From contig NC_079883.1 in the NCBI RefSeq assembly GCF_029227915.1, positions 26,538,001-26,602,000 on the forward strand: DNA of 64,000 nucleotides, written 5' to 3'. Below, one piece after another: positions 1-64,000 of this stretch (the first letter of the stretch is position 1; every line of letters starts with the position of its first letter). The DNA comes from Hydractinia symbiolongicarpus (lineage: Eukaryota; Cnidaria; Hydrozoa; Anthoathecata; Hydractiniidae). Both the position numbers and the translations under genes were made by a program. The notes beneath the pieces are model-generated. The model did no database searches. It worked only from the letters and a program-made list of their open reading frames with translations, and had not been told where the DNA came from.

Positions 1-1
1 C

Positions 2-530
2 CCCTCTTCAGCTGGCAAAGCCTTACTTAATCCCAAATGCAACGTTAAATTGCGTGTTAGTCAGCATTCCTTGGACAAACATGAATCCTTGACTGTTAAA
101 GATGAGTTCTATGATGTTCCCTTGAGGAATTTAGATGGTCTTACTGTTGCCCCGTCTTTCTTGGAATCATTTCCGTCTTCTTCCCTTAAATACAAAGATT
201 TTTTAATTCTCTTAGCTATCAGACGAAACGCGTCTTCCCCTGGTTTAAATGCTATTTCATATAAAAAATACAAAAAATGTCTTCAAATAGATACCCTCTT
301 GTTTAATGTTTTTTAATCGTGTTTAAAAAATTGTGTTGTACCTGTTTAATGGCGTTATGCTCGTGAAATTTATATTTCTAAATTAAAAACTCCTATGGAC
401 TCCAACATAACTGACTTTCGACCTATCGCACTTCTAAATGTCGAAGGGAAGCTCCTATTTAGCCTTGTATCAAGGCGATGGAAGCTCACATTATAGCCAA
501 CAACAAATTCATCAATACGTCCGTCCAAAA
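2..530 (+). pseudogene. USP-retrotransposon copy 1: RT N-terminal/fingers remnant
   Basis: The open frame from base 2 to 316 encodes residues that align with copy 2 downstream: a 'NPKCNVKL' block matches 'YPKCSIKL' in copy 2, and 'RRNASSPGLNAISYKKYKK' matches its 'RRNVSSPGLNQIPYTVYKN'. The SSPG-LN-I-Y-K pattern is the conserved entry into the RT of R2/NeSL-like elements with a restriction-like endonuclease. Bases 350-470 in another frame give an 'ITDFRPIALLNVEGKLLFSL' stretch, the next RT block. Stops and frame changes show it is dead. The element extends left of the window. RT sequence stops at about 530, where a 3'-UTR-type repeat unit is joined directly, so the catalytic RT core, knuckle and endonuclease are deleted. 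Confidence 0.8.
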
Positions 531-532
531 AG

Positions 533-600
533 AGTGACGACTCCACTTATTACCCCAGTAAAAAAAAAAGTATTAGCAGGGGGGTTTGATCACACATGGC
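533..600 (+). repeat. Stray 3'-UTR hairpin unit inside copy 1
   Basis: This stretch has the same block (agagtgacgactcc, then cttattaccccagt, an A run, then aggggggtttgatcacaca) as the tandem units at 1002-1260. Here it lies between an RT fragment and a USP fragment. It marks the breakpoint of an internal deletion or template switch. Confidence 0.8.
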
Positions 601-990
601 CATGTTTGCAACGCTCATCAAACTGCTTTAGTTGAAAAAGAGGTAGTGTTGTGCGGTTCCCATTTCATTTTACAGCTAAAACGTTTTGCCAGTGCCAACG
701 GCCTTGTGTCAAAAATTGCCTCTCGTATTACTGCTTACCCTGGTACCCTTTCCATACCTTTTACCGTAGATGGAGAAGTGAAATTTCGTAAAAAATTTCA
801 ATTAAGGGCTATTATCAACCATTGCAGAAACTTAAATAATGGTCACTACACAACCATAGCCTTCTACCAAATGGTACACAGGTGGATACATTGCAACGAT
901 AGAGCAGTAATTTTCTGTGATGACCGCCTTATTTACAGTCACGAGTCATATGTTTTTTTTTTTAGAAGAGCTGAGATAAGAATATTTTAA
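601..990 (+). pseudogene. USP-retrotransposon copy 1: C-terminal half of ubiquitin-specific protease
   Basis: The frame is open for about 130 codons and carries the C-terminal landmarks of peptidase C19 (ubiquitin-specific protease): a 'CN-Q-ALVEKE' zinc-ribbon edge, the 'GSHFILQLKRF' strand, and the His box 'NNGHYTTIAF' followed by 'W-HCNDRAV' and the closing 'SYVFFFRR'. The His in NGHYT and the Asn/Asp in CND are the expected second and third catalytic positions. The N-terminal half with the catalytic Cys is absent. The same sequence block recurs at 18150-18250, directly downstream of a Cys box, which shows that this is the end of an element-encoded USP. The tandem hairpin repeats follow at once. 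Enzyme family: high confidence. Function in the element: inferred. Confidence 0.85.
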
Positions 991-1262
991 CCGAAATGAC
1001 TCAGCAAGGGGGCTTGACTACACTCACTCTTGTCTTTGGAGAGTGACGACTCCACTTATTACCCCAGTCGAAAATAAAACAAAATCAAATAAAAATTAAG
1101 TTAGCAAGGGGGTTTGATCATACTAGGTCTTGTCTTTGGAGAGTGACGACTTCACTTATTACCCCAGTTAAAAAAAAGAAAAGAAAAAAATATTAGTAGG
1201 GGGGTTTGATCACACATGATCTTGTCTTTGGAGAGTAACGACTCCACTTATTACCTGAGTTA
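991..1262 (+). repeat. Tandem paired-hairpin units, 3' UTR of copy 1 (three units)
   Basis: Three units lie at about 1002-1068, 1102-1168 and 1193-1260, separated by A-rich linkers. Each runs 'agcaaggggg-ttga', then 'cttgtctttggagagtgacgactcca', then 'cttattaccccagt'. Each has a TGGAG/CTCCA stem around a conserved loop (agtgacga or agtaacga) and a weaker upstream GCAAG/CTTGT pairing. Further units at 5401-5523, 7000-7290 and 22601-22851 keep the loops while changing the stems. Confidence 0.8.
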
Positions 1263-1320
1263 AAAACAAAGAATAGCACAGTTGAACAGAAAATGGTCAA
1301 AGTTTACTTTAGGAAGATAG

Positions 1321-1428
1321 GGATGTCTAGTTTCTGCTGATGACCGTCCGCGGACCTCTTCGAGGTGACCCAGCTAGACATCCAGGGTACTTAGGTTCAG
1401 AAATATGGGTCGAAACCTACCTGCCCTG
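1321..1428 (+). ncRNA. Folded RNA element (three-way junction plus second hairpin) in retrotransposon UTR
   Basis: Bases 1321-1330 (ggatgtctag) pair perfectly with 1374-1383. Inside, CTG/CAG extends the stem, and two hairpins follow: a 3-bp stem around a tccg loop, and ACCTC/GAGGT. A second stem pairs 1383-1389 with 1422-1428 and encloses TAGGTT/AACCTA. A long-range GACC (1342-1345) with GGTC (1408-1411) pairing would make a pseudoknot. Copies at 15840-15955 and 22912-23015 keep these pairings, with several compensatory changes. It is probably a structural or catalytic RNA used by the element. Its class is not identified. Confidence 0.6.
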
Positions 1429-1461
1429 TGTTGTGTCCTTTTTATTTTTTTATATATTTAT

Positions 1462-1569
1462 TAATTAATTCCTTGTAAAAAGGGAGAATTGTGCTTTTAG
1501 AGGCATTTTCTCTAGAGGAGTACAACCTCTAGCTTATTTCCAAAGACCTAACAGGTTGAGTTCATCATT
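1462..1569 (+). repeat. 3' terminal hairpins and end of copy 1
   Basis: A conserved tail has a CCTT...AAGG mini-stem, an AGAGG...CCTCT stem-loop, then a 'taacaggttgagttcatcat' end. The same order is seen at 5880-5963, 7600-7737 and 16000-16113. All end near TCATCA or TTATCA, which suggests this is the 3' terminus of the element with a short TCA-like tail. Confidence 0.6.
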
Positions 1570-1768
1570 GCGGTGGCTTGCCACCTCTTTGTAAATTATT
1601 TTCTTATTGTCACTGTCCGAAAGGATAATGAATGACAATCTGGAAAGACAGATTGACACTGGGAAAGACTAGACCCTTACTTTTTATTTATTTGCTTATT
1701 TTTTTATGTGTGTGTATGTATGTGTGTTCTTTTTCTGTTATTTTTCTGTTACATGTAACATCACACTC

Positions 1769-1838
1769 CCTATTGACCAGTTATAAGTGAAGTATTCAGC
1801 AATAGACAGATAGTACTGTCACGCAAGGGGTCAATAGG
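1769..1838 (+). ncRNA. Stem-loop in the leader of copy 2
   Basis: A perfect 10-bp stem (cctattgacc with ggtcaatagg) encloses an inner GACAG/CTGTC hairpin. It lies about 90-110 bases upstream of the first coding-like sequence of copy 2. It has the same long-stem-with-inner-hairpins plan as the elements at 1321 and 7330, but no sequence similarity to them. Confidence 0.45.
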
Positions 1839-1859
1839 TAGAGTTGTTGGATGACATGA

Positions 1860-3705
1860 AAAACATGCCTGCTGAAACCGCGTAAAAGTTGGCAGCCCCA
1901 ACCCAATTGTTATCTGTCGCTCCCACCAAGCTTAGGCCGGCCCGTGGGATTTTTATGGTCTACAACAAAGTTAAATTTTTTAAACAATGATACCCCCAAC
2001 GATATAGACCCTGACCGTATTAGGACTGCCCCTACGGATATCGATTTCGTTATTACTAACTCCTCTGTCCTTCCTGCTACCTGTGATTCTTCGTTACTCC
2101 CTTCCACTAGGCATTGGATATTAAAACCGTGTAAAGTTGTTTTGCAAAATGTGCTAGCTTTTGATTCCACTGAAAAGTCTCGGCTGCTGAAAGCTAACCC
2201 GGATAACTCCCACAGTGTTCTTTCTCAGCAATCAACAGAGCCTGACCATCTTAGCACTATGAAATGGAAACAACCTATTGCTTGGCCGAAGTCAATTGAC
2301 ACAAAATTGTGGAATTCCCTTGATGATGCAGTTTTCCACAATCTTCTAGGCTCTTACCCATTGTCAAAAAAAGTGGAGCTGTTGGAATCAACAATATACT
2401 ACCATGCGTCTCACCTGTTTGGTGTAAGGTCACTTCCCCAGCACAACCTATCCGGTTTGAACAGCAGAGCTTTACGCGGCATCAGTTTGGTGAACGAGAA
2501 GAACAATCTACTCCGAACTCTTAAGAGCACATCTGAACCAGTTGAGAAAAGCAACATGCAAAACCTTTTAGATGATATAATGACCAAGTTAAGGTTACTT
2601 CACAGAGGTGAGCGGAATAGGAAAAAACGTTGGAAAATCTCGAATTCACGCCGGGCTTTCTCTAAGAATCCTTATCAGGCTGGGAAAAATATTTTATATC
2701 CTAAATGTTCAATAAAACTTGAAGTTGCCCAGGACGAAATGGATTCACACAAACATTCAACCTTGAACGATCCTTCACGCCATATACCTCTTTCAGATCT
2801 CCCTGGATTGCCTTCACCACCAAATGTAGTCTCAGCTTTCGATTCTTCCAAGCTAAAATTCAAGGATTTCCAAGCTGTCCTACATTCTCGTAGAAATGTT
2901 TCTTCTCCTGGGCTGAACCAAATTCCGTACACAGTATATAAGAATTGTCCTCATTGCATCGTTTCTGTTTAACATTTTTCAAGCTTGTCTAAAGAAGTCT
3001 TTTATTCCTGTGCAATGGAGAATTGCATCAGAAGTTTACATACCTAAAAACAACACACCTTGTCCATCCAACATAAAGGATTTTCGCCCCATAGCTCTGC
3101 TGAATGTTGAAGGAAAGCTCTTTTTTAGTTTGATTTCCAAGCGGTTAGAATCGCATATTATAAAGAAAAACATCTTCATTAATACTTCCATTCAAAAAGG
3201 TTGTATGGAAAAAGTTCCGGGTTGCTGGGAACACATGTCTCTTGTTTGGTCCACACTTAAGAATGCGAAGGCACAACATTCTTCACTTTTAGCCATATGG
3301 CTTGATATTGCTAAGGCGTACCCTTCAGTTCCGCACAAGCTGATTTTTATGGCTCTCAGACGCTATGGTGTACCAGAATCCTTGATAAAGCTCATACAGC
3401 TATACTACGACAGCCTGTGGAGTAAGTCTTTTTCGGCTTCTGCTCCATCCAGTTGGCATCAACACTGTAGGGGAATTTTTATCGGCTGTACACTTTCCAT
3501 TATACTATTTCTTGCAGCTATAAACGTTATTATTGAATATGTGTTTGTTACCCCCAGCCTTATTGATACTGAAGGTAATAAAAACAAAATCCCCGACCAA
3601 TCCCCAATAAAAGCTTTTATGGATGATATATTCTTAGTGTCCACGTCAATTCCAAGTACTCAAAATTTATTAAACAGGTGTACAACAGCGCATCATTGTT
3701 ATTGA
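1860..3705 (+). pseudogene. USP-retrotransposon copy 2: N-terminal region and reverse transcriptase
   Basis: The frame opens after a stop at 1857 and runs to 2972, then continues after a one-base shift near 2955 to 3705. The N-terminal part has the R2/NeSL-like blocks 'W-SLDDAVF-LL', 'KNPYQAGKNILYPKCSIKLE' and 'VSSPGLNQIPYTVYKN'. The RT part has 'DFRPIALLNVEGKLFFSLI', motif A 'LDIAKAYPSVPHKL' with the first catalytic Asp, 'GIFIGCTLSIILF' (motif B) and 'AFMDDIFLV' (motif C with both Asp). The catalytic residues are therefore intact despite the frame breaks. It is the longest copy in the window. No ATG precedes the conserved region; a GTG at 1944 is the first start-like codon. Confidence 0.85.
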
Positions 3706-4473
3706 TAAGGTAAAAGTCGTCCAAAGTTCACCGTTTACAGTTGGGAGCGAAAAAAGATTTTCTCTTTTCATTAGGAAATGGTTAAAACTACATCATTGAA
3801 TTTCCAACATTTCCTTATATTCCTCGACATCGCCTTGTCCTCTTCCCCTGAAAAGTCTTGCATGTGTTCTCAAATCTGCCAAAATCAGTGGACATATGTT
3901 ACTAAGAGATTCTGTCGACCCTTGTGTGTCTAAGTGCGTACCAGATTTAAAAGCTGGAAATTGGAAAGTTAGTGAGGCAGTTCTTTCGGCAGATAGTCAG
4001 CTCAATTTCAAAAGGATTTTAGGTTTGCATCAGACTGGTCGAGCTGGCTTAGGGCTCTTAGACCACAAAAATATTCCACCAAAAGGCACTTATGCTTACC
4101 GAAAGCTTGTTTCCAATATCATGGAAGAAAATGAAGAAGATATTTACCATGCCAGAGCTGTACAGTTGCATTTGCAAGGCTATTGGACAACGTGGTGCTC
4201 TTATGTGAAAAATGATTTATCTTGGGGAACAATTCTTTTACTGCCACAATGTCTAACTTCCTTTTGTATAGGGGCAACTACGACACCCTTCCCTCTCCAA
4301 TTAATCTTGCGAGATGGGGAATTGAGAAAGGCAAAAGTTGCATTCTGTGCAAGAAACCAACCTCAAATGTCTCTCACATATTGGGTGCCTCCTGTAGGAC
4401 CTCCCTTATGCAGGTTAGATACACATACCGCCATGACTTGCTTTTAATTGTTTTGGTTAAGGCATTAAAATGA
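3706..4473 (+). pseudogene. Copy 2: RT thumb to CCHC zinc knuckle
   Basis: Two overlapping frames (3896-4447 and 4222-4473) carry the region C-terminal to the RT core. The first has 'NFKRILGLHQTGRAGLGLLDHKNIP'. The second has 'NYDTLPSPINLARWGI' and then a CCHC knuckle (C-ILC-KKPTSNVS-H-ILGA-C), followed by 'RYTYRHDLLL'. The LPSP-NL-WG block followed by CxxC-H-C is typical of R2/NeSL-type elements just upstream of the endonuclease. It binds nucleic acid in that family. A frameshift near 4230-4330 breaks the chain. Confidence 0.8.
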
Positions 4474-5360
4474 TATCATATGAACCTCTTAAGGTTTCCA
4501 AGTGCATCAAAATTAATTTCATTCCGGCCGGTCAATCACCATCTAAGAAGAGGCATACAAAGTCTTCAGGCCTTCTTCACCTTGCTACCGATTGGAAAAT
4601 ACTGTCAGATTTAGATTCCGTTTTAGTTGTTCCACCATACATTGCTATAACACAACTACGCCCAGACGTGTTATGAATATTGAGTTCTTCCAGAACTGTA
4701 ACTATGTTAGAAGTGACCTGTCCATGTGAAGAGAACAAGGAATATTAGCACAAACGGAAGCTTAACAAATATTCCTTACTTTGTTATGCTATGAAAAACA
4801 ATGGATGGATCGTGCATTTCTTTGCCATTGAGGTGGGCGCAAGGGGTTTCTGTTCAGAATCTGTAAAAGACCTCTTTTCGTCGCGTTGGTTTCCCTCCTA
4901 ACTTTTATCTGCATGAGTGCTTCTTTTTACATCTGAATGTCTTGAAATTCTACCACTTGGGCTGAGCCTAAAAAGACCCCAATCATTCCTGAAGTAACCT
5001 TCTGTTACTACATTGTCCTTTTCGGCACCTGCAAAATACTGTTGGAAATTTGTTAATTTTTTGAACAGCTTCTGACACTGATATTTCATCAACTGACGGA
5101 TACTGTTAATCACGAGTTGGCTCATTCGCCACTTTCCTAGAAAGTAATTACTCAAGGGCTCGCACCAGATCCCAAGCATGAGTGAATTTCACCAATCCTC
5201 ATGTTTCCACATTTATAGGGGTTTGTTTTCAGTACAGCCGAAATTCATTAGCTTTTCGATCATCCCTGTAAAGGGGAGAACACAGAAGTTCTCCAGTGCC
5301 TTTTTATTCTTTGGAGAGAAACCTCCTTTTTTCATTAACATCTCTGTCTTAAAAGGCTAG
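4474..5360 (+). pseudogene. Copy 2: restriction-like endonuclease and start of linker
   Basis: From about 4515 the 'FIPAGQSP-KKRHTKS' block leads to a PD-(D/E)XK restriction-like endonuclease: 'ITQLRPDVL' carries the catalytic Asp, then comes an 'EVTCPCEEN' strand, 'K-LYSLL', and 'NNGWIVHFFAIEVGARGF'. In R2-type elements this domain nicks the target DNA to prime reverse transcription. An in-frame stop follows PDVL. The RLE frame runs on through 'GFPPNFYLHECFF'. The overlapping frame has an ATG (near 4914) that should start the USP but meets TGA within a few codons. Bases 5000-5390 do not match the USP of the other copies, so the protease is missing or replaced here. Confidence 0.75.
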
Positions 5361-5394
5361 TTATATCTGCATTGCGATGTAGTTACTTCTATTC

Positions 5395-5700
5395 TCTTCT
5401 TAGCCAGGGAGCTTGGCAATTGCCTTCTCTGGAAGTAACAACCCCAGTTATAACCTCAGTTCTGTAGGGAGGCCAAGTTTGCTCACTTGGTCTACAGGGT
5501 TAACGATCCTGCTATACCTGATGTTACGAAAAAGCTATATAAGGGGTTTTCTTTTTATCTTTTTTGTTTCCGTGACATTGCATCCACGATGATTACCCCC
5601 ACTGACTTCAGGCTGGTCCTGACCCACGGCTGCTCCAACGCGAACGGATGGTTTGAAGGGACAACTACTTGTGTAAGGCTGAATGTTAGGGTGGTTGTCT
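5395..5700 (+). repeat. Paired-hairpin units, 3' UTR of copy 2
   Basis: There are two recognisable units (5401-5460 and 5461-5523). The second has CCAAGT/ACTTGG closing a ttgctc loop, then CAGGGTT/GATCCTG closing a taac loop. Bases 5600-5700 match the structured region at 7290-7420 ('caggctggt', then 'tgtgtaaggctga-tgtt') but lack its 3' half. Confidence 0.65.
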
Positions 5701-5963
5701 GCTCTTATTTATAGTTTTAAATATTTTTATTTTTTTTCTATAGTAATTTCTTTGTTGTATTGTTGTCGTAATGTTCGCCTTCTGTTCTTATGTTGTCTAT
5801 TATTGTGTAGGGACTGTGAGTTGTACGTATTGTATTGTGTGGAGAGGGTTGTTTGGTTCAATTGCCTTGAATTTGCAGACTATCCTTTCAAAAAAGGAGA
5901 TCTTGCACTGCGTTTTGATCTTAGAGGGTGTAATTTCAACAATTTTAACTAGTTTCATCATCA
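5700..5963 (+). repeat. U-rich 3' tail and terminus of copy 2
   Basis: A T-rich stretch precedes a degenerate copy of the terminal block ('tcctttcaaaaaaggaga', then 'tagagggtgtaa', then 'ttaactagtttcatcatca'). It aligns with 1462-1569 and 7600-7737. The ORFs here are chance frames. Confidence 0.5.
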
Positions 5964-5999
5964 GAGCTCGCTATCTTGTTATCTCATAATCATTAACTA

Positions 6000-6940
6000 C
6001 ATTAACATTGAATCCCTGGAAGGCACTCTGACCACCGTGGAGTTTGGGACTCTTTGTCTCTTGCATTAATCGCCACTTGGATGATTTTATTTGCTTGTTT
6101 AACCAAACCTTGCGATTTGGCCGGGTACAGTATTCAATTATGTGGGTTCTTCCAAGACTTTGGTCTCAATTACCATCAGAGTCCTCTTTGTCATCTCCTC
6201 TAGTAAAGTCTATAGTCCTAAATATGTCACTACTGAATCGTTCTCGTTCACCAATTGATCCTTCCAATTTCTTACGGGCACTGCAAAACAATAACGCGTT
6301 TTATCACAATCACCAACAAGATGTGCCCGAGATCCTTCAAGTTGTTTTTGACGAAATTATTGGATCTTCCCCTTTGGTTGACAATCTACTGTCTGTAATT
6401 GTGACCACAACAACGTCATGCAACTCCTGTTGTTTCTCCATTTCCAGGGAATAAAAGGATTCAATTTTAATTTTACCAACGTGTAAGTCAATAGCAGACT
6501 CTTTTAACAAATTTTTACAACCTCAGGAACTTCTAGGTGACAACAAGTGGTTCTGCCCCCAGTGTTCATCGCATCAAGAGGCCACAATTGAAACTCAGAT
6601 TTCTAATTGCGGCGACTTCCTTGTTGTACAATTGTTAAGATACACATCAGTAAATGGGTCTTCTTTTAAAGACAACAAGTTAGTCAATTGCTTGCCTAAA
6701 AAACATCATGTCTTAAAGGTAGCATCTCACCCAACTGACGATGTGTCTTTCAACAACAAGTATAACTTGGTTGCTACCATTAACCACTCAGGTACATTAA
6801 AAGCATGTCATTACTGTGCCTTCATTAAGGACCAACAAAACACCTGCTTCAAATGCAACGATCGCTGTATTTCTCAAGTAGACACATTCCACTTGAATAA
6901 TTCTTCGTCATACATACTTTTCTTTTCCAGAAGTTAGCTT
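6000..6940 (+). pseudogene. USP-retrotransposon copy 3: ubiquitin-specific protease, most of the domain
   Basis: Frames 6044-6454 and 6632-6937, with an intervening piece around 6500-6630, cover most of a peptidase C19 domain. 'SPIDPSNFLRAL' is followed by the QQD box 'HQQDVPEILQVVFDEI', two CxxC zinc pairs ('TSCNSCC' and 'WFCPQC'), the 'LVVQLLRY' strand, a His box 'CHYCAF' and 'KCNDRCI', ending 'SSYILFFSR'. This copy proves the QQD and zinc-ribbon parts that copies 1 and 5 lack. The Cys box just upstream (around 6110-6150) is not recognisable. Frameshifts make it inactive. Confidence 0.85.
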
Positions 6941-7330
6941 ATTTGTATGTCACACAACAAATGGGGGAGGGAATCCATAACCCTAGCGGTTTTATTTACC
7001 CCAGCTGATTTATGTTGGTCAGTGCACCGTGAAACCGGAGTTTGCTCACTCCTCTCTTTGTATAGAGACACTGTAAGAAGCACAGCAAGGGGGCTTGATA
7101 TCATATCTTGTCTTTGGGCTTAACGATCCCACTTATTACCCCAGTCCAGTAGGGAGGCAGAGTTTGCTCACTTTGCTTTCAGGATTGACAATCCTGCTGC
7201 CCTTAGTCATTTTAGAAGAAGCTTTACAAGGCAGTTAGATTTTCTTAACTGGTCTTCGTGGTGTTACGCCCACGCATATACCCCAGTTATGACAGGCTGG
7301 TACTGTCATTAGGCAGGTACACAGCAACAA
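6941..7330 (+). repeat. Paired-hairpin units, 3' UTR of copy 3
   Basis: About four units lie at 7000-7075, 7083-7144, 7145-7205 and 7221-7290. Upstream hairpins are GGAGT/ACTCC and GCAGAGT/ACTTTGC around the invariant loop ttgctc. Downstream hairpins are TGGG/TCCCA, AGGATT/AATCCT and GTGG/CCAC around loops of the (t)naac/gac type. Stem bases differ between units while pairing is kept. Confidence 0.7.
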
Positions 7331-7334
7331 TTAT

Positions 7335-7427
7335 CTGTGTAAGGCTGAGTGTTGGAGCTCCATAACACATGTGGAAAGCTACAGCCAGGGTCACAAGTCC
7401 TGGCGCGCAGATAGTTGTTTGCTTCTT
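7335..7427 (+). ncRNA. Long-stem folded RNA in 3' UTR of copy 3
   Basis: A 13-bp stem (acaattatctgtg with cgcagatagttgt, two G-U pairs) encloses GGCTG/CAGCC, GTGTT/AACAC and CCAGG/CCTGG hairpins. It occupies the same place between hairpin units and terminal tail as the element at 1321-1428, but with unrelated sequence. This suggests two subfamilies with analogous RNA structures. Confidence 0.5.
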
Positions 7428-7599
7428 AAACACATTCTCTAAAGAATAATTTAAAATTTATCCGTTTTAGGATATTCACGTTATGATAAGTTTTATCTCA
7501 TTTGTACCTATTCAATTCATTTTGAATTGCTTTAATATTTATTGTTTAGTGTTGTGTTCTGTCGCTGTTGTATTTTTCTGCCTTTTACGGTCAATGTTT

Positions 7600-7737
7600 T
7601 TAGGAAATCCTTGCAAAAAGGGGGATTTTGCTTTTTTGAAAAATCTCTAGAGGGTTGCAACCTCTAACTATAGTAGAACCAGCTGTCATTAGACAAGAAA
7701 TATCATTACAGCTAGCTGTTTTGTCACCTCATCATCA
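7600..7737 (+). repeat. 3' terminal hairpins and end of copy 3
   Basis: It has CCTTgcaaaAAGG, TAGAGG-gttgcaa-CCTCTA and a terminal 'cacctcatcatca', parallel to the other copies. Confidence 0.55.
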
Positions 7738-7926
7738 ATTGATGAATTCGGCACCGTTATCAGAGTTCAAAATTTTCGGTATCCCAAAAGTTGCTAAAAA
7801 ACTTCTGAAAAAGTTTAAAGCAAATTAATTTGCTGATTTCCCTTTCATTGATTTTTTATGTTTTTTTATGTTTTTTTAAAATTGTTTGAACATTATTTTA
7901 TTAACATTAACTGTGTTATACATAAA

Positions 7927-10599
7927 TTAGGTTGTTATCTCACATATATAAGATACTAGATGTTTTTCTGCAATCATATCAGCTAACCGCTTGTAGAAGG
8001 CTTTGCATTCTTTTGCCATTGCACCATTCGCAGCGAACACCAGTGGTGTGAACGTACCATGTTCAATTTGCAACACCCGTTCGTTGTACTGTCGCTTCTT
8101 CTCTCTTTCGTTCATCTGAAAGAATCTCTTAATTTCTGAACGCCTGTACCTCTGAGCGTGTAGGTTAAAGACCCTTACGTCAAAGAATACTTTTTGGCTA
8201 GGCGTCCAGAAACCGAGAGCACTGATGTAAAGACGTGCTTCCTTCTAGATGTTTGCTGCAATCAGCATTGGCTCCTTCTTTACGTCATGACATACTTCTT
8301 TTAAGAGTGAGGCGGTGATGTCACGCAGTTCGTTGCTTTGCAGGGTGACCATGCCCCCTCTTTTACAAGACAAGGCATGGCAAAGGTCGAATTTTTCACC
8401 ACATACGCATTCTGTCGGGAGTCGCTCGAGGTTCCAGTTATACGTTATTCTGATCCCAAAACTGCTGTTGATTCAGATCGTAGCCCCAGTCTTTAAGGGG
8501 TAGTGTTGTCAGCCAGTTCGAAACGCCACTTTCAAGTTTGCTGTCGTTCAAACGTTTTTCGGCATCCACTATCTTCTATTTCTTCTCGTAGGCTGTCGAG
8601 CTTAGCTTGTTGCTTTTTTCTCCGTTCTGCCTTGATCACTGATCACCTTCTACCTGTGTGTCTAGGATCATGTTCTTTAGATGGAGCGTGACCTGGCAGG
8701 AATTTTCATATTCTTCATTTGCTGTTCGACTAACATCTTTCAAACCAAGGCCTCCAATACGTGGTGGCAGGGACAGGAGTGATCTCTCTCTATCATTAAC
8801 GATATGTCCACCAGTAATTGCTGGGATTAACTGATGTCTAAGGACCTCTTCGAACGGTTGTAAGTAGTTTTCAATCCCTGGGATTGTTCGGAAGAAGTAC
8901 GTCAGCTTATGTTGATATCCAGCAATATAACAGCCGTATGCTGCTTGCGGCTGTGTTGTCGCAATCCGAGAAAGCAGAGAAATTTCATTCACCCATTTTT
9001 CGACCAATTCATTAACGTATTTTCGCTTGTACTGTCCGCTTCCTACCACCGACCCGAGATGTCTTTCTCCTTCAGTGGTTATTTTCACCCCAGTTCCTTC
9101 AAAAATCTCTTTTGCCTCGTCGAACTTCTCTGGCCTCACGATAAGCCACGACTTTGTTGGTTTGGGATGATATCCATATTTTGGCCCACATTGGATGAGA
9201 TTTGACCACCAACTACGAAGTGCGACGAGGCTTCCAGATGCGCTTACATCATCCGCGAACGCCACCATCTTGTTGTTTTGATCCTCAGTTGTTGCAAGTA
9301 GGGGGGATATAGCCATCGCGTAAATAGCCATTCCGAGTGGATTACCTTGTGTTGTGCCCTCTCTTGACAATATTTCTCATTCATTGCGTGTATCGCCGCT
9401 TCACTACCTGCTTCTTGGCCGCACATTTGTGATTTTGAGGAAGCTTCCACCACATCTTTCTTTGTGACACTCATCACGATTTTTCCTGCTATACTCCTGA
9501 GTACTCCACCTACTCCAATAGGCCGTAGTCCTGGTTGTTTGTCCAGTGGGACTAGTCGGGATGCCATTATTGCTTCGAGGGAGTTGTCGTTGATGTTATC
9601 GACGCACATCCTTTTGATAACGTTTGCTAGCGCACTTCTAAGATCGTGTCCAGTGTCGCCATACATCTTCGAGAAAAGTATCTTCCTCCAACCGTCCGCA
9701 TCCATACCAGATGGACCGGAACCCCCTTTCGTCATCTGGGCTGCTTTGAGAACCATTTGATCGTCTATGGATTCAAAACTGATTTGTTCCACTGTGGGAA
9801 TTTCCCCTGGAAGTAGGGCTTCTTCATTTGCCTCTTTTCCATCGGGATGTTTGATTCGCAAAAACTCCATTGTTTCATTGTTTAAGGGTAATATCCCTCC
9901 TTTCATGTTGTTCGTAAGAAGCTTGATTGCACCATTCACGTTACCCTTTTGCATAAGCTCTTTAAATTGTCTTGAAAGAGCTGCCATATCTCTCTTCCCG
10001 TTGTTGGTAGGTAGTCTTGACTGAATCGCTTTCGCTTCTCTGTAAAGTTTTGCAAAGTCTCCCTTTCGCCATGTTTCCAGGCGTCGTTCGAGAGCTTCGA
10101 CGTGGTCTTTACTCTTTGATCTTTTGGATGGTTTCTGTAATAGCAAGGCCGGCATAATGTGTATCAGCCTCAGCGCACAGTTCTTGAGTGGAGAATTCTC
10201 TGTCCACGAATTCAGCAAGCGTGTCGTTTCACGAATGTATGCCTTTCCGGAAGCGCCGTTTGGTAGCATAAATAGATTGCGTTTCCAGAAAACGATTTTT
10301 TCGTAAATCTCTTTAGCACTTTTCTCCATCTCACTACCTTTCGTTTCGGACCACCAGAAAGTTTCCGCAATTTGTTCTTCTTGTCGCGGTGGCAAGTGCT
10401 GCTCGGGTGCAGGGGGCGGCTGGCCAACTTCCTGATTGATTTCATTTCTCGTGCAGTGTCTTAGTTGTTGGATAATTCCACGTTCAGATTTGCATTTCTT
10501 ACCACAATGTTCGCAATTAAATAGACGTTCACTCGTTTGTTCCATCTCTTCTCGGTTAATATTTGGTAAAACTCTTTCTGTATGAAGAATATTTTCCAA
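7927..10599 (-). pseudogene. Non-LTR retrotransposon with N-terminal zinc finger, RT and C-terminal nuclease-like domain
   Basis: This element reads right to left. It begins with a CxxC zinc-finger-like start (FNCEHCGKKC) and a long basic region. The RT follows: 'GGSGPSGMDADGWR', 'PLDKQPGLRPIGVGGVLR', 'GQEAGSEAAIHAM', then 'SREGTTQGNPLGMAIYAMA', 'VAFADDVSASG' (motif C), 'KPTKSWLIV', 'GERHLGSVVGS' and 'IATTQPQAAYGCYIAGYQHKLTYF'. Beyond the ORFs, frames at 8150-8560 give an HC-zinc motif (CVCG...CHALSC) and 'FFDVRVFNLHAQRY', then 'EHGTFTPLVFA' (7927-8115). At about 9360 the frame jumps from 'AMNEKYCQE' straight to 'SREGTTQG', deleting motif A, so the RT is dead. A second relic of this family lies at 62940-63897. 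Confidence 0.85.
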
Positions 10600-10619
10600 T
10601 AGGGCTATTTTACGCTGAA

Positions 10620-12350
10620 AAATATTTCTCCATAGGTAAAATTTTGTTTAATTTTACCGGAGCGACGGTTCAATTTAATTGAAAATGAGATCCTGAATTT
10701 GTTAAAATGCTCCACGACATGAGCAATGTTGTTGTAATCGCCATCTGGTTTAAATAACATAGCAATCAAGCACAAACAAAGTAAAAAGTATTAAATACTG
10801 TACACGCTGTTAGAATCCTGTAGTGGTCATCGGCTTCAATGGAGCTTTCTTTATCTGACATAAATTTCAGGCAGTAAGTTGTGCAAAGCTTTGTACAAAC
10901 ACCAACAGCGTCTCTACTAAACGTTATCATAAGTATGTGCTGTCTAAAATTGTTAGCAATTAAAAATCAGTGACACGTCCATATTTCTTGGGCTCCTCTT
11001 TTCAAACGAAGTTTGTTCGAAGAATCTAATACCTTTTCTAATGTTTTATGAACGCCTTGGTTACCAACTTCTTGACGGAGTACTTTATTGATAATGTCAA
11101 ACATCTGTCGGTCTTTTTTCTTTTAAAATACTATAAACATATCTAGTGTAAGGTTTGTATATGAGAAATGCAAATTTGAATAACTTCTCTAACACGCAGA
11201 CTTTTTAATTAAAACAATTCAATGCTTACTTCTCTTAACTGAATCATCACTAATTAGCGGGTTAAGCAACTTTAGTAGGACATGCGAAATTTTTCAATAG
11301 GCTTTTGCTGTTTTTGTAGGATCCTTGAACCAGTATTGAGCGTTTTTTACACAATCTGGCACTGAAACGTTTCACATTTATTTTCTACACGTATTCATTT
11401 TCGCGCTTAAAATATATCGTAACAAAAGGTAACAAATTAAAAAAAAAGTTTTTTTAAAGTCCTCCTGGAGTGCTCATCGTTCGTTTCTTCGAAACGCAAA
11501 GACTGACCACCAAACCAATGTTTATATAGCTTTTAAATTTTCCGTTCGAAATTATCAAAACCAAGTTAAAATAACCGAGACCAAAAACTTGGTTTCGGTT
11601 ATTTCTAAAAAAACCTGTGTAAATAAGATTCTAACGGTGATATGCGACTTGTATCGAAAACATCTTACTAAACCGACGACGTTTTCGATTTTCTAATAAA
11701 CTTGTACATTTCTAACGATTTTGGGGGACGTAAACATACCTTTCTCCTCGATTTTTTTTCTCTGTCTACATTTCTTGTCTTTGCGGAGGGCCCTAGAATA
11801 AAAAGAAAAACATAACAAGTTTATAATTACTGAAATATGCGGTTTAATGTTACCTTGCAACAACAGTGTTTGTTTAGTATAGAAAACCTTGTTCATTCCT
11901 GAAAAAGCTTTGGTTTGTACTAGACAAAAGTATGAAAACTGGTCTGCCTTTACACACACGCGTGAAGTTAACCATAACCAAAATAGATGAATAAACTGGT
12001 TTTGTGTATGGTCATCACAATATGTGACATTGTCAGGTCATGCTCTTTGTTACCAGTAAAGAAGATTTTAATTTGGGGGGTTTCGTTGTATTACAATCAT
12101 CAGTCAAGATTTAAATTAATTATTTTTTCCGAATTTTGTTGTGGATAAAGTTTCGTAAGAAGAAAGAACTTGTTTTGTTGTTGTTTTTGTGTTTAAGAAG
12201 AGAAAAAAGGAGTGCATTTTGTGGAATAAATTCAGAGAAAACTTATTTTGTGAAGTCTGTAAAATTGTGATTTAAATATAGGGACAATTTTACAGCTTAC
12301 ATTTAAACTTCTCCATTAAAAGTTAAAAGCATATGCCTAGTTGGTATAAA
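10620..12350. other. No gene recognised
   Basis: AT-rich sequence with only short chance frames. A near-perfect 14-bp hairpin (ATAACCGAGACCAA with TTGGTTTCGGTTAT) lies at about 11569-11600. Nothing else stands out. Confidence 0.5.
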
Positions 12351-12369
12351 GCATCCAGACTACAGCATT

Positions 12370-13388
12370 TTACTCCCTTATCAGTATTCTTAACTGTTGC
12401 AGGAACCTTTCTGTTAAGCATGTCCATTATCTGAAAAGGAAAATTGATCTTGTTCTTCTAAAGTGTGACACATAGGTAGAAAAGATGGATTATATGCAAA
12501 ATTTAAACAAATTTAAACTTGCCTGCTCCAGTGTAGGTCTTTCTGATGAATCACAAGTCCGAATTTTCTTTATTATGGGTGATATGAGTTTATAGTCTTA
12601 TATTGTCTTTAGATGATCTACTAAAGGTTTTTTATTGTTCTGTAGCGCTTCTAAAAGCAACGAATCATTATCAACTGGCAAAGCATGCATGCTTGGTCAG
12701 ACAAAATTTCATAGATTGTGATGGACCATGGGTATACATCTGTTTGGTATGTTGGTTTCATCAGTAACCTAGTGCATAGTTCAGGGGTAGTGTAAGTGCC
12801 GTCCCAACACATTGTTTTGTTGTTTTAAATGTTGCTGTGATAGTATTCTTTATGTCAGGTATGTCATCAAAATCTGGTACTTTCACATGGAAATTATTTA
12901 CTGAACCAAAAAGTAACAAATTCGAAGGTTTAAAGTCTTTATGGATAATTTCGAGATCATCCAAACCGGCTGTAGCTTGTTTGATGACATTTATCCTTTC
13001 ATTAAAAATAAAATGATCATTCTCGTTGATAATTGACATCATCTGTCCAACATTGTGCACTCATCTCATCACCAATCAACAACTGACAACTGACAATATT
13101 TACAAATGAATGCAGATAGGTTACAACAAAATCCCTGAAAAGAAGCCACATTTGTATGGCTTAACTACTTGTCCGCTACTTTGGAAAGCCTCTTCTTTGC
13201 GTGCTTCTGTTTCAGAACTTTTACAGCAAATAATTGACTGTCTTTTTTGTGACAATATAAATTGCTGATGCACCTTCACTGATCTTGTCAGAAAACGTCA
13301 ATGGCAGGTTTGTTTTATAAAGTTTAAGGATCTCTTGAATTGCATCACACTCCGTTGGATTAAATAAAATTGTACCTTCATTGTAGTT
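12370..13388 (-). pseudogene. Decayed protein kinase gene
   Basis: Reading leftwards from a 3' splice site (tattttag) at 13389, the fragments follow kinase order: a glycine-loop-like 'ISEGASAIYIV', the Lys strand 'LFAVKVLK' after a one-base shift in an A run, 'LSHTNVASFQGFC', the catalytic loop 'IIHKDFKPSNLLLF' (HRD reads HKD), 'VKVPDFDD' (DFG reads DFD), 'TYQTDVYPWSITIYEIL' (subdomain IX), and 'SSERPTLEQ' (subdomain XI Arg). After LEQ a gcaagt donor and a ccttttcag acceptor bound an intron of about 90 bases. The catalytic Asp and Lys are present, but several stops and shifts argue against function. The kinase family is not assignable. Confidence 0.7.
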
Positions 13389-13877
13389 CTAAAATATACA
13401 AATATTTTTAATGTCAAGACAATTTATTTCCCACAAAATGCCTATTCTTTCTTTATGAACCAACAAGTAAAAACACAAATTTAGAACCACAAAAAGCGAA
13501 ATAATATTATCATAATTGAACAACTCAATTGAAAAAGTTGCTCTTCTGTTGCACTGTGAATCTTAGTTGTCATAAGTAGACTTACAGCCTTCTGAGTCCT
13601 ATCTAGTTACATAATGAACCTATAATATCAATGCAGTAGTGTGTGATAATGATTTAAATAAAAAACTTTTTTTCTTTTTTTTCTTTTTTTTTTTAATTTT
13701 ATCTTGAAGGTTTTTTGTAATTTGAGGTTGATATTTACAAGTTTTGCAATTACCTGTTTTGTCTTAGACTCTTAGAGTTTTTGTTTGTATTTAATTGCAA
13801 TAACTTCTAAAAAATATGATAACATTTAGCCAGAAAAATATAAGCTGTTATGCAAAGCACTTATATAAATGACATAC

Positions 13878-14059
13878 TTTTTCATGCCATGGTAAATTAT
13901 TTTCTCCATAAAAGTATAAAATTTCTTTCCCAGGCCTAATATCTCTCTGTTCGAAAAAGCACAGTGGGTGTGATTATGATATGCAAACACTTTCTTCGTT
14001 ACAGCATTGGTGAAATATTTAAAATCATTAACCAACCAAACCAAATGGTAGCAGCAAGC
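13878..14059 (-). CDS. Possible coding exon upstream of the kinase remnant
   Basis: An open frame of about 60 codons is bounded by a plausible acceptor (atattatatttag) and a strong donor (gtatgt). The translation ('FTNAVTKKVFAYHNHTHCAFSN') is not recognised. Its phase does not join simply to the kinase exon at 13388, so it may belong to another gene or be chance. Confidence 0.3.
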
Positions 14060-14179
14060 CTAAATATAATATATATAATTTATAAAACTAAAGCTTTTTA
14101 AAGTCAATCCTCCACATTAAAAACACAGTGATAAGAAAAATATATCAAAAACTTTTGGCAGATTATAAAAATGAGCATC

Positions 14180-14420
14180 TCTTTAATAATAGCCGTATTC
14201 CGTCTGTCTGAGTGTCCGTGAAAGACGCGTCCTGTAACGGAAACACGAAATTTTTAAAATGCGCACTAATACCAAATGCGATATATTTTTAACAAATTTG
14301 TTTTTCCCGCTCGACGTAGAATACATTCACGACGCCTAACTCTTTAAAAAACAATCCAAGTTTTTCGAGGCCGGACCTACAAAGACCATTTTGATTTTGA
14401 AAATGGTCATGTGTGATCAG
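14180..14420 (+). repeat. Interspersed repeat with 'aatagccgtattccgtctgtctg'-type end
   Basis: The start 'taatagccgtattccgtctg' recurs in related form at 41141 (+) and, reverse-complemented, at about 53320-53340. It is probably a non-autonomous element family. Right ends are not determined. Confidence 0.4.
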
Positions 14421-15830
14421 TGCATGAGGATTGTGGTAGACCTGTTTGACTTTTTTATCTTCTAAAAGCTTTATATTTTTGTAATATTTGTTTTTTGTTT
14501 GTTTTCAATGTTAGAATGAATATATTGTCACGTTTTTTAGCCACGTGCAGATCCTAAACGCACCAGTTTAGGATGTTTGGATAGAAATGAAGATTTTAAA
14601 GGTTAGCTAGCTAGAGTCTTACTTCTTACTATTCTATATGGTATAAGAGCTTTTTATCCTAGGCAACATTTACTTTTATGTTATGTGACTATTTAGCTAG
14701 CTAGCTAGCTAGTTTCTTAGCTAAACCTCTGGGTAAAAAGTGAGAGTATAAAAATGCAGTTTGGCTACACCAATATTCTTAAGCAATAATTCTTATGATA
14801 AATGCAGTCAGTTTGCTAGGTAGCTACACCTTTTCTTATTTTCCTGAAAACCTTTTCTGCAAATAAAATGGCGGAGCGATTGACTTGGACAGGTAACGAC
14901 AGGCTGTTCCCTGTCTTTTTATGTAAACCGAAGTTGCAATGAAGTTATTTTGTAAAAGAGAATTACGCTTATACACATTTTCAGCTCTGTTTAACTATAC
15001 TAAGCACTTAGCCCAGTGTTAACAACAAACAGTTTTTTTTGGAAAACGCTCTTACGCCAATGCGCATGTGCGACATAGTTTACATGTACTTCTGAGGGGT
15101 CAGCCCACTGGGGCAATCAATTTTTAAACTTTCTTGGGAATCACACCTGTACAGATGAGCAACACTATTTACCTGAACTAACCGCTCAGCCCTGTGTTAG
15201 CAATGGACTTTTTATCGTGTTATTATTTAAACAGAGTCTGCCAGAATTTTTTTTTTAAAAGGATATTAAACCTATACGCCTGTGAAATAGCGTTTAACTG
15301 TACTAAGCACTCGGCTCGGTGTCACAATTAATTTTTTACCTTTACAAAAACTTATTCTGCAGAATAAAATAATATTACCCATTGTTTTTGTTATGACGGA
15401 GTAACAACGGTTTGTGAACTCTGTTTTAATTCAGCTTTTGTTGCGGGAAAGTTATTTTTTGAAAAATATGTTACAGTCGCAACACAATGGTGTGTGCTCT
15501 TCACTTGATTTACAACATACTGCATACCCGTAATAAAGTCATCCACCTCACCGGGTTGCAAAGTTTGCGGTTCTTATTAAGGGCTCTTCAAAGCGTTCAA
15601 CAACAGTTACTTGTGACTTAACCCGGCGTTTCGACGCTGGCTTTCTTGCAATGCAGTATGAAAAAGGACAGGCGAACTTGTGTATTTTTTCATGGGTTAT
15701 GGGTATTGATGATCACTTATCAAGATTATGTGTAAAGGACATAATTTGTGTTAAACTAAAAGTTCAGTACCTACGGCATATCTGTCTTACCCGAGTCACA
15801 CAACAGAGTAGGACAGATGAAAAGTTATAG
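14420..15830. other. No gene recognised; short TAGC-type tandem repeats
   Basis: Contains a (tagc)n run near 14694-14712 and smaller ones around 14604. No coding similarity seen. Confidence 0.45.
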
Positions 15831-15834
15831 ATGA

Positions 15835-16113
15835 AAGAAATGTCTAGTTCCTGCTGAAGACTGTTCGCAGACCTTTTATGAGGTGACTCAGCTAGATATT
15901 TTGGGTACCTTGGTTCAGGAAAATGAGTCGAAATCTTTGTACCCTTTACAGAAGTCCTGTCCTACTCTCTCTGTCTGTTTGTTTGTTTAATTTTTGTGCC
16001 AATTACCTCCTTGGAAAAAGGAAGAATCGTGTTCCTTTATATGAACATATTCTTTAGAGGAGCAAAACCTCTAGAATTTAATTTTTAAGACTTAACTGGT
16101 CGAGTTTATCATT
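15835..16113 (+). repeat. USP-retrotransposon copy 4: isolated 3' end
   Basis: It matches 1318-1569: the three-way-junction RNA (atgtctag with ctagatat, a CTG-ttcg-CAG hairpin, ACCT/AGGT), the gggtac/gtaccc hairpin, the terminal mini-stem, AGAGG/CCTCT and a 'ttatcattg' end. No coding part precedes it, as expected for a 5'-truncated insertion. It supplies informative compensatory changes relative to copies 1 and 5. Confidence 0.65.
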
Positions 16114-16134
16114 GTGCGTGCACTTTGTAATTTT

Positions 16135-17010
16135 CATTCTTAACGCAGCATTCCACCAGTTAGAACTAGACGAGTCTTGCAGATATATAACAGCGTTCCG
16201 CACACAACAAGATAATGCAGTACAAACGATTAATATTTGGTGCAAATAGTGCTTCAGAGGAACTACAACATACGATCCAATCAATACTTTCAGACATAAA
16301 CGGTGCAGACAATATTGCCGATGACATACCAGTTTACGCAACAACGACAGAAGAACATGACAGAATCTTGACACAAGTGTTTAAGAGACTATCGGATAAG
16401 GGAATAACATTAAACTTACACAAATGCTTGTTTGACTAACATAACCTTGAGTATTTCGGCGGCGTGTTTTCAGCAGAGGCGATGAGACCAAGTCCGACAA
16501 AAATTAACAGTCTTTTAAACGTGAACCGAACTACAGACGTCAAATCATTAAGAAGCTTTTTGGGGATGATTAATTATTTAAAAAGATTCATTCAGAACTA
16601 CAGTACCATTACTTATCCTCTCCGACGTTTAATGCAAAAAAATGTAAAATTTGAGTGGAATACAGAATGCCAAGAAGCGTTTGTAACTTTGCAACAACAT
16701 TATCCGAAAAGTCGTGTCTGTCATACTTTGACGAAAACAAAGAAACACTCGTGTTCTGCAATTGTAAGAAAAATGTCATAGATGATATCTTACTCTTCAA
16801 GATCACTTACGCAACCGAAAATGACTCCCAGATAGAACGGAAATGTTTAGCAGCGACTTATGCATTTGAAAAAAACATTTTGTACCTTTACAGAAAGCAC
16901 TTCGCACTTTTTAGTGACAAGAAAGCATTAGTAAATATACTGTCCCAAATCAATCCCAAATCAACACCGCCCCCGCGAATTGAACGAATGATGTTGCGTC
17001 TACAGAGATA
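16135..17010 (+). pseudogene. Ty3/gypsy pol fragment (RT and RNase H)
   Basis: It starts just after the motif A Asp ('NAAFHQLELDESCRYITAF'). Then follow 'KRLIFGANSASEELQ', the catalytic 'IADDIPVYA', 'LNLHKCLF', 'KSLRSFLGMINYLKRFI', RNase H pieces, and 'RIERMMLRLQRYNFI'. These are standard gypsy pol landmarks. Both ends are abrupt: copy 4's terminus lies on the left and the restriction-like endonuclease of copy 5 on the right. Several frame changes are present. Confidence 0.85.
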
Positions 17011-17489
17011 CAACTTCATTCCGGCCGGTCAATCACCATTTAAGAAGAGACATACAAAGTGTCCAGGCCTTTTTCACCTTCCTTTTGATTGGAAAATACT
17101 GTCAGATTTAGATTCCGTTTTAGTTGTTCCACCATACATTGCAATAACACAACTACGCACAGACGTGTTATTAATATCCAGTTCTTCCAAAAATGTAATT
17201 ATGGTAGAACTGACTTGTCCATGTGAAGAGAACACGGAATATTGGCACAAACGAAAGTTTAACATATATTCCTTACTTTCTTATGCTATGAAAAACAATG
17301 GATGGATCGTGCATTTCTTTGCCATTGAGGTGGGTGCAAGGGGTTTCTGTTCAGAATCAGTAAGGACCTGTTTTCGTTGCCTTGGTTTCCCTACAAACCT
17401 TTACGTTCCCTATTAAAATCCCTAACTTTTACCTCCATGGGTGCTTCTTTTTACATCTGGATGTCTCGAAGTTATACCACTTGGGTTGA
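16655..17489 (+). CDS. Chimeric ORF: gypsy RNase H fused in frame to restriction-like endonuclease (copy 5)
   Basis: One open frame (16655-17416, 253 codons) runs from gypsy RNase H into the endonuclease of the USP retrotransposon with the junction inside 'RYNFIPAGQSP'. The endonuclease part is the best preserved in the window: 'VVPPYIAITQLRTDVLLIS', 'NVIMVELTCPCEENTEYW', 'RKFNIYSLL', 'NNGWIVHFFAIEVGARGF' and 'CFRCLGFP'. A short duplication near 17393-17420 then shifts the frame. Without it the frame would end at TGA 17487-17489, 53 bases into the USP ORF. It is unlikely to be a functional fusion. Confidence 0.75.
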
Positions 17490-18260
17490 GCCTGAAAAGG
17501 TTCCAATCATTCCTGAAGTTTCTTCTGTTACAAATATGGAATGTAAGATATCAAAAACCCTTGAGAAATCTTCCGCAAGTCACACAAAATCATATAAAAT
17601 CAAAAACCCCGAAAAACTTGCTACAAGGTCTTCCAAAACAACAGTCGCATTGTCATCTAACCCTGATTTTAGGAATAGCGGTCTAAAAAACTTGGGAAAC
17701 ACATGTTATGCAAACTCCATCTTACAATGTTTTTATAACCTTCCAAAAGTTCAAGAAGCCATTTCTGTCAGCAAAACAACCTCAAAGTTAGGCGAAGCAT
17801 TTGTAGGTGTTCTTCAAAGTTTGGCTGTTTCTAGAAATCCAGTTGATCCCTCCCATTTTTTGCGTGCTGTGAAACATCATATCTCAGCTGCGAAGGGAAG
17901 TGCATTTAATATCTTTTCTCATTCCCCGAGGTTCTTGAAAATCTCTTACCTGGTCTGTCATGAGACTTTCCATTTCTTGGAAGTCTTTTTAATATTGGCA
18001 TCAAGACATCAACCACTTGCAATTCATGTCATATTACCAGCTACTCAGAAGTTATAGCACCATGCATCCAACTTTCTCTGCAATCTTCGTTACAATCTTC
18101 CTTAGATAATTTCTTTAAAAGCGAGGAGTTGTCAGACACTAATGCCTACTTCTGTCATTTTGCAACGCTCATCAAACGGTTCTAGTTGAAAAAGAGGTAT
18201 TGTCGTGCGGCTCCCATCTCATTTTACAGCTAAAACGTTTAACCAGTGCAAAAAATTTAC
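17437..18260 (+). pseudogene. USP-retrotransposon copy 5: start of the ubiquitin-specific protease ORF
   Basis: ATG 17437 opens a frame (to 18057) that overlaps the end of the endonuclease frame in a different register. After a variable linker of about 85 residues comes the peptidase C19 Cys box 'GLKNLGNTCYANSILQCF' at about 17680-17735, with the nucleophile in NTCYAN. It is followed by 'LPKVQEAI' and 'NPVDPSHFLRAV'. Frame breaks follow, but bases 18060-18250 still match the zinc-ribbon and 'ILQLKR' part of copy 1. The match ends at about 18250; the C-terminal His box is missing. The 3' UTR of the same element appears at 22582, beyond the DIRS-like element. Confidence 0.85.
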
Positions 18261-18651
18261 CCCAAACTGGATTTTTTAAAGGAGACAATTTTGCGATCCA
18301 TCATGTTATTAGCTAACTTTCAAAATCTGATAATACACAACTTTAAATTGACAAATAATAACTACAATTGCTGTCAATAATACAAAATCAATGAATGAGG
18401 ATTGTACTTTAATTTAGAGTTATAGCAGTAATAGCACTATCAATTGTTAGTGGCAGAAGCTGATAACAGTGCGTGGCGAAGTTTTAAATAATCGACAATA
18501 GAACTCTGAAAAGTGTTAGGAGGGGTATAGTTGGCAAACATATAGATGTGTGGATAAGACTGCTAAACAATATTATATATTCAATATGTGGACGTAATGT
18601 CCCAAATTTTTGTGATGCCGTTGAGTCCTGCAATCCGCGAGGAACATTCTA

Positions 18652-19605
18652 TCATAGCCCTATAGATAGGTGGATATATCGTCTATAGCAGTCACTAGAC
18701 CATCTCCCAATGATTTTAATAGCTGAGTCCGGAATGCCACATGACGCTGCTGCAGAAGCACCTCCAATGCGAAAACTATGTGTATTAAGATCAACGTGAA
18801 GTGATAAACTAATTTTTAGGAAGGAAGACACATATTTTTTGGTAACAAAGTCGCCGCAATGTAAAACAAACAATGGACCTGGCGTTGTATCGCGAAGGAG
18901 AAGGTAATTTTCCAAAGCAGCTACTGGACAGAGCTCACCGCCAATACGAGCCAAGCGAATTTTGAAACCCATTCGAAATGGATCAGTTTTGAAACACTTT
19001 ATATTAACAGTTGCTATGTTAGAGTCCGAGTCAATAAAAATATCTGTGGCCATGAGATTTACAGAGGCATCAAATGTTTTAACTGATGGTGACACATATT
19101 CAGAAACGCGAAGATGACCGAAGAACGCAAGTAGGATGAGGGCACGCCACATTAGTTTATCTATAGGCTTAAACCCTGATTGGCCAACAAATCGCAGCAT
19201 ATCCCGCAAATGAACAGGGGTGATTGGTAGACGTCTTAAACGTTGATGTGGGTGTGATCTGCGAATACCACCCACGACATAGTAGAGGCGACGCATTGTA
19301 TAAATTTGTGTGGAGAAGCCAAGAACTACACTTTGGTATTGAATTGCGGATAAATACACTTTAATAGTGTTATATGTAACGTGGCGAGCTTGGAAGGTAA
19401 CATAGAGTTGCAAGGTGCGTTCAACTGCAGGATATGGTGCGATATGCAGGCTTTTGCAGAAACGAACATAACTACGGTGGCCAGATAAATAAGTTCGTCT
19501 AGTGTTTGGAGCAGGAGCAGCAGTAAAGTAACACCTCAATTCGTCTTCAAGACTTCCAACACTGATTGAGGTAGTGGAGAGGGTTCTGCTAGTGCGTCTG
19601 GACAC
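18652..19605 (-). CDS. DIRS-like tyrosine recombinase
   Basis: An uninterrupted 317-residue frame. It has a phage-integrase-like N-terminal part ('TYLSGHRSYVRFCKSL'), then the catalytic Arg in 'AFFGHLRVSEYV', the H-x-x-R in 'THSFRIGGASAAA', and the nucleophile Tyr in 'CYRRYIHL'. All visible catalytic positions of a tyrosine recombinase are therefore present. In DIRS-type retrotransposons this enzyme integrates a circular cDNA instead of a DDE integrase. It lies at the 3' end of a minus-strand element in the order gag, RT, RNase H, recombinase, and overlaps the RNase H ORF by 70 bases. This is the best preserved gene of the element. Confidence 0.9.
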   Translation of the reverse strand: MSRRTSRTLSTTSISVGSLEDELRCYFTAAPAPNTRRTYLSGHRSYVRFCKSLHIAPYPAVERTLQLYVTFQARHVTYNTIKVYLSAIQYQSVVLGFSTQIYTMRRLYYVVGGIRRSHPHQRLRRLPITPVHLRDMLRFVGQSGFKPIDKLMWRALILLAFFGHLRVSEYVSPSVKTFDASVNLMATDIFIDSDSNIATVNIKCFKTDPFRMGFKIRLARIGGELCPVAALENYLLLRDTTPGPLFVLHCGDFVTKKYVSSFLKISLSLHVDLNTHSFRIGGASAAASCGIPDSAIKIIGRWSSDCYRRYIHLSIGL

Positions 19606-19990
19606 GTCTTGAATAGTTGCACCTGTAAGCGAGAAAGAAGATCTGCATAAACGTTAAACTGACCCTCAATATGACGTAACAACAAGTTTATGTTATGTTG
19701 TGCAAGAAAGAAAAACAATTTCCTGACCAAGTTCATGATGTGTGGGCATTTACATGAGCCGCTACACCATATCTGAACAACAGCCTGGTTATCTGTGAAA
19801 ATTATGACTTGTTTATTCCTCCATTCAACACCCTCAACAAAAAACAGCCACAACAATTGCCAGTAACTCATAATAGGAAATGCTATGTTGCAGGGCATGG
19901 CCTAATTCTATTGAAAACCATTTTCCACCATAAAATCCACCGAGCCCAATGCCTGATCCATCAGTAAACAACTGAAGGGACGATGAGTAG
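19536..19990 (-). pseudogene. DIRS-like RNase H
   Basis: Frame 19536-19898 contains 'IIFTDNQAVVQIW', 'LRHIEGQFNVYADLLSRL', the RNase H core of DIRS elements. Upstream bases to about 19990 give 'DGSGIGLGGFYGGKWFS' in another frame, the first strand, so one frameshift separates them. Confidence 0.75.
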
Positions 19991-20209
19991 AGAGTTTCTG
20001 TGTGAATAATAGCTATCCCGTTCCACGTTGGAAGAAATGCCCACTACCACTCGATGTCCCTCCTAGATTCAGAGGTGATAGTGATGTGGTAATTTAAGTG
20101 TTTAACCGTAGATGCTAGATCAATCAAGCGGCGTAGGAAGATACGGCCACATTTTACCACTTTACAGGCAAATGAAAGTGAGCCTATAAGAGACAAAAGC
20201 TCCCTCTTC

Positions 20210-20922
20210 TTACATTTTTTTCTTGGTGAGCCACCCTTTTAAAGCGACCATCAAGGCATCAAACTTATCTTCAGGCAGACGTATCACAAAATTAACAGTG
20301 TCAATTTGTATGCCCAGATAGGTTATAACCTGAGATGGACCCACTACTTTATCGAGTGCAAGTGGAACGCCAATAACCTTAAAGACATTCTTGATGAGGT
20401 CAACCAAATACTGGCATTCATTTTTTTGTAACGCCGCAGTAATGAAGTCATCAAAATAATGCAGTAACTCATTGATCATTGCTACAAAATGTAAGATAAA
20501 GTTTAATAAATCTGCAAAAGTATTAAATATGTAAGGCGAAGAGCGTCCACCAAATGGTAAAACTACATCAAAAAAATACCTCCCTTGCCACTTATATCCT
20601 AGTAGATGCCAGTCATATCAAGTTTTGCCATGTAACAATTCTTGCCCATTCTTTTGACCATCTCTACCGCATCATCAAAGGATGAATATGAGACCGAGTA
20701 ATCCTCTCTCGATATGCCATCATTTACTGAGGAGCCTCTGGGTGATGAGAGGTCTAAGACCACCCTTACAGTACCATCTTTTTTGGGTGCTGCACCCAGA
20801 GGCGAACAGTGGAAACCTGGAAGCGGTGGTAAATCAAAAGGTCCAACTGTATGACCACGATTCAACTCTTTTAAAATTGCTCCTGATACCTTATGAGCAT
20901 GAAGACTTATTGTTAGAATCAC
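20210..20922 (-). pseudogene. DIRS-like reverse transcriptase
   Basis: Frame 20599-20922 holds the RT fingers: 'GFHCSPLGAAPKKDGTVRVVLDLS', 'SVNDGI', and motif A 'YMAKLDMTGIY' (Asp present) before a stop. Frame 20210-20479 holds motif C 'LLHYFDDFITAA' and 'VITYLGIQID'. About 120 bases with stops lie between them. Order and strand fit the neighbouring recombinase. Confidence 0.8.
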
Positions 20923-21080
20923 TAGAGGCTAGAGAGCAGTCAAAAAAACCAAGTTTAAAACCAAATTTAAAGCCGGAAACAATAAAATTTACAATTAATC
21001 TATTTGGGTGTCCTGCAAGCAAGGACTCCAAAATATTCACATTGATGGGCGTGAAAACAGGCCTTACAACTGGAAAAAAA

Positions 21081-22580
21081 TTACTTGGGACTTGGTGCAG
21101 AGGGCCGGAGTGAACAGCGGGAGGATGGGTGCATCCTGTCACACAAAGTGCATCTGTGAACGAAGTGGCAAGTATCCTCTCTGCAAGGTAGGCCGCTATT
21201 GTATCTGTAACACCAACCTGCCCGCTGTCCATTACCCCACGAGCGGGAGGCATTCCGAAACCTTGTGTCCCCAGTTTGCCGAGAACCAGAGGGGCAGTTG
21301 CTGGCAAAATGTCCCTCTTTCCGGCAGGTAAAGCAATGTGAGCCAAACCTGCTAGCTGGAGATGTCGAGGCTGGGGCAAGACGTGTGCTTGCTCCTCGAA
21401 TGTGGTTATTGAATAAAAGCTCATCGAACTTATCCCACTTCCTGGTTGGATCATTTGCTATTTGCAACCTATGAAGCTGATCGTAAATGTAGACTGCGCT
21501 AAACTTATACTGATTGGCGAAATTAACGACCATCTGTTGATATCTAACGAGCTGGCTTGTGAGGTGTGGGAAGTAATGCAACATACACATAAAATAATTT
21601 GACCATGCCAAACACCTAGAATGGAAGTCCTTAACCTTAGACTTATTAAAGCTTTTTTGATTAAGCGACACAGTTGGCCTACCATCCATCTCCCTAATTC
21701 TTAAATCAAAATCTCCGGCATCGTCCATAGCCAGGGAGGAGAGGGCAGATGAAGAAGAATTCAGGCCAGGAGGCAAAAGAAGATCGAACTTGACATACTC
21801 ACCTGTCCTAATTTTTTCCAAAACTCGCTTGGGGATAGCAGGCAATGAGCTTGCAGAGGGAGCAAGAGAAGCGGAGGAAGCAAAAGAAACTGGAGGAGCA
21901 GACTTGCACGCAGGGGCAATATTAGACATACCCGCTACCAACACGCCATCATTTGTTGATGTTGGTTCCAGAGAACCGGGAGCCGGAAAAGAACTAACGA
22001 TAAGGGGCGAAGATGGCAGACTTAACGGCGACGAAATTTGCTTGTTTACAACGTTAGCAGAGGTAAACTGCTGAGTCTTAGCAAAAGTTGCAAGTTCATT
22101 TTTTAGGTATGATTTCATTTCATCGGCAAATGCTTTTGGGTTGAAATTTGAATTTGAGATTTTTCGGCGTCTCAGTTTAAGGGAAGACAGTTTCCGTTTT
22201 TTCTTTCCCACCACCCCAATAGCTGGACTGCTTTCAACAAATTATGAAGCATTGGGGCCTTCGTTCTGATAATTTTTTATGGGGGTTACAGTCCACGTAC
22301 CCCTTTTTTCTTCGTCATTGCTACTTATCACTTTCTCAGGTATAGCGTTATTTTCTAGGGCATTAAAATCAACAACATCGTTCGAAACAACAGCAGGTTC
22401 CTTTTCCTCCGTATTCACTGGATGCGCGTGGTCTTTATTGGCGCTCTCCATAATGCTTATAGCAAGTTCTCTAACTGATTTTCCTTGAACAGGCAGGTCG
22501 CGGCTTGAGGCAAGTAGGAGAAGGGTCTCTTTTCCCAACTTTACCCATTGTTCCAAGGAAAATAGATGGGGTGACTGCAA
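21081..22580 (-). pseudogene. DIRS-like gag with CCHC and CCCH-like zinc motifs
   Basis: Frame 21081-22214 (377 residues) has a basic start, a Ser/Ala/Pro-rich segment, then a region with 'RCLAWSNYFMCMLHYFP', a CCHC knuckle (CFTCRKEGHFASNC) and a Cys/His cluster 'WCYRYNSGLPCREDTCHFVH'. An additional frame at 22242-22580 ('RDLPVQGKSVRELAISI') is likely the N-terminal part, with a break near 22230. It probably acts as a nucleic-acid-binding structural protein. The last residues overlap, in other frames, the start of the RT region. Confidence 0.7.
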
Positions 22581-22581
22581 G

Positions 22582-23015
22582 AATTTTAACCAGAATGAGT
22601 CAGCAAGGAGGTTTGACTACACTCAGTCTTGTCTTTGGAGAGTGACGACTCCACTTATTACCCCAGGCAAAAATAAAAACAAAATCAAATAAAAATTAAG
22701 TTAGCAAGGGGGTTTTATCATACTAGGTCTTGTCTTTGGAGAGTGACAACTCCACTTATTACTCCAGTTAAAAAATATATATATTAGCAGGGGGGTTTGA
22801 TCACACATGATCTTGTCTTTGGAGAGTAACGACTCCACTTATTACCTGAGTTAAAAACAAAGAAAAGCACAGTTGAACAGAAAGTGGTCAAAGTTTACTT
22901 TGGGAAGATGGGGATGTCTAGTTTCTGCTGATGACCATCCGCGGACCTCTTCGATGTGACCCAGCTAGACATCCAGGGTACATAGATGCAGAAAGATAGG
23001 TCGAAACCTACCTGC
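22582..23015 (+). repeat. USP-retrotransposon copy 5: 3' UTR beyond the DIRS-like element
   Basis: It is near-identical in order to 978-1425: the end of USP coding, three paired-hairpin units (22601-22666, 22702-22768, 22785-22851), and the folded RNA (ggatgtctag at 22912, partner near 22974-22983). The match stops at about 23015, so the terminal hairpins are missing. Confidence 0.8.
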
Positions 23016-23343
23016 TCTTGGTTAAAGTTCTGGTATAGAAGGTATAGAATTGCTATAGAAGACCAATACAAGAATGGAAAAAACACTAACCAATGAACTT
23101 TCAAGACATCTGTAGATAGAAATTCGACAGATGTTTAGACAGACACGTAGTTATGTTAGAAATTAATTTTATGTATAGGACAAGTTGCTTTTCTTTTGTT
23201 TTGCTGTTTTAGGGGAAGTTGTTATAGCGAATACACACTACAATGGAGTACACGCTATACGGTGGAAAACAAGTATGAAACAAGAACTGTAAATATTAAT
23301 ATTTTTGAGAACAGATTATGTTGAACACACGTGTCCTCACTTT

Positions 23344-25376
23344 TTAACAAAAGTGACCGTGTGAATCGGTGAGATATTTTTCAGCAGTTCCTTTTTCTGT
23401 AACTTGTACAAAGTACAATGGCTTATTCTGACTTTCACAGAAGAGGGAAACAGAAGACGGAACTTCTATGAAATCCAAAATCTCTACCATGTCGATAACA
23501 TCTTCATCGTCACCTTGGTAATTGAGGCATGTCAGTTCGGAAAAACGAGGTGCTTCATCTACCAAACATTCTTTGAAGTTGAACTTCAGACATGAATCGC
23601 ACGAACACAGATACTTCTTGCAAAGTACAGGTAATTTTGCTGTAAAAAGTTATTAAATGGTGCTTCATACATTCCTTGATGATCATAATTCGGTATTTTG
23701 AATTCTTGATTCGGAAGGCAAATGAGTATAACTGAATTGAGGGCATTTTATTTGGAGCCAACGACTTCTTCACTTTTGTTGAAAAAAAAAGTTGCGAGTG
23801 ACAATATCTTTTCGTAAAACATTTTTGACGCCAAAGCTTGACATACCATCAATTGCACCTTTTCCATGACCAGCAGCTCCGTATGTCAACATAATTCTTA
23901 GATTGAATTTATATGCAAGGTTTTTTAAGAGTGCGACGCTGCATTGTCACTTTGAATCCATAGATCTTCGTTTGGATGTTATACTTATCAATAATGTCTC
24001 GTATGACGTGATCAACAAATATACCGTCATGATTGGTATCGTCACTCAAGTCAAAATGGTAACGAATATTGACAGGGTTGACAATTGAACCGTGGAGAGC
24101 TCATAACAGAGCTTTAGGTGCCATTTTCTACAAAAGCTTTGAGCCTTTAAATAGGTTGGTAGTCTCATGGAAAATTAAAATCACATGGTCAGCTGAACCA
24201 ATTTGGAGGCGTTTGTATCCCAGGCCCTAAAATTACCCTAATTCGAGACTCCTATTTGGTCCCAGAATTCTCAAAGCTTAAAAGTTGGTAACGTGTGTCA
24301 TTATAGGAGAGAATCTGAAAACTGATAAAGCTTACCGAAAAATTGGGTCAATAGACTGGGTCAGCAAAAGGGTTTGAAGTTAAAAGAGGTGTTAAGGAAA
24401 CGGGAATATTTTTCGCACTAATTCATGGTTAATTTGCTAATTGATTTAACATAAATCATTTTAATAGCTGTGTACCTGACTTTAGTTCCATTTTTCAATT
24501 GAACGACTTCCTCCCTCAAATTTGGGTCAACGATATCTTTGTACTTTTGTAAGGATGTTTTCTTAGGTATTCTTTTTAAGTTTTTTGTAGAGTCTGTTGA
24601 CGTGATGGACTTTTCCTTGACGGTTGTAGCTTTCCAAAATTGTGCTTATTGCGTACTTTTCCCGACAGAATGCTTTTTAAACGATATGGTATATATCCAA
24701 CAGCAGAACTCAAACAGGTTAGAAAAGCTTCATCATCTACCATTTCACCAAAACAGCTTTGCGTGTAGCTAGCAGCTTCATTTTTGTTAATTTTCAAATC
24801 AAGTTTCAATTTCTTAATTACACATTGGTTCAATGTGAAAGAATGGTCCATATTACGAGTAATCTTTGAAATAACACTCTCGAGCCAAGACCTGTTGACT
24901 GTACGATTCAATGATTCTACTTCAACATCATTGATATCCACTACATCATTGGTATCCACTACATCATTGGTATCCACATTGCTTGCATTATCATTGGCAT
25001 CCCCAACATTATTGGTATCTACATCAACATCATTGGTATCCACTACATCATTCGTCTCTACAATGCAGGCAAGGGTATCCAAACCTGTGCTGGGAGACTG
25101 TGGCATACATTCGCCGGTTCTGCATCATAAATAGTCAAAACAGAAGAATTCCTTTCACACTCAGGGCAAATTTCGTTGCTAGCTGCAGAGTCCTTTTGTC
25201 AGATGCTTCTTGATGTTGTATTTATTTTTCGAAGTGGTATTACAACCTGCAGATGAACAAACAAACAAAGATATATCGCTATCCAATTCAATGGCACACT
25301 TTTTCTGAGATAAATGTCCTTTCATGCTTGTTTCTATTCGTTGTTGTTGAAAAACGTTTCCCACAATCTTTACCAC
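23344..25376 (-). pseudogene. Decayed C2H2 zinc-finger gene with DDE-nuclease-like core
   Basis: Reading leftwards: a C2H2-like finger (25179-25376, 'CSSAGCNTT...HLTKGLC'), a low-complexity Asp/Thr/Asn tract from an 18-bp coding repeat (24905-25065), then 24576-24900. Frames at 23810-24090 give 'RYHFDLSDDTNHDGIFVDHVI', 'WIQSDNAASH' and 'YGAAGHGKGAIDGMSSFGVK'. The spaced Asp residues and the QSDN / GHGKG blocks resemble an RNase H-fold transposase-like core. The family is recalled only loosely, and no superfamily name is claimed. The left end (23344-23565) is acidic. Multiple stops and shifts are present. Confidence 0.5.
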
Positions 25377-25399
25377 GACAATAAAACACCATTTTTTAC

Positions 25400-27460
25400 T
25401 GAATCAGTCTTCTGTTTCCACAAAATTGAACATCTTACAATATCAAAATATGTATTCAAATGTTTAACGGACGATTGCGCCACTGTATGCAAATTTCAAA
25501 TAAAAAAGTTACATTCGAAATTTCGAATCATTTTCAGAAGTTGGTGGGAGAAAAATAGCACTTTTGAGCCTGCCGAAAATAGAAGACGTCTATCAAAAAA
25601 GAAGATGACTAAAAGAATATACTCTTATGAAATAGTCCTTCTTGGAAGTCTCCTTTGTTTATATCATACGTTAGGACTTAAAAACAATGAAATAGATATG
25701 GCATTTTGTTTGCAAATCATTTAAAGTAACTTAAAACTTCTGAAATTTACTTGAGTTATTGTATGTACAATTTTCTGGAAACAGCTTGTTCAAAATTTTT
25801 CACAGCATTCTTGTTTATAGAATATTCCATCATTAAGTGCTCTGAAAGTGTTTAGCTAAAAGGCAGGTTCGATAATAACAGTTTAAAAATTAATATAATA
25901 GTTGTAATTATAGTGTCCCCTTATGAATAATGGTTAGGTTCATATATTGTTGAATTCTTCTTTGATTGGGAATGAACATCAAATCACTCCGTCATGCGTT
26001 GATGCTTGTATTATTAATATAAGGAACAGCATTTTTTTGAAATATTCTATTCTGCAAAGACTTCAAGATTTACTGAAGGGTAATACATAACGTTTGGAGA
26101 GCAGAAATAAAGAATAACAACTTCTATGGTTGATTTACAGAGACTTATTTTTATTTGCACTTAGAATATCTCTTCCGACGGTGCTTTTGATAGTTTTATT
26201 TTGGATCGAACTAAAAGACCTAGCACTTCACCACTCCGGTACAAATTTTCAAAGATGTAACTACCATAGATCTTGAGTAATTGGCGTTGGAATGTTTCTT
26301 CTTTTTTTCAGATGGAATAATTCCTCTTTCGAGGCTCCTAACTTTAGGATGTCATATAATGTGCTATAACGACAGTAAAAGCTCGGGAATGAGAATCTGG
26401 AATGTTTCATCTTTCATGTACAGCTTTACATAATTCTCTCTGTCATTGAGTTCTGAATTATTCCTACAGAGCTCCTAACGTAAGGTATGCATAAAATTCC
26501 ATTTTGGGACAGTCTAAAGAAAACACCGACTTATACAGATTTAAAATAAACCTAAAAAATAATTAATATTTTACATAAAACATGAAAACTTCTGTGTTAA
26601 GAACAAAAATATTTACGTATAAAAAATGGTCTTCAAATAAATATTTAAAGGAGAGGCGAACAAAAAATATTTTGTGGCAATCAGAAAATAAATTTTAAGC
26701 GAGAGACAAAAAAGGATAGCTTTCTAAATCCCAAAATCTACTAAGCTACTATAATAACATAAAAATAACTATATTTCACAACTAAGTATCCATATATCTT
26801 CCTGGCAACGTTTTTACAGAATTATCTTGGCTATATGGAGTGAAAATAAGTAGGTTTTGGGTGGATTTACCATTAAACGTGAAAAATAAGATCTTTGACT
26901 TGAGATAACCAATAATATTTTATGTACTATAGTAGTAGCAGCATTTTATAACCTCCGCTTGAACTTCTTTGAACTAAAGAAATATCTGTCATAACCAACA
27001 ACAATATTTTTTCATGTTTTGAGTCCCTTTTTCACAGCATACTACCAACTTTGAACAATAAAGCTTGTTTCTTGAATAAATATACAAACCGGAAACATTC
27101 AATAACAAATCGAACGATTATGGTGGCTTTATCTTTGTTTCTTAAATCTTTACTTGTTCTTCACATGTGTTAAACATTTTTGCTATTTTGATCTTCGACT
27201 TCTTCTAATTACTTTGTGTACATTGACCCGTTACCATCACAATAAAGAGAAATATGTCCCATTGTTTTTTAATTTAGCCACCCGTTTGGCAAATGTGTAA
27301 TTCACCACTCACAAAGATGTAAATAAAATTGATTTATAGCGGGACTTTGTCATGGAACAGACGACCAAGCCAATCAGTCTGTTCCTTAAAATCAACACTG
27401 ATTATGAACTTTTATTTGGCAGCCGTGCCGCAGCGCAGTTTTCTTCTCCTTTAAGGAGCT
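25400..27460. other. No gene recognised
   Basis: AT-rich, with short frames only. The frame at 25314-25724 (+) has no recognisable motif. Nothing else seen. Confidence 0.45.
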
Positions 27461-27467
27461 GTTCATA

Positions 27468-27608
27468 TGGAAAATATTTCCTCGAGAACCGGGTAAATGT
27501 TTCAACATGATATCAAGTCCCAATCCCGGGCTGTTCCGCTTACCGAAATCTCGGATTCGCATGATCGAGATCTCGGTAAGGGGGTAATGCATTTTCCCAT
27601 ATGAACAG
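27468..27608. mobile_element. MITE-like element, about 140 bp
   Basis: The ends form an inverted repeat (CTGTTCATATGGAAAA at the left, TTTTCCCATATGAACAG at the right). The interior has a further palindromic pair around the 'ccgaaatctcgg' and 'ccgagatctcgg'-type blocks. A target duplication is not clear. The ORF on the minus strand is a by-product. Confidence 0.55.
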
Positions 27609-27619
27609 AAGTTTCCTGG

Positions 27620-29480
27620 GTAGGTGAGATAAATTTACGTCGATTCGACATGATTTTCACAGTAGATTCTTATCGTAATAAACAATAGAAACTTATAACA
27701 TGGTATTTTCTCACCCGAGGAAAAGTTTTCTCGCCCATGCCAAATGAAAAGGAAGTAAAATTATATCATGCTGAAATATTAGTGTTTAGTTAGAACAGGA
27801 AGCCACCGTAAGAACGGAAATTGCTACACAGGCACACCATCTTATAAAGGTAAAGTATTACGTTGATCAAAACAATTCTGCAAAACTTAACACACAAGAA
27901 GGCAGGTGTATATTATTGACGGAGGTATAAAATTTGTAGCATATGTAACAGAATTTTTCTTATGATTTGATATGGCTAATTTTATGTTGGTGACGTTGAT
28001 GTACTACTTTGTGAGATAGCTCTGTCAAAACCATACTCTTTATTTGCTTGAAATTCTTTTGAAATAATTTCTGAAAGAAACCTTGTCACTAGTTACTACA
28101 ATTTCCAATACCTTTCTTAAAATATAAATATTTATAAGTTATAAATTCTTCGTCAACTAGTTTTTCCTTTTATTCCACTTCCTTAGCTTCAATCTGATTA
28201 TTATTGTGCTATTTAATGCATTGGAGTTTTAATCCACCTTTACTTTTGCACACCTTGTCACATACTTCACAGGGAAAGTTGCCAAGTTCGATCTTAATGA
28301 TAATATTGTGTTTAGATTAACATTTTCTGTGACATACAAAAGGCTTTCCCTCTCTCCCCAGTCCTACTTTTTCTTTCAAAACAGCAAAAACAAAACAAAG
28401 CATTACTTACATCTTCACATAGATTGTTTTAGAATTCATTTATATATTCACCTTCGTTTAAAACTTTAATAATATCTTCAAAGTCATCCTCAAAAATATC
28501 TAAGGATACAAAAAAACACTCTCCAAGGAACTATACAAGAGACTGAAATAAAATTTTCATTTCGCCCCTGAAATTCAATTTCATTTACAAGCTGCCTTAT
28601 TTATCCCTTAAGTTTGTTTAACACTGTGTTTTAATATAATAGTTAACGCGATATGTCAATAGTTATTTTAAATCTTAAATGTGACTTAGCTTTGTTACAT
28701 ATCTCACCTTATGAAGAAACCCAATTGTGGAATCTCCTTTTCGAAACCGAGATAATATACATCTAGTATACTATACATTTAGCTATATTATGAAGGCATG
28801 CAGTTAGTTATATACATTTGTTAAGAATTACTTACTAGCTGGAAGTCTCGTGAAAAAATATTAAAAAGTCGTTTTACAAACAAGAGTCATTTTCCACACC
28901 TAACCAAAAAACAAAATTGAAGAAAACTAACCAAAAACCCAACCCTCTTCCGCGTTCTTTATATCTTCACCCACCCATTCATCCCGAAAAGCGTTTAAAT
29001 TTCTCTGTTCAGGGGAACGGAAACGTTTTGTAGGACAACCAATCAGATTGTAGTGTTGTTTTTCATCCGGTATGCTATTACAAACCTTATTCACTCAGAG
29101 TACTGGCGTACTCTGCAAAAATACAGCTAACGAAATAAGTACGTATCCTCTTATAGTAGAACAATATTCCATTGCTTTTTCGTATTTTTGGTATTAACTC
29201 CTTATTTTCGTCTCACGAATTTCTTAACGACTACAGATGTGAAGAAATCCTGAGCTCTCACAATAATCCCAAAGCATAAATAACTCTTGTTAAAAAAACT
29301 CTGCAAATTTCACCTTTCAGGGTTACAAATCAATGATTGATTCTTAGCAAATTACGTTACCAAATCGAATCCTGTTGTTCTGACATTGAGAAAAGCTACT
29401 ACTCTAAAAGAAAAAAAAGAAACATAGAAAAGGCAATCGTAAAAACTTAACTTTACTATTCACAAGAAGTAGAAACTTCA
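27620..29480. other. No gene recognised
   Basis: AT-rich non-coding sequence. It includes the likely promoter side of the signal-peptide exon at 29487, but no specific element can be named. Confidence 0.4.
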
Positions 29481-29486
29481 GGGAAG

Positions 29487-29538
29487 ATGTGGATATTACT
29501 TTATCTAACTTGTTTACACATAGTTGTGGTGCATACTG
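29487..29538 (+). CDS. Signal-peptide exon of a secreted/membrane protein gene
   Basis: ATG 29487 starts MWILLYLTCLHIVVVHT, a classic hydrophobic leader, and the exon ends in phase 1 at a gtacgg donor. The 52-base length and phase equal those of the exon at 38874. Its phase matches the exon at 31476. Confidence 0.5.
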
Positions 29539-29539
29539 G

Positions 29540-31370
29540 TACGGTATTTTTTTTTTCTTATTTGTACTATGCTATTATGCTTATTACTTGCTTAAATACA
29601 TAAGGTTTTACTTTTTTACATTTTTTTAAGGAATTTTTATTTTTTTTTACTTTTACTTTTTACTTTTTTTAATACGCACACCTCAGTTTTGATTTAAGTC
29701 GTTTTTTAACATCGTTAAGTTTTTGACTGAACACTTAATATTTATTAGTGGTAGTAATACTCGACTAATTTAAAAACTCATGTGACTCATTATGTAATGG
29801 CCCTTTGGCTTACAACTCTCTTCTCAGTCAAAACAGGTCTCTTCTATTCTCTGATAACCCCTTCTTTTCTGTTGGAAGAACTTCACTTTCTAGTGTAATA
29901 CACTTCTCCTTCACGATTTCGAATATATTACTCCTTAAACCTCCAAGCCTGCGAACGATTATTTCAGTGGAATCCCTGTAAAGCAGACGCCATCGGTGCC
30001 AAAAAAACATTTCGCTCAAAGAGGATGTCCGCTTGACAGAAATTTGGCCGAAAATTTAGTTTTAGACAGGATTTGGACCAAAAAATGTTTTTATGCATTT
30101 TTCCACGATAAATGTGAACATTTAGCTATTGTTTTAAAAAGAATGGACTAAGAAACATGTTTACAAGCTTGAAGTAAAACAACCTTTAATGAAAGATTGT
30201 TTTCGATATACATTAAAAAGGTTCTTGAGAGCATAAATAAAAAATTAACAAATCTGTAAAATGGGAAAAAATGTAAAAGAGAAAGAAGGCGTAATAAAAT
30301 ATATATTTTTTGTCATTTCATTTTTGCACTGTCCTTTCCAAAGATAGTGTTTTTACAATAGAAATGTTTGTTTGTTTCAAAAAAAATTGTCCGCTTTAAC
30401 AAGTGTCTGCTTTCTCAAGAGTTCTGTAAAAGAGTTTAGCCTAAAACCAATCCGTTCCAAGCTTCACTGTCCGTCTTAATGGCATGTCCGCTTTAAAGGG
30501 CGCCTATCTAAACGGAATTCCCCTGCATTATCCATTCACATGCTTACAACAGAGCTGTTTTTAAATTTAAACACGTGATGTAAATCAAGTATATTTCTCG
30601 CGAAAAGTGAAAAAAATACAGACTGGATAAAAAAATTAAAGGACCAGTTTTCTAAATTTAGTTAAGACATACAGAAAAATTTTAAGCACAGAAGAAAAGT
30701 GTTTTTAAATTGAAAATGGAATGAGCCATAGGGACCATCTTAACAGGCGAACTCAACTCCAAAATTGTCATCGTTATACTAATTTTTAATATGATTTCAT
30801 ATAAAACACTAACATATTTGTCTTTTTCTTTGGCAAATACGACTCATTAGTATTAGCAGTTGGTCCTAAATAAAAAGGGGCCTTTACATCAACAAAAACC
30901 TCAATGCAGCCTCGTACTGCATGGCTTGCTTCAATGACCTTATTTTCAAAAATTACCTGCGCACTGAAAGAAACTACTATATTTATTTCTATTTTTATAT
31001 ATTTTTTGTTATATTTATTTAGCTTTCACACAAAAACCTTGATGATGGTGTTACAAAAGGTAAAGGCACCCTTTTTTATCTTGTTCCAAATATTACTTCT
31101 TTTCCCAATGTTCACGTCATTTGTCATCAAAGTACTTTTTTCGTTAAACACGACTTGCGAATTGAATTGGCTGTTTATTCCGTCAGACGAATGGTTAGTA
31201 AAAAAAGAGATTTTTTGGAAGATTTTTTAGAATTTTAAATTTGTACTTACTAAAAAAATTATCAAAACATGTTTTTTTTAAAAAAAAATTATTACTAACA
31301 GTTGAACAGAAATCTTACTCTTTTTTAGATTTATTAAAAAAGAATAAAAGAAATATAGAACCGTACCCTT
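29540..31370. other. First intron of the 29.5-31.8 kb gene; repeats only
   Basis: Low-complexity T-rich tracts (29560-29670) and a region at 30000-30520 with several 'gtccgctttaa' blocks, probably a decayed repeat. The frame at 30904-31230 is hydrophobic but unsupported. Confidence 0.35.
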
Positions 31371-31376
31371 AATCTA

Positions 31377-31419
31377 GTCCCCAGGGCTTTTGTCAGAAAG
31401 GGAAAAAAGCCCTGGGGAC
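31377..31419. mobile_element. Short hairpin / MITE remnant
   Basis: GTCCCCAGGGCTTTT and its exact inverse AAAAGCCCTGGGGAC, separated by 13 bases, form a strong stem followed by 'gaggttgcc'. It looks like the ends of a short inverted-repeat element and lies 56 bases upstream of a coding exon. Confidence 0.45.
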
Positions 31420-31475
31420 GAGGTTGCCGTATTCCCACAATGTGACACTAAATAATATAGAACATATCTTTTTAG

Positions 31476-31769
31476 GCTGTGCAGGAGCTGATAACAATCC
31501 TATTAAATACCCAGGTAAAATCCCGCGAAACACAATAAAATGTCACTGTAAAAAATCTAATCAACATGGCGGATATTATTTCATGATCACATGGAGTCAA
31601 CCAATTGGTATGAACAATAATTTTGCCCATCTATCTTGAACATGATACTAAGAATAAATCTTTCCATCAGCTTTCTTGTTTTGATTCAGATGCAAAAACT
31701 AAACCAGCCAGCGGTTATCAAGTAACATTTGATGATGGTTCTTCCTCCTTTATCTGTTTCCAAGTGAAA
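31476..31769 (+). CDS. Two exons of an extracellular domain (FN3/Ig-like)
   Basis: Exon 31476-31607 follows tctttttag and ends phase 1 at gtatga; exon 31690-31769 follows ttgattcag and ends phase 0 at gtaagt. Phases join 29538 to 31476 and 31607 to 31690 without a stop. The protein has several cysteines and a 'YYFMITWSQP' ... 'SGYQVTF' ... 'FICFQV' pattern like a fibronectin type III or Ig-like fold. The family is not certain. No further exon was found before the gypsy element at 32.3 kb, so the gene may be truncated or continue far downstream. Confidence 0.5.
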
Positions 31770-32289
31770 GTAAGTTGTTTTAAATACTGAGACAGAATTG
31801 CATTATGGTATAAAACGTTTTGTGTACAAAGGTTCGTGGTTAATTGTTGTGTAATATACCTTTCCGGAATTGGTTTTCTTTGGTGTACCGCTGCTATTTC
31901 AAACAAAATGAATGTGATTTTTGAAATCCTTACCTGAAACTTGATTGTGAAATCTTCAGAATCATACAGCAAATAAACAACTCTGCTTAAAACCTAAGTT
32001 TATTAAGTACAAGTGGAAAATTAGGAAGATTTTGACCGTTACATTAATACCACCAAAACAGCATTCATGTCGGATTAAGTTAAAATTTATACACACACCA
32101 ATTCCATAATGTTGTATATGTTCTTAAAGTCAAACAACAAAAATTCTAAAATGTTAAAAACATGTAATTCAGGAAACTTGATGTGTTGTATGGCGCTGGA
32201 CAGACAAGAACACTTGTGTATGTTGTTGAATATATTAAATAGCTCCTCACTTGTTACATGTCTCTTGCCTACTGATACAGGCTGGCACA

Positions 32290-33250
32290 CCCACTGACCA
32301 TACCAGGTCCTACAGCTAAAGGAGAGTCTTGACTAGAGCTCAGGTGGTCAGGGGAAAGTATAGGACAGAACAGCAAAACAAACATGGCTGAATCACTGCA
32401 AAAAAAATACACAAATGCCATGTTTGCAGGACAGGGAACACTGAGATATAAATATAACAAACTATATACAATTTACAGGTATATATACAAAACAATTCTC
32501 CAACACTCTCCCTAACTTTCTGAGGATATCGCCATAACTTAAACAACCAAATAAATCGTAACTCTGCACCGACACCTAATTAGATCCGATCGGCAGCCAA
32601 TCACGCATGAATATCTGCATCCATATAAAAAACCAATTGCAGGATCAACAAACACCAACCATCTGAATTTACGTTGATAATACCTTCAGTCTTGAATACA
32701 GTTCAGTATTTTCTTTCCAACAGTCATTTGAACTATGTGTAATTTTACGATGTAACACATGGTATAACCTCTTAGGAGCTAGTATGATGTACGGGTGACA
32801 GCTTGAGATCCCTCCACAAGAGTGACACTGGCCGCTAACGTTTTTCTACTAAGTTAGGTTCACTCTAAGAGCTTACTAACCGCCTCGACCTTGTCAAACC
32901 AATTTGTTGAAAACCATGGATGGTGACATTGGTGATTGACATTTGTCTACTAAGCTAGGTTCACTCGAAGAGCTTACTAGCCGCCTCGACTTTGTCAGAC
33001 CAATTTGTTTCCAACCACAGAATAGTTCTCCTTGTCCATGAGATGTCCATAGAAGGCAGTACATAAAAAAAGAGAATCAGTAATTAACACATTTCCATCA
33101 TCGGCACACTAGCAGATATGAAGCGCTTTTTTTTTCTACAGTGACTGAGTGTATACTTCCAAGTCGAAACACAGCATTTTGGTATACCCAACACATGTAA
33201 TTACACACGAAACTGCATCTGTTTCATCCATCCCTTAACTATATAGTACT
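32290..33250 (-). repeat. Probable 3' non-coding/LTR region of a Ty3/gypsy element
   Basis: It lies directly 3' (minus strand) of the gypsy C-terminal ORF. It contains a direct repeat of about 68 bases (32856-32923 and 32947-33014, period 91) beginning 'tctactaagttaggttcact'. LTR limits could not be fixed because no second LTR copy is present. Confidence 0.4.
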
Positions 33251-35042
33251 TTATCTCCCCTTAGATATTCTGAAAGGTTTTGAGCTATAGTAAGCGTTTC
33301 CATCAGAGTCATATGTTAGTATTTTAGGGGGTTTTCTCTCCCTTTTTAGACGTCTTTTTACTTCTGATTTGTCTTCCGTGTCTTGCGTTATATCTGACGT
33401 TCCTTCTGTATCATAATCTCCCTTAGTTGTCTTTTCCAAAGCATGATTATCTGATTTATCACTCTTCATAGTACTGTCTAATTTTTCTGTGGGTCCACCT
33501 GCGCTTTCCTCTTCTCCTTGGTCTTCAACTATGCTCTCCACTTCTCCTTCCCCTACAATTTTGACATCAGGTAAACTATGTTTTCTTTTTCCTTTTTGTA
33601 ACTTCCGCATCACATATCTCTTAAGGGAGTTTGGTAAGTCGTCATCCGAGTCTGAAGTATCACTAGAAATAATTTCTTTTTCAGCTATCTTTCTGCTAGG
33701 TTTCTTGACCGTCTTTTTTCCGTGGATTTTTCTTCTTTGGGAAGTAGGTTACATTTCATAAGAAGATTTCTATGTAATGTTCTAATATTTCCTTTCCCAT
33801 CTTTCTGCTTGACTTTGTACACTGGTATGTTTGGAAAACATCAAACTACTTGGAAAACCTTATCCTCCCAGTATGAGCGTAGTTTCCCAGTTCCTCCTCT
33901 CTCTGATAGGTTTCTCCATAATACTCTGTCTCCTTCACTTATTTCACCACCATGTTGTTTCATGTCATAATGCGACTTACTCTCTGCAGATGCCTTTGTG
34001 GAATGGTTAGCTGCAATATCACGAGCTTGTTGAAGGGACGTCTTCCACTGATCAATAAAATCTTTCTGGGACATTGTACATCCATCCCTATCCTCTATAT
34101 GGAGCATGTAATCTATGGGAAGCCTGCTTTCTCTACCAAACATCAGAAAGTGAAGGGTATAACCAGTTGACCTACAGACTGTACTGTTATAAGCAAAAAT
34201 GAGCTTTTTCACGTGATCTTTCCAGTTATTCTTTTGTTCCTTATTCAGTGTCTTCAACATGTTAATAACTGTTCGGTTTAACCGCTCGCAATGTCCATTA
34301 CCCATTGGGTGATATGGTGTGGAATTTGATTTTTTTTTATACCTGACAATTCCTGTAATCTATTCCATAGTTTGTTATTAAACTCGCTACCTCTGTCATG
34401 ATGGATTCTTTTAGGAAAACCAAAGTTTAGTACGAAGTCATTAAATATAAAATCTGCAGCGGCTTTTGCTGACTTGGTTTTTGTGGCATAGGCTTGGGAA
34501 AAACGTGTAAAACTATCTAGTACAACCAACTGATATTCAAGGCCTCCCTTACATCTATCTAGATGCAGAAAATCAATGGATATGATTTCGAATGGTCGTG
34601 TACTACTTATCACTCCCATAGGTGATCTTTGCTCCTTATTTGGTCTTTTATCTTTTAGACATTTGCATTTCTTGGTGACATACTCAGAAATATCCATTGC
34701 CATACCGGGCCAGTAAAACCTTTTCTTTGCCAAATCGATAACACGATCACTGCCTAGGTGACCCATATTCTCATGTAGTTGAACATAAATTAATTTATGG
34801 TATCTTGATGGCATAACATTATCACGTTGCCTGCATTGTGTAGAGCTTGTGGGAATGATGAACTTGGCCCAATCACCATCAAACTGGGGCCACCATCTGT
34901 CGTTGGTCAATGACGATATGACAGCCTTGAATGTGTACAAGGCATTGGGATCTGCACCGTATTCCCTACATACCTGTGCGTAGCCAGAGGTTGAGTAGGG
35001 GTTTTTGTACTGAGATAACCCGTCGTTATAAGGTATGGACAC
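33251..35042 (-). pseudogene. Ty3/gypsy integrase, 3' half of pol
   Basis: Frames 34278-35042, 33841-34305 and 33251-33613. The first holds an H2C2 zinc region (H-ENMGH ... CKCLK), then the catalytic Asp in 'IISIDFLHLD' and 'HHDRGSEF'. The second holds 'MGNGHCERLNR' with the catalytic Glu, and the gypsy 'YNSTVCRSTGYTLHFLMFGRESRLP' block. The third is a charged tail ending 'RKPPKILTYDSDGNAYY'. The first two frames are separated by one base at a T9 run near 34327, so the break could be an indel artefact. RT, RNase H and gag are absent; the element is cut at about 35050 against the next repeat. Confidence 0.85.
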
Positions 35043-35101
35043 CTTTATCCTTGCCAGAATACGATGCTTATGGTAATAGGCATGGAATTTAAATATGGGG
35101 T

Positions 35102-35572
35102 TTACAAGGGTACGGAGCCTGTCAGGTGTTTAGCAGAGATGCCCAAAGCCGTAGTTGTGCAATGGGTGACAAAATTCACCAGAAAGTTCCAGTAGTCCAA
35201 GGCCTGTCCTGCCCAGCCCACCCTGACGGGATCATTCAGCAGATTGGTGTGGATTTTGATGGCATATTTCGTAAACTCGGGGAATTCCACCTCAATGTGG
35301 GAGTCTGTAGACACGTACAGGCCCTGATGCTCCAAGCTTGTTACACCAAGTGGCCATTCCCCCCTGTTACTTTTGTACTTTGCCTTGGGGTTGTGTGAGT
35401 ATATGTTCATCTTTGTTTCAAAACAAAGATGAAACAACTGTATATCAGTGATATCGAAAAGCCTACTATATTTGAGGACTACCTTGGAGAGGATACGAGA
35501 ATTGCCCTGAAACCGATAAGTATCAGGCCTGTATGGCTGAACCTTTACAGCGACAACGAGTTTACTATACAT
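35102..35572 (-). pseudogene. Unrecognised ORF of a virus-like/Polinton-like cluster
   Basis: A 156-residue frame with 'GEWPLGVTSLEHQGLYVSTD' and 'DPVRVGWAGQALDYWNFLV'. The translation reads like a real, conserved protein, ending cleanly at a stop. I do not recognise a catalytic motif. It is convergent with the rightward ORFs that begin at 35429. Confidence 0.45.
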
Positions 35573-36612
35573 AAAATAAGACCTGATCAGAGGGTGACTC
35601 GAATTGAGATCATGAACGGTCTCTACGGGATTGAGGATTTGGCGGCTATGGTCAACTCCTAGGCAGGGGACAAGATAAAGCTTTTTGTCCTGAAAATGGA
35701 CTCTGTAGGCTCCGTGTCATTGACGGGTACTCGGTGATGATTAACAGACCATTGGAGGAGCTCTTTGGTCTACCCTATGATCTCGCTAAAAAGTACTATA
35801 TGAAAGGTGATTATGATGCATACTATAGGACTGATGTTTACCATAGATTCAGACTCGTTTGCCTCCAGTTCGATAAAAACGACTGCCTATTGAATGGTAA
35901 AAAGTCTAAAATTCTGGCCTTGCTTTCCACCAAGGAGCTAAACTCTTGTGGGGACATGCTGAACTAGAGTTTTGGCATTCCAATCTACCTTCCCTTGAAG
36001 GGCTCCACAGACCGTCTCGAATTCATGCCTACGGATGAGTACCATCATGAGAAGAACGTTTGGTTCACCGGCCTCACGATGCAGATCCTGATAGAATAAA
36101 TAAATGATGTAACCAAGCTATATCCAAACCTACCAACTTCACCTGCAGACGACGATACTATCCACGAAAGGCAGGTCTTTAGGCTTAAAAAGATTGAGGA
36201 AATAGAGCAGTATCTGTGAAATGAGATCAAGGAGCGGAACATGCTTGCAAAAATGTTTAAGATGCATAACACGTGGGTACGCCTCTTCGACCATGGTCTG
36301 CTTGGCATAAGCGTTATTACGTCGGGGCTTGGCATAGCCTCAAAAAAGGGTATAAGGTTATTGGCCGAATCGTAATTTAACTCTATTTTTAATCTTACCT
36401 CAAAAGCAGTAGAAAATGGGGTGATTAGTGACTACGAAAATAGCTTGATATTTCGAGAGAAGCAAAGGTATATGGTATTGAAGGAACAGATGAGGCAGTG
36501 GTTTAACCGTATTGTAAACGCCATCAATGAACAGGAGCGTGCCCAGCTTATAGCGAAGGGCCGGGATGAGGGGAGGAAAGAGATGCAGAATGAGATTTTA
36601 AAAAACATTTGA
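35429..36612 (+). pseudogene. Unrecognised rightward ORF(s) of the same cluster
   Basis: Frames 35429-35662, 35734-35967, a continuation through 35970-36370 and 36421-36612 form one protein interrupted by a few stops and shifts. Blocks include 'DIEKPTIFEDYLGEDTRIAL', 'IEIMNGLYGIEDLAAMV', 'YLPLKGSTDRLEFM', a coiled-coil-like 'KKIEEIEQYL', a glycine-rich 'GLLGISVITSGLGIASKKG' (possible membrane segment), and a charged 'AKGRDEGRKEMQNEI' end. The first part resembles a structural protein and the last a membrane-associated coiled coil, but no family can be named with confidence. Confidence 0.4.
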
Positions 36613-36719
36613 TCTGCGCAGTATGCAAGCGCTATGTAGACTCCTCTACTGGCTACAGCCCTTAATTTAGTATATTTTATAGGTCTCCGAGGCCTATGAA
36701 ATATATGGCTTTTAATCCT

Positions 36720-37310
36720 TACCTAACAGCCATTCCTTTTTGAAGTCCTTGTACCGGCATTCCATAATATGTACCTGAGGGTAGTAGTTTTTCACTTGTA
36801 CATACACCGATGAAATAGCCAGAATGGCACTGGCTTGACAGGGTTTATCGTAGAGCACGAGCATACCGTGGAATTTGGTCGTGATTGTATCCTTGAGTTA
36901 AGCGTTCACGTAGACGGTCCTTTTTTTACAGGCTCTGTCGTCAATTTCTCAGATATTAATTCTTCGATCCTGGACCATATTTGGCGATACTTCGCAACCC
37001 AATCAGGGTACTCTTAAAAATCAAGACTCGTTGTCGGTACAGAATTGGCGTTGTACCGTGTGATCCAATGGGGGGACCACATTTTGGGTGTTTTTACTCT
37101 CAGGGCTACCACGAGGTCTCGCGTATGGTACCCTATGTTATACCTTTGGTCCTTACCTCCGTTGGCAGGGATAGCATCCGACACCGTCAGGTATTCCACG
37201 TTGATATCATTGATGTCTGTAAAGGTAGCAGCAAGTACGTTTTTATGACGTCAGCACTCTATAGGGTCTTTAGCCTACTCAGTACTGTATGGTACTGGAT
37301 ATACCCTTGA
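36720..37310 (-). pseudogene. Unrecognised leftward ORF of the same cluster
   Basis: Reading leftwards: 'VEYLTVSDAIPANGGKDQ', 'VPTTSLDF', 'EYPDWVAKYRQIWSRIEEL', then 'SAILAISSVYVQVKNYYPQVH' and 'MECRYKDF'. Stops interrupt the frame. Divergent and convergent compact ORFs in about 2.2 kb, without introns, suggest a DNA-virus-like or Polinton-like insertion. Confidence 0.4.
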
Positions 37311-37394
37311 AATCCATGGCTCAACACTGCATGGTACCGGTTAATGAGGACTTGCGTGCGCGACTGCGCTAGAAGGAACATTTTTCTATCTCTG

Positions 37395-38275
37395 GAGATG
37401 TGCATAGCTACATCTAGTCACACAAAAAATAACAAAAAAGTTTAGAAGACTGAATCTACTCTTGGTATTAGATGTGTCTACCATATTAGCTCAAAATAAC
37501 TTGTTCTTCACAAAGCAACTTTAAAAGACTGTATTTAAAGAATTATTAACTGTCCATAAATAATATAAATTTTAACTTTATGAACAGGAGATACTGTTTC
37601 AATGTGAGCGCCTGTTTTATTACAAAATATTTAACACTTGCCTCGTTTTAAAAGCACGACCTCGTTTTTATTTACAGCAAAATTGATATAGAAATAGGTG
37701 TATTGCAAGTTGAAAACGAAAATATTAACTTAAAGATATTGTTCTTGAATTGTTTTACGACGTTGTTTTTTCATTCGATATATAAATTAAAAAGAGCTAA
37801 CATGAAACAGGAAACAGGAATTTCTAATTTGTTCTAATTTTTTGGGCGTTATTGAAGTCGAATTGAAACTGCGCTATTGGAGAAATCGGTTAGGGAACAT
37901 TGTTTCTTTTTTTGGAAGATGCAAATAAAAAGTAGCAAATTTGATATACAGAGAGTAATAGATCGTTTATATAATTGCTAAATGGGTAAAATTATTGGTA
38001 TTATCGAATATGTGAGAAGAGTTAGTAGTATTGATTATAGGGAGTATGAAACATTCTAGTATGCAATGTTCGAAGGTTTCTATTAAGAGAGACTAATAAA
38101 GAGTCCAATTCAAAAAGGTAATGCGAATAGGGAGAACCTTATTGCCTCTAAATTTATCACCAATCTCATTAAATGTAAAATATTTCTAAGAAGAAACCGA
38201 GTAAGAAACTCAGATGCATTTAACACTACTAAGCGAACCTGAAAATAAACCAGCATGCGAAGGAATGATAATGTT
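37395..38275. repeat. Left arm of a long inverted repeat
   Basis: It matches the reverse complement of 39135-40290 over nearly its whole length: 'acacttgcctcgttttaaaa', 'gcaaaattgatatagaaata', 'aaactgcgctattggaga', 'tgctaaatgggtaaaa', 'accgagtaagaaactcagat'. The arms carry insertions relative to each other. A partial third copy is at 43745-43830. Confidence 0.75.
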
Positions 38276-38512
38276 TTCAATCTTACTCTAACGGAGAGTT
38301 TATTAATTGACCGTCATCTTTCTATTTTTAATAACACGGTAAAGTCTATGCCTTTAGAATGGCTTTAATGGTACTATTTTATCACTTTTCTTTCCATTTT
38401 TATATTTATTATTTAGGCACGATTGTACAAATTAGAATTAGTGTGAGCATGCCGACCTTGGTGTTGGCAAAAGCTTACTAAGTAAAGAATATATTTTGAA
38501 TATGTCTTAACT

Positions 38513-38655
38513 TTCGCATATCCTGACAACATATAGCATTACGTTCGTATCTCTTGACAACATATAGCATTACTTTCACATTTCTTGACAACAAATAGCA
38601 TTACTTTCGCATTTCTTGACAACAAATAGCATTACTTTCGCATTTCTTGGTAACA
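38513..38655. repeat. 31-bp tandem repeat, about four copies, upstream of receptor exon 1
   Basis: The unit 'ctttcgcatttcttgacaac' plus 'aaatagcatta' repeats, with the leftmost unit most diverged. It ends about 220 bases before ATG 38874, where a promoter would be expected. Confidence 0.7.
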
Positions 38656-38873
38656 CGCAGTACATTTTTGTTGTATATTAGTTCAATTATAAATCTTAAA
38701 AATGTAATAACATAAAATTATGAAGACTCAAAAATCTCTTTATTTTATATGAAGGATTTACTTTATGTGGTTAATTTAAGATTAAAAATAATATGTATCT
38801 GTAATTCGTGGCATTACCGTCCTTTAAAAACACTAATAGATCTTGATCAGATTTAAGTAAGAAAAGCTGAAAC

Positions 38874-38925
38874 ATGAATAGGCTGGCAAGTTGTGTTTTC
38901 CTTCTCATTGGAACAACTTTTTCAG
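38874..38925 (+). CDS. Receptor exon 1: signal peptide
   Basis: ATG 38874 encodes MNRLASCVFLLIGTTFS, then a phase-1 gtaagt donor. Joined to 44328 it gives GAT (Asp) and continues open. It lies in the spacer between the arms of the inverted repeat. Confidence 0.7.
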
Positions 38926-39134
38926 GTAAGTGATAATTCTTTTGAAAACCTTTTGGTATACTTTGAGTGTTCATATAGTTCTGGCTTTCAGTTTTACTAA
39001 AAGTTTTGGTTCCAATTTTCAATGTTTTGTTTGCCAGTTATAGTGACTACAGTTTTGTGCATCGAGCACTTACTCATAGTTACAGATTAGCCTTTTTTGT
39101 GTCAAGTCTAGTTTGTGGCAATCAATAACATTTC

Positions 39135-40290
39135 CAGAAAATTTCTAAACGGTAAAATTTCTTTCGCAAGCTGGTTTATTCTCAGGTTCGCTTAGTAATA
39201 CGCATCTGAGTTTCTTACTCGGTTTATTCTCAGAAATATTTTACATTTAATGAAATTGGTTATGAATTTAGAGCCAATAAGGTTCGCCGTATTCACATTA
39301 CCTTCTTGAACTGGCTTCTTTATTACGTACACATCTAACAGCGCCTAAATAGAGCATTAATAATACTCGACAGAAATATGTGTATATTATTTTAGTTCTG
39401 ACAATGTTTTACATTAAAGTGTATTCGCTAAAATGATCATGTCTGTTTTACTTTTTTGAATAAAAATAGCATATTTACATATATTGGCTTTTTCTTTTTG
39501 CAAAATTTAAATTAAAACAAATTTCTACTATGTATCATTTGAATTAGTCAATTCTAGAAAAACTTTCAAACTCTGCATACTAGAAGGCTATGATCTACTT
39601 TGAGACAGAACTGTTTCGAGCTTTTAGCTCGATGTTTAAGGAGTTAAGTGACGATTTAAGTATGCTCCACATGATCATTATTACTCACTCTTCTGACATA
39701 TTCGAATCTAAAAATAGTTTTACCCATTTAGCAACTATATAAACGATTATTCTTAGTATGTCAAATTTTCTACTTTTTATTTGTAACTTCTACAAATGGA
39801 AACAATGTTCCTTAAGTGATTTCTGTAATAGCGCAGTCTTAATTTGACTTCAATAACTCGCGCAATGGTCCTTGGGTAATTGCCGCTTTAGCGCAGTTTT
39901 TATTTGACTTCAATGGCGTGTGCGAAAATGAAACAAATTAGCCATGTCTGTTTCCAGTTCCAAACAGAAGGCACTTGCTGGTTTAAAATTAAAGATTTTT
40001 ACCTCTTTATATTATATATGGTTGAATGAAAAAACAATGCCTTAAAGCAGTGCCAGAACAGCATTTCTAAGTTACCATTTTTGTTTTCAACTTGCAATGC
40101 ACCTATTTCTATATCAATTTTGCTGTAAATAAAAACCAGGTCGTACTTTTAAAACGAGGCAAGTGTTGAGAATTTTGTAAGCAAACAGGCGCTACTATTG
40201 TAGACACATCTAATGTCAAGAGTAGATTCAAACCTTTAAACTTTCGTTATTTTTTGTGTCGCTGATTATAGCTATGCTCATCTCTAAATT
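39135..40290. repeat. Right arm of the long inverted repeat
   Basis: Reverse complement of 37395-38275, longer by an internal segment of roughly 250 bases. It lies in intron 1 of the receptor gene. Confidence 0.75.
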
Positions 40291-41140
40291 TGTCAGTTAT
40301 GCACTTTGGAATTTTGTATATTGGTGTTAGTTAAAGATAAACGATGTCCAAAAGATGCGGTAAACGTTTTTCATGGACCACAACCTCCAAAAACCAATCG
40401 CAAGTGTTTCAAAAGTTAAGCTAGCATAGTCATATGTGTCATGGCTGGCCTGCTAAAAAGTTCAGTGAGAGAATTGTAGGGAAGTAAAATCCCTTTAAAA
40501 TTAGCCAATCGCATCCTTAGCATGAAAAAAATTCAAAGATATCTTTACCCAGTATTGTAACAGTTCTCTCATTACTTTGTTAACCTTGGTCAGTTTAACC
40601 TGGTGACAGGTCGAAGTTTGTGATACTGAATTTCAATTATTTCTAGGTAGTGGATCAATTCTCCATTCTTACAGTTTTTTTTATTCGGCTAGCCATAGAA
40701 TTTTCAAAAAAAAATTTATCAGCTAAAGCGATATTTAATAAACAATGTATATATCTATGTGCGCCAAATATTGAAAAGTGATCATAAATACTCAATTAAA
40801 ATACCTCCTTCCAATAAACCCTTCCTTTCAATAACCTTAAATCCCCTGTAAAATAAGCTCCAAAAGGGGCTTATTTAAGTATTTATTTATGGTATGTCAG
40901 AAATTTGTGTCTTCAACAACAAAAACAACATCCAACTTAAAAAAAGAACAACAGTGAATTATATAAAGACTTTTTATTTTTTTTGGTTCTTTTCAAAATA
41001 CTTTCAAATTGCAAATTCCTTTTGCATACAGATAAAGTAACTCTGTATAATTTTTATTGAAATATATTTGATTTTTTGTATTTTTTGGAAGTGTAACTAT
41101 ATTGTGAGTATTAGAAAAGTATGTTTATGCATATATAATA

Positions 41141-42255
41141 GCCGTATTGTGTCGGTCTGTCCGCAAGAAAATTGTCTTGCAACGGGCAAACAAAATAGCA
41201 CGTAATTTTTAGACGGACGACACCGTTGATTTTTTCAGCGGTTAATGACTAGTATATATGTATTTATCAATTGTTAGCTTTTTTCTCGCGCTGTGATTGG
41301 CTAATGTGCGCGATATATATGCTATATTTTATTTTCTAATGAGAAACGAAACTTGAGAAACTTATTTTTCAATTCTACAGTGGAACAGCTGATATCTTTT
41401 CTCTGATTGTCTGAAGTAGCGTGCAAAACTTCTTCCTGATTGGTTAATAACTCACTTAGTAAAATTATGATTTACTTGAAAAACGAGACTGTGTCGGTAA
41501 ATTTGTTCCATAATTTCCTCCTCATAAAAAAAATAAATTATTATTACTAATCAAACTAAAAATCAATCATAAATATATTCCCTGTTTAATTATTCTTCTG
41601 TTTGGACAGTCATTAAAGAGAAGTGCCAGTGCTCTCCACCGTAGAGATATTGAGTTGAACTATGAATTTAGGTTAGTGAAGTTATATCTATGGAGCGTTG
41701 AATAGAAACAATGGGGGACGATTTTCAACTACAAGAAAAAAATAAATACTTACAAAATAAATCACTATTTTTACTTCAACTAATTTGTTTTGAATTAACA
41801 TGAATATATTACTCTAAAATTTTTTCTTATTTAATTTTAATGAGGCGTGACATAAAACAATTTTTTTTTTCTTTTGAAATAATTACCATCTCGCGCATAA
41901 CTTATGATAAATTAAAGAAGTTATGATGAATTAAAAGATATCATCATATATCAACTTGCAATAAATTTTTTTGCTGTTAAGCTTCATAAACCTTGGTTGA
42001 AATTATTATATCAAATCATTACAATGATTTATGCTCGTGTTATATAATAAACTAGTTATCGCACTTGTTCTCAAAAAATGTCGTCATATATCTCGTATTT
42101 TTCGCTCGCCAAAGTCTCGTGAAGTAAGTAAACGAGAACATAGCAAACTAAAATTATAATTCCGTTATTTTTCTCGGCACTGTATGATAACTACTACGTC
42201 TGTAGTAAAATACTACGATAACTACTACGTCTGTCTGTCTGTCTGTATGTCTGTA

Positions 42256-42288
<33 letters not shown>

Positions 42289-42360
42289 TCCTGTCTGCCT
42301 GTCTGGCTGTCTGGGTGACCACAGCCACCAACTAGTAATATTTGATTCTCCTTACTATTA
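41141..42360. repeat. Interspersed repeat end and GTCT microsatellite in intron 1
   Basis: 'taatagccgtattgtgtcgg' at 41141 matches the repeat family at 14188. A (GTCT)n tract with interruptions occupies about 42229-42314 after two 'ataactactacgtctgt' blocks. The rest of 42360-44320 is AT-rich with no gene seen, apart from the third partial copy of the inverted-repeat family at 43745-43830. Confidence 0.5.
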
Positions 42361-44327
42361 TGTACATAAAGTGTCCAAGCAGAATTTTTTTTTATGCCTT
42401 AATAACAAACATGAGACCCTTCGCTTCTGCCCTGGGCACTCTTTGTTGTTAAATTTAGACTTGTTGCAAGGTCACAGTTACCCAAAAACTCTAATGTAAT
42501 TATTGACGTAGTTTGTCTTCGGTTTGCAGACCTTGTCATTTTAATTAATTATCGACATTCTCGACCAATCAGAACATGCGCTGCATAATATCAAACTTAT
42601 TTTCTTTAAATAAAGCGCCGAGTCTCCTGGTTATAAGTGCCATCTTTAAACATGCAATTATTTTTCTGACGCGATTCGATGCAAAAACATTTGTTAAGAG
42701 AAAATATTTTTTAGTCTTGGTTTGAACACCTGCGCCATAAATTCTAATCGGTAAAATCTCACGCTATTTCAAGAACCAAAATGCTTCTAACTTGCCCCGT
42801 CGGGTTAAGTCAATAGTTTTGTGCTGAATCGTAAGTCGGGGGTTTCCCAGAAACAGATAAGGGATTATATTCTGCTAGTTTGTAAAATATGTTTTTGGCT
42901 TATAATTACGTTTAAACGCAATTTACATTCAAGCATATGTTATTTTATGTTCTGCCTCCAATATGATTATAATATAAATATACGGCTATAAAAACAACCA
43001 TTTCATTGTACAATAGTAGTGATGTACTAGAAGAAAATACAAAAGCAGATTATTTTTGGCATCTATTAGTGTCGTAAGTGCCACTTAATCATAGTTTGAG
43101 GTCTATTTTATACAAAATGGTTATCAGTTTTAAATGACACAAAATCAAGATCCAAGTAGGTAATTAAAAAAAGATTGTAGCTAGCAAACATTCCTCTTTT
43201 TAGCACAAATACAAAGTCGAAAATCTGAACTACAATGTTATGATTTTAGGGAAAGAAGAATCAAGTGTCTGCCCTATAAACATTGCATGTATAGCTTGGC
43301 CTCCAGCAATATATCATTTATAGCTAGCAATGCATAACTCTTAAATATAGTGACTTCACTCAACATTTGTGTGCCTAGTTACTGAGTTTTTGAAGGGATC
43401 TTCACCAGTATTTAGGTCCCTAAAACTTGAATAGGTAATTTTCTAATCTGTATTTACAAGTTAAAAAATAATGGTATGTTTATGAATATCAACCACAAGT
43501 AATGTCGGAGTCTTGCAACTAGTGAGCTAGTTATCTAGGTATGTATATATCCTTTTAAGACGAACATCTTCCGTTTTCTGTCACTGTACCTTATTTAATA
43601 TCTCTACTGCAAGGATCAACTACACATGTACCATTCTTTTCTATCAATTCATTTTATTAAAAAGGAAGTTAAACCACAATGAAGCTTTAAAACTTCATGA
43701 AACAACTTATTTTTCCTTACTTCCATGCAACTCAAATAAAATGATCAACACTTGCCTCGTTTTATAGAAATATGGCCTCGTTTTGATTTACAACAAGGGG
43801 GATATGCGAAATAGGCTATTCTCTCTGTTAACTTTGTTCGATAGAAATATAGCCACGACTTTGTTATGTATGTTGTTCTTGAAAGCCAAATAAAGCCAAT
43901 ACCTACTGAACATTTTTGCTTTAATCTATCTAGTATTTATGCACCATGTTTACAAAAAAAATTCTCTTCAAACTCTCTTTTATCTCTGTTGCAAAAATTA
44001 TGTAGTATTATGCTGCGATTCTCAAATGAATGCTTACATTTTCTTTCGTTTTTCGTCGAAGTAATGACAATACCAGCTGTTTCGCCTTAACAGCCACGGT
44101 GAAAGTTTATAAAGTTTATGGCACAAAAGACTAAAGATCAGGGTAATTAAGGACCGGCATCTTAAAGTACCATATATGCACCGTTGTATTGTTGTATTAG
44201 TACAGAGACTCCATAAATTAAAAATAATAATCCCATACATTTTTTAATTATTTTGGTGTTCAAGTTCGCAGAGTTATGGTGAATAATTAGTAAAATTTTA
44301 TAATGTGTTTGATTGTGTTGTATTTAG

Positions 44328-44649
44328 ATACCATTTTAACCAAGGCATATGAAGATATCCATGAAGTAAAGTAAGTCTTGTTTTTTCATACCACTACTCG
44401 TAAAAAATAACATAATTGAGACAAGCTAAACAAACACATGTTTTGTTTTAGATGCCGTAATTATAAAGACATCCTTCCAAACGGAGCTTGTATGAAGTAT
44501 TTGAGCAAATACAAAATCTATCAATCAATTAGCCGTAGTAAATCAGAGAATAAGGATTTAGAACAACTTGTAATATTCAGGTTTGTAGTAAAAAATCCAA
44601 CCAAACCGTACTTCAGAAGATTATTGGGTCTTTATTACGAGTATGCGAG
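44328..44649 (+). CDS. Receptor exons 2 and 3: start of cysteine-rich domain
   Basis: Exon 2 (44328-44370, gtatttag / gtaagt) and exon 3 (44452-44649, gttttag / gtaaaa) encode 'TILTKAYEDIHEV' and then 'CRNYKDILPNGACMKYLSKY'. The spacing of the two cysteines and the following Tyr-rich segment matches the first third of a ROR Frizzled-type domain. The long basic stretch 'YQSISRSKSENK' is less conserved. Confidence 0.7.
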
Positions 44650-45054
44650 GTAAAATCTTCATTCTGCTAACTGTTCTAGCAAGTAAATGAAGACAATATA
44701 GCTATTACAAAGAACGCTTATCTTTGAAGTCAATTTTGCTTTGAATATTCTTGTGACAATAACTCGCGCTCTTGTAACCTTAACACTATTGGAAATAAAA
44801 ACAGCTCTTGCTTCATGACATAATATGTTCCTTGTTAGATTCCACAGTATGTTAACTAATCCCTTATTTTGTTAAAAGATTTTTAATGTTCTTCATGAGT
44901 TTACAAGTTCAATTGCATTTATGACACCACATATATAATAGGTCGTGAATTCTGCGTTTAAAATAAGATTTTTTCAATACACGTTTACGATGTTCTACCT
45001 TCTTAACATTAATTGTATTCAAAATTTAATGGTTTGATCTCATGTTATTTTTAG

Positions 45055-45422
45055 TTTAAGCCCTTGTAGTAATGTTCAAGCTTTCAATCGGTTGTTTGAT
45101 GCGTTTGGAGTTTATGTAAAAACATTGATTACGAAACATTGGGATTGTGTTGAGATTATCATACAACTTTTATGTTTCGTAAGGCATCCTACATGTCTGC
45201 AATCAGTTATTGATAACAAGACTATCATCTCGCCACCCTGCCTACGAAATTGCAAAAACAACAAATGCTTTATATTGATGTTGGAGATTTTAGAAAAACT
45301 TCAATCTTTTCATGAAATATGTCCGCGCAAAGCAAGCGATCAAAGTTTTTACATCAACATGACTCAGTGTTTTCCTTTGCCACACGAAGATATGAATAAT
45401 ATTGAACGTTGTCAACTACTAC
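45055..45422 (+). CDS. Receptor exon 4: rest of Frizzled-type cysteine-rich domain
   Basis: It encodes about 122 residues with the cysteine ladder: 'SPCSN', 'WDCVEIIIQLLCFVRHPTC', 'PPCLRNCKNNKC', 'EICPRK', 'QCFPLP' and 'ERCQLL'. The C-x(8)-C-x(5)-C spacing, the PP-C-LRN-C and the C-x-PLP near the end fit the ROR/MuSK subgroup. Acceptor atttttag, donor gtaagt, phases 2 in and 1 out. Confidence 0.75.
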
Positions 45423-45771
45423 GTAAGTAGCTACACTTGAATTTTCTCATGTCCATAATACAATATAATATTTCAAATTATGTTGGGGATTTACCACACA
45501 TTTTTAAAAAGGCAAGCATCAAGACATTTAACGAATAAGGAAATCTTAACTTTTGTTCAAAAGAGATAAGTACTTACACATTGCCTTTCGTCTATTAAAT
45601 AATTTCATCCGTCTAAAACGTTTGAAACCGTTTTTTCTCATTCCAAAATATAAATTTGAGGTTCTATCGTTTCGGTCATTTTGGAGTTCAAAAATATTTG
45701 ATGATTTCATTGAATGTTTTTACCCCAATTGTCCGTCAATGTTCTAACAAACGTGCCAAGTAATATGGCAA

Positions 45772-48700
45772 CTCAAGCGAGTTAAGGCCTGTCCTTAAGA
45801 TTAACGTGAAAAACGCGTTTTTCCGCGTTTCTATACCCGCGGGTTATTTTTCTTGTCCACATCTCGAAAAATTCTGTTTTAGCTAGCTCGGCCGTCTTCC
45901 GTTGCAGAATTTAAAACATTTAACCGTTGTGGCAGGGAGGCGGAAAAAAAACAGTGGAAAAAAAGAAGTTTTTATGATGGATCGATATGTACAGGTAAGA
46001 TGGAAGTAGTAATTTTGTTAAAGATTTTATCATGACGCTCTTGAATAAGAGGTACATTTCCATCAGTGTTTTAAACGCAAGAATTTTAACATTTTCTGAC
46101 ACCTTAAAAGCTGCTTGTAGTTTTTCCAGTGTTTCTCATCATTCTTCATGTCTGTAACTAATGCGACTCGCCCTTCTTCAAAAAAAATAATTTTTCATAG
46201 GAAGCTACTTGCTTCTCTACGATCTCTAAAACTTCTACTACCTGGCTTTGTAACTTCGGTAGAGTTTCCGAACACATCTTTCTAGAGCTTCCAAATTTCG
46301 ATTTTTTGAACAACATATGGTGTTTATCAAAATCATTAAGTTGGCTAGAGCTTCCAAAGATTCTGAAAACCATAGTTGCAATATTTGACCTATAATGAAT
46401 CATCACAATGTCGTTTGATGACGGTTCTACCTTCTCCACTTGAAGTTCTATTTGATTATCATCATCATTATCAAGACTTTAGCCCTTATCATTATTTTTA
46501 ACAACGCTAGTGTTCTCAGTGGAAAAATTACGTTCGAAAGATTCGTCTGTTTCTTCCATCGACTCGACCACTGATGATGTTTTTTCAAGCATCACATCAA
46601 TGTTACTTGCATCACCGTCGTACAGTGTGGTTTTTTCAACAAACTCGCCATCGTCATGGAAGATGGTTATTTCTTCTATGGTAGTTTTATTCCCTTTCCA
46701 ATGCAGCTCTTTCTACATTTTTACATGTCTGATATCGAGTTTTCACGGAAATTTATCATGACTGGACCTTCATCTCTATAAGACATAAGAAGGTCAAAGT
46801 TCAAAATGAATTTACAGTGTATACTGTAAATAGTATAAAAATCAGTATAAAAAGCAAGTGGATCATATAATACTTTCGTTGTCAGCAATAAATGTCCAGA
46901 GTTCAGAATTCGCATTATCCCCTTTTCCATGTGAGTTGCGAAAAGATTTTTACAAATCAATTTTGCGCCCACATACAGTGAATTCAGTTGTTTTGAATTT
47001 TCCCTCTTCTATTACCACCTTCTTATGTTGTTCTTATATTGTTCTGGTTCAATTAAGGTTCCAAGAAGATATTCACCTGTAAGAAAAATTAGCCTTATGG
47101 GAAATTGTATAAAAGTGAGAAAGGCAATGTATAGAATATCGCTACCTGTGTTAATTTCTTACAGTAAATAATTTCCGAGTATATCATAGGATCTTGGAAT
47201 AGGAATCGAGATACCACTACCACCTAAAATATTTAGAATTATGATTTATTTTTGTGAATTTGATTTCATATAATATATATTTTTTTTTTGCTTTTTTCAT
47301 CTTCTTATACTTTGGTCTACTTTTCATGGTATTGAAAAATGGATTGTTAAATACTGATAAATCCACACCATTTTGCTCCAAAAATTCGCGAATGATCATA
47401 TTGTGGACCTGCTATTCCATATTTTCGAGCCAGATTGGAATGAATTAGCTAAATATGCGAAGATTGGTAGAAAAATGTTTTGAATAACATCAAATACATA
47501 TATATACATTATACACATATAAAAAAAGGTCAAGTTTCTGACAAAAGAATAGAAATGTTGATCCAAGTCTCCAGAAATGTGTTCTATATGATTTAAATAT
47601 GCATCACATTATATTATAATTAGGAGGACTCTGAGAAATGTTGCATTTTTTCTTGTACCTGTGTATATTTACACATAGCTTCTTTCACCTTTTCACCTTT
47701 TCACCATATTTGTTACTTCTTTCAATAGTGCAGTTTTATTGAATTCTATTTTCGAAGGATCAGGTGAATGACGTTTTTGTTTGTCATGTACATAGGAATT
47801 TTCATCCTGAAGTTTTTCTAAAACATAAGAAAGACTTTTAAATGTGTTTGATATATTTTTTCAGACCAAAATCGTTGAATGTAGTGCCTGCCTTAATTTG
47901 TACAAATAAGATATTTTGTGAAAAGTTAACTCGATGTTCCAAGAAAACGAAATTGCCGTTCAATGTTCTTGCCACTGCCGATGATTTTTTTTCAAAGTAT
48001 AGACTGGCGCGACTTTTCACATAACATGATGTAAAATGGTGTATCATAAATTTTGTCCCATTCATTGTCAATACTTTTTAAAACTTCATGGAAGAGATTT
48101 TTTCACTTTAAGAGTTATGTTGGTCACATCTTGTAGTGGTGTTTTTATCAGATTGTCGATATTTGGTGTAGGTGTATGTGGTGTATTTTGAATGTTTTGT
48201 TCTAGAGTGGTATGCGATTAAATATATGGCTTATTTACAGATTGTTTCTTTTTCGCTCTATGTCCACAACTGGTTGGGAATGTATGACATGTCTTCACTA
48301 GTGATGGAAGACATGTCTCCATGCCGTAATCCAACAAAAAATTTTTTTTTTCAAGTGGCCACATGGATGCAGATCTGCACTTTTTTTGTGGAAGTAATTT
48401 CCATCTATTTGCACGTGAGGAATTTGCTGCATAAACAAATCAAGCCTTTTTTATCTGGATCTTGTAATGCAGCTAATACGGCTGATATCATGAAGTGGCA
48501 TCCAAAAAAAAAGTCATAGTCGATTATATAAACAGTGAAAACATGAGAATTCTGTTTGTTTACATAAAATGTTTTTAGCCAGCTTAGGAATGAGTTGTTT
48601 AATGTCGGGAAAACGGTATTTCTGAATGAATGAACCGTCGGGGATAATATATTTGACGTGCAGCTAACAGCATTGCCAATGGTGATATTTTTTGTTCAGG

Positions 48701-48968
48701 GAGAAGAATCGGGTTTCGGCAGATGAGGAAAAAAGACGTCTCAATCCGTATTCGATAGAAGCGCGGCTATGGGAGCTCTAGTTTGGAAATACCCATTTTT
48801 TCTTCTTGTCATATTTTGGACAGTACAAGGTGAAATCACCTGAGACATTTTTTTTTGACATGCCATGATATCATAGAATACGTGTAAAAAAACTTTGCTT
48901 TCGTATGTTTAACCTCGGGCTGTGCGTTAAAAAGTGCCTTATTTTGGACAGGCCTTAACTCGCTTGAG
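45772..48968. mobile_element. TIR element, about 3.2 kb, in intron 4
   Basis: Perfect 23-bp terminal inverted repeats (starting CTCAAGCGAGTTAAGG; 45772-45794 and 48946-48968). No target duplication can be seen. Minus-strand frames inside (46158-46439, 46721-46972, 47838-48071) could be transposase remnants, but no catalytic motif is recognisable, so the superfamily is unknown. Confidence 0.6.
48769..48829 (+). CDS. Possible alternative signal-peptide exon
   Basis: ATG 48769 (G at -3 and +4) opens MGALVWKYPFFLLVIFW, then 'TVQ' and a phase-1 donor (gtgaaa). Phase joins the kringle exon at 50259 without a stop. It lies inside the right end of the TIR element. This could be chance hydrophobic sequence. 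Confidence 0.3.
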
Positions 48969-49048
48969 AATACGATGTCTCCTTCATCGCAATCTCCAGT
49001 GAAGCGAAAAGCTTTTAACAGCTTCGGAAAAACAGGGCATGAATAGGG

Positions 49049-49681
49049 TTAAGTAGCCATCCTACGTAAATTCTTTTGCACAGGATAGCTACTTAAGCTT
49101 GGTTCTCACTATGGGCTAACTATAAGCTAACCATAGTGCGCATAATGTGTTAGCCGATTTAAACGTTTGAGCTGCGGGTACCTGATGTATTCGTTTCACG
49201 TTCACACCACGGTCCATCGTTAGCTCATTTGTAACCGAATCTAATTACTACTTTGAAGAAGACAACGTAGCCTGGAAAGAAAGGAATTAACAAAATTACG
49301 AAAAAGGAAACGACTTAGGGTCAGAAAGGCAGTGAAAATCTTTCACCCTGAACTCTCCTTCTTTTTCAAACACCATGTTTCTAATTTTGTAAGCTAGTTT
49401 AGTTTTTAAGACTTTCTACAACGAAACATACCTCTACTTTTAAAAAAATAAATTGCTTTGAGCACGATTTATGTCGGCTTCCTTTGAAGATAGCTGAAAG
49501 TAAGCTTATCTCACTGTTACCTGAAAGAATATATCAAAAAATTTTCATTTAAGAAAATCGGCTAACGAGGAGTTCATCGGTGAGGTAGGCAGGTCCTTTA
49601 ATGTTTACACTGTGGGCTAAGGTCTCAGTGCGTCATGCACACTATGGTTAGTTCATCGTTAGCCCATAATGATAACCAAGC
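49049..49681. mobile_element. MITEs: a 48-bp hairpin and a 0.6-kb inverted-repeat element
   Basis: 49049-49096 is a hairpin TTAAGTAGC...GCTACTTAA. 49097-49681 has ends of about 50 bases that are inverse (GCTTGGTTCTCACTATGGGC with its partner GCCCATAATGATAACCAAGC). TTAA or TTTAA flanks both ends, suggesting a piggyBac-type target, though one extra T is present. Confidence 0.6.
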
Positions 49682-50258
49682 TTTAAAGTAAGTAAAAACT
49701 GTTTTAGTGGCCGCTAACGTTAGCGTAATTTTAGCAATTATTTTATTTCGCGCGTTCTCTAATTAGTGGAAATTGGTGTATGGTTATATGCAGCAATTTA
49801 ATTTCATGGAAAGCAAATTAAGCCAAAACCCTTTCGCTTTTCTGCATATCTTCTTGTGTATTTTATTGGCAAAGAAATTTATTTTCCACAAATTTAGGTT
49901 CAATATTGCCCAAATTGTGAATATTGGAAATCATGATACATGAATTTGTTCGATTAAAATAGTATTGTGGCAAATTGATCAACTTTCATGTAAAGAAAAT
50001 AGAGCTGCCTTAAAGAAAAGGCAAAAACTGTAGCGTCCACCATGATAATAAACTCTTTCGTGGAAGAACTAATTATTATTAAAAAAATTATTAAATGTAT
50101 AGCAGTTTAAACACAACATCAAAAAAGATCCAATTGCCACCAACCCATTTTAATATGTATTAACCAATTAGTGCAGGTATCGACTGTTTAAAAGGATGCA
50201 ATTTCTAACTCCTGTTAGATTACGCTAAATTAAAATGCTGTATGTCATTATTTATCAG

Positions 50259-50519
50259 GATTCACACAAGGAAAAAGAAACTTTACTACGAATTGCTTTC
50301 AAGACAATGGAGGCTCGTACAACGGATCTGTCAACGTCACTATAACAGGAAAGACATGTATGCCTTGGAGTATTAATCCGTTTTTATCTTCTCCAGTATA
50401 CAGTGATTTACAAAGCAACTTTTGTAGAAATCCTCAAGGATATGCAAGAGCACCTTGGTGTTATGTAAATGAAACTTCTCGTCATTGGGAATATTGTAAC
50501 ATTCCTGAATGTGTTTTGG
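50259..50519 (+). CDS. Receptor exon 5: kringle domain
   Basis: The exon has acceptor tttatcag and donor gtaagt, phase 1 in and out. It encodes a complete kringle: 'NCFQDNGGSYNGSVNVTITG', 'TCMPW', 'NFCRNPQGYARAPWCYV', 'WEYCNIPEC'. All six cysteines and the CRNP-G and PWCYV signatures are present. Three N-x-S/T sites suggest glycosylation. The kringle next to a Frizzled-type domain is what points to ROR. Confidence 0.9.
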
Positions 50520-50529
50520 GTAAGTGAAA

Positions 50530-53500
50530 GTAAATCTATCATTAGACCTATTTCCGTGTTTGTTTTATTCCGCAAAATATGCATATCACAAAACCAAATA
50601 ACAAAAGAACGAGATTAGTTATGATCAAATTTTTAGTTTGCAGCGGAGTAGTGCATATATGGTTTGTTATGATGTATTATAGGCAAAATGGGTGTGAAAT
50701 ACAATCTAATTGTAAACATTTGATAATAATTTATAACTATTCGATAAACCCGTGGAAAAATCCACTTTGGCAGAAAAACAATAGACCTATTTCAATATTT
50801 ATTTCCATTCCGCAAAATACACAGTCGGAATAGACATACTAACATGAAAACGAGGTTAGTTTAGAGACAATTTCCAGCAAAGTGGCATATAGTTTGTTTA
50901 TGTTATGTTTATGAACTTTTGGTAAAAAAATAGAAATTGGCATTTATTTTATACCCATTGGGCTTATTAAAGTTGCTGGTTTATATTTTTTACTAGTGTT
51001 TAGCTAGCTAAGGTTGATTCTTGCGGTCGGAATGTTCTCCTTCGTTGCTCTCCGATGAGAGTAAAAGTGGACTTTTCATGGTCAAACCTACAAAAATCTT
51101 AATTAAACAGAAGTTACAAGCAAAACTACTAGTTAGCTAGTTGGAGCTTTAACCAATGCTGTTGACATATATATACACTTTATTCTTTGTTATTGGATAT
51201 CTTTTTTTTAAACATCTGTAAATAACATTATGACTTGGCTATCCTAAGCCTGTTGGGTTTGTGGTGTATTCGGCTGAATACTGGTCTTTATGTTACATAT
51301 TCAACACAATGTAATAAGACTTATGCAATCACCCAAGGTTAATCATGCTTACTCATAAGTACCCTTGAGCCTTGATTTTTTAAAAGATTATGGCCTGCAA
51401 GAATGTTACAGTTGCAGCTACAGAAAGTTGTTGTTTTTTAAATTCACAAATTGTTCTGTCAATCAGTTAGAATTTCTATAAGTATTGCCAGCAATTTTGT
51501 ATTGCCAGATTGTTTTCTCAAGTCAGGTATAACTATGGGTATTGTAATTTATTTGTACCTAAAAGCAAAGATCAACAACTTATGGAAAAATATTTTTTTA
51601 AAGGGTGCTTATTTTAGACAAATCTGATTTATTAACATAAAAACTTTTCTGTATTATACTTCTTGAGTTTCCGAATTTAAGCATTCTATTGTACGAGGGC
51701 AATAAGTTTTTTATAAAGAAAACTAAGTATTTAAAGCAAATAATAAATAGGCATTTATTTTTTTTATTTTTTTTTTTTTTGGGGGGGGGGGTGATTTCTT
51801 TAAAAGCTAAGAGAATTGTAGATGAATAAACCGGTCACGATTTGTTCCAAGTCACACGTTGTTTCAATGCACTCACTTAGATATGTTTAATACATCGATC
51901 GATTTACCACAATAACTTAACCAGATGTCCTGAGAAAGTTAAAAAAGTTTTAAATATATACAAACGGCCTTGCAACTAATCAATGGCTTTGTTTTATTTA
52001 TTTTTTTGAGGATATCGCAATTTAACACTGCCATTGTTAAAATAGTTGATAGAGGCCTAATCTTGCTCTGTCAAGTTAATTCCAAAAAGAATAAAAACTA
52101 TTTTAAGAGCCTTGAACCTATTTTCTTAGAGAAGAGAGCACACCTACTTAGTACACCTACTAAATATTATTCAAGGAATAATAAACCTACAAAACTAATA
52201 TGAATCTAAAAAGACAAACTGAAGAAAATAAAAAAAGTTGAGATTACTAAGTACACTAGGTTGAGCCAAAATTATGTTTATTATAAATGTATACTAAACG
52301 CAATGGTTAAAGCATATTAGCAGAGGAGTGTGACAATAATAACGATACATAGCTGGAGACCACATCATCTCTGTTAGCTATAACATCGTACCTATAATAT
52401 CTGGCTAGGATGAAAAGCTGGGTAACTTTTTTAGGAAAATAATTATAGCCTACATAATTATATTATATATAAATTTTAGTTATATAAGTTATATGAATTT
52501 TCAGTAAACTAGGTAAACATTTTGTAAGTTACAGTATAGAATACAAACTTTTTAGAGTAAGAAACAAGGCTGGCTAGCTATAGCTAGCTAACCAAAATTA
52601 AAGTTGCCATAAATACTCACTTAATATTAATAAATATTTTTATAATTTTTTTCGCACTACCACTACTAATACCCTCTATATACTTTTATTTACTACGATT
52701 TTTTTAATATGGCAGTTAAAAATTATAAAACCAACACTTGTTGATAACTTATGTCAGAACAGCTAGTAAATAACTCGGCGTCCTGAACTTTCTCTAAACT
52801 AACCTCGTTTTCATGTTTTGAATTTTCGACACCACGGTTGAACACGAAAAAACGATATTGAAATAGTTCTATTGAAAAATATTCGTTGTTTAAAATGTAT
52901 AGAATGATGTATCTTTTACGAAAATTTAAGAAGATTTTGCTGACGTCATCAAAAACCTGCCGAGGGACATTTTCCTTTTTAAATTTGTATACCCGTCGCC
53001 TCTGTTGTATAAAACGTGAGACGCAGTTCAAGAATGTGTATAGGATCACATTATTTTTGCAAACCGTTATAGAGATATTTTTAATGACGTCATCAACCCG
53101 TATGTTTCAAAACGGGTGGGTTTACCCAGATTGGCGAAAATGGCCTAAAGTTGGTCACAGGTGGTCCCTAGTGACCCATGCGGGAGATAAAAATCTGTTA
53201 ATTTCTCCTGCTTTAAAGTTATTTAGCCTTAAGCTGCAAAGTGCGATGCAATGACTTGCAATTAGGCCGTGCCGTAACGCCTAGAAATATAACACAAATA
53301 GCTGTGCTTGTTACAGACAGACGGAAGTAGCCTATTAACTAGTAGCAACTACTTGATAAACTCTGTGGAATTATTAGTAATTTTCAGTAATTTGTTTCTC
53401 TATTGTGTAGACTTTGATGCGCAGACCAAGAAAATATAATTGATCATGCGCTTTCCACGAAGGTTTAAAACTTTTGCTGACATCAGCAAATAACCGGCAC

Positions 53501-53780
53501 AAAATCTTTAACCACAAACTTTACCTACACAAGCAGACAGGGTGTATTATTATAGAGAGATGATACCGTTGCATTGCACTATGATGTTTAAGGTATAATA
53601 TCTTGAGAGCAGCTGGAAATAACTGACGTTATTTGCGGGACAGCGGGCCGCGCTAATAGTTTGTTTATTATTATTGGTGTTAAATGAGTTGATGTGCCAT
53701 GTACCTTTTATGATGCCATAAGAAGAGTGTCATTGAAATAAATGTCTCGAATTCCTTCAAAAGTTCACGCTTTTTTTATG
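50530..53780. other. Intron 5: repeats only
   Basis: No coding exon seen. 51755-51791 is a poly-T run followed by poly-G, possibly an assembly weak point. About 52700-53340 appears to be a non-autonomous repeat (minus orientation) that ends in the 'aatagc...gtctgtctg' type motif and contains two tgacgtca-type sites. Confidence 0.45.
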
Positions 53781-53792
53781 TTTGACACTTAG

Positions 53793-53918
53793 AGCAACCT
53801 TCCAAGAAGTTGAATTTGAAATATCAAGTCTTTCTTTATATATTGGTCCCAGCATTTATATTTGTGATACTTCCTTTCTTATGGCAAAGGTTCTACCATC
53901 GAATACACAATAACGAAG
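53793..53918 (+). CDS. Receptor exon 6: transmembrane segment
   Basis: Acceptor ttgacacttag, donor gtaggt. The frame fixed by the kringle exon gives 'QPSKKLNLKYQ', then a membrane helix 'VFLYILVPAFIFVILPFLW', then basic 'QRFYHRIHNNE'. Hydrophobic helix followed by basic residues fits a type I membrane protein. Confidence 0.7.
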
Positions 53919-54083
53919 GTAGGTGTCTTTCGCGCCAAGAACAGTTTTATTTCCTTTTCATAGATTAGTAAGAGATGACATCTAAAATGACTATAGTTTG
54001 AAGAGTTTTTCCGTGTTTAAGCAGTCGTTAATTGTTTATTCTGATGCAAAGAAATATATTGGCAAACACATTTATGTTTGTAG

Positions 54084-54178
54084 ATGTAGGTGAGCAATGT
54101 CCGTATTCTACTTGCGACATAGAACATCCAGGAAAAACAACAGAGTTAATTGTACAGTTTCAAGAATCGTACCTATAG
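54084..54178 (+). CDS. Candidate exon 7 (possibly terminal)
   Basis: It follows tttgtag and joins exon 6 in phase: 'DVGEQCPYSTCDIEHPG', 'KTTELIVQFQESYL', then TAG. If used, the protein ends with a short tail and no kinase. No phase-1 donor is obvious within it. Its CxIEHPG block resembles 'CEHPG' in the exon at 56897. Confidence 0.4.
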
Positions 54179-54596
54179 CACCGCTGGACTGTGGTTGAGC
54201 ATTTTAACCACTATAAACGTCTTTAATTCTAACGTTAGGTACCTACAAAATTAGTATGAAAAAACACTCTTTGGTATGGAGGTAAATTGTATGTATTGTA
54301 TATATTTTTGTTAGAATTAGAGGTAAAAAATAAGCCCTTTCATGGAGAATGTTTATACATGTTGTTTTTCTTAATTTTTCTTTATTTTCTTACTCGTTGT
54401 GTTATTGGAGCGTCATTGTTTTGTCATGCATGTGTATTTAATTATACAACATCTCAAGCACCTTTCTGTGACGTAATCAACACCTTAAAATACATGCAAA
54501 AACACACATGACTGTATTTGTTACCTAAGTAAGAGGATGGCATTGATATTTTTAACAATAACACAACGCGACTGTTTTAAACCATCGTCATTGCAG

Positions 54597-54692
54597 AAAA
54601 ATTACCCGTTACCATAACAACTGTTTTTAAATTTCCTTGCGACAGTACTTTTATAACTAGAGATTGTTCAGGCACACTCAATGAATTAACAG
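54597..54692 (+). CDS. Candidate exon 8
   Basis: Acceptor cattgcag, donor acag|gtacgc, phase 1 in and out, 31 full codons without a stop ('EKLPVTITTVFKFPCDSTF', 'ITRDCSGTLNELT'). Unrecognised. The 21-bp minisatellite begins just after its donor. Confidence 0.4.
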
Positions 54693-54707
54693 GTACGCAT
54701 AAATAAC

Positions 54708-55086
54708 TGTCAGGAGGTATAAAGAATTGTCAGGGGGGTATAAAGAATTGTCAGGTGGGCATAAAGTATTTTCAGGTAGGTATAAAGAATTGTCAGGTGG
54801 GTTTAAAGAATTGCCAGGTGGATTTAAAGAATTGTCAGGTGGGTATAAAGAATTGTCAGGTGGGTTTAAAGACTTGCCAGGTGGTTTTAAAGAATTGTCA
54901 GGTGGGTATAAAGAATTGTCAGGTGGGTTTAAAGAATTGTCAGGTGGGTTTAAAGAATTGTCAGGTGGGTATAAAGAATTGTCAGGTGGGTTTAAAGAGT
55001 TGTCAGGTGGGCTTAAAGAATTCTTAGGTGGGTTTAAAGAATTGTCAGGTGGGTTTAAAGAATGGTCAGGTGGACATAGATCATTG
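54708..55086 (+). repeat. 21-bp minisatellite, 18 copies
   Basis: The unit is 'tcaggtgggtttaaagaattg' with small variations (cc for tc, tat for ttt). It has no stop in one frame, giving a repeating SGGFKEL / SGGYKEL peptide, but no start or splice site makes it a convincing gene. Each unit contains cag|gtgggt, a good 5' splice-site match, and resembles the exon 8 donor region directly upstream (gaattaacag|gtacgcataaa). Confidence 0.85.
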
Positions 55087-55099
55087 TGAGACGGCGTAA

Positions 55100-56890
55100 A
55101 GAAATATGTAATACACCAGTTGGTGCAAAGTAATCATCGTTGACGGCCCTTAGTGTCAAATGGTAATTATAAATTATTTGGGAATAAACATACAATCAGC
55201 TAAATAACGGCGTAAAATAGATAACGCTTAGATAGATTATTACTTCCAGGAAATTAAGTATTTTTAACAATAAAAATTTAAAACATAAAGTATTTCAAAA
55301 ATTATATTATTACGAAGTGGCCTTAAAATATTATTGTAAATAGAGCGTGGTGGTGATGAAATACGTTTTACCTTTCTGAATTGAGATTTTTTTTAAATCC
55401 TGGGGGAAGGGTGGATTTACCCAGCTTAAGTAACATTCGAAAGGCGTACACTTGGAATGTAGTACAGCATAAAAAATAAGAAAAATTATTGGCTTGCATA
55501 CAGAATCCATTAATTCACAGAGGTGGGAATAATAAAGCCAGTCTTTATAAATCTCAAAAATGTAATAAAACATCAGGGCAACAATTGAAGCGTTTAGGGA
55601 ATCTCACTTTGAATCAATGAGCTCTGGACTTCAGTTTGTACTCAAGTAGACGATTTTTGAAACAATGGATTAACTTAATAATTTGCTAATGGTTAATTCT
55701 TTGGTTAATTCTTGCAACGCATCTAGAATTATTGTGAAGACTAACTTCCTTGGATCTGGCTTCATATTTTCCGCCTCTGTGAATTGAGTCAGTCCGTTCG
55801 CAAGCCATTTAATGAAATACTCTGTGAAACACTAAACGGTTACCCTAACTTACCCACATCCAGTAGTGCTAATCATCCTTTCCGGATCTTTGGTGAACAG
55901 GATTATTTTCAATCATGTCCACCCTACAGAAGTTTTATTAGCTATAATACTATCCGTGAAGAACTTCTGTGAGTCTAAATTAAACAAACTAGGATCGCAT
56001 ACGACACAACTTTGTTGTGTGGGACAGATGGATTCCTTGGCACAGTTCCTGTTCTCCTTTTAAAAAACAACCAGGTTATTGTATTTCGTTTTAAGCATCC
56101 GTCTAGTTTAAGACAGTCACATGTAGTAAAAATAACAAAATATCGCAAACATTATTATCACTAATTAAAAGCCTGTACTAGCAACAAAGGTGACTTTGTC
56201 ATGGAATTGTCATTCAAATAGATTATCTTGAAACACACGCGGTAGCAATTGTGATCATCGTTCGAATATCTAAGCCAATACTTTTACCTTCAATTCTTTA
56301 TTATAAATTTTGTGATCTGCACCATAAGTTAGGTAACGTGCTGTTTTCGTTTTTAGGCAATGTTGTGTTTCTATTTAAAAAACCGATTATATTTTTGGTA
56401 ACAGGAGTTTCGTCAGAATTAAAATGTTGATCATTTTTGCTCTGACAGTTCTTTTATCTTATGCTAGTATTGTTCAACGTCTTACTACAACAAATCTGAC
56501 AATAAGCTACAGCTTCCATATATCGCTAAAATATTTTTAATTTTCATTGCTTTGGACAAAAATCCCTTTTAGACAAAATTCATTGCTAAAGTATAAAAAG
56601 CTGCTTGAACGAAGCAAGAATAAAGAGACGTATTGTTTACATTTCGTTGTTTTACTTTGCGCCAATTCTTTCTACTAAACAAAAGTATAGCTGAATAAAA
56701 ATATATGAACTGATAGTATCACTACATTTTATCTGCAGATCTGAAAGTGCAAGTTGTTAAGAGATATAAAAGCACTACTCCACGTTGCAAATAGATATAT
56801 AGGTAGTACTGCGTGTCGTCAAGAGATGAAGATATGCGAAAGTAAAAAAAAAAACGACAAAATCTAACACATATCCAAAATATGTTTTTT
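55100..56890. other. No gene recognised
   Basis: AT-rich intronic sequence between candidate exons 8 and 9. No repeat or coding similarity stands out. Confidence 0.4.
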
Positions 56891-56896
56891 CCTCAG

Positions 56897-56955
56897 TAAA
56901 ATTTTGCGAACATCCAGGTCGGCATGGTTACACTAATTCTACTTTATACGATGAA
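56897..56955 (+). CDS. Candidate exon 9
   Basis: Acceptor ttttttcctcag, phase 1 in: 'VKFCEHPGRHGYTNSTLYDE', then either a gtaact donor or readthrough to a stop near 56984. Its similarity to exon 7 suggests exon duplication. The BEL/Pao element starts 130 bases downstream. Confidence 0.35.
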
Positions 56956-57080
56956 GTAACTATACTCAAAATAACTATTAAATAACTATACGCAAAAGAG
57001 AGAATACAAGAAAAAAACTGTACGCATATAACTTTGGAATCAAAAATTTATGGTTAATACAATCAAAGTCCATCAGAACA

Positions 57081-57085
57081 ACAGC
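57081..57085. other. Target site duplication (acagc), left
   Basis: acagc immediately precedes the 5' LTR and recurs right after the 3' LTR at 62900-62904. Five bases is usual for BEL/Pao. Confidence 0.9.
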
Positions 57086-57242
57086 TGTGGTTACCATATT
57101 TGTTTATATCTTCCCCAGTCCTCTAGCTGCTCTTATTATGTATTTATATTCTCGCACATGTTAGTTTAGATTTCGTTCTTTAAAAATATAGTCACGTTTT
57201 AAAATAAAGTTTTATTTGTATCCGAATTTATCTGGAAATTCA
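57086..57242 (+). repeat. BEL/Pao 5' LTR (157 bp)
   Basis: It starts TG and ends CA and is identical to 62743-62899 by eye. It contains an aataaa polyadenylation signal (near 57203) and TATA-like sequence (tatttatatt). At 157 bp it is short for the family. Confidence 0.95.
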
Positions 57243-57243
57243 T

Positions 57244-57260
57244 TGGAGCCCTCGGAGAGA
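57244..57260 (+). promoter_or_regulatory. Primer binding site
   Basis: tggagccctcggagaga begins one base after the LTR. The TGG start fits a tRNA CCA end. The tRNA is not identified. Confidence 0.6.
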
Positions 57261-57302
57261 TACTTTGCTTATGTATCTATGGTTTTATTTAGTGGTTTTT
57301 AG

Positions 57303-60300
57303 TTGTCTTATTTTTATTGGTTTGGTTTAAAGTTTGGTGTTGTTTTGATTTTAAAAATGGGTGATTTCGCGAAGTACAACAAAGTTAGAAAGTCTGTTGT
57401 TAGAACTGCAAACAAATTAATTACAAGGGGAGAGACAATTATTTCGTCATATACCGATAATGTTGCAGATGTTCGTCAAATTGAGTCGATCCGTGATACT
57501 TTGATGGAAAAAATAGCGAAAGTTGCTGAACTAAACGAGTCGATTATGGATTGCTTGACAGAGCAGGATGATATCGACAAGGAAGAAGATTCTAGTACGG
57601 AGGAAATGATGATGTTAAAGGATAAACTTCGTCTGTTTGAATCATTTTTAGAAAAACGATCAGCCAAAAAGGATTTTTCAGAAGCAGGAAGCACTTTCAG
57701 CCACAGTAAACTAATAAAATTGCCTCGCTTACATTTACAGCCCTTTGATGGGCATCCGGAAAACTGGTCGACTTTCTGGGATAGCTTTGAATGTGCCGTA
57801 CACACTAATGACGATATTTCCGACGTTCAAAAAATGACCTATTTAAAAAATCTAGTAGAAGGTCCCGCTGCAAGTTGTATCGCTGGGTTTAGACTTAGCA
57901 ATGAAAATTATAAAACCGTCGTTGATTTACTGAAAGAGAGATATAATAATAAACAGTTACTTATTTCAGCACATATGAAAAAATTACTGAAACTTGAACA
58001 GGCGAATAACTTAACTAACATAGAAACATTGCGTAATGTATTTGACAACGTTGAGACACAAGTGAGAAGTCTGGAAAATTTAGATGTCACGTCTGAAAAT
58101 TATGGTCCGCTATTAATACCGGTACTTATGTCGAAACTTCCAGAAGAGCTTAATTTAATTATTAGTCGTCAATTTAACGACAAAGATTGCTGGGATATGA
58201 AGTTAGTTTTAAGAGCGTTAAAATCGGAGATCGAAGTTCGTGAGAAATCTGCATATTCTTTACAACAGCCACACGATAACAACCCGTTTTCATCATCGGC
58301 ATTACCAGTTCACTATTCACATCAATCGAACCGTGATCTTCCGCACAATCAGTATCAGAACAATCAGCATAATTATCGCAATCATCAGAATAATCAGAAT
58401 AATTATAGATGCATATTTTGTGACAAATCGCATAAATCACAGCAATGCCGAATAATCACTAATTTCGACGCAAGGAAAAACGTGTTACGTGACAAGAAGA
58501 GATGTTTTGTTTGTTTGAAAGGTGGACATTTAGCCAAGTCTTGTTATTCTAAGATTAGTTGTTTAAAGTGTTCGGGTAGACACCATGTTGCTATTTGTGA
58601 TAAGAAAAGGGACGTTGACCAAGGTCGTAGAGATAAGGATGGAACCGAACAAGAAAAACCAGAAAATGTTGCTGGTGCCACTTCGTTGGTTACAATTTCA
58701 AATTCGCTCGACATTCCGAGTTCCGTTATGTTGCAAACCGCTAAAGTTAAAGTTGTTAATACTACTGATCCTTCAAAAATTGAGAACACGAGAATTTTGT
58801 TCGATAACTGTTCCCAATTAAGTTACATATCGCCCGAGTTATGTGAAAAATTGCAATTAAAGGTTGTTGGTAAGCGTGAGATTTGCATCCGTATTTTTGG
58901 TAAACATTCGTTCAAAGAAACTTTAGATAGGGTGCAGTTTTCAGTGATCGGTTTAGATGGAGATAAAATCAACGTTGATTGTTATTTGAAAAATATTTGT
59001 CATCCTTTAACAGGACAGAATTTTAACGATTGTTTGAAGTATAAACACTTGAAAGACTTACGTTTAGCTGACAGTAACTGTAATAATAGAGATTTGAAGG
59101 TGGATGTCTTGTTGGGTGCTGATAATTATTGGAAATTTTTTGATGGTGGTATAGTTCGGGGTGAGGATGGGCCAGTTGCTTTAAATTCAAAGGTTGGATA
59201 CATTGTAAGTGGACGCATAGGGTCGAGTGAAGGTAGTAGAAGTGCAGTCTTGGTAGCAAACGTATTGAAGATTGGGGCTGAGTTTGTCGAAGATAAGTTG
59301 GATAATCAGTTGGAAAAGTTTTGGTCCTTCGAAAACGCTGGTATCGAGGAACAACCAGCTGTTGAAAATTTTTGTGAAAATGTTAAATTCAGCGCGCAGA
59401 CTAAACGTTACGAGGTGCGGCTGCCTTTTAAGGATGATCACGATGTGCTCCCTGATAATTATTGTGTTTCTTCAAAGAGACTTGAATCATTGAGGCATAA
59501 ATTGAAAAATAATCCCGAATTATTGCGTAATTATAACAGTATCCTCAAAGAACAGCTTGAACAAGGTATCATTGAAAGAGTTACCAACGACGATTGTACC
59601 AAAAGACAAGTTCACTATTTACCACACCGACCAGTCATTCGTGATGATAAACCAAGCACCAAAGTACGCATGGTATTCGATGCAAGTTCAAAATCGGTGG
59701 GACTGTCTTCATTAAATGATTGTTTGTATGCTGGACCATCTTTAACGGAGCCTTTATATAACGTTTTATTGCGCTTTCGATCTCACAAAGTAGCCTTCAT
59801 TGCTGATATCGAGAAGGCATTTTTACAAATTAGCTTACATCCAACCGATCGTGATTTTGTTCGTTTTATTTGGTTTAAAGATTTACATAATTTATCAGAA
59901 CAAAACATTGAAACTGCAGAAATTGGTATTTATAGATTGAGTAGAGTATTGTTTGGTGTAAGTTCGTCACCATTCCTCCTTAGTGCCACTCTTATTAAGC
60001 ATGCTGAATCGTTTAATCATGTTGATCCTTTGTTTGTACAGAAGTTATTGAGTTCACTTCACGTTGATGATCTAACTTCCGGTGGCGCTACTGTTAATGC
60101 AGCACATGATTTTTACCAGAAATGTAAACAACGTCTCGCTGAAGCAAATTTCAATCTGCATAAATTTCATTCGAATTCCGAAGAGTTGGAACAATTAGTT
60201 ACCAAACCCCATGTTGCTCATACCGGACATGTTACCAAAGTTCTTGGTGTTTTGTGGGATAAAAAGAAAGATTCGCTCTTATTCACATTCGACGACATTT

Positions 60301-62642
60301 TATCGTTAGCGAAGGACATACCGACAAAACGACAATTGATTAAATTTACCGCTTCCATTTATGACCCTCTTGGTCTTATTAACCCTATTGTTATGCGATT
60401 AAAAACATTGTTTCAAAAAACCTGTGTAGGTAAAATTGGTTGGGACATCGAGTTGAGTGGACAGGTTTTGGACGAGTGGCGAGTTACGTACAATGATTTT
60501 AAAAGTTTTTCACATTTGAATGTACCACGATGTTACGATGGCGGGAATATTGTTGATGTACAATTGCATGGTTTTTCTGATGCTTCTTTGAAAGGTTACG
60601 GTGCGTGTGTTTATTTGAGGTTCGAACATGCTGATGGTAGTTTTTTTACGAAGTTAGTGACGTCTAAGTCGAGAATCGCGCCAATTAAACCGGTCACGAT
60701 ACCTCGATTGGAGCTGTATGGTGCAGTGATGTTAGCGAAGCTGGTGAAGTATGTTCGTGATGAGTTGAGTTTGGTTTATGATATTTCTGTGACACGGTGT
60801 TGGATTGATTCGTCTATTGTTTTATATTGGATTAAAAATGTTAATAAGAAGTATGAGGTGGTTGTCGAACGGCGAGTTGGTATCATTCGTGATTTAGTTT
60901 CACCGGACAGTTGGTTTCATGTGGAGTCAAAGGCAAATCCTGCGGATATTTTGTCGAGAGGTTGTTTGGTATCTGAGTTGGTGAACAATAACTTATGGTT
61001 TTCAGGACCTGATTTCTTGCGCGACACTAACATCTCAGCTTCGAGTTTTAATTTCAGTAATTTCAAGGTTGATGATTCGACTTGTTTAATTGTTGGTAAC
61101 GACGAATCAGAGGAGAGCACCGAAGAAGAAATTGATTTAAATTTTATGAACATTGCACGATATTCTAATTACACACGTTTATTGCGAATTACCGCATTGG
61201 TTTTACGATTTGTTGGAAACCTCAGAAAAAAGCGTCGTAAGGAAGAATTGGTTTTACATACATTTGTTACAAAGGACGAGCAGTTGCATGCAGAAAAACT
61301 GTGGATTAAATATGCGCAAAAAGATATAATTCAACTTCCGAGTTACAAGCAGTTACAAAAAGATTTACGATTTCAAAATATTGATGGTATTATTCGTTGT
61401 AAGGGACGCTTAGAAAACGCTCCTTTAGACTTTGATACTAAGTTTCCGATATTTTTACCGAAAAAAAATCCTTTAACTAGGCTAGTCATTTTGCATTATC
61501 ATGTTCAAGTTTTGCATAATGGTTTGAAAGAAACACTTAATGCCATCAGATCGAAATTTTGGATTCCAAAAGCACGAAATTACATAAAGCAGTTAATCCG
61601 ACAGTGCTATTTATGTCGTTATTATGAAGGGAAATCTTATGCGTATCCTGTTTCACCAGCATTACCGAAATCACGACTATCCAATCATCATCCGTTTAAA
61701 CATACTGGTCTCGACTATGCCGGACCTTTATATGTTCGAAATGTTTATCATGGTGGAAGTATGTATAAAGCTTGGGTGTTCTTATTTACTTGTACCAGTA
61801 CCAGAGCTTTACATTTGGATTTAGTTCCTGATGCTTCGTCTTCAGGTTGTATTCGTAGTCTTCGCCGATTTTTCAGTGAACGAGGTATTCCCTCTGAAAT
61901 TATTTCTGATAATGGTAGTCAATTCATTGCCGAAGATACGCAACGATTTTCGTCAAATCGAGGAATTAAATGGCATTTTAATTTAGAAGCCGCTCCTTGG
62001 TGGGGAGGGATGTTCGAAAGACTTGTAAGATCCGTTAAACGTTGTTTAAAGAAGACTTTACACAATACCAGATTATCGTATGAAGAACTACTGACTGTTC
62101 TAGCTGAAATTCAAGCAGTTATTAATAACAGACCGCTGACATTTTTGTATGAAAACATAGGTGAGCAACCATTAACACCTAACCATTTATTATTTGGGAG
62201 AAAAATTAATTTGGAAGCCTCACATATTGATAGCGATGAAAATGAAAAAGATTTGTGTCAACGTTATGATCATTTGCAACGTATCATAAACCACTATTGG
62301 AATCGATGGAAATGCGAATATTTGACAGAGTTACGCGAATATCACAGAGTTGGCAAATCACGTGGTGAAACTTCTATTCGAATCAACGATGTTGTTTTAA
62401 TTGAGGAAGCAAAGCAACCGAGACAAAATTGGAAAATGGGAGTCGTTGAAGAGTTCGTACCATCACGTGACGGCAAGAAACGCGGAGCTGTCGTTAGATA
62501 TGTTCTCAATGGAAACACACATACAATAAGAAGACCGATAAACAAACTTTATCCTGTTGAATTAGCGAAAGACGAAGCTGAAAAGAAAGAAGAAGTAAAT
62601 ATCACATTCATTGACGAAAATGATATCATAACGAACATTTAA
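57303..62642 (+). CDS. BEL/Pao gag-pol polyprotein, intact
   Basis: 1,779 codons without a stop. The true start may be the ATG at 57357 (MGDFAKYNKV). Residues about 20-120 are coiled-coil-like; about 139-300 form the Pao-type gag core ('LPRLHLQPFDGHPENWSTFW'); CCHC knuckles lie at about 370-435 ('CFVCLKGGHLAKSC'). The aspartic protease is at about 497 ('LFDNCSQLSYI'). The RT is at 785-925 ('VRMVFDASSK', 'IADIEKAFLQI', 'LHVDDL'). RNase H is near 1090-1230 ('GFSDASLKGYGA', 'NPADILSRG'). Integrase has an HHCC-type start near 1400 and catalytic Asp about 1470 ('GLDYAGP'), Asp about 1536 ('SDNGSQF') and Glu about 1571 ('MFERLV'). A DUF5641-like tail follows ('YWNRWKCEYL'). No env-like ORF is present. 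Everything visible suggests a recently active element. Confidence 0.95.
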   Translation: MSYFYWFGLKFGVVLILKMGDFAKYNKVRKSVVRTANKLITRGETIISSYTDNVADVRQIESIRDTLMEKIAKVAELNESIMDCLTEQDDIDKEEDSSTEEMMMLKDKLRLFESFLEKRSAKKDFSEAGSTFSHSKLIKLPRLHLQPFDGHPENWSTFWDSFECAVHTNDDISDVQKMTYLKNLVEGPAASCIAGFRLSNENYKTVVDLLKERYNNKQLLISAHMKKLLKLEQANNLTNIETLRNVFDNVETQVRSLENLDVTSENYGPLLIPVLMSKLPEELNLIISRQFNDKDCWDMKLVLRALKSEIEVREKSAYSLQQPHDNNPFSSSALPVHYSHQSNRDLPHNQYQNNQHNYRNHQNNQNNYRCIFCDKSHKSQQCRIITNFDARKNVLRDKKRCFVCLKGGHLAKSCYSKISCLKCSGRHHVAICDKKRDVDQGRRDKDGTEQEKPENVAGATSLVTISNSLDIPSSVMLQTAKVKVVNTTDPSKIENTRILFDNCSQLSYISPELCEKLQLKVVGKREICIRIFGKHSFKETLDRVQFSVIGLDGDKINVDCYLKNICHPLTGQNFNDCLKYKHLKDLRLADSNCNNRDLKVDVLLGADNYWKFFDGGIVRGEDGPVALNSKVGYIVSGRIGSSEGSRSAVLVANVLKIGAEFVEDKLDNQLEKFWSFENAGIEEQPAVENFCENVKFSAQTKRYEVRLPFKDDHDVLPDNYCVSSKRLESLRHKLKNNPELLRNYNSILKEQLEQGIIERVTNDDCTKRQVHYLPHRPVIRDDKPSTKVRMVFDASSKSVGLSSLNDCLYAGPSLTEPLYNVLLRFRSHKVAFIADIEKAFLQISLHPTDRDFVRFIWFKDLHNLSEQNIETAEIGIYRLSRVLFGVSSSPFLLSATLIKHAESFNHVDPLFVQKLLSSLHVDDLTSGGATVNAAHDFYQKCKQRLAEANFNLHKFHSNSEELEQLVTKPHVAHTGHVTKVLGVLWDKKKDSLLFTFDDILSLAKDIPTKRQLIKFTASIYDPLGLINPIVMRLKTLFQKTCVGKIGWDIELSGQVLDEWRVTYNDFKSFSHLNVPRCYDGGNIVDVQLHGFSDASLKGYGACVYLRFEHADGSFFTKLVTSKSRIAPIKPVTIPRLELYGAVMLAKLVKYVRDELSLVYDISVTRCWIDSSIVLYWIKNVNKKYEVVVERRVGIIRDLVSPDSWFHVESKANPADILSRGCLVSELVNNNLWFSGPDFLRDTNISASSFNFSNFKVDDSTCLIVGNDESEESTEEEIDLNFMNIARYSNYTRLLRITALVLRFVGNLRKKRRKEELVLHTFVTKDEQLHAEKLWIKYAQKDIIQLPSYKQLQKDLRFQNIDGIIRCKGRLENAPLDFDTKFPIFLPKKNPLTRLVILHYHVQVLHNGLKETLNAIRSKFWIPKARNYIKQLIRQCYLCRYYEGKSYAYPVSPALPKSRLSNHHPFKHTGLDYAGPLYVRNVYHGGSMYKAWVFLFTCTSTRALHLDLVPDASSSGCIRSLRRFFSERGIPSEIISDNGSQFIAEDTQRFSSNRGIKWHFNLEAAPWWGGMFERLVRSVKRCLKKTLHNTRLSYEELLTVLAEIQAVINNRPLTFLYENIGEQPLTPNHLLFGRKINLEASHIDSDENEKDLCQRYDHLQRIINHYWNRWKCEYLTELREYHRVGKSRGETSIRINDVVLIEEAKQPRQNWKMGVVEEFVPSRDGKKRGAVVRYVLNGNTHTIRRPINKLYPVELAKDEAEKKEEVNITFIDENDIITNI

Positions 62643-62731
62643 ATAAGAAACATAAAGACATTATGTTATACATTTGTTGACACTTTTATAGTTCATCACG
62701 TATTTGTTATATATAAGATATTTAGGCAGCT

Positions 62732-62742
62732 AGGGGGGAGGA
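62732..62742 (+). promoter_or_regulatory. Polypurine tract
   Basis: aggggggagga abuts the 3' LTR, the expected plus-strand priming site. Confidence 0.85.
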
Positions 62743-62899
62743 TGTGGTTACCATATTTGTTTATATCTTCCCCAGTCCTCTAGCTGCTCTTATTATGTAT
62801 TTATATTCTCGCACATGTTAGTTTAGATTTCGTTCTTTAAAAATATAGTCACGTTTTAAAATAAAGTTTTATTTGTATCCGAATTTATCTGGAAATTCA
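62743..62899 (+). repeat. BEL/Pao 3' LTR (157 bp)
   Basis: Identical to the 5' LTR by eye; followed by the acagc duplication. The whole element is 57086-62899 (5,814 bp). Confidence 0.95.
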
Positions 62900-62939
62900 A
62901 CAGCCACAACCAAAATACATTCAATCAAATCCGTAAGCA

Positions 62940-63897
62940 TTTATCGTAAGCATTGATGCCGTGGCTGCATTTAAGACGAGAGGTTGTTCAGGGCCTTCTG
63001 GGCTGGACCGTGACGGTGGAGGAGAATGTGTACATAGATTTGCGGCAAAACTGTTCTACCGATTTATTGAAAGCATTTGTTAATGTAATCAGGAAACATT
63101 ATACAACAAATGAGCAAACTGAATCACTGGAGGCTTTTCTATCCTGCTGGTTAATTCCCCTTGGCAATTAACCTTGTTTGAAGCCGATTGGTGTTGGTAC
63201 AATTTTACAACGAATTGCTTGAAAAGTTATTGGTTCTTTGTAGGTGCGGGCTGGATAGGAAGATGGATGTGAAGCTGCCATACACGCAACGCGAGATGTC
63301 TTCAAAGAAAAGGAAACAAAAGCAGTTTTGGTAATTGATGTTGCTAATCCATTCTATGTAATGAACAGAAAGATGTTTCTGCATAACGTTGCTGTGGTAT
63401 GTTTTTCAATGGCTATTCATGTAAAAAATTGTTGTAGCTGCTTTACCATGTTTTGTATTTGTCAACGGTGGTGTTGAAGTAAAATCTTAAGAAGGTGCGA
63501 CTCGAGGTAACCCGATAACCATAGCAATATACATAGTTGCAGTTATACCATTGATGATGGTAATTTTCAAAAAAACCGGATAAATTACCTATTACTTCAA
63601 CAAAAATGTTAGCATATGCTACGAATTTTCGGTTGCTTGATTTATCAAAATTTGTTATTCTGGTGGAGAAAGTTGTCCGAACTCGGCCCGGACTTTGACT
63701 ATTTTCCTAAAGCTAGTAAATCGTGGCTTATTGTGAAAACTGAATTTCAATGTAAAGTAAGTAAAATTTTCGTAAAAAGTAACATCAACAATGCAGAAGG
63801 AAAAAGGCACCTTGAAGCTTTAATTGGTTCAAGAATCTTCAAAGGTAGATATGTTTTGGAAAATATTGCAGATTGGATTAATTATAAAAGTAATTAA
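62940..63897 (+). pseudogene. Decayed RT of the same family as 7927-10599
   Basis: Frames in order: 'DLLKAFVNVIRKHYT', 'SLEAFLSCWLIPLGN', 'KPIGVGTILQRIA', 'GCEAAIHATRDVFKE', 'VLVIDVANPFYVMNRKMFL' (motif A with Asp), and 'WWRKLSELGPDFDYFPKASK', 'SWLIVKTEF', 'GKRHLEALIGSRIFKGRYV'. These align block by block with the minus-strand element at 8-10.6 kb. The segment between motif A and 'WWRKL', including motif C, is lost. It supplies the motif A that the other copy lacks. Bases 63900-64000 show nothing further. Confidence 0.75.
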
Positions 63898-64000
63898 TTA
63901 TAAAAGTCATATGATATCAGCGTATAGAAATATGACTGATATTTTTGCTTATTTTTTGTCTAGCAGAACAAATAAGTTTGAAGCAAGGGGATAAAGTATC

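Follow-up and report, generated by a model that had tools for sequence, protein, structure and literature searches.

Hydractinia symbiolongicarpus harbors elements that are almost certainly, judging from their sequence, non-LTR retrotransposons with a single open reading frame (ORF). This ORF encodes, in order, a reverse transcriptase (RT), a CCHC knuckle, a restriction-like endonuclease (RLE), and a C-terminal peptidase C19 domain (ubiquitin-specific protease, USP). Comparison of copies and homologues establishes the architecture of these elements and shows that they are multiple and were copied recently, that USP and RT have been inherited together over the long term, that the USP is under constraint, and that complete elements lacking it exist. 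In the window, i.e., the whole 64-kb stretch of DNA that was analysed, all copies are broken, and the intact architecture is seen at other loci only.

Architecture and class of the intact elements

Unbroken RT-RLE-USP frames of 1422-1426 aa are found at several loci outside the window, the finding that the preliminary description had named as support for its proposal. The RT part matches RVT_1 in family A (E 8.1e-16) and family B (E 4.7e-17), and its best PDB matches, and hence best solved relatives, are R2 proteins (9nl2, E 1.6e-20; R2Tg 9dou, E 7.9e-20; 8gh6, E 6.9e-8). Residues C468, C471, H480, and C485, as well as P577, D578, E593, and K609, are invariant in 39 chosen rows; C-terminal to the RT, we take them to form a CCHC knuckle and a PD-(D/E)xK-like endonuclease. 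The zf-RVT match is below the Pfam cut-off. An apparent match to the ubiquitin-like Apg12 in the RT thumb region (E 0.0043 in L017 and 0.041 in A, both below the cut-off) was rejected as chance because it lies inside the RT fold.

The USP looks intact and is a predicted deubiquitinase: Cys is kept in 80 of 80 rows and His and Asp in 77 of 80 each, with the boxes in the right order, a four-Cys zinc finger, and a USP fold. Fold and catalytic residues are common to cellular USP2, USP8, USP15, USP21, and USP36, and identity to solved cellular chains is 18-28% among the matches listed. The element USPs group apart from eight cellular USP rows with support of 96/92, in a tree where these eight form the outgroup and long branches meet. 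Between families, synonymous sites are saturated, and pairs within a family differ too little for constraint to be seen (ratios 0 to 3.3). The linker between RLE and USP ranges from 37 to 429 residues, is weakly constrained, and is modelled at pLDDT 32-36; it contains GG in 11 of 78 cases and RGG or LGG in one of 78. No ubiquitin-like domain is found above the Pfam cut-off in the element ORFs.

The 3′ end is fixed within two bases in 12 junctions, and five copies are 5′-truncated. In copies that keep the 5′ start, 3′-end sequence of varying length lies ahead of that start as a partial tandem, and family A seems to move as partial tandem arrays. Zebulon also moves in this manner. The 12 3′ flanks of family A are unalike (mean identity 0.287) and the insertions share no site, so no special target is visible; the only base preference is at +1, where 9 of the 12 have an A. 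Target-site duplication is not apparent at 10 sites, where the longest word shared by the flanks averages 4.9 nt vs 4.6 nt for swapped sites. No structure is claimed for the 3′ tail: four of five stretches have no folding advantage over shuffled sequence (z 0.01 to 0.74; the fifth has z -1.78), and there is no Rfam match at gathering scores in 84,000 bases.

With an RVT_1 RT, a CCHC knuckle and endonuclease, a fixed 3′ end with 5′ truncations, and no LTR-type structure, the elements are RLE-type non-LTR retrotransposons. The preliminary description had called them R2/NeSL-like; the RLE class stands, whereas membership in R2 or NeSL is not supported. According to PMC4117753, R2 inserts at one 28S site, whereas family A flanks differ between sites. 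For the N-terminal zinc finger and Myb domains of R2, families A and B give no Pfam match at E values up to 0.5, although the basal relatives P0148 and P0150 have C2H2 fingers. NeSL/Utopia elements are likewise RLE-type, some with a cysteine protease, but PMC4640811 describes that protease as Ulp1-like, N-terminal, and from nematode families. In families A and B, whose protease is a C-terminal UCH domain, Pfam likewise gives no Ulp1 match up to E 0.5.

Broken copies in the window

The pieces identified in the window are as follows.

2..531, + strand: broken RT fragment of one RT-RLE-USP family, matching the family A ORF at residues 210-386
568..990, + strand: USP fragment (3′ portion), most like type C, with His box NGHYT at 838-852 and CND at 889-900
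1003..1432, + strand: 3′ untranslated tail after the USP, with a ~92-bp repeat present 2.8 times at 1003-1273 (TRF)
2022..4999, + strand: frameshifted RT-RLE copy of the P0050 family without a USP behind it (tblastn with P0050)
6131..6934, + strand: isolated family B USP, interrupted by a single TAA and altered in its His box
16997..17401, + strand: RLE domain of a P0050-family copy, 85% identical to P0050 (tblastn), RLE motif at 17153-17233
17416..18260, + strand: linker and USP after the 17-kb RLE, split over frames, Cys box at 17680-17715
22570..23023, + strand: second occurrence of the repeat from the 3′ tail (direct repeat families D2 and D4, 70-94%)

The USP motifs lie where the preliminary description had placed them: GLKNLGNTCYAN at 17680-17715, downstream of the RLE motif ELTCPCEEN (17207-17233); QQDVPEI (6314-6334) and the zinc pairs CNSC (6419-6430) and CPQC (6554-6565) in the middle piece; and NGHYT followed by HCND (889-900) in the first. 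Matches to Pfam UCH are well beyond chance at 577-987 (E 1.3e-10; profile positions 150-254), 6455-6934 (E 8.3e-15), and 17329-18054 (E 3.5e-10), and weaker at 6032-6451 (E 1.4e-4; 22 bits vs a cut-off of 23.9).

These pieces had been read as three copies of one RT-RLE-USP element. The motifs are confirmed, but the pieces are not one family. The middle piece is 92% identical to residues 1135-1408 of L016, an intact family B ORF (tblastn), whereas 601-981 and 17677-18259 are nearer the C-type USP of L003 at 52-56% (55% for 601-981; tblastn). The internal TAA of the middle piece (row C9:26544215) is accompanied by CHYC in place of the GHYW of family B. The RT fragment at 2-531 is 58-70% and 62-80% identical to the intact family A and B ORFs, respectively (tblastn). 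In the 17-kb copy, where the Cys box was said to follow the endonuclease directly, the order is correct, but RLE and USP lie in different frames, and the RLE motif has LRTD instead of RPD. The region 17416-18260 is matched by the P0050, B, and C USPs (tblastn), and a Ty3-like RT/RNase H remnant adjoins the RLE (RT_RNaseH, E 2.3e-9 in 16655-17413).

P0050 (LOC130628696) matches the window in pieces of 65-91% within 2022-4895 and at 46% in 4784-4999 (tblastn); 3199-3883 is outside this match but is matched by family A (tblastn), and RVT_1 is found at 2917-3702 (E 1.6e-16). Taken alone, this copy would fit an element ending before the USP, the case that had been named as contrary to the proposal, but intact fused loci exist elsewhere and the absence is read as decay. 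Beside the tail copy at 22570-23023, tblastn with the queries used gave no USP or RT match.

Homologues, and gain and loss of the protease

The elements appear to extend beyond this genome: 43 of 73 homologues carry both the RT and UCH Pfam domains, and none of the Hydractinia genome sequences scored (28 of 2764 candidates) exceeds 43% identity to P0114, one of these homologues. A scan of viral contigs with the RT-RLE-USP alignment gave 21 pattern matches, none of them a relative. A literature search that covered few subscription papers found no USP in an RLE retrotransposon among the matches listed.

The RT tree started from 147 proteins, of which P0066-P0073 (eight) and 21 of 29 P0116-P0147 rows were left out, with P0118, P0139, and P0143 set apart from the latter; two Hydractinia ORFs were added, and of 120 aligned sequences, 16 with a short RT/RLE were dropped to give 104. 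The USP tree comprises 76 database rows and four Hydractinia families, without P0067, a near copy of P0066. A hand-picked 55-row tree holds 35 USP, 10 USP-less, and 10 outgroup rows, with fragments and gene models left out; P0148, P0150, P0151, and P0153 appear in this tree only.

RT and USP distances agree across homologues, and the clade of USP-bearing elements is judged from these comparisons to be old. Nevertheless, the nearest neighbor is shared between the two trees for only 38 of 69 rows, and P0113, P0042, and P0047 are placed differently, so some exchange of USPs is possible. Complete USP-less elements (the P0096-P0111 group, P0098, and P0150) indicate that the USP is not needed everywhere, and it was apparently lost in three lineages. 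With all 104 rows, including fragments and gene models, USP presence changes 10 times instead of 4. A candidate USP-less genomic family at C13:23678939-23698027, whose matches end at residue 1079, was rejected for one copy: that copy, one of three, was read to its end and is no counter-example because the USP is found in its other frames. Near-identical copies are present in Hydractinia, a colonial hydroid used in the laboratory.

By its RT, the family comes closest to unnamed RLE elements and then to fish elements. Fish and unnamed elements among P0116-P0147 (e.g., the Tetraodon polyprotein Q7T1J8) are probably of the Hero/Zebulon type and, as here, have RT, CCHC, and RLE in one ORF. Over the RT part, identity to the named fish rows is 35-36%, and none of those listed has a UCH domain. 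In the RT tree, eight such rows, five from named fish and three unnamed, branch outside the USP clade, six of them also in the 55-row tree; these rows bear no clade name.

Proposed role of the protease

The elements would copy themselves by target-primed reverse transcription, as suggested by the fixed 3′ end and the 5′ truncations. The USP would strip ubiquitin, or a different modifier that ends in Gly-Gly, from one of two kinds of target: the protein/RNP of the element itself, which would thereby escape clearance by the host through ubiquitin, or proteins present where the element integrates. As a whole, this explanation, an RT-RLE-USP element that copies itself and whose USP acts for it, is considered probable. 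Protection in cis of the element's protein/RNP is favored over action at the integration site, on evenly balanced confidence, because the USP is tethered in cis to RT-RLE by a loose, weakly constrained linker and because its apparent repeated loss suggests an accessory directed against the host and not a core replication part.

The USP might instead act on chromatin. By deubiquitinating histones or repair factors where the DNA is nicked, it would allow target-primed reverse transcription or second-strand synthesis to be completed, or keep the new copy from being silenced. Fused right behind the endonuclease, it would reach the nick, and the Ginger authors (PMC2836005) propose a ubiquitin/SUMO role in repair during or after transposition. 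The flanks share no target, however, and no test here separates this somewhat unlikely possibility from cis-protection. The position of the protease domain at the end of a single long ORF, together with the cysteine proteases of unsettled role in other elements, could also point to processing of a polyprotein in the style of retroviral proteases. This is improbable given the variable linker with its rare GG, its weak constraint and low pLDDT, the lack of a ubiquitin-like domain above the Pfam cut-off, and the existence of P0098, P0105, and P0150, which stop soon after the RLE and have no USP.

Prp8 has the order RT, RLE-like, RNase H, and Jab1/MPN, the last of which binds ubiquitin but is an unrelated fold of the metalloprotease type. 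According to PMC5603734 and PMC5678591, Prp8 joins RT, linker, and endonuclease-like domains to Jab1/MPN. The USP could by analogy be a non-catalytic module binding ubiquitin or other proteins. Both the different fold of Jab1/MPN and the retention of Cys, His, and Asp, unlike an inactive domain, make this improbable as well. The broken window copies and the USP-less 2022-4999 copy could be explained by chance juxtaposition or by a captured host USP gene lying next to a retrotransposon in decay, but unbroken fused frames at many loci, the many homologues with both domains, and the agreement of RT and USP distances leave practically no room for it; capture at this one locus is thereby ruled out.

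Ubiquitin/SUMO proteases are known in several kinds of mobile elements, and their role is unsettled. PMC2836005 and PMC4067079 describe OTU, Ulp1, or, in a single protein, Peptidase C19 in Ginger1, Helentron, and a Trichomonas transposase_11-C19 fusion. None of these is an RLE retrotransposon; they are DNA transposons or move by rolling circle. According to PMC5890265, SymbioLINE-Dnmt and SymbioDIRS-Dnmt3 similarly place a host regulatory enzyme inside old retrotransposons with congruent RT and enzyme trees, the enzyme being a DNA methyltransferase and not a deubiquitinase domain. The role of the USP is directly testable, since the same chassis occurs with and without the protease and the isolated domain is assayable.

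More speculatively, and with rather low confidence, an old and widespread RLE clade may use an active deubiquitinase to defend its integration complex against being removed by the host through ubiquitin. If so, this clade and Prp8 together would show that a ubiquitin-handling domain was joined to the end of an RT-RLE chassis more than once, for RNP remodelling. Selfish elements that possibly act on host ubiquitin now include one of the RLE type, whose intact-looking USP suggests interference with the protein-tagging system of its host.

Unbroken elements and their insertion in the Hydractinia genome

The genome of Hydractinia symbiolongicarpus (480.9 Mb, 76 contigs) harbors matches to UCH (PF00443), the Pfam profile of the ubiquitin-specific protease (USP, peptidase C19), at no fewer than 150 places (149 of 1015 candidates scored). 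Many lie within long stop-free frames, and a few, e.g., L001, look like host genes. Six family A copies (L009–L014) have a frame of 1426 aa and differ pairwise by only 7–12 of 4278 nt, which shows that this family moved recently. In L011, the reverse transcriptase (RT), restriction-like endonuclease (RLE), and USP parts are arranged as follows.

Features of the L011 polypeptide (family A)
Residues 339–609: RVT_1, the Pfam RT profile
Residues 828–892: zf-RVT (Pfam), under the cut-off
Near residues 980–1002: RLE motif KPDLVLYS...ELTCPCEEN
Residues 1137–1423: UCH (Pfam, E 3.7e-32), whole profile covered

Family B shows the same domain order (L016, 1422 aa; L017, 1379 aa), and the Cys box of L017, NKGNICYAN, retains its cysteine. 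Two further USP types, C (L003) and D (L006), were found. The preliminary description had proposed, from the window alone, an RLE retrotransposon that encodes a USP; the stop-free fused frames of L009–L014 (1426 aa), L016, and L017 place the RT–RLE–USP architecture at other loci, and the interpretation is supported in substance.

The association was followed by searching with the entire family A ORF, which gave 40 match rows, grouped by the analyst into 33 distinct elements (33 of 3455 candidates scored). USP was seen in 30 of the 32 RLE-spanning elements, a frequency that is not an unbiased rate because the search favors long matches; the match at C1:29776440 spans neither RLE nor USP. For 27 of the 30, the match reaches residue 1375 or farther; at C14:1635944 and C14:2493393, the USP is an adjoining match in the UCH search, and in the C13 array it was read in one copy (L029). 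The remaining two RLE-spanning elements are also C13-array copies: in one, the locus ends after the linker and the beginning of the Cys box, and the other is the third copy of the array.

The family A tail is present at 40 genome places or more (40 of 287 candidates scored). Its 3′ end is fixed near TTGTAAACCTTTTTCAT(C), and five copies are 5′-truncated. In all eight copies retaining the first base of the core (L009–L015, L019), the element's own 3′ end lies immediately upstream. Four single copies have upstream pieces of 111, 204, about 290, and 480 nt; those of four tandem copies, with a tandem unit of ~5.37 kb, are longer. Most simply, transcription would begin in the tail of a copy lying upstream, and the transcripts would lose part of their 5′ end when copied. 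Comparable arrangements occur in the fish element Zebulon, HeT-A, and Penelope-like elements. Comparison of the insertion flanks of family A revealed neither a common site nor a duplication.

Remains inside the window

Pfam matches in the window
577–987: UCH
2917–3702: RVT_1
6032–6451: UCH, under the cut-off
6455–6934: UCH
17329–18054: UCH

The window corresponds to C9:26538001–26602000 of the assembly. The motif coordinates of the preliminary description were correct on re-check and, with the Pfam matches, confirm that USP accompanies RT–RLE sequence. The UCH matches bear out USP in the window, but not a single element family, as the pieces derive from different ones. Positions 6131–6934 are 92% identical to the family B USP (L016); 601–981 and 17677–18259 are closest to the C-type USP (52–56%). 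P0050 (LOC130628696), an annotated H. symbiolongicarpus gene model with the order RT, RLE, USP, matches 2022–4999 and 16997–17401; no USP was seen behind the copy at 2022–4999. All of these pieces are broken, and on window evidence alone the claim of a USP retrotransposon would remain doubtful.

A remnant of Ty3-like RT and RNase H (16191–16996) lies immediately upstream of the 17 kb copy's RLE; the RLE–USP piece of this copy may have inserted into the remnant. Other features include two overlapping ORFs (333 and 121 aa) with a tyrosine-recombinase-like part at 18652–19901 (−), which look DIRS-like, and, at 8636–10647 (−), a distinct pair of RT-like ORFs (467 and 246 aa) carrying a C2H2-like motif at the N-terminus; Pfam at E up to 0.5 gave no match in 9244–10644. 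Nested inverted repeats at 37422–40259 (arm complementarity 80–88%) enclose a 31-bp tandem array, and at 54700–55073 a 21-bp unit is repeated 17.9 times (88% matches).

Relatives and the history of the USP domain

An RLE–USP query returned 73 database proteins, 43 of which carry both UCH and RVT_1 in the precomputed Pfam list. An RT query returned 164; among the best 120 of these, UCH occurs in most of the nearest and is missing from farther relatives, fish proteins among them. Hydractinia (P0050) is the sole named animal among the USP-bearing rows in the matches listed; P0026 and P0108, named as bacterial MAG proteins, are probably contamination. None of the 28 places scored in the H. symbiolongicarpus genome exceeds 43% identity to P0114, which supports a USP clade extending beyond this species. 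Basal members P0055, P0148, and P0150 have N-terminal C2H2 zinc fingers, of which Pfam finds none in families A and B. The USP elements P0055, P0087, P0088, and P0091 have ORFs of 1951–2151 aa with long unexplained N-terminal parts.

In an RT–RLE tree of 104 rows, all 69 USP rows fall inside one 86-row clade (SH-aLRT 99), which leaves out eight fish-type rows and the P0056–P0065 group. USP presence changes 10 times in this tree; many USP-less rows (P0035, P0054, P0078, P0083, P0084, P0086, and P0092) were judged by the analyst to be gene models or truncated. A 55-row tree of selected longer rows requires four changes, also with starred branches only, most simply read as one gain and three losses. 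The candidate losses are P0098, P0150, and an eight-row group (P0096, P0097, P0103, P0105, P0106, P0110, P0111, and P0153); a Pfam scan of P0150, P0153, P0096, P0098, and P0110 found no alternative protease.

In the USP tree, one branch (96/92) separates 80 element USPs from eight cellular USPs. Over the 69 common rows, RT–RLE and USP distances correlate (r 0.85; 0 of 500 shuffles as high). On the basis of the single clade, the USP branch, and the correlated distances, one old acquisition followed mostly by joint descent is likely, the trees being quick or LG+G4 with no mixture model, few cellular USPs, and some long branches. Some exchange between elements is possible: the nearest neighbor is identical for both parts in only 38 of 69 rows, and P0113, P0042, and P0047, whose neighbors differ between the trees, may have exchanged USP domains with other elements.

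Known protease fusions and a proposed role

Ubiquitin-type proteases in mobile elements, one C19 fusion included, are already known: Ginger1 transposases carry OTU or Ulp1 at the C-terminus and a Trichomonas protein combines transposase_11 with Peptidase C19 (PMC2836005), and Helentrons have OTU proteases (PMC4067079). An N-terminal Ulp1 domain is described for nematode NeSL families and one Utopia (PMC4640811). LINEs make up 4% of the genome in the published Hydractinia repeat description, whose main text does not contain the word "ubiquitin" (PMC11067881). Among the matches listed, no literature was found on a USP in RLE elements or in non-LTR elements of other kinds. The domain order of Prp8 (RT, linker, endonuclease-like, Jab1/MPN) is strikingly parallel to RT–RLE–USP. 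The parallel is one of analogy only; Jab1/MPN of Prp8 has a DUB-type fold unrelated to USP.

Two observations make self-processing of the polyprotein by USP unlikely: a conserved Gly-Gly site is missing from the linker (GG in 11 of 78; RGG or LGG in 1 of 78), and some relatives manage without the domain. Catalytic sites are conserved in the RT–RLE–USP polypeptide, and the data document recent copying, an old USP–RT association, and complete elements without USP. RLE elements nick DNA and then copy their own RNA at the nick. Held on a loose linker, the USP would strip ubiquitin either from the element's own complex or from proteins located where the DNA is nicked.
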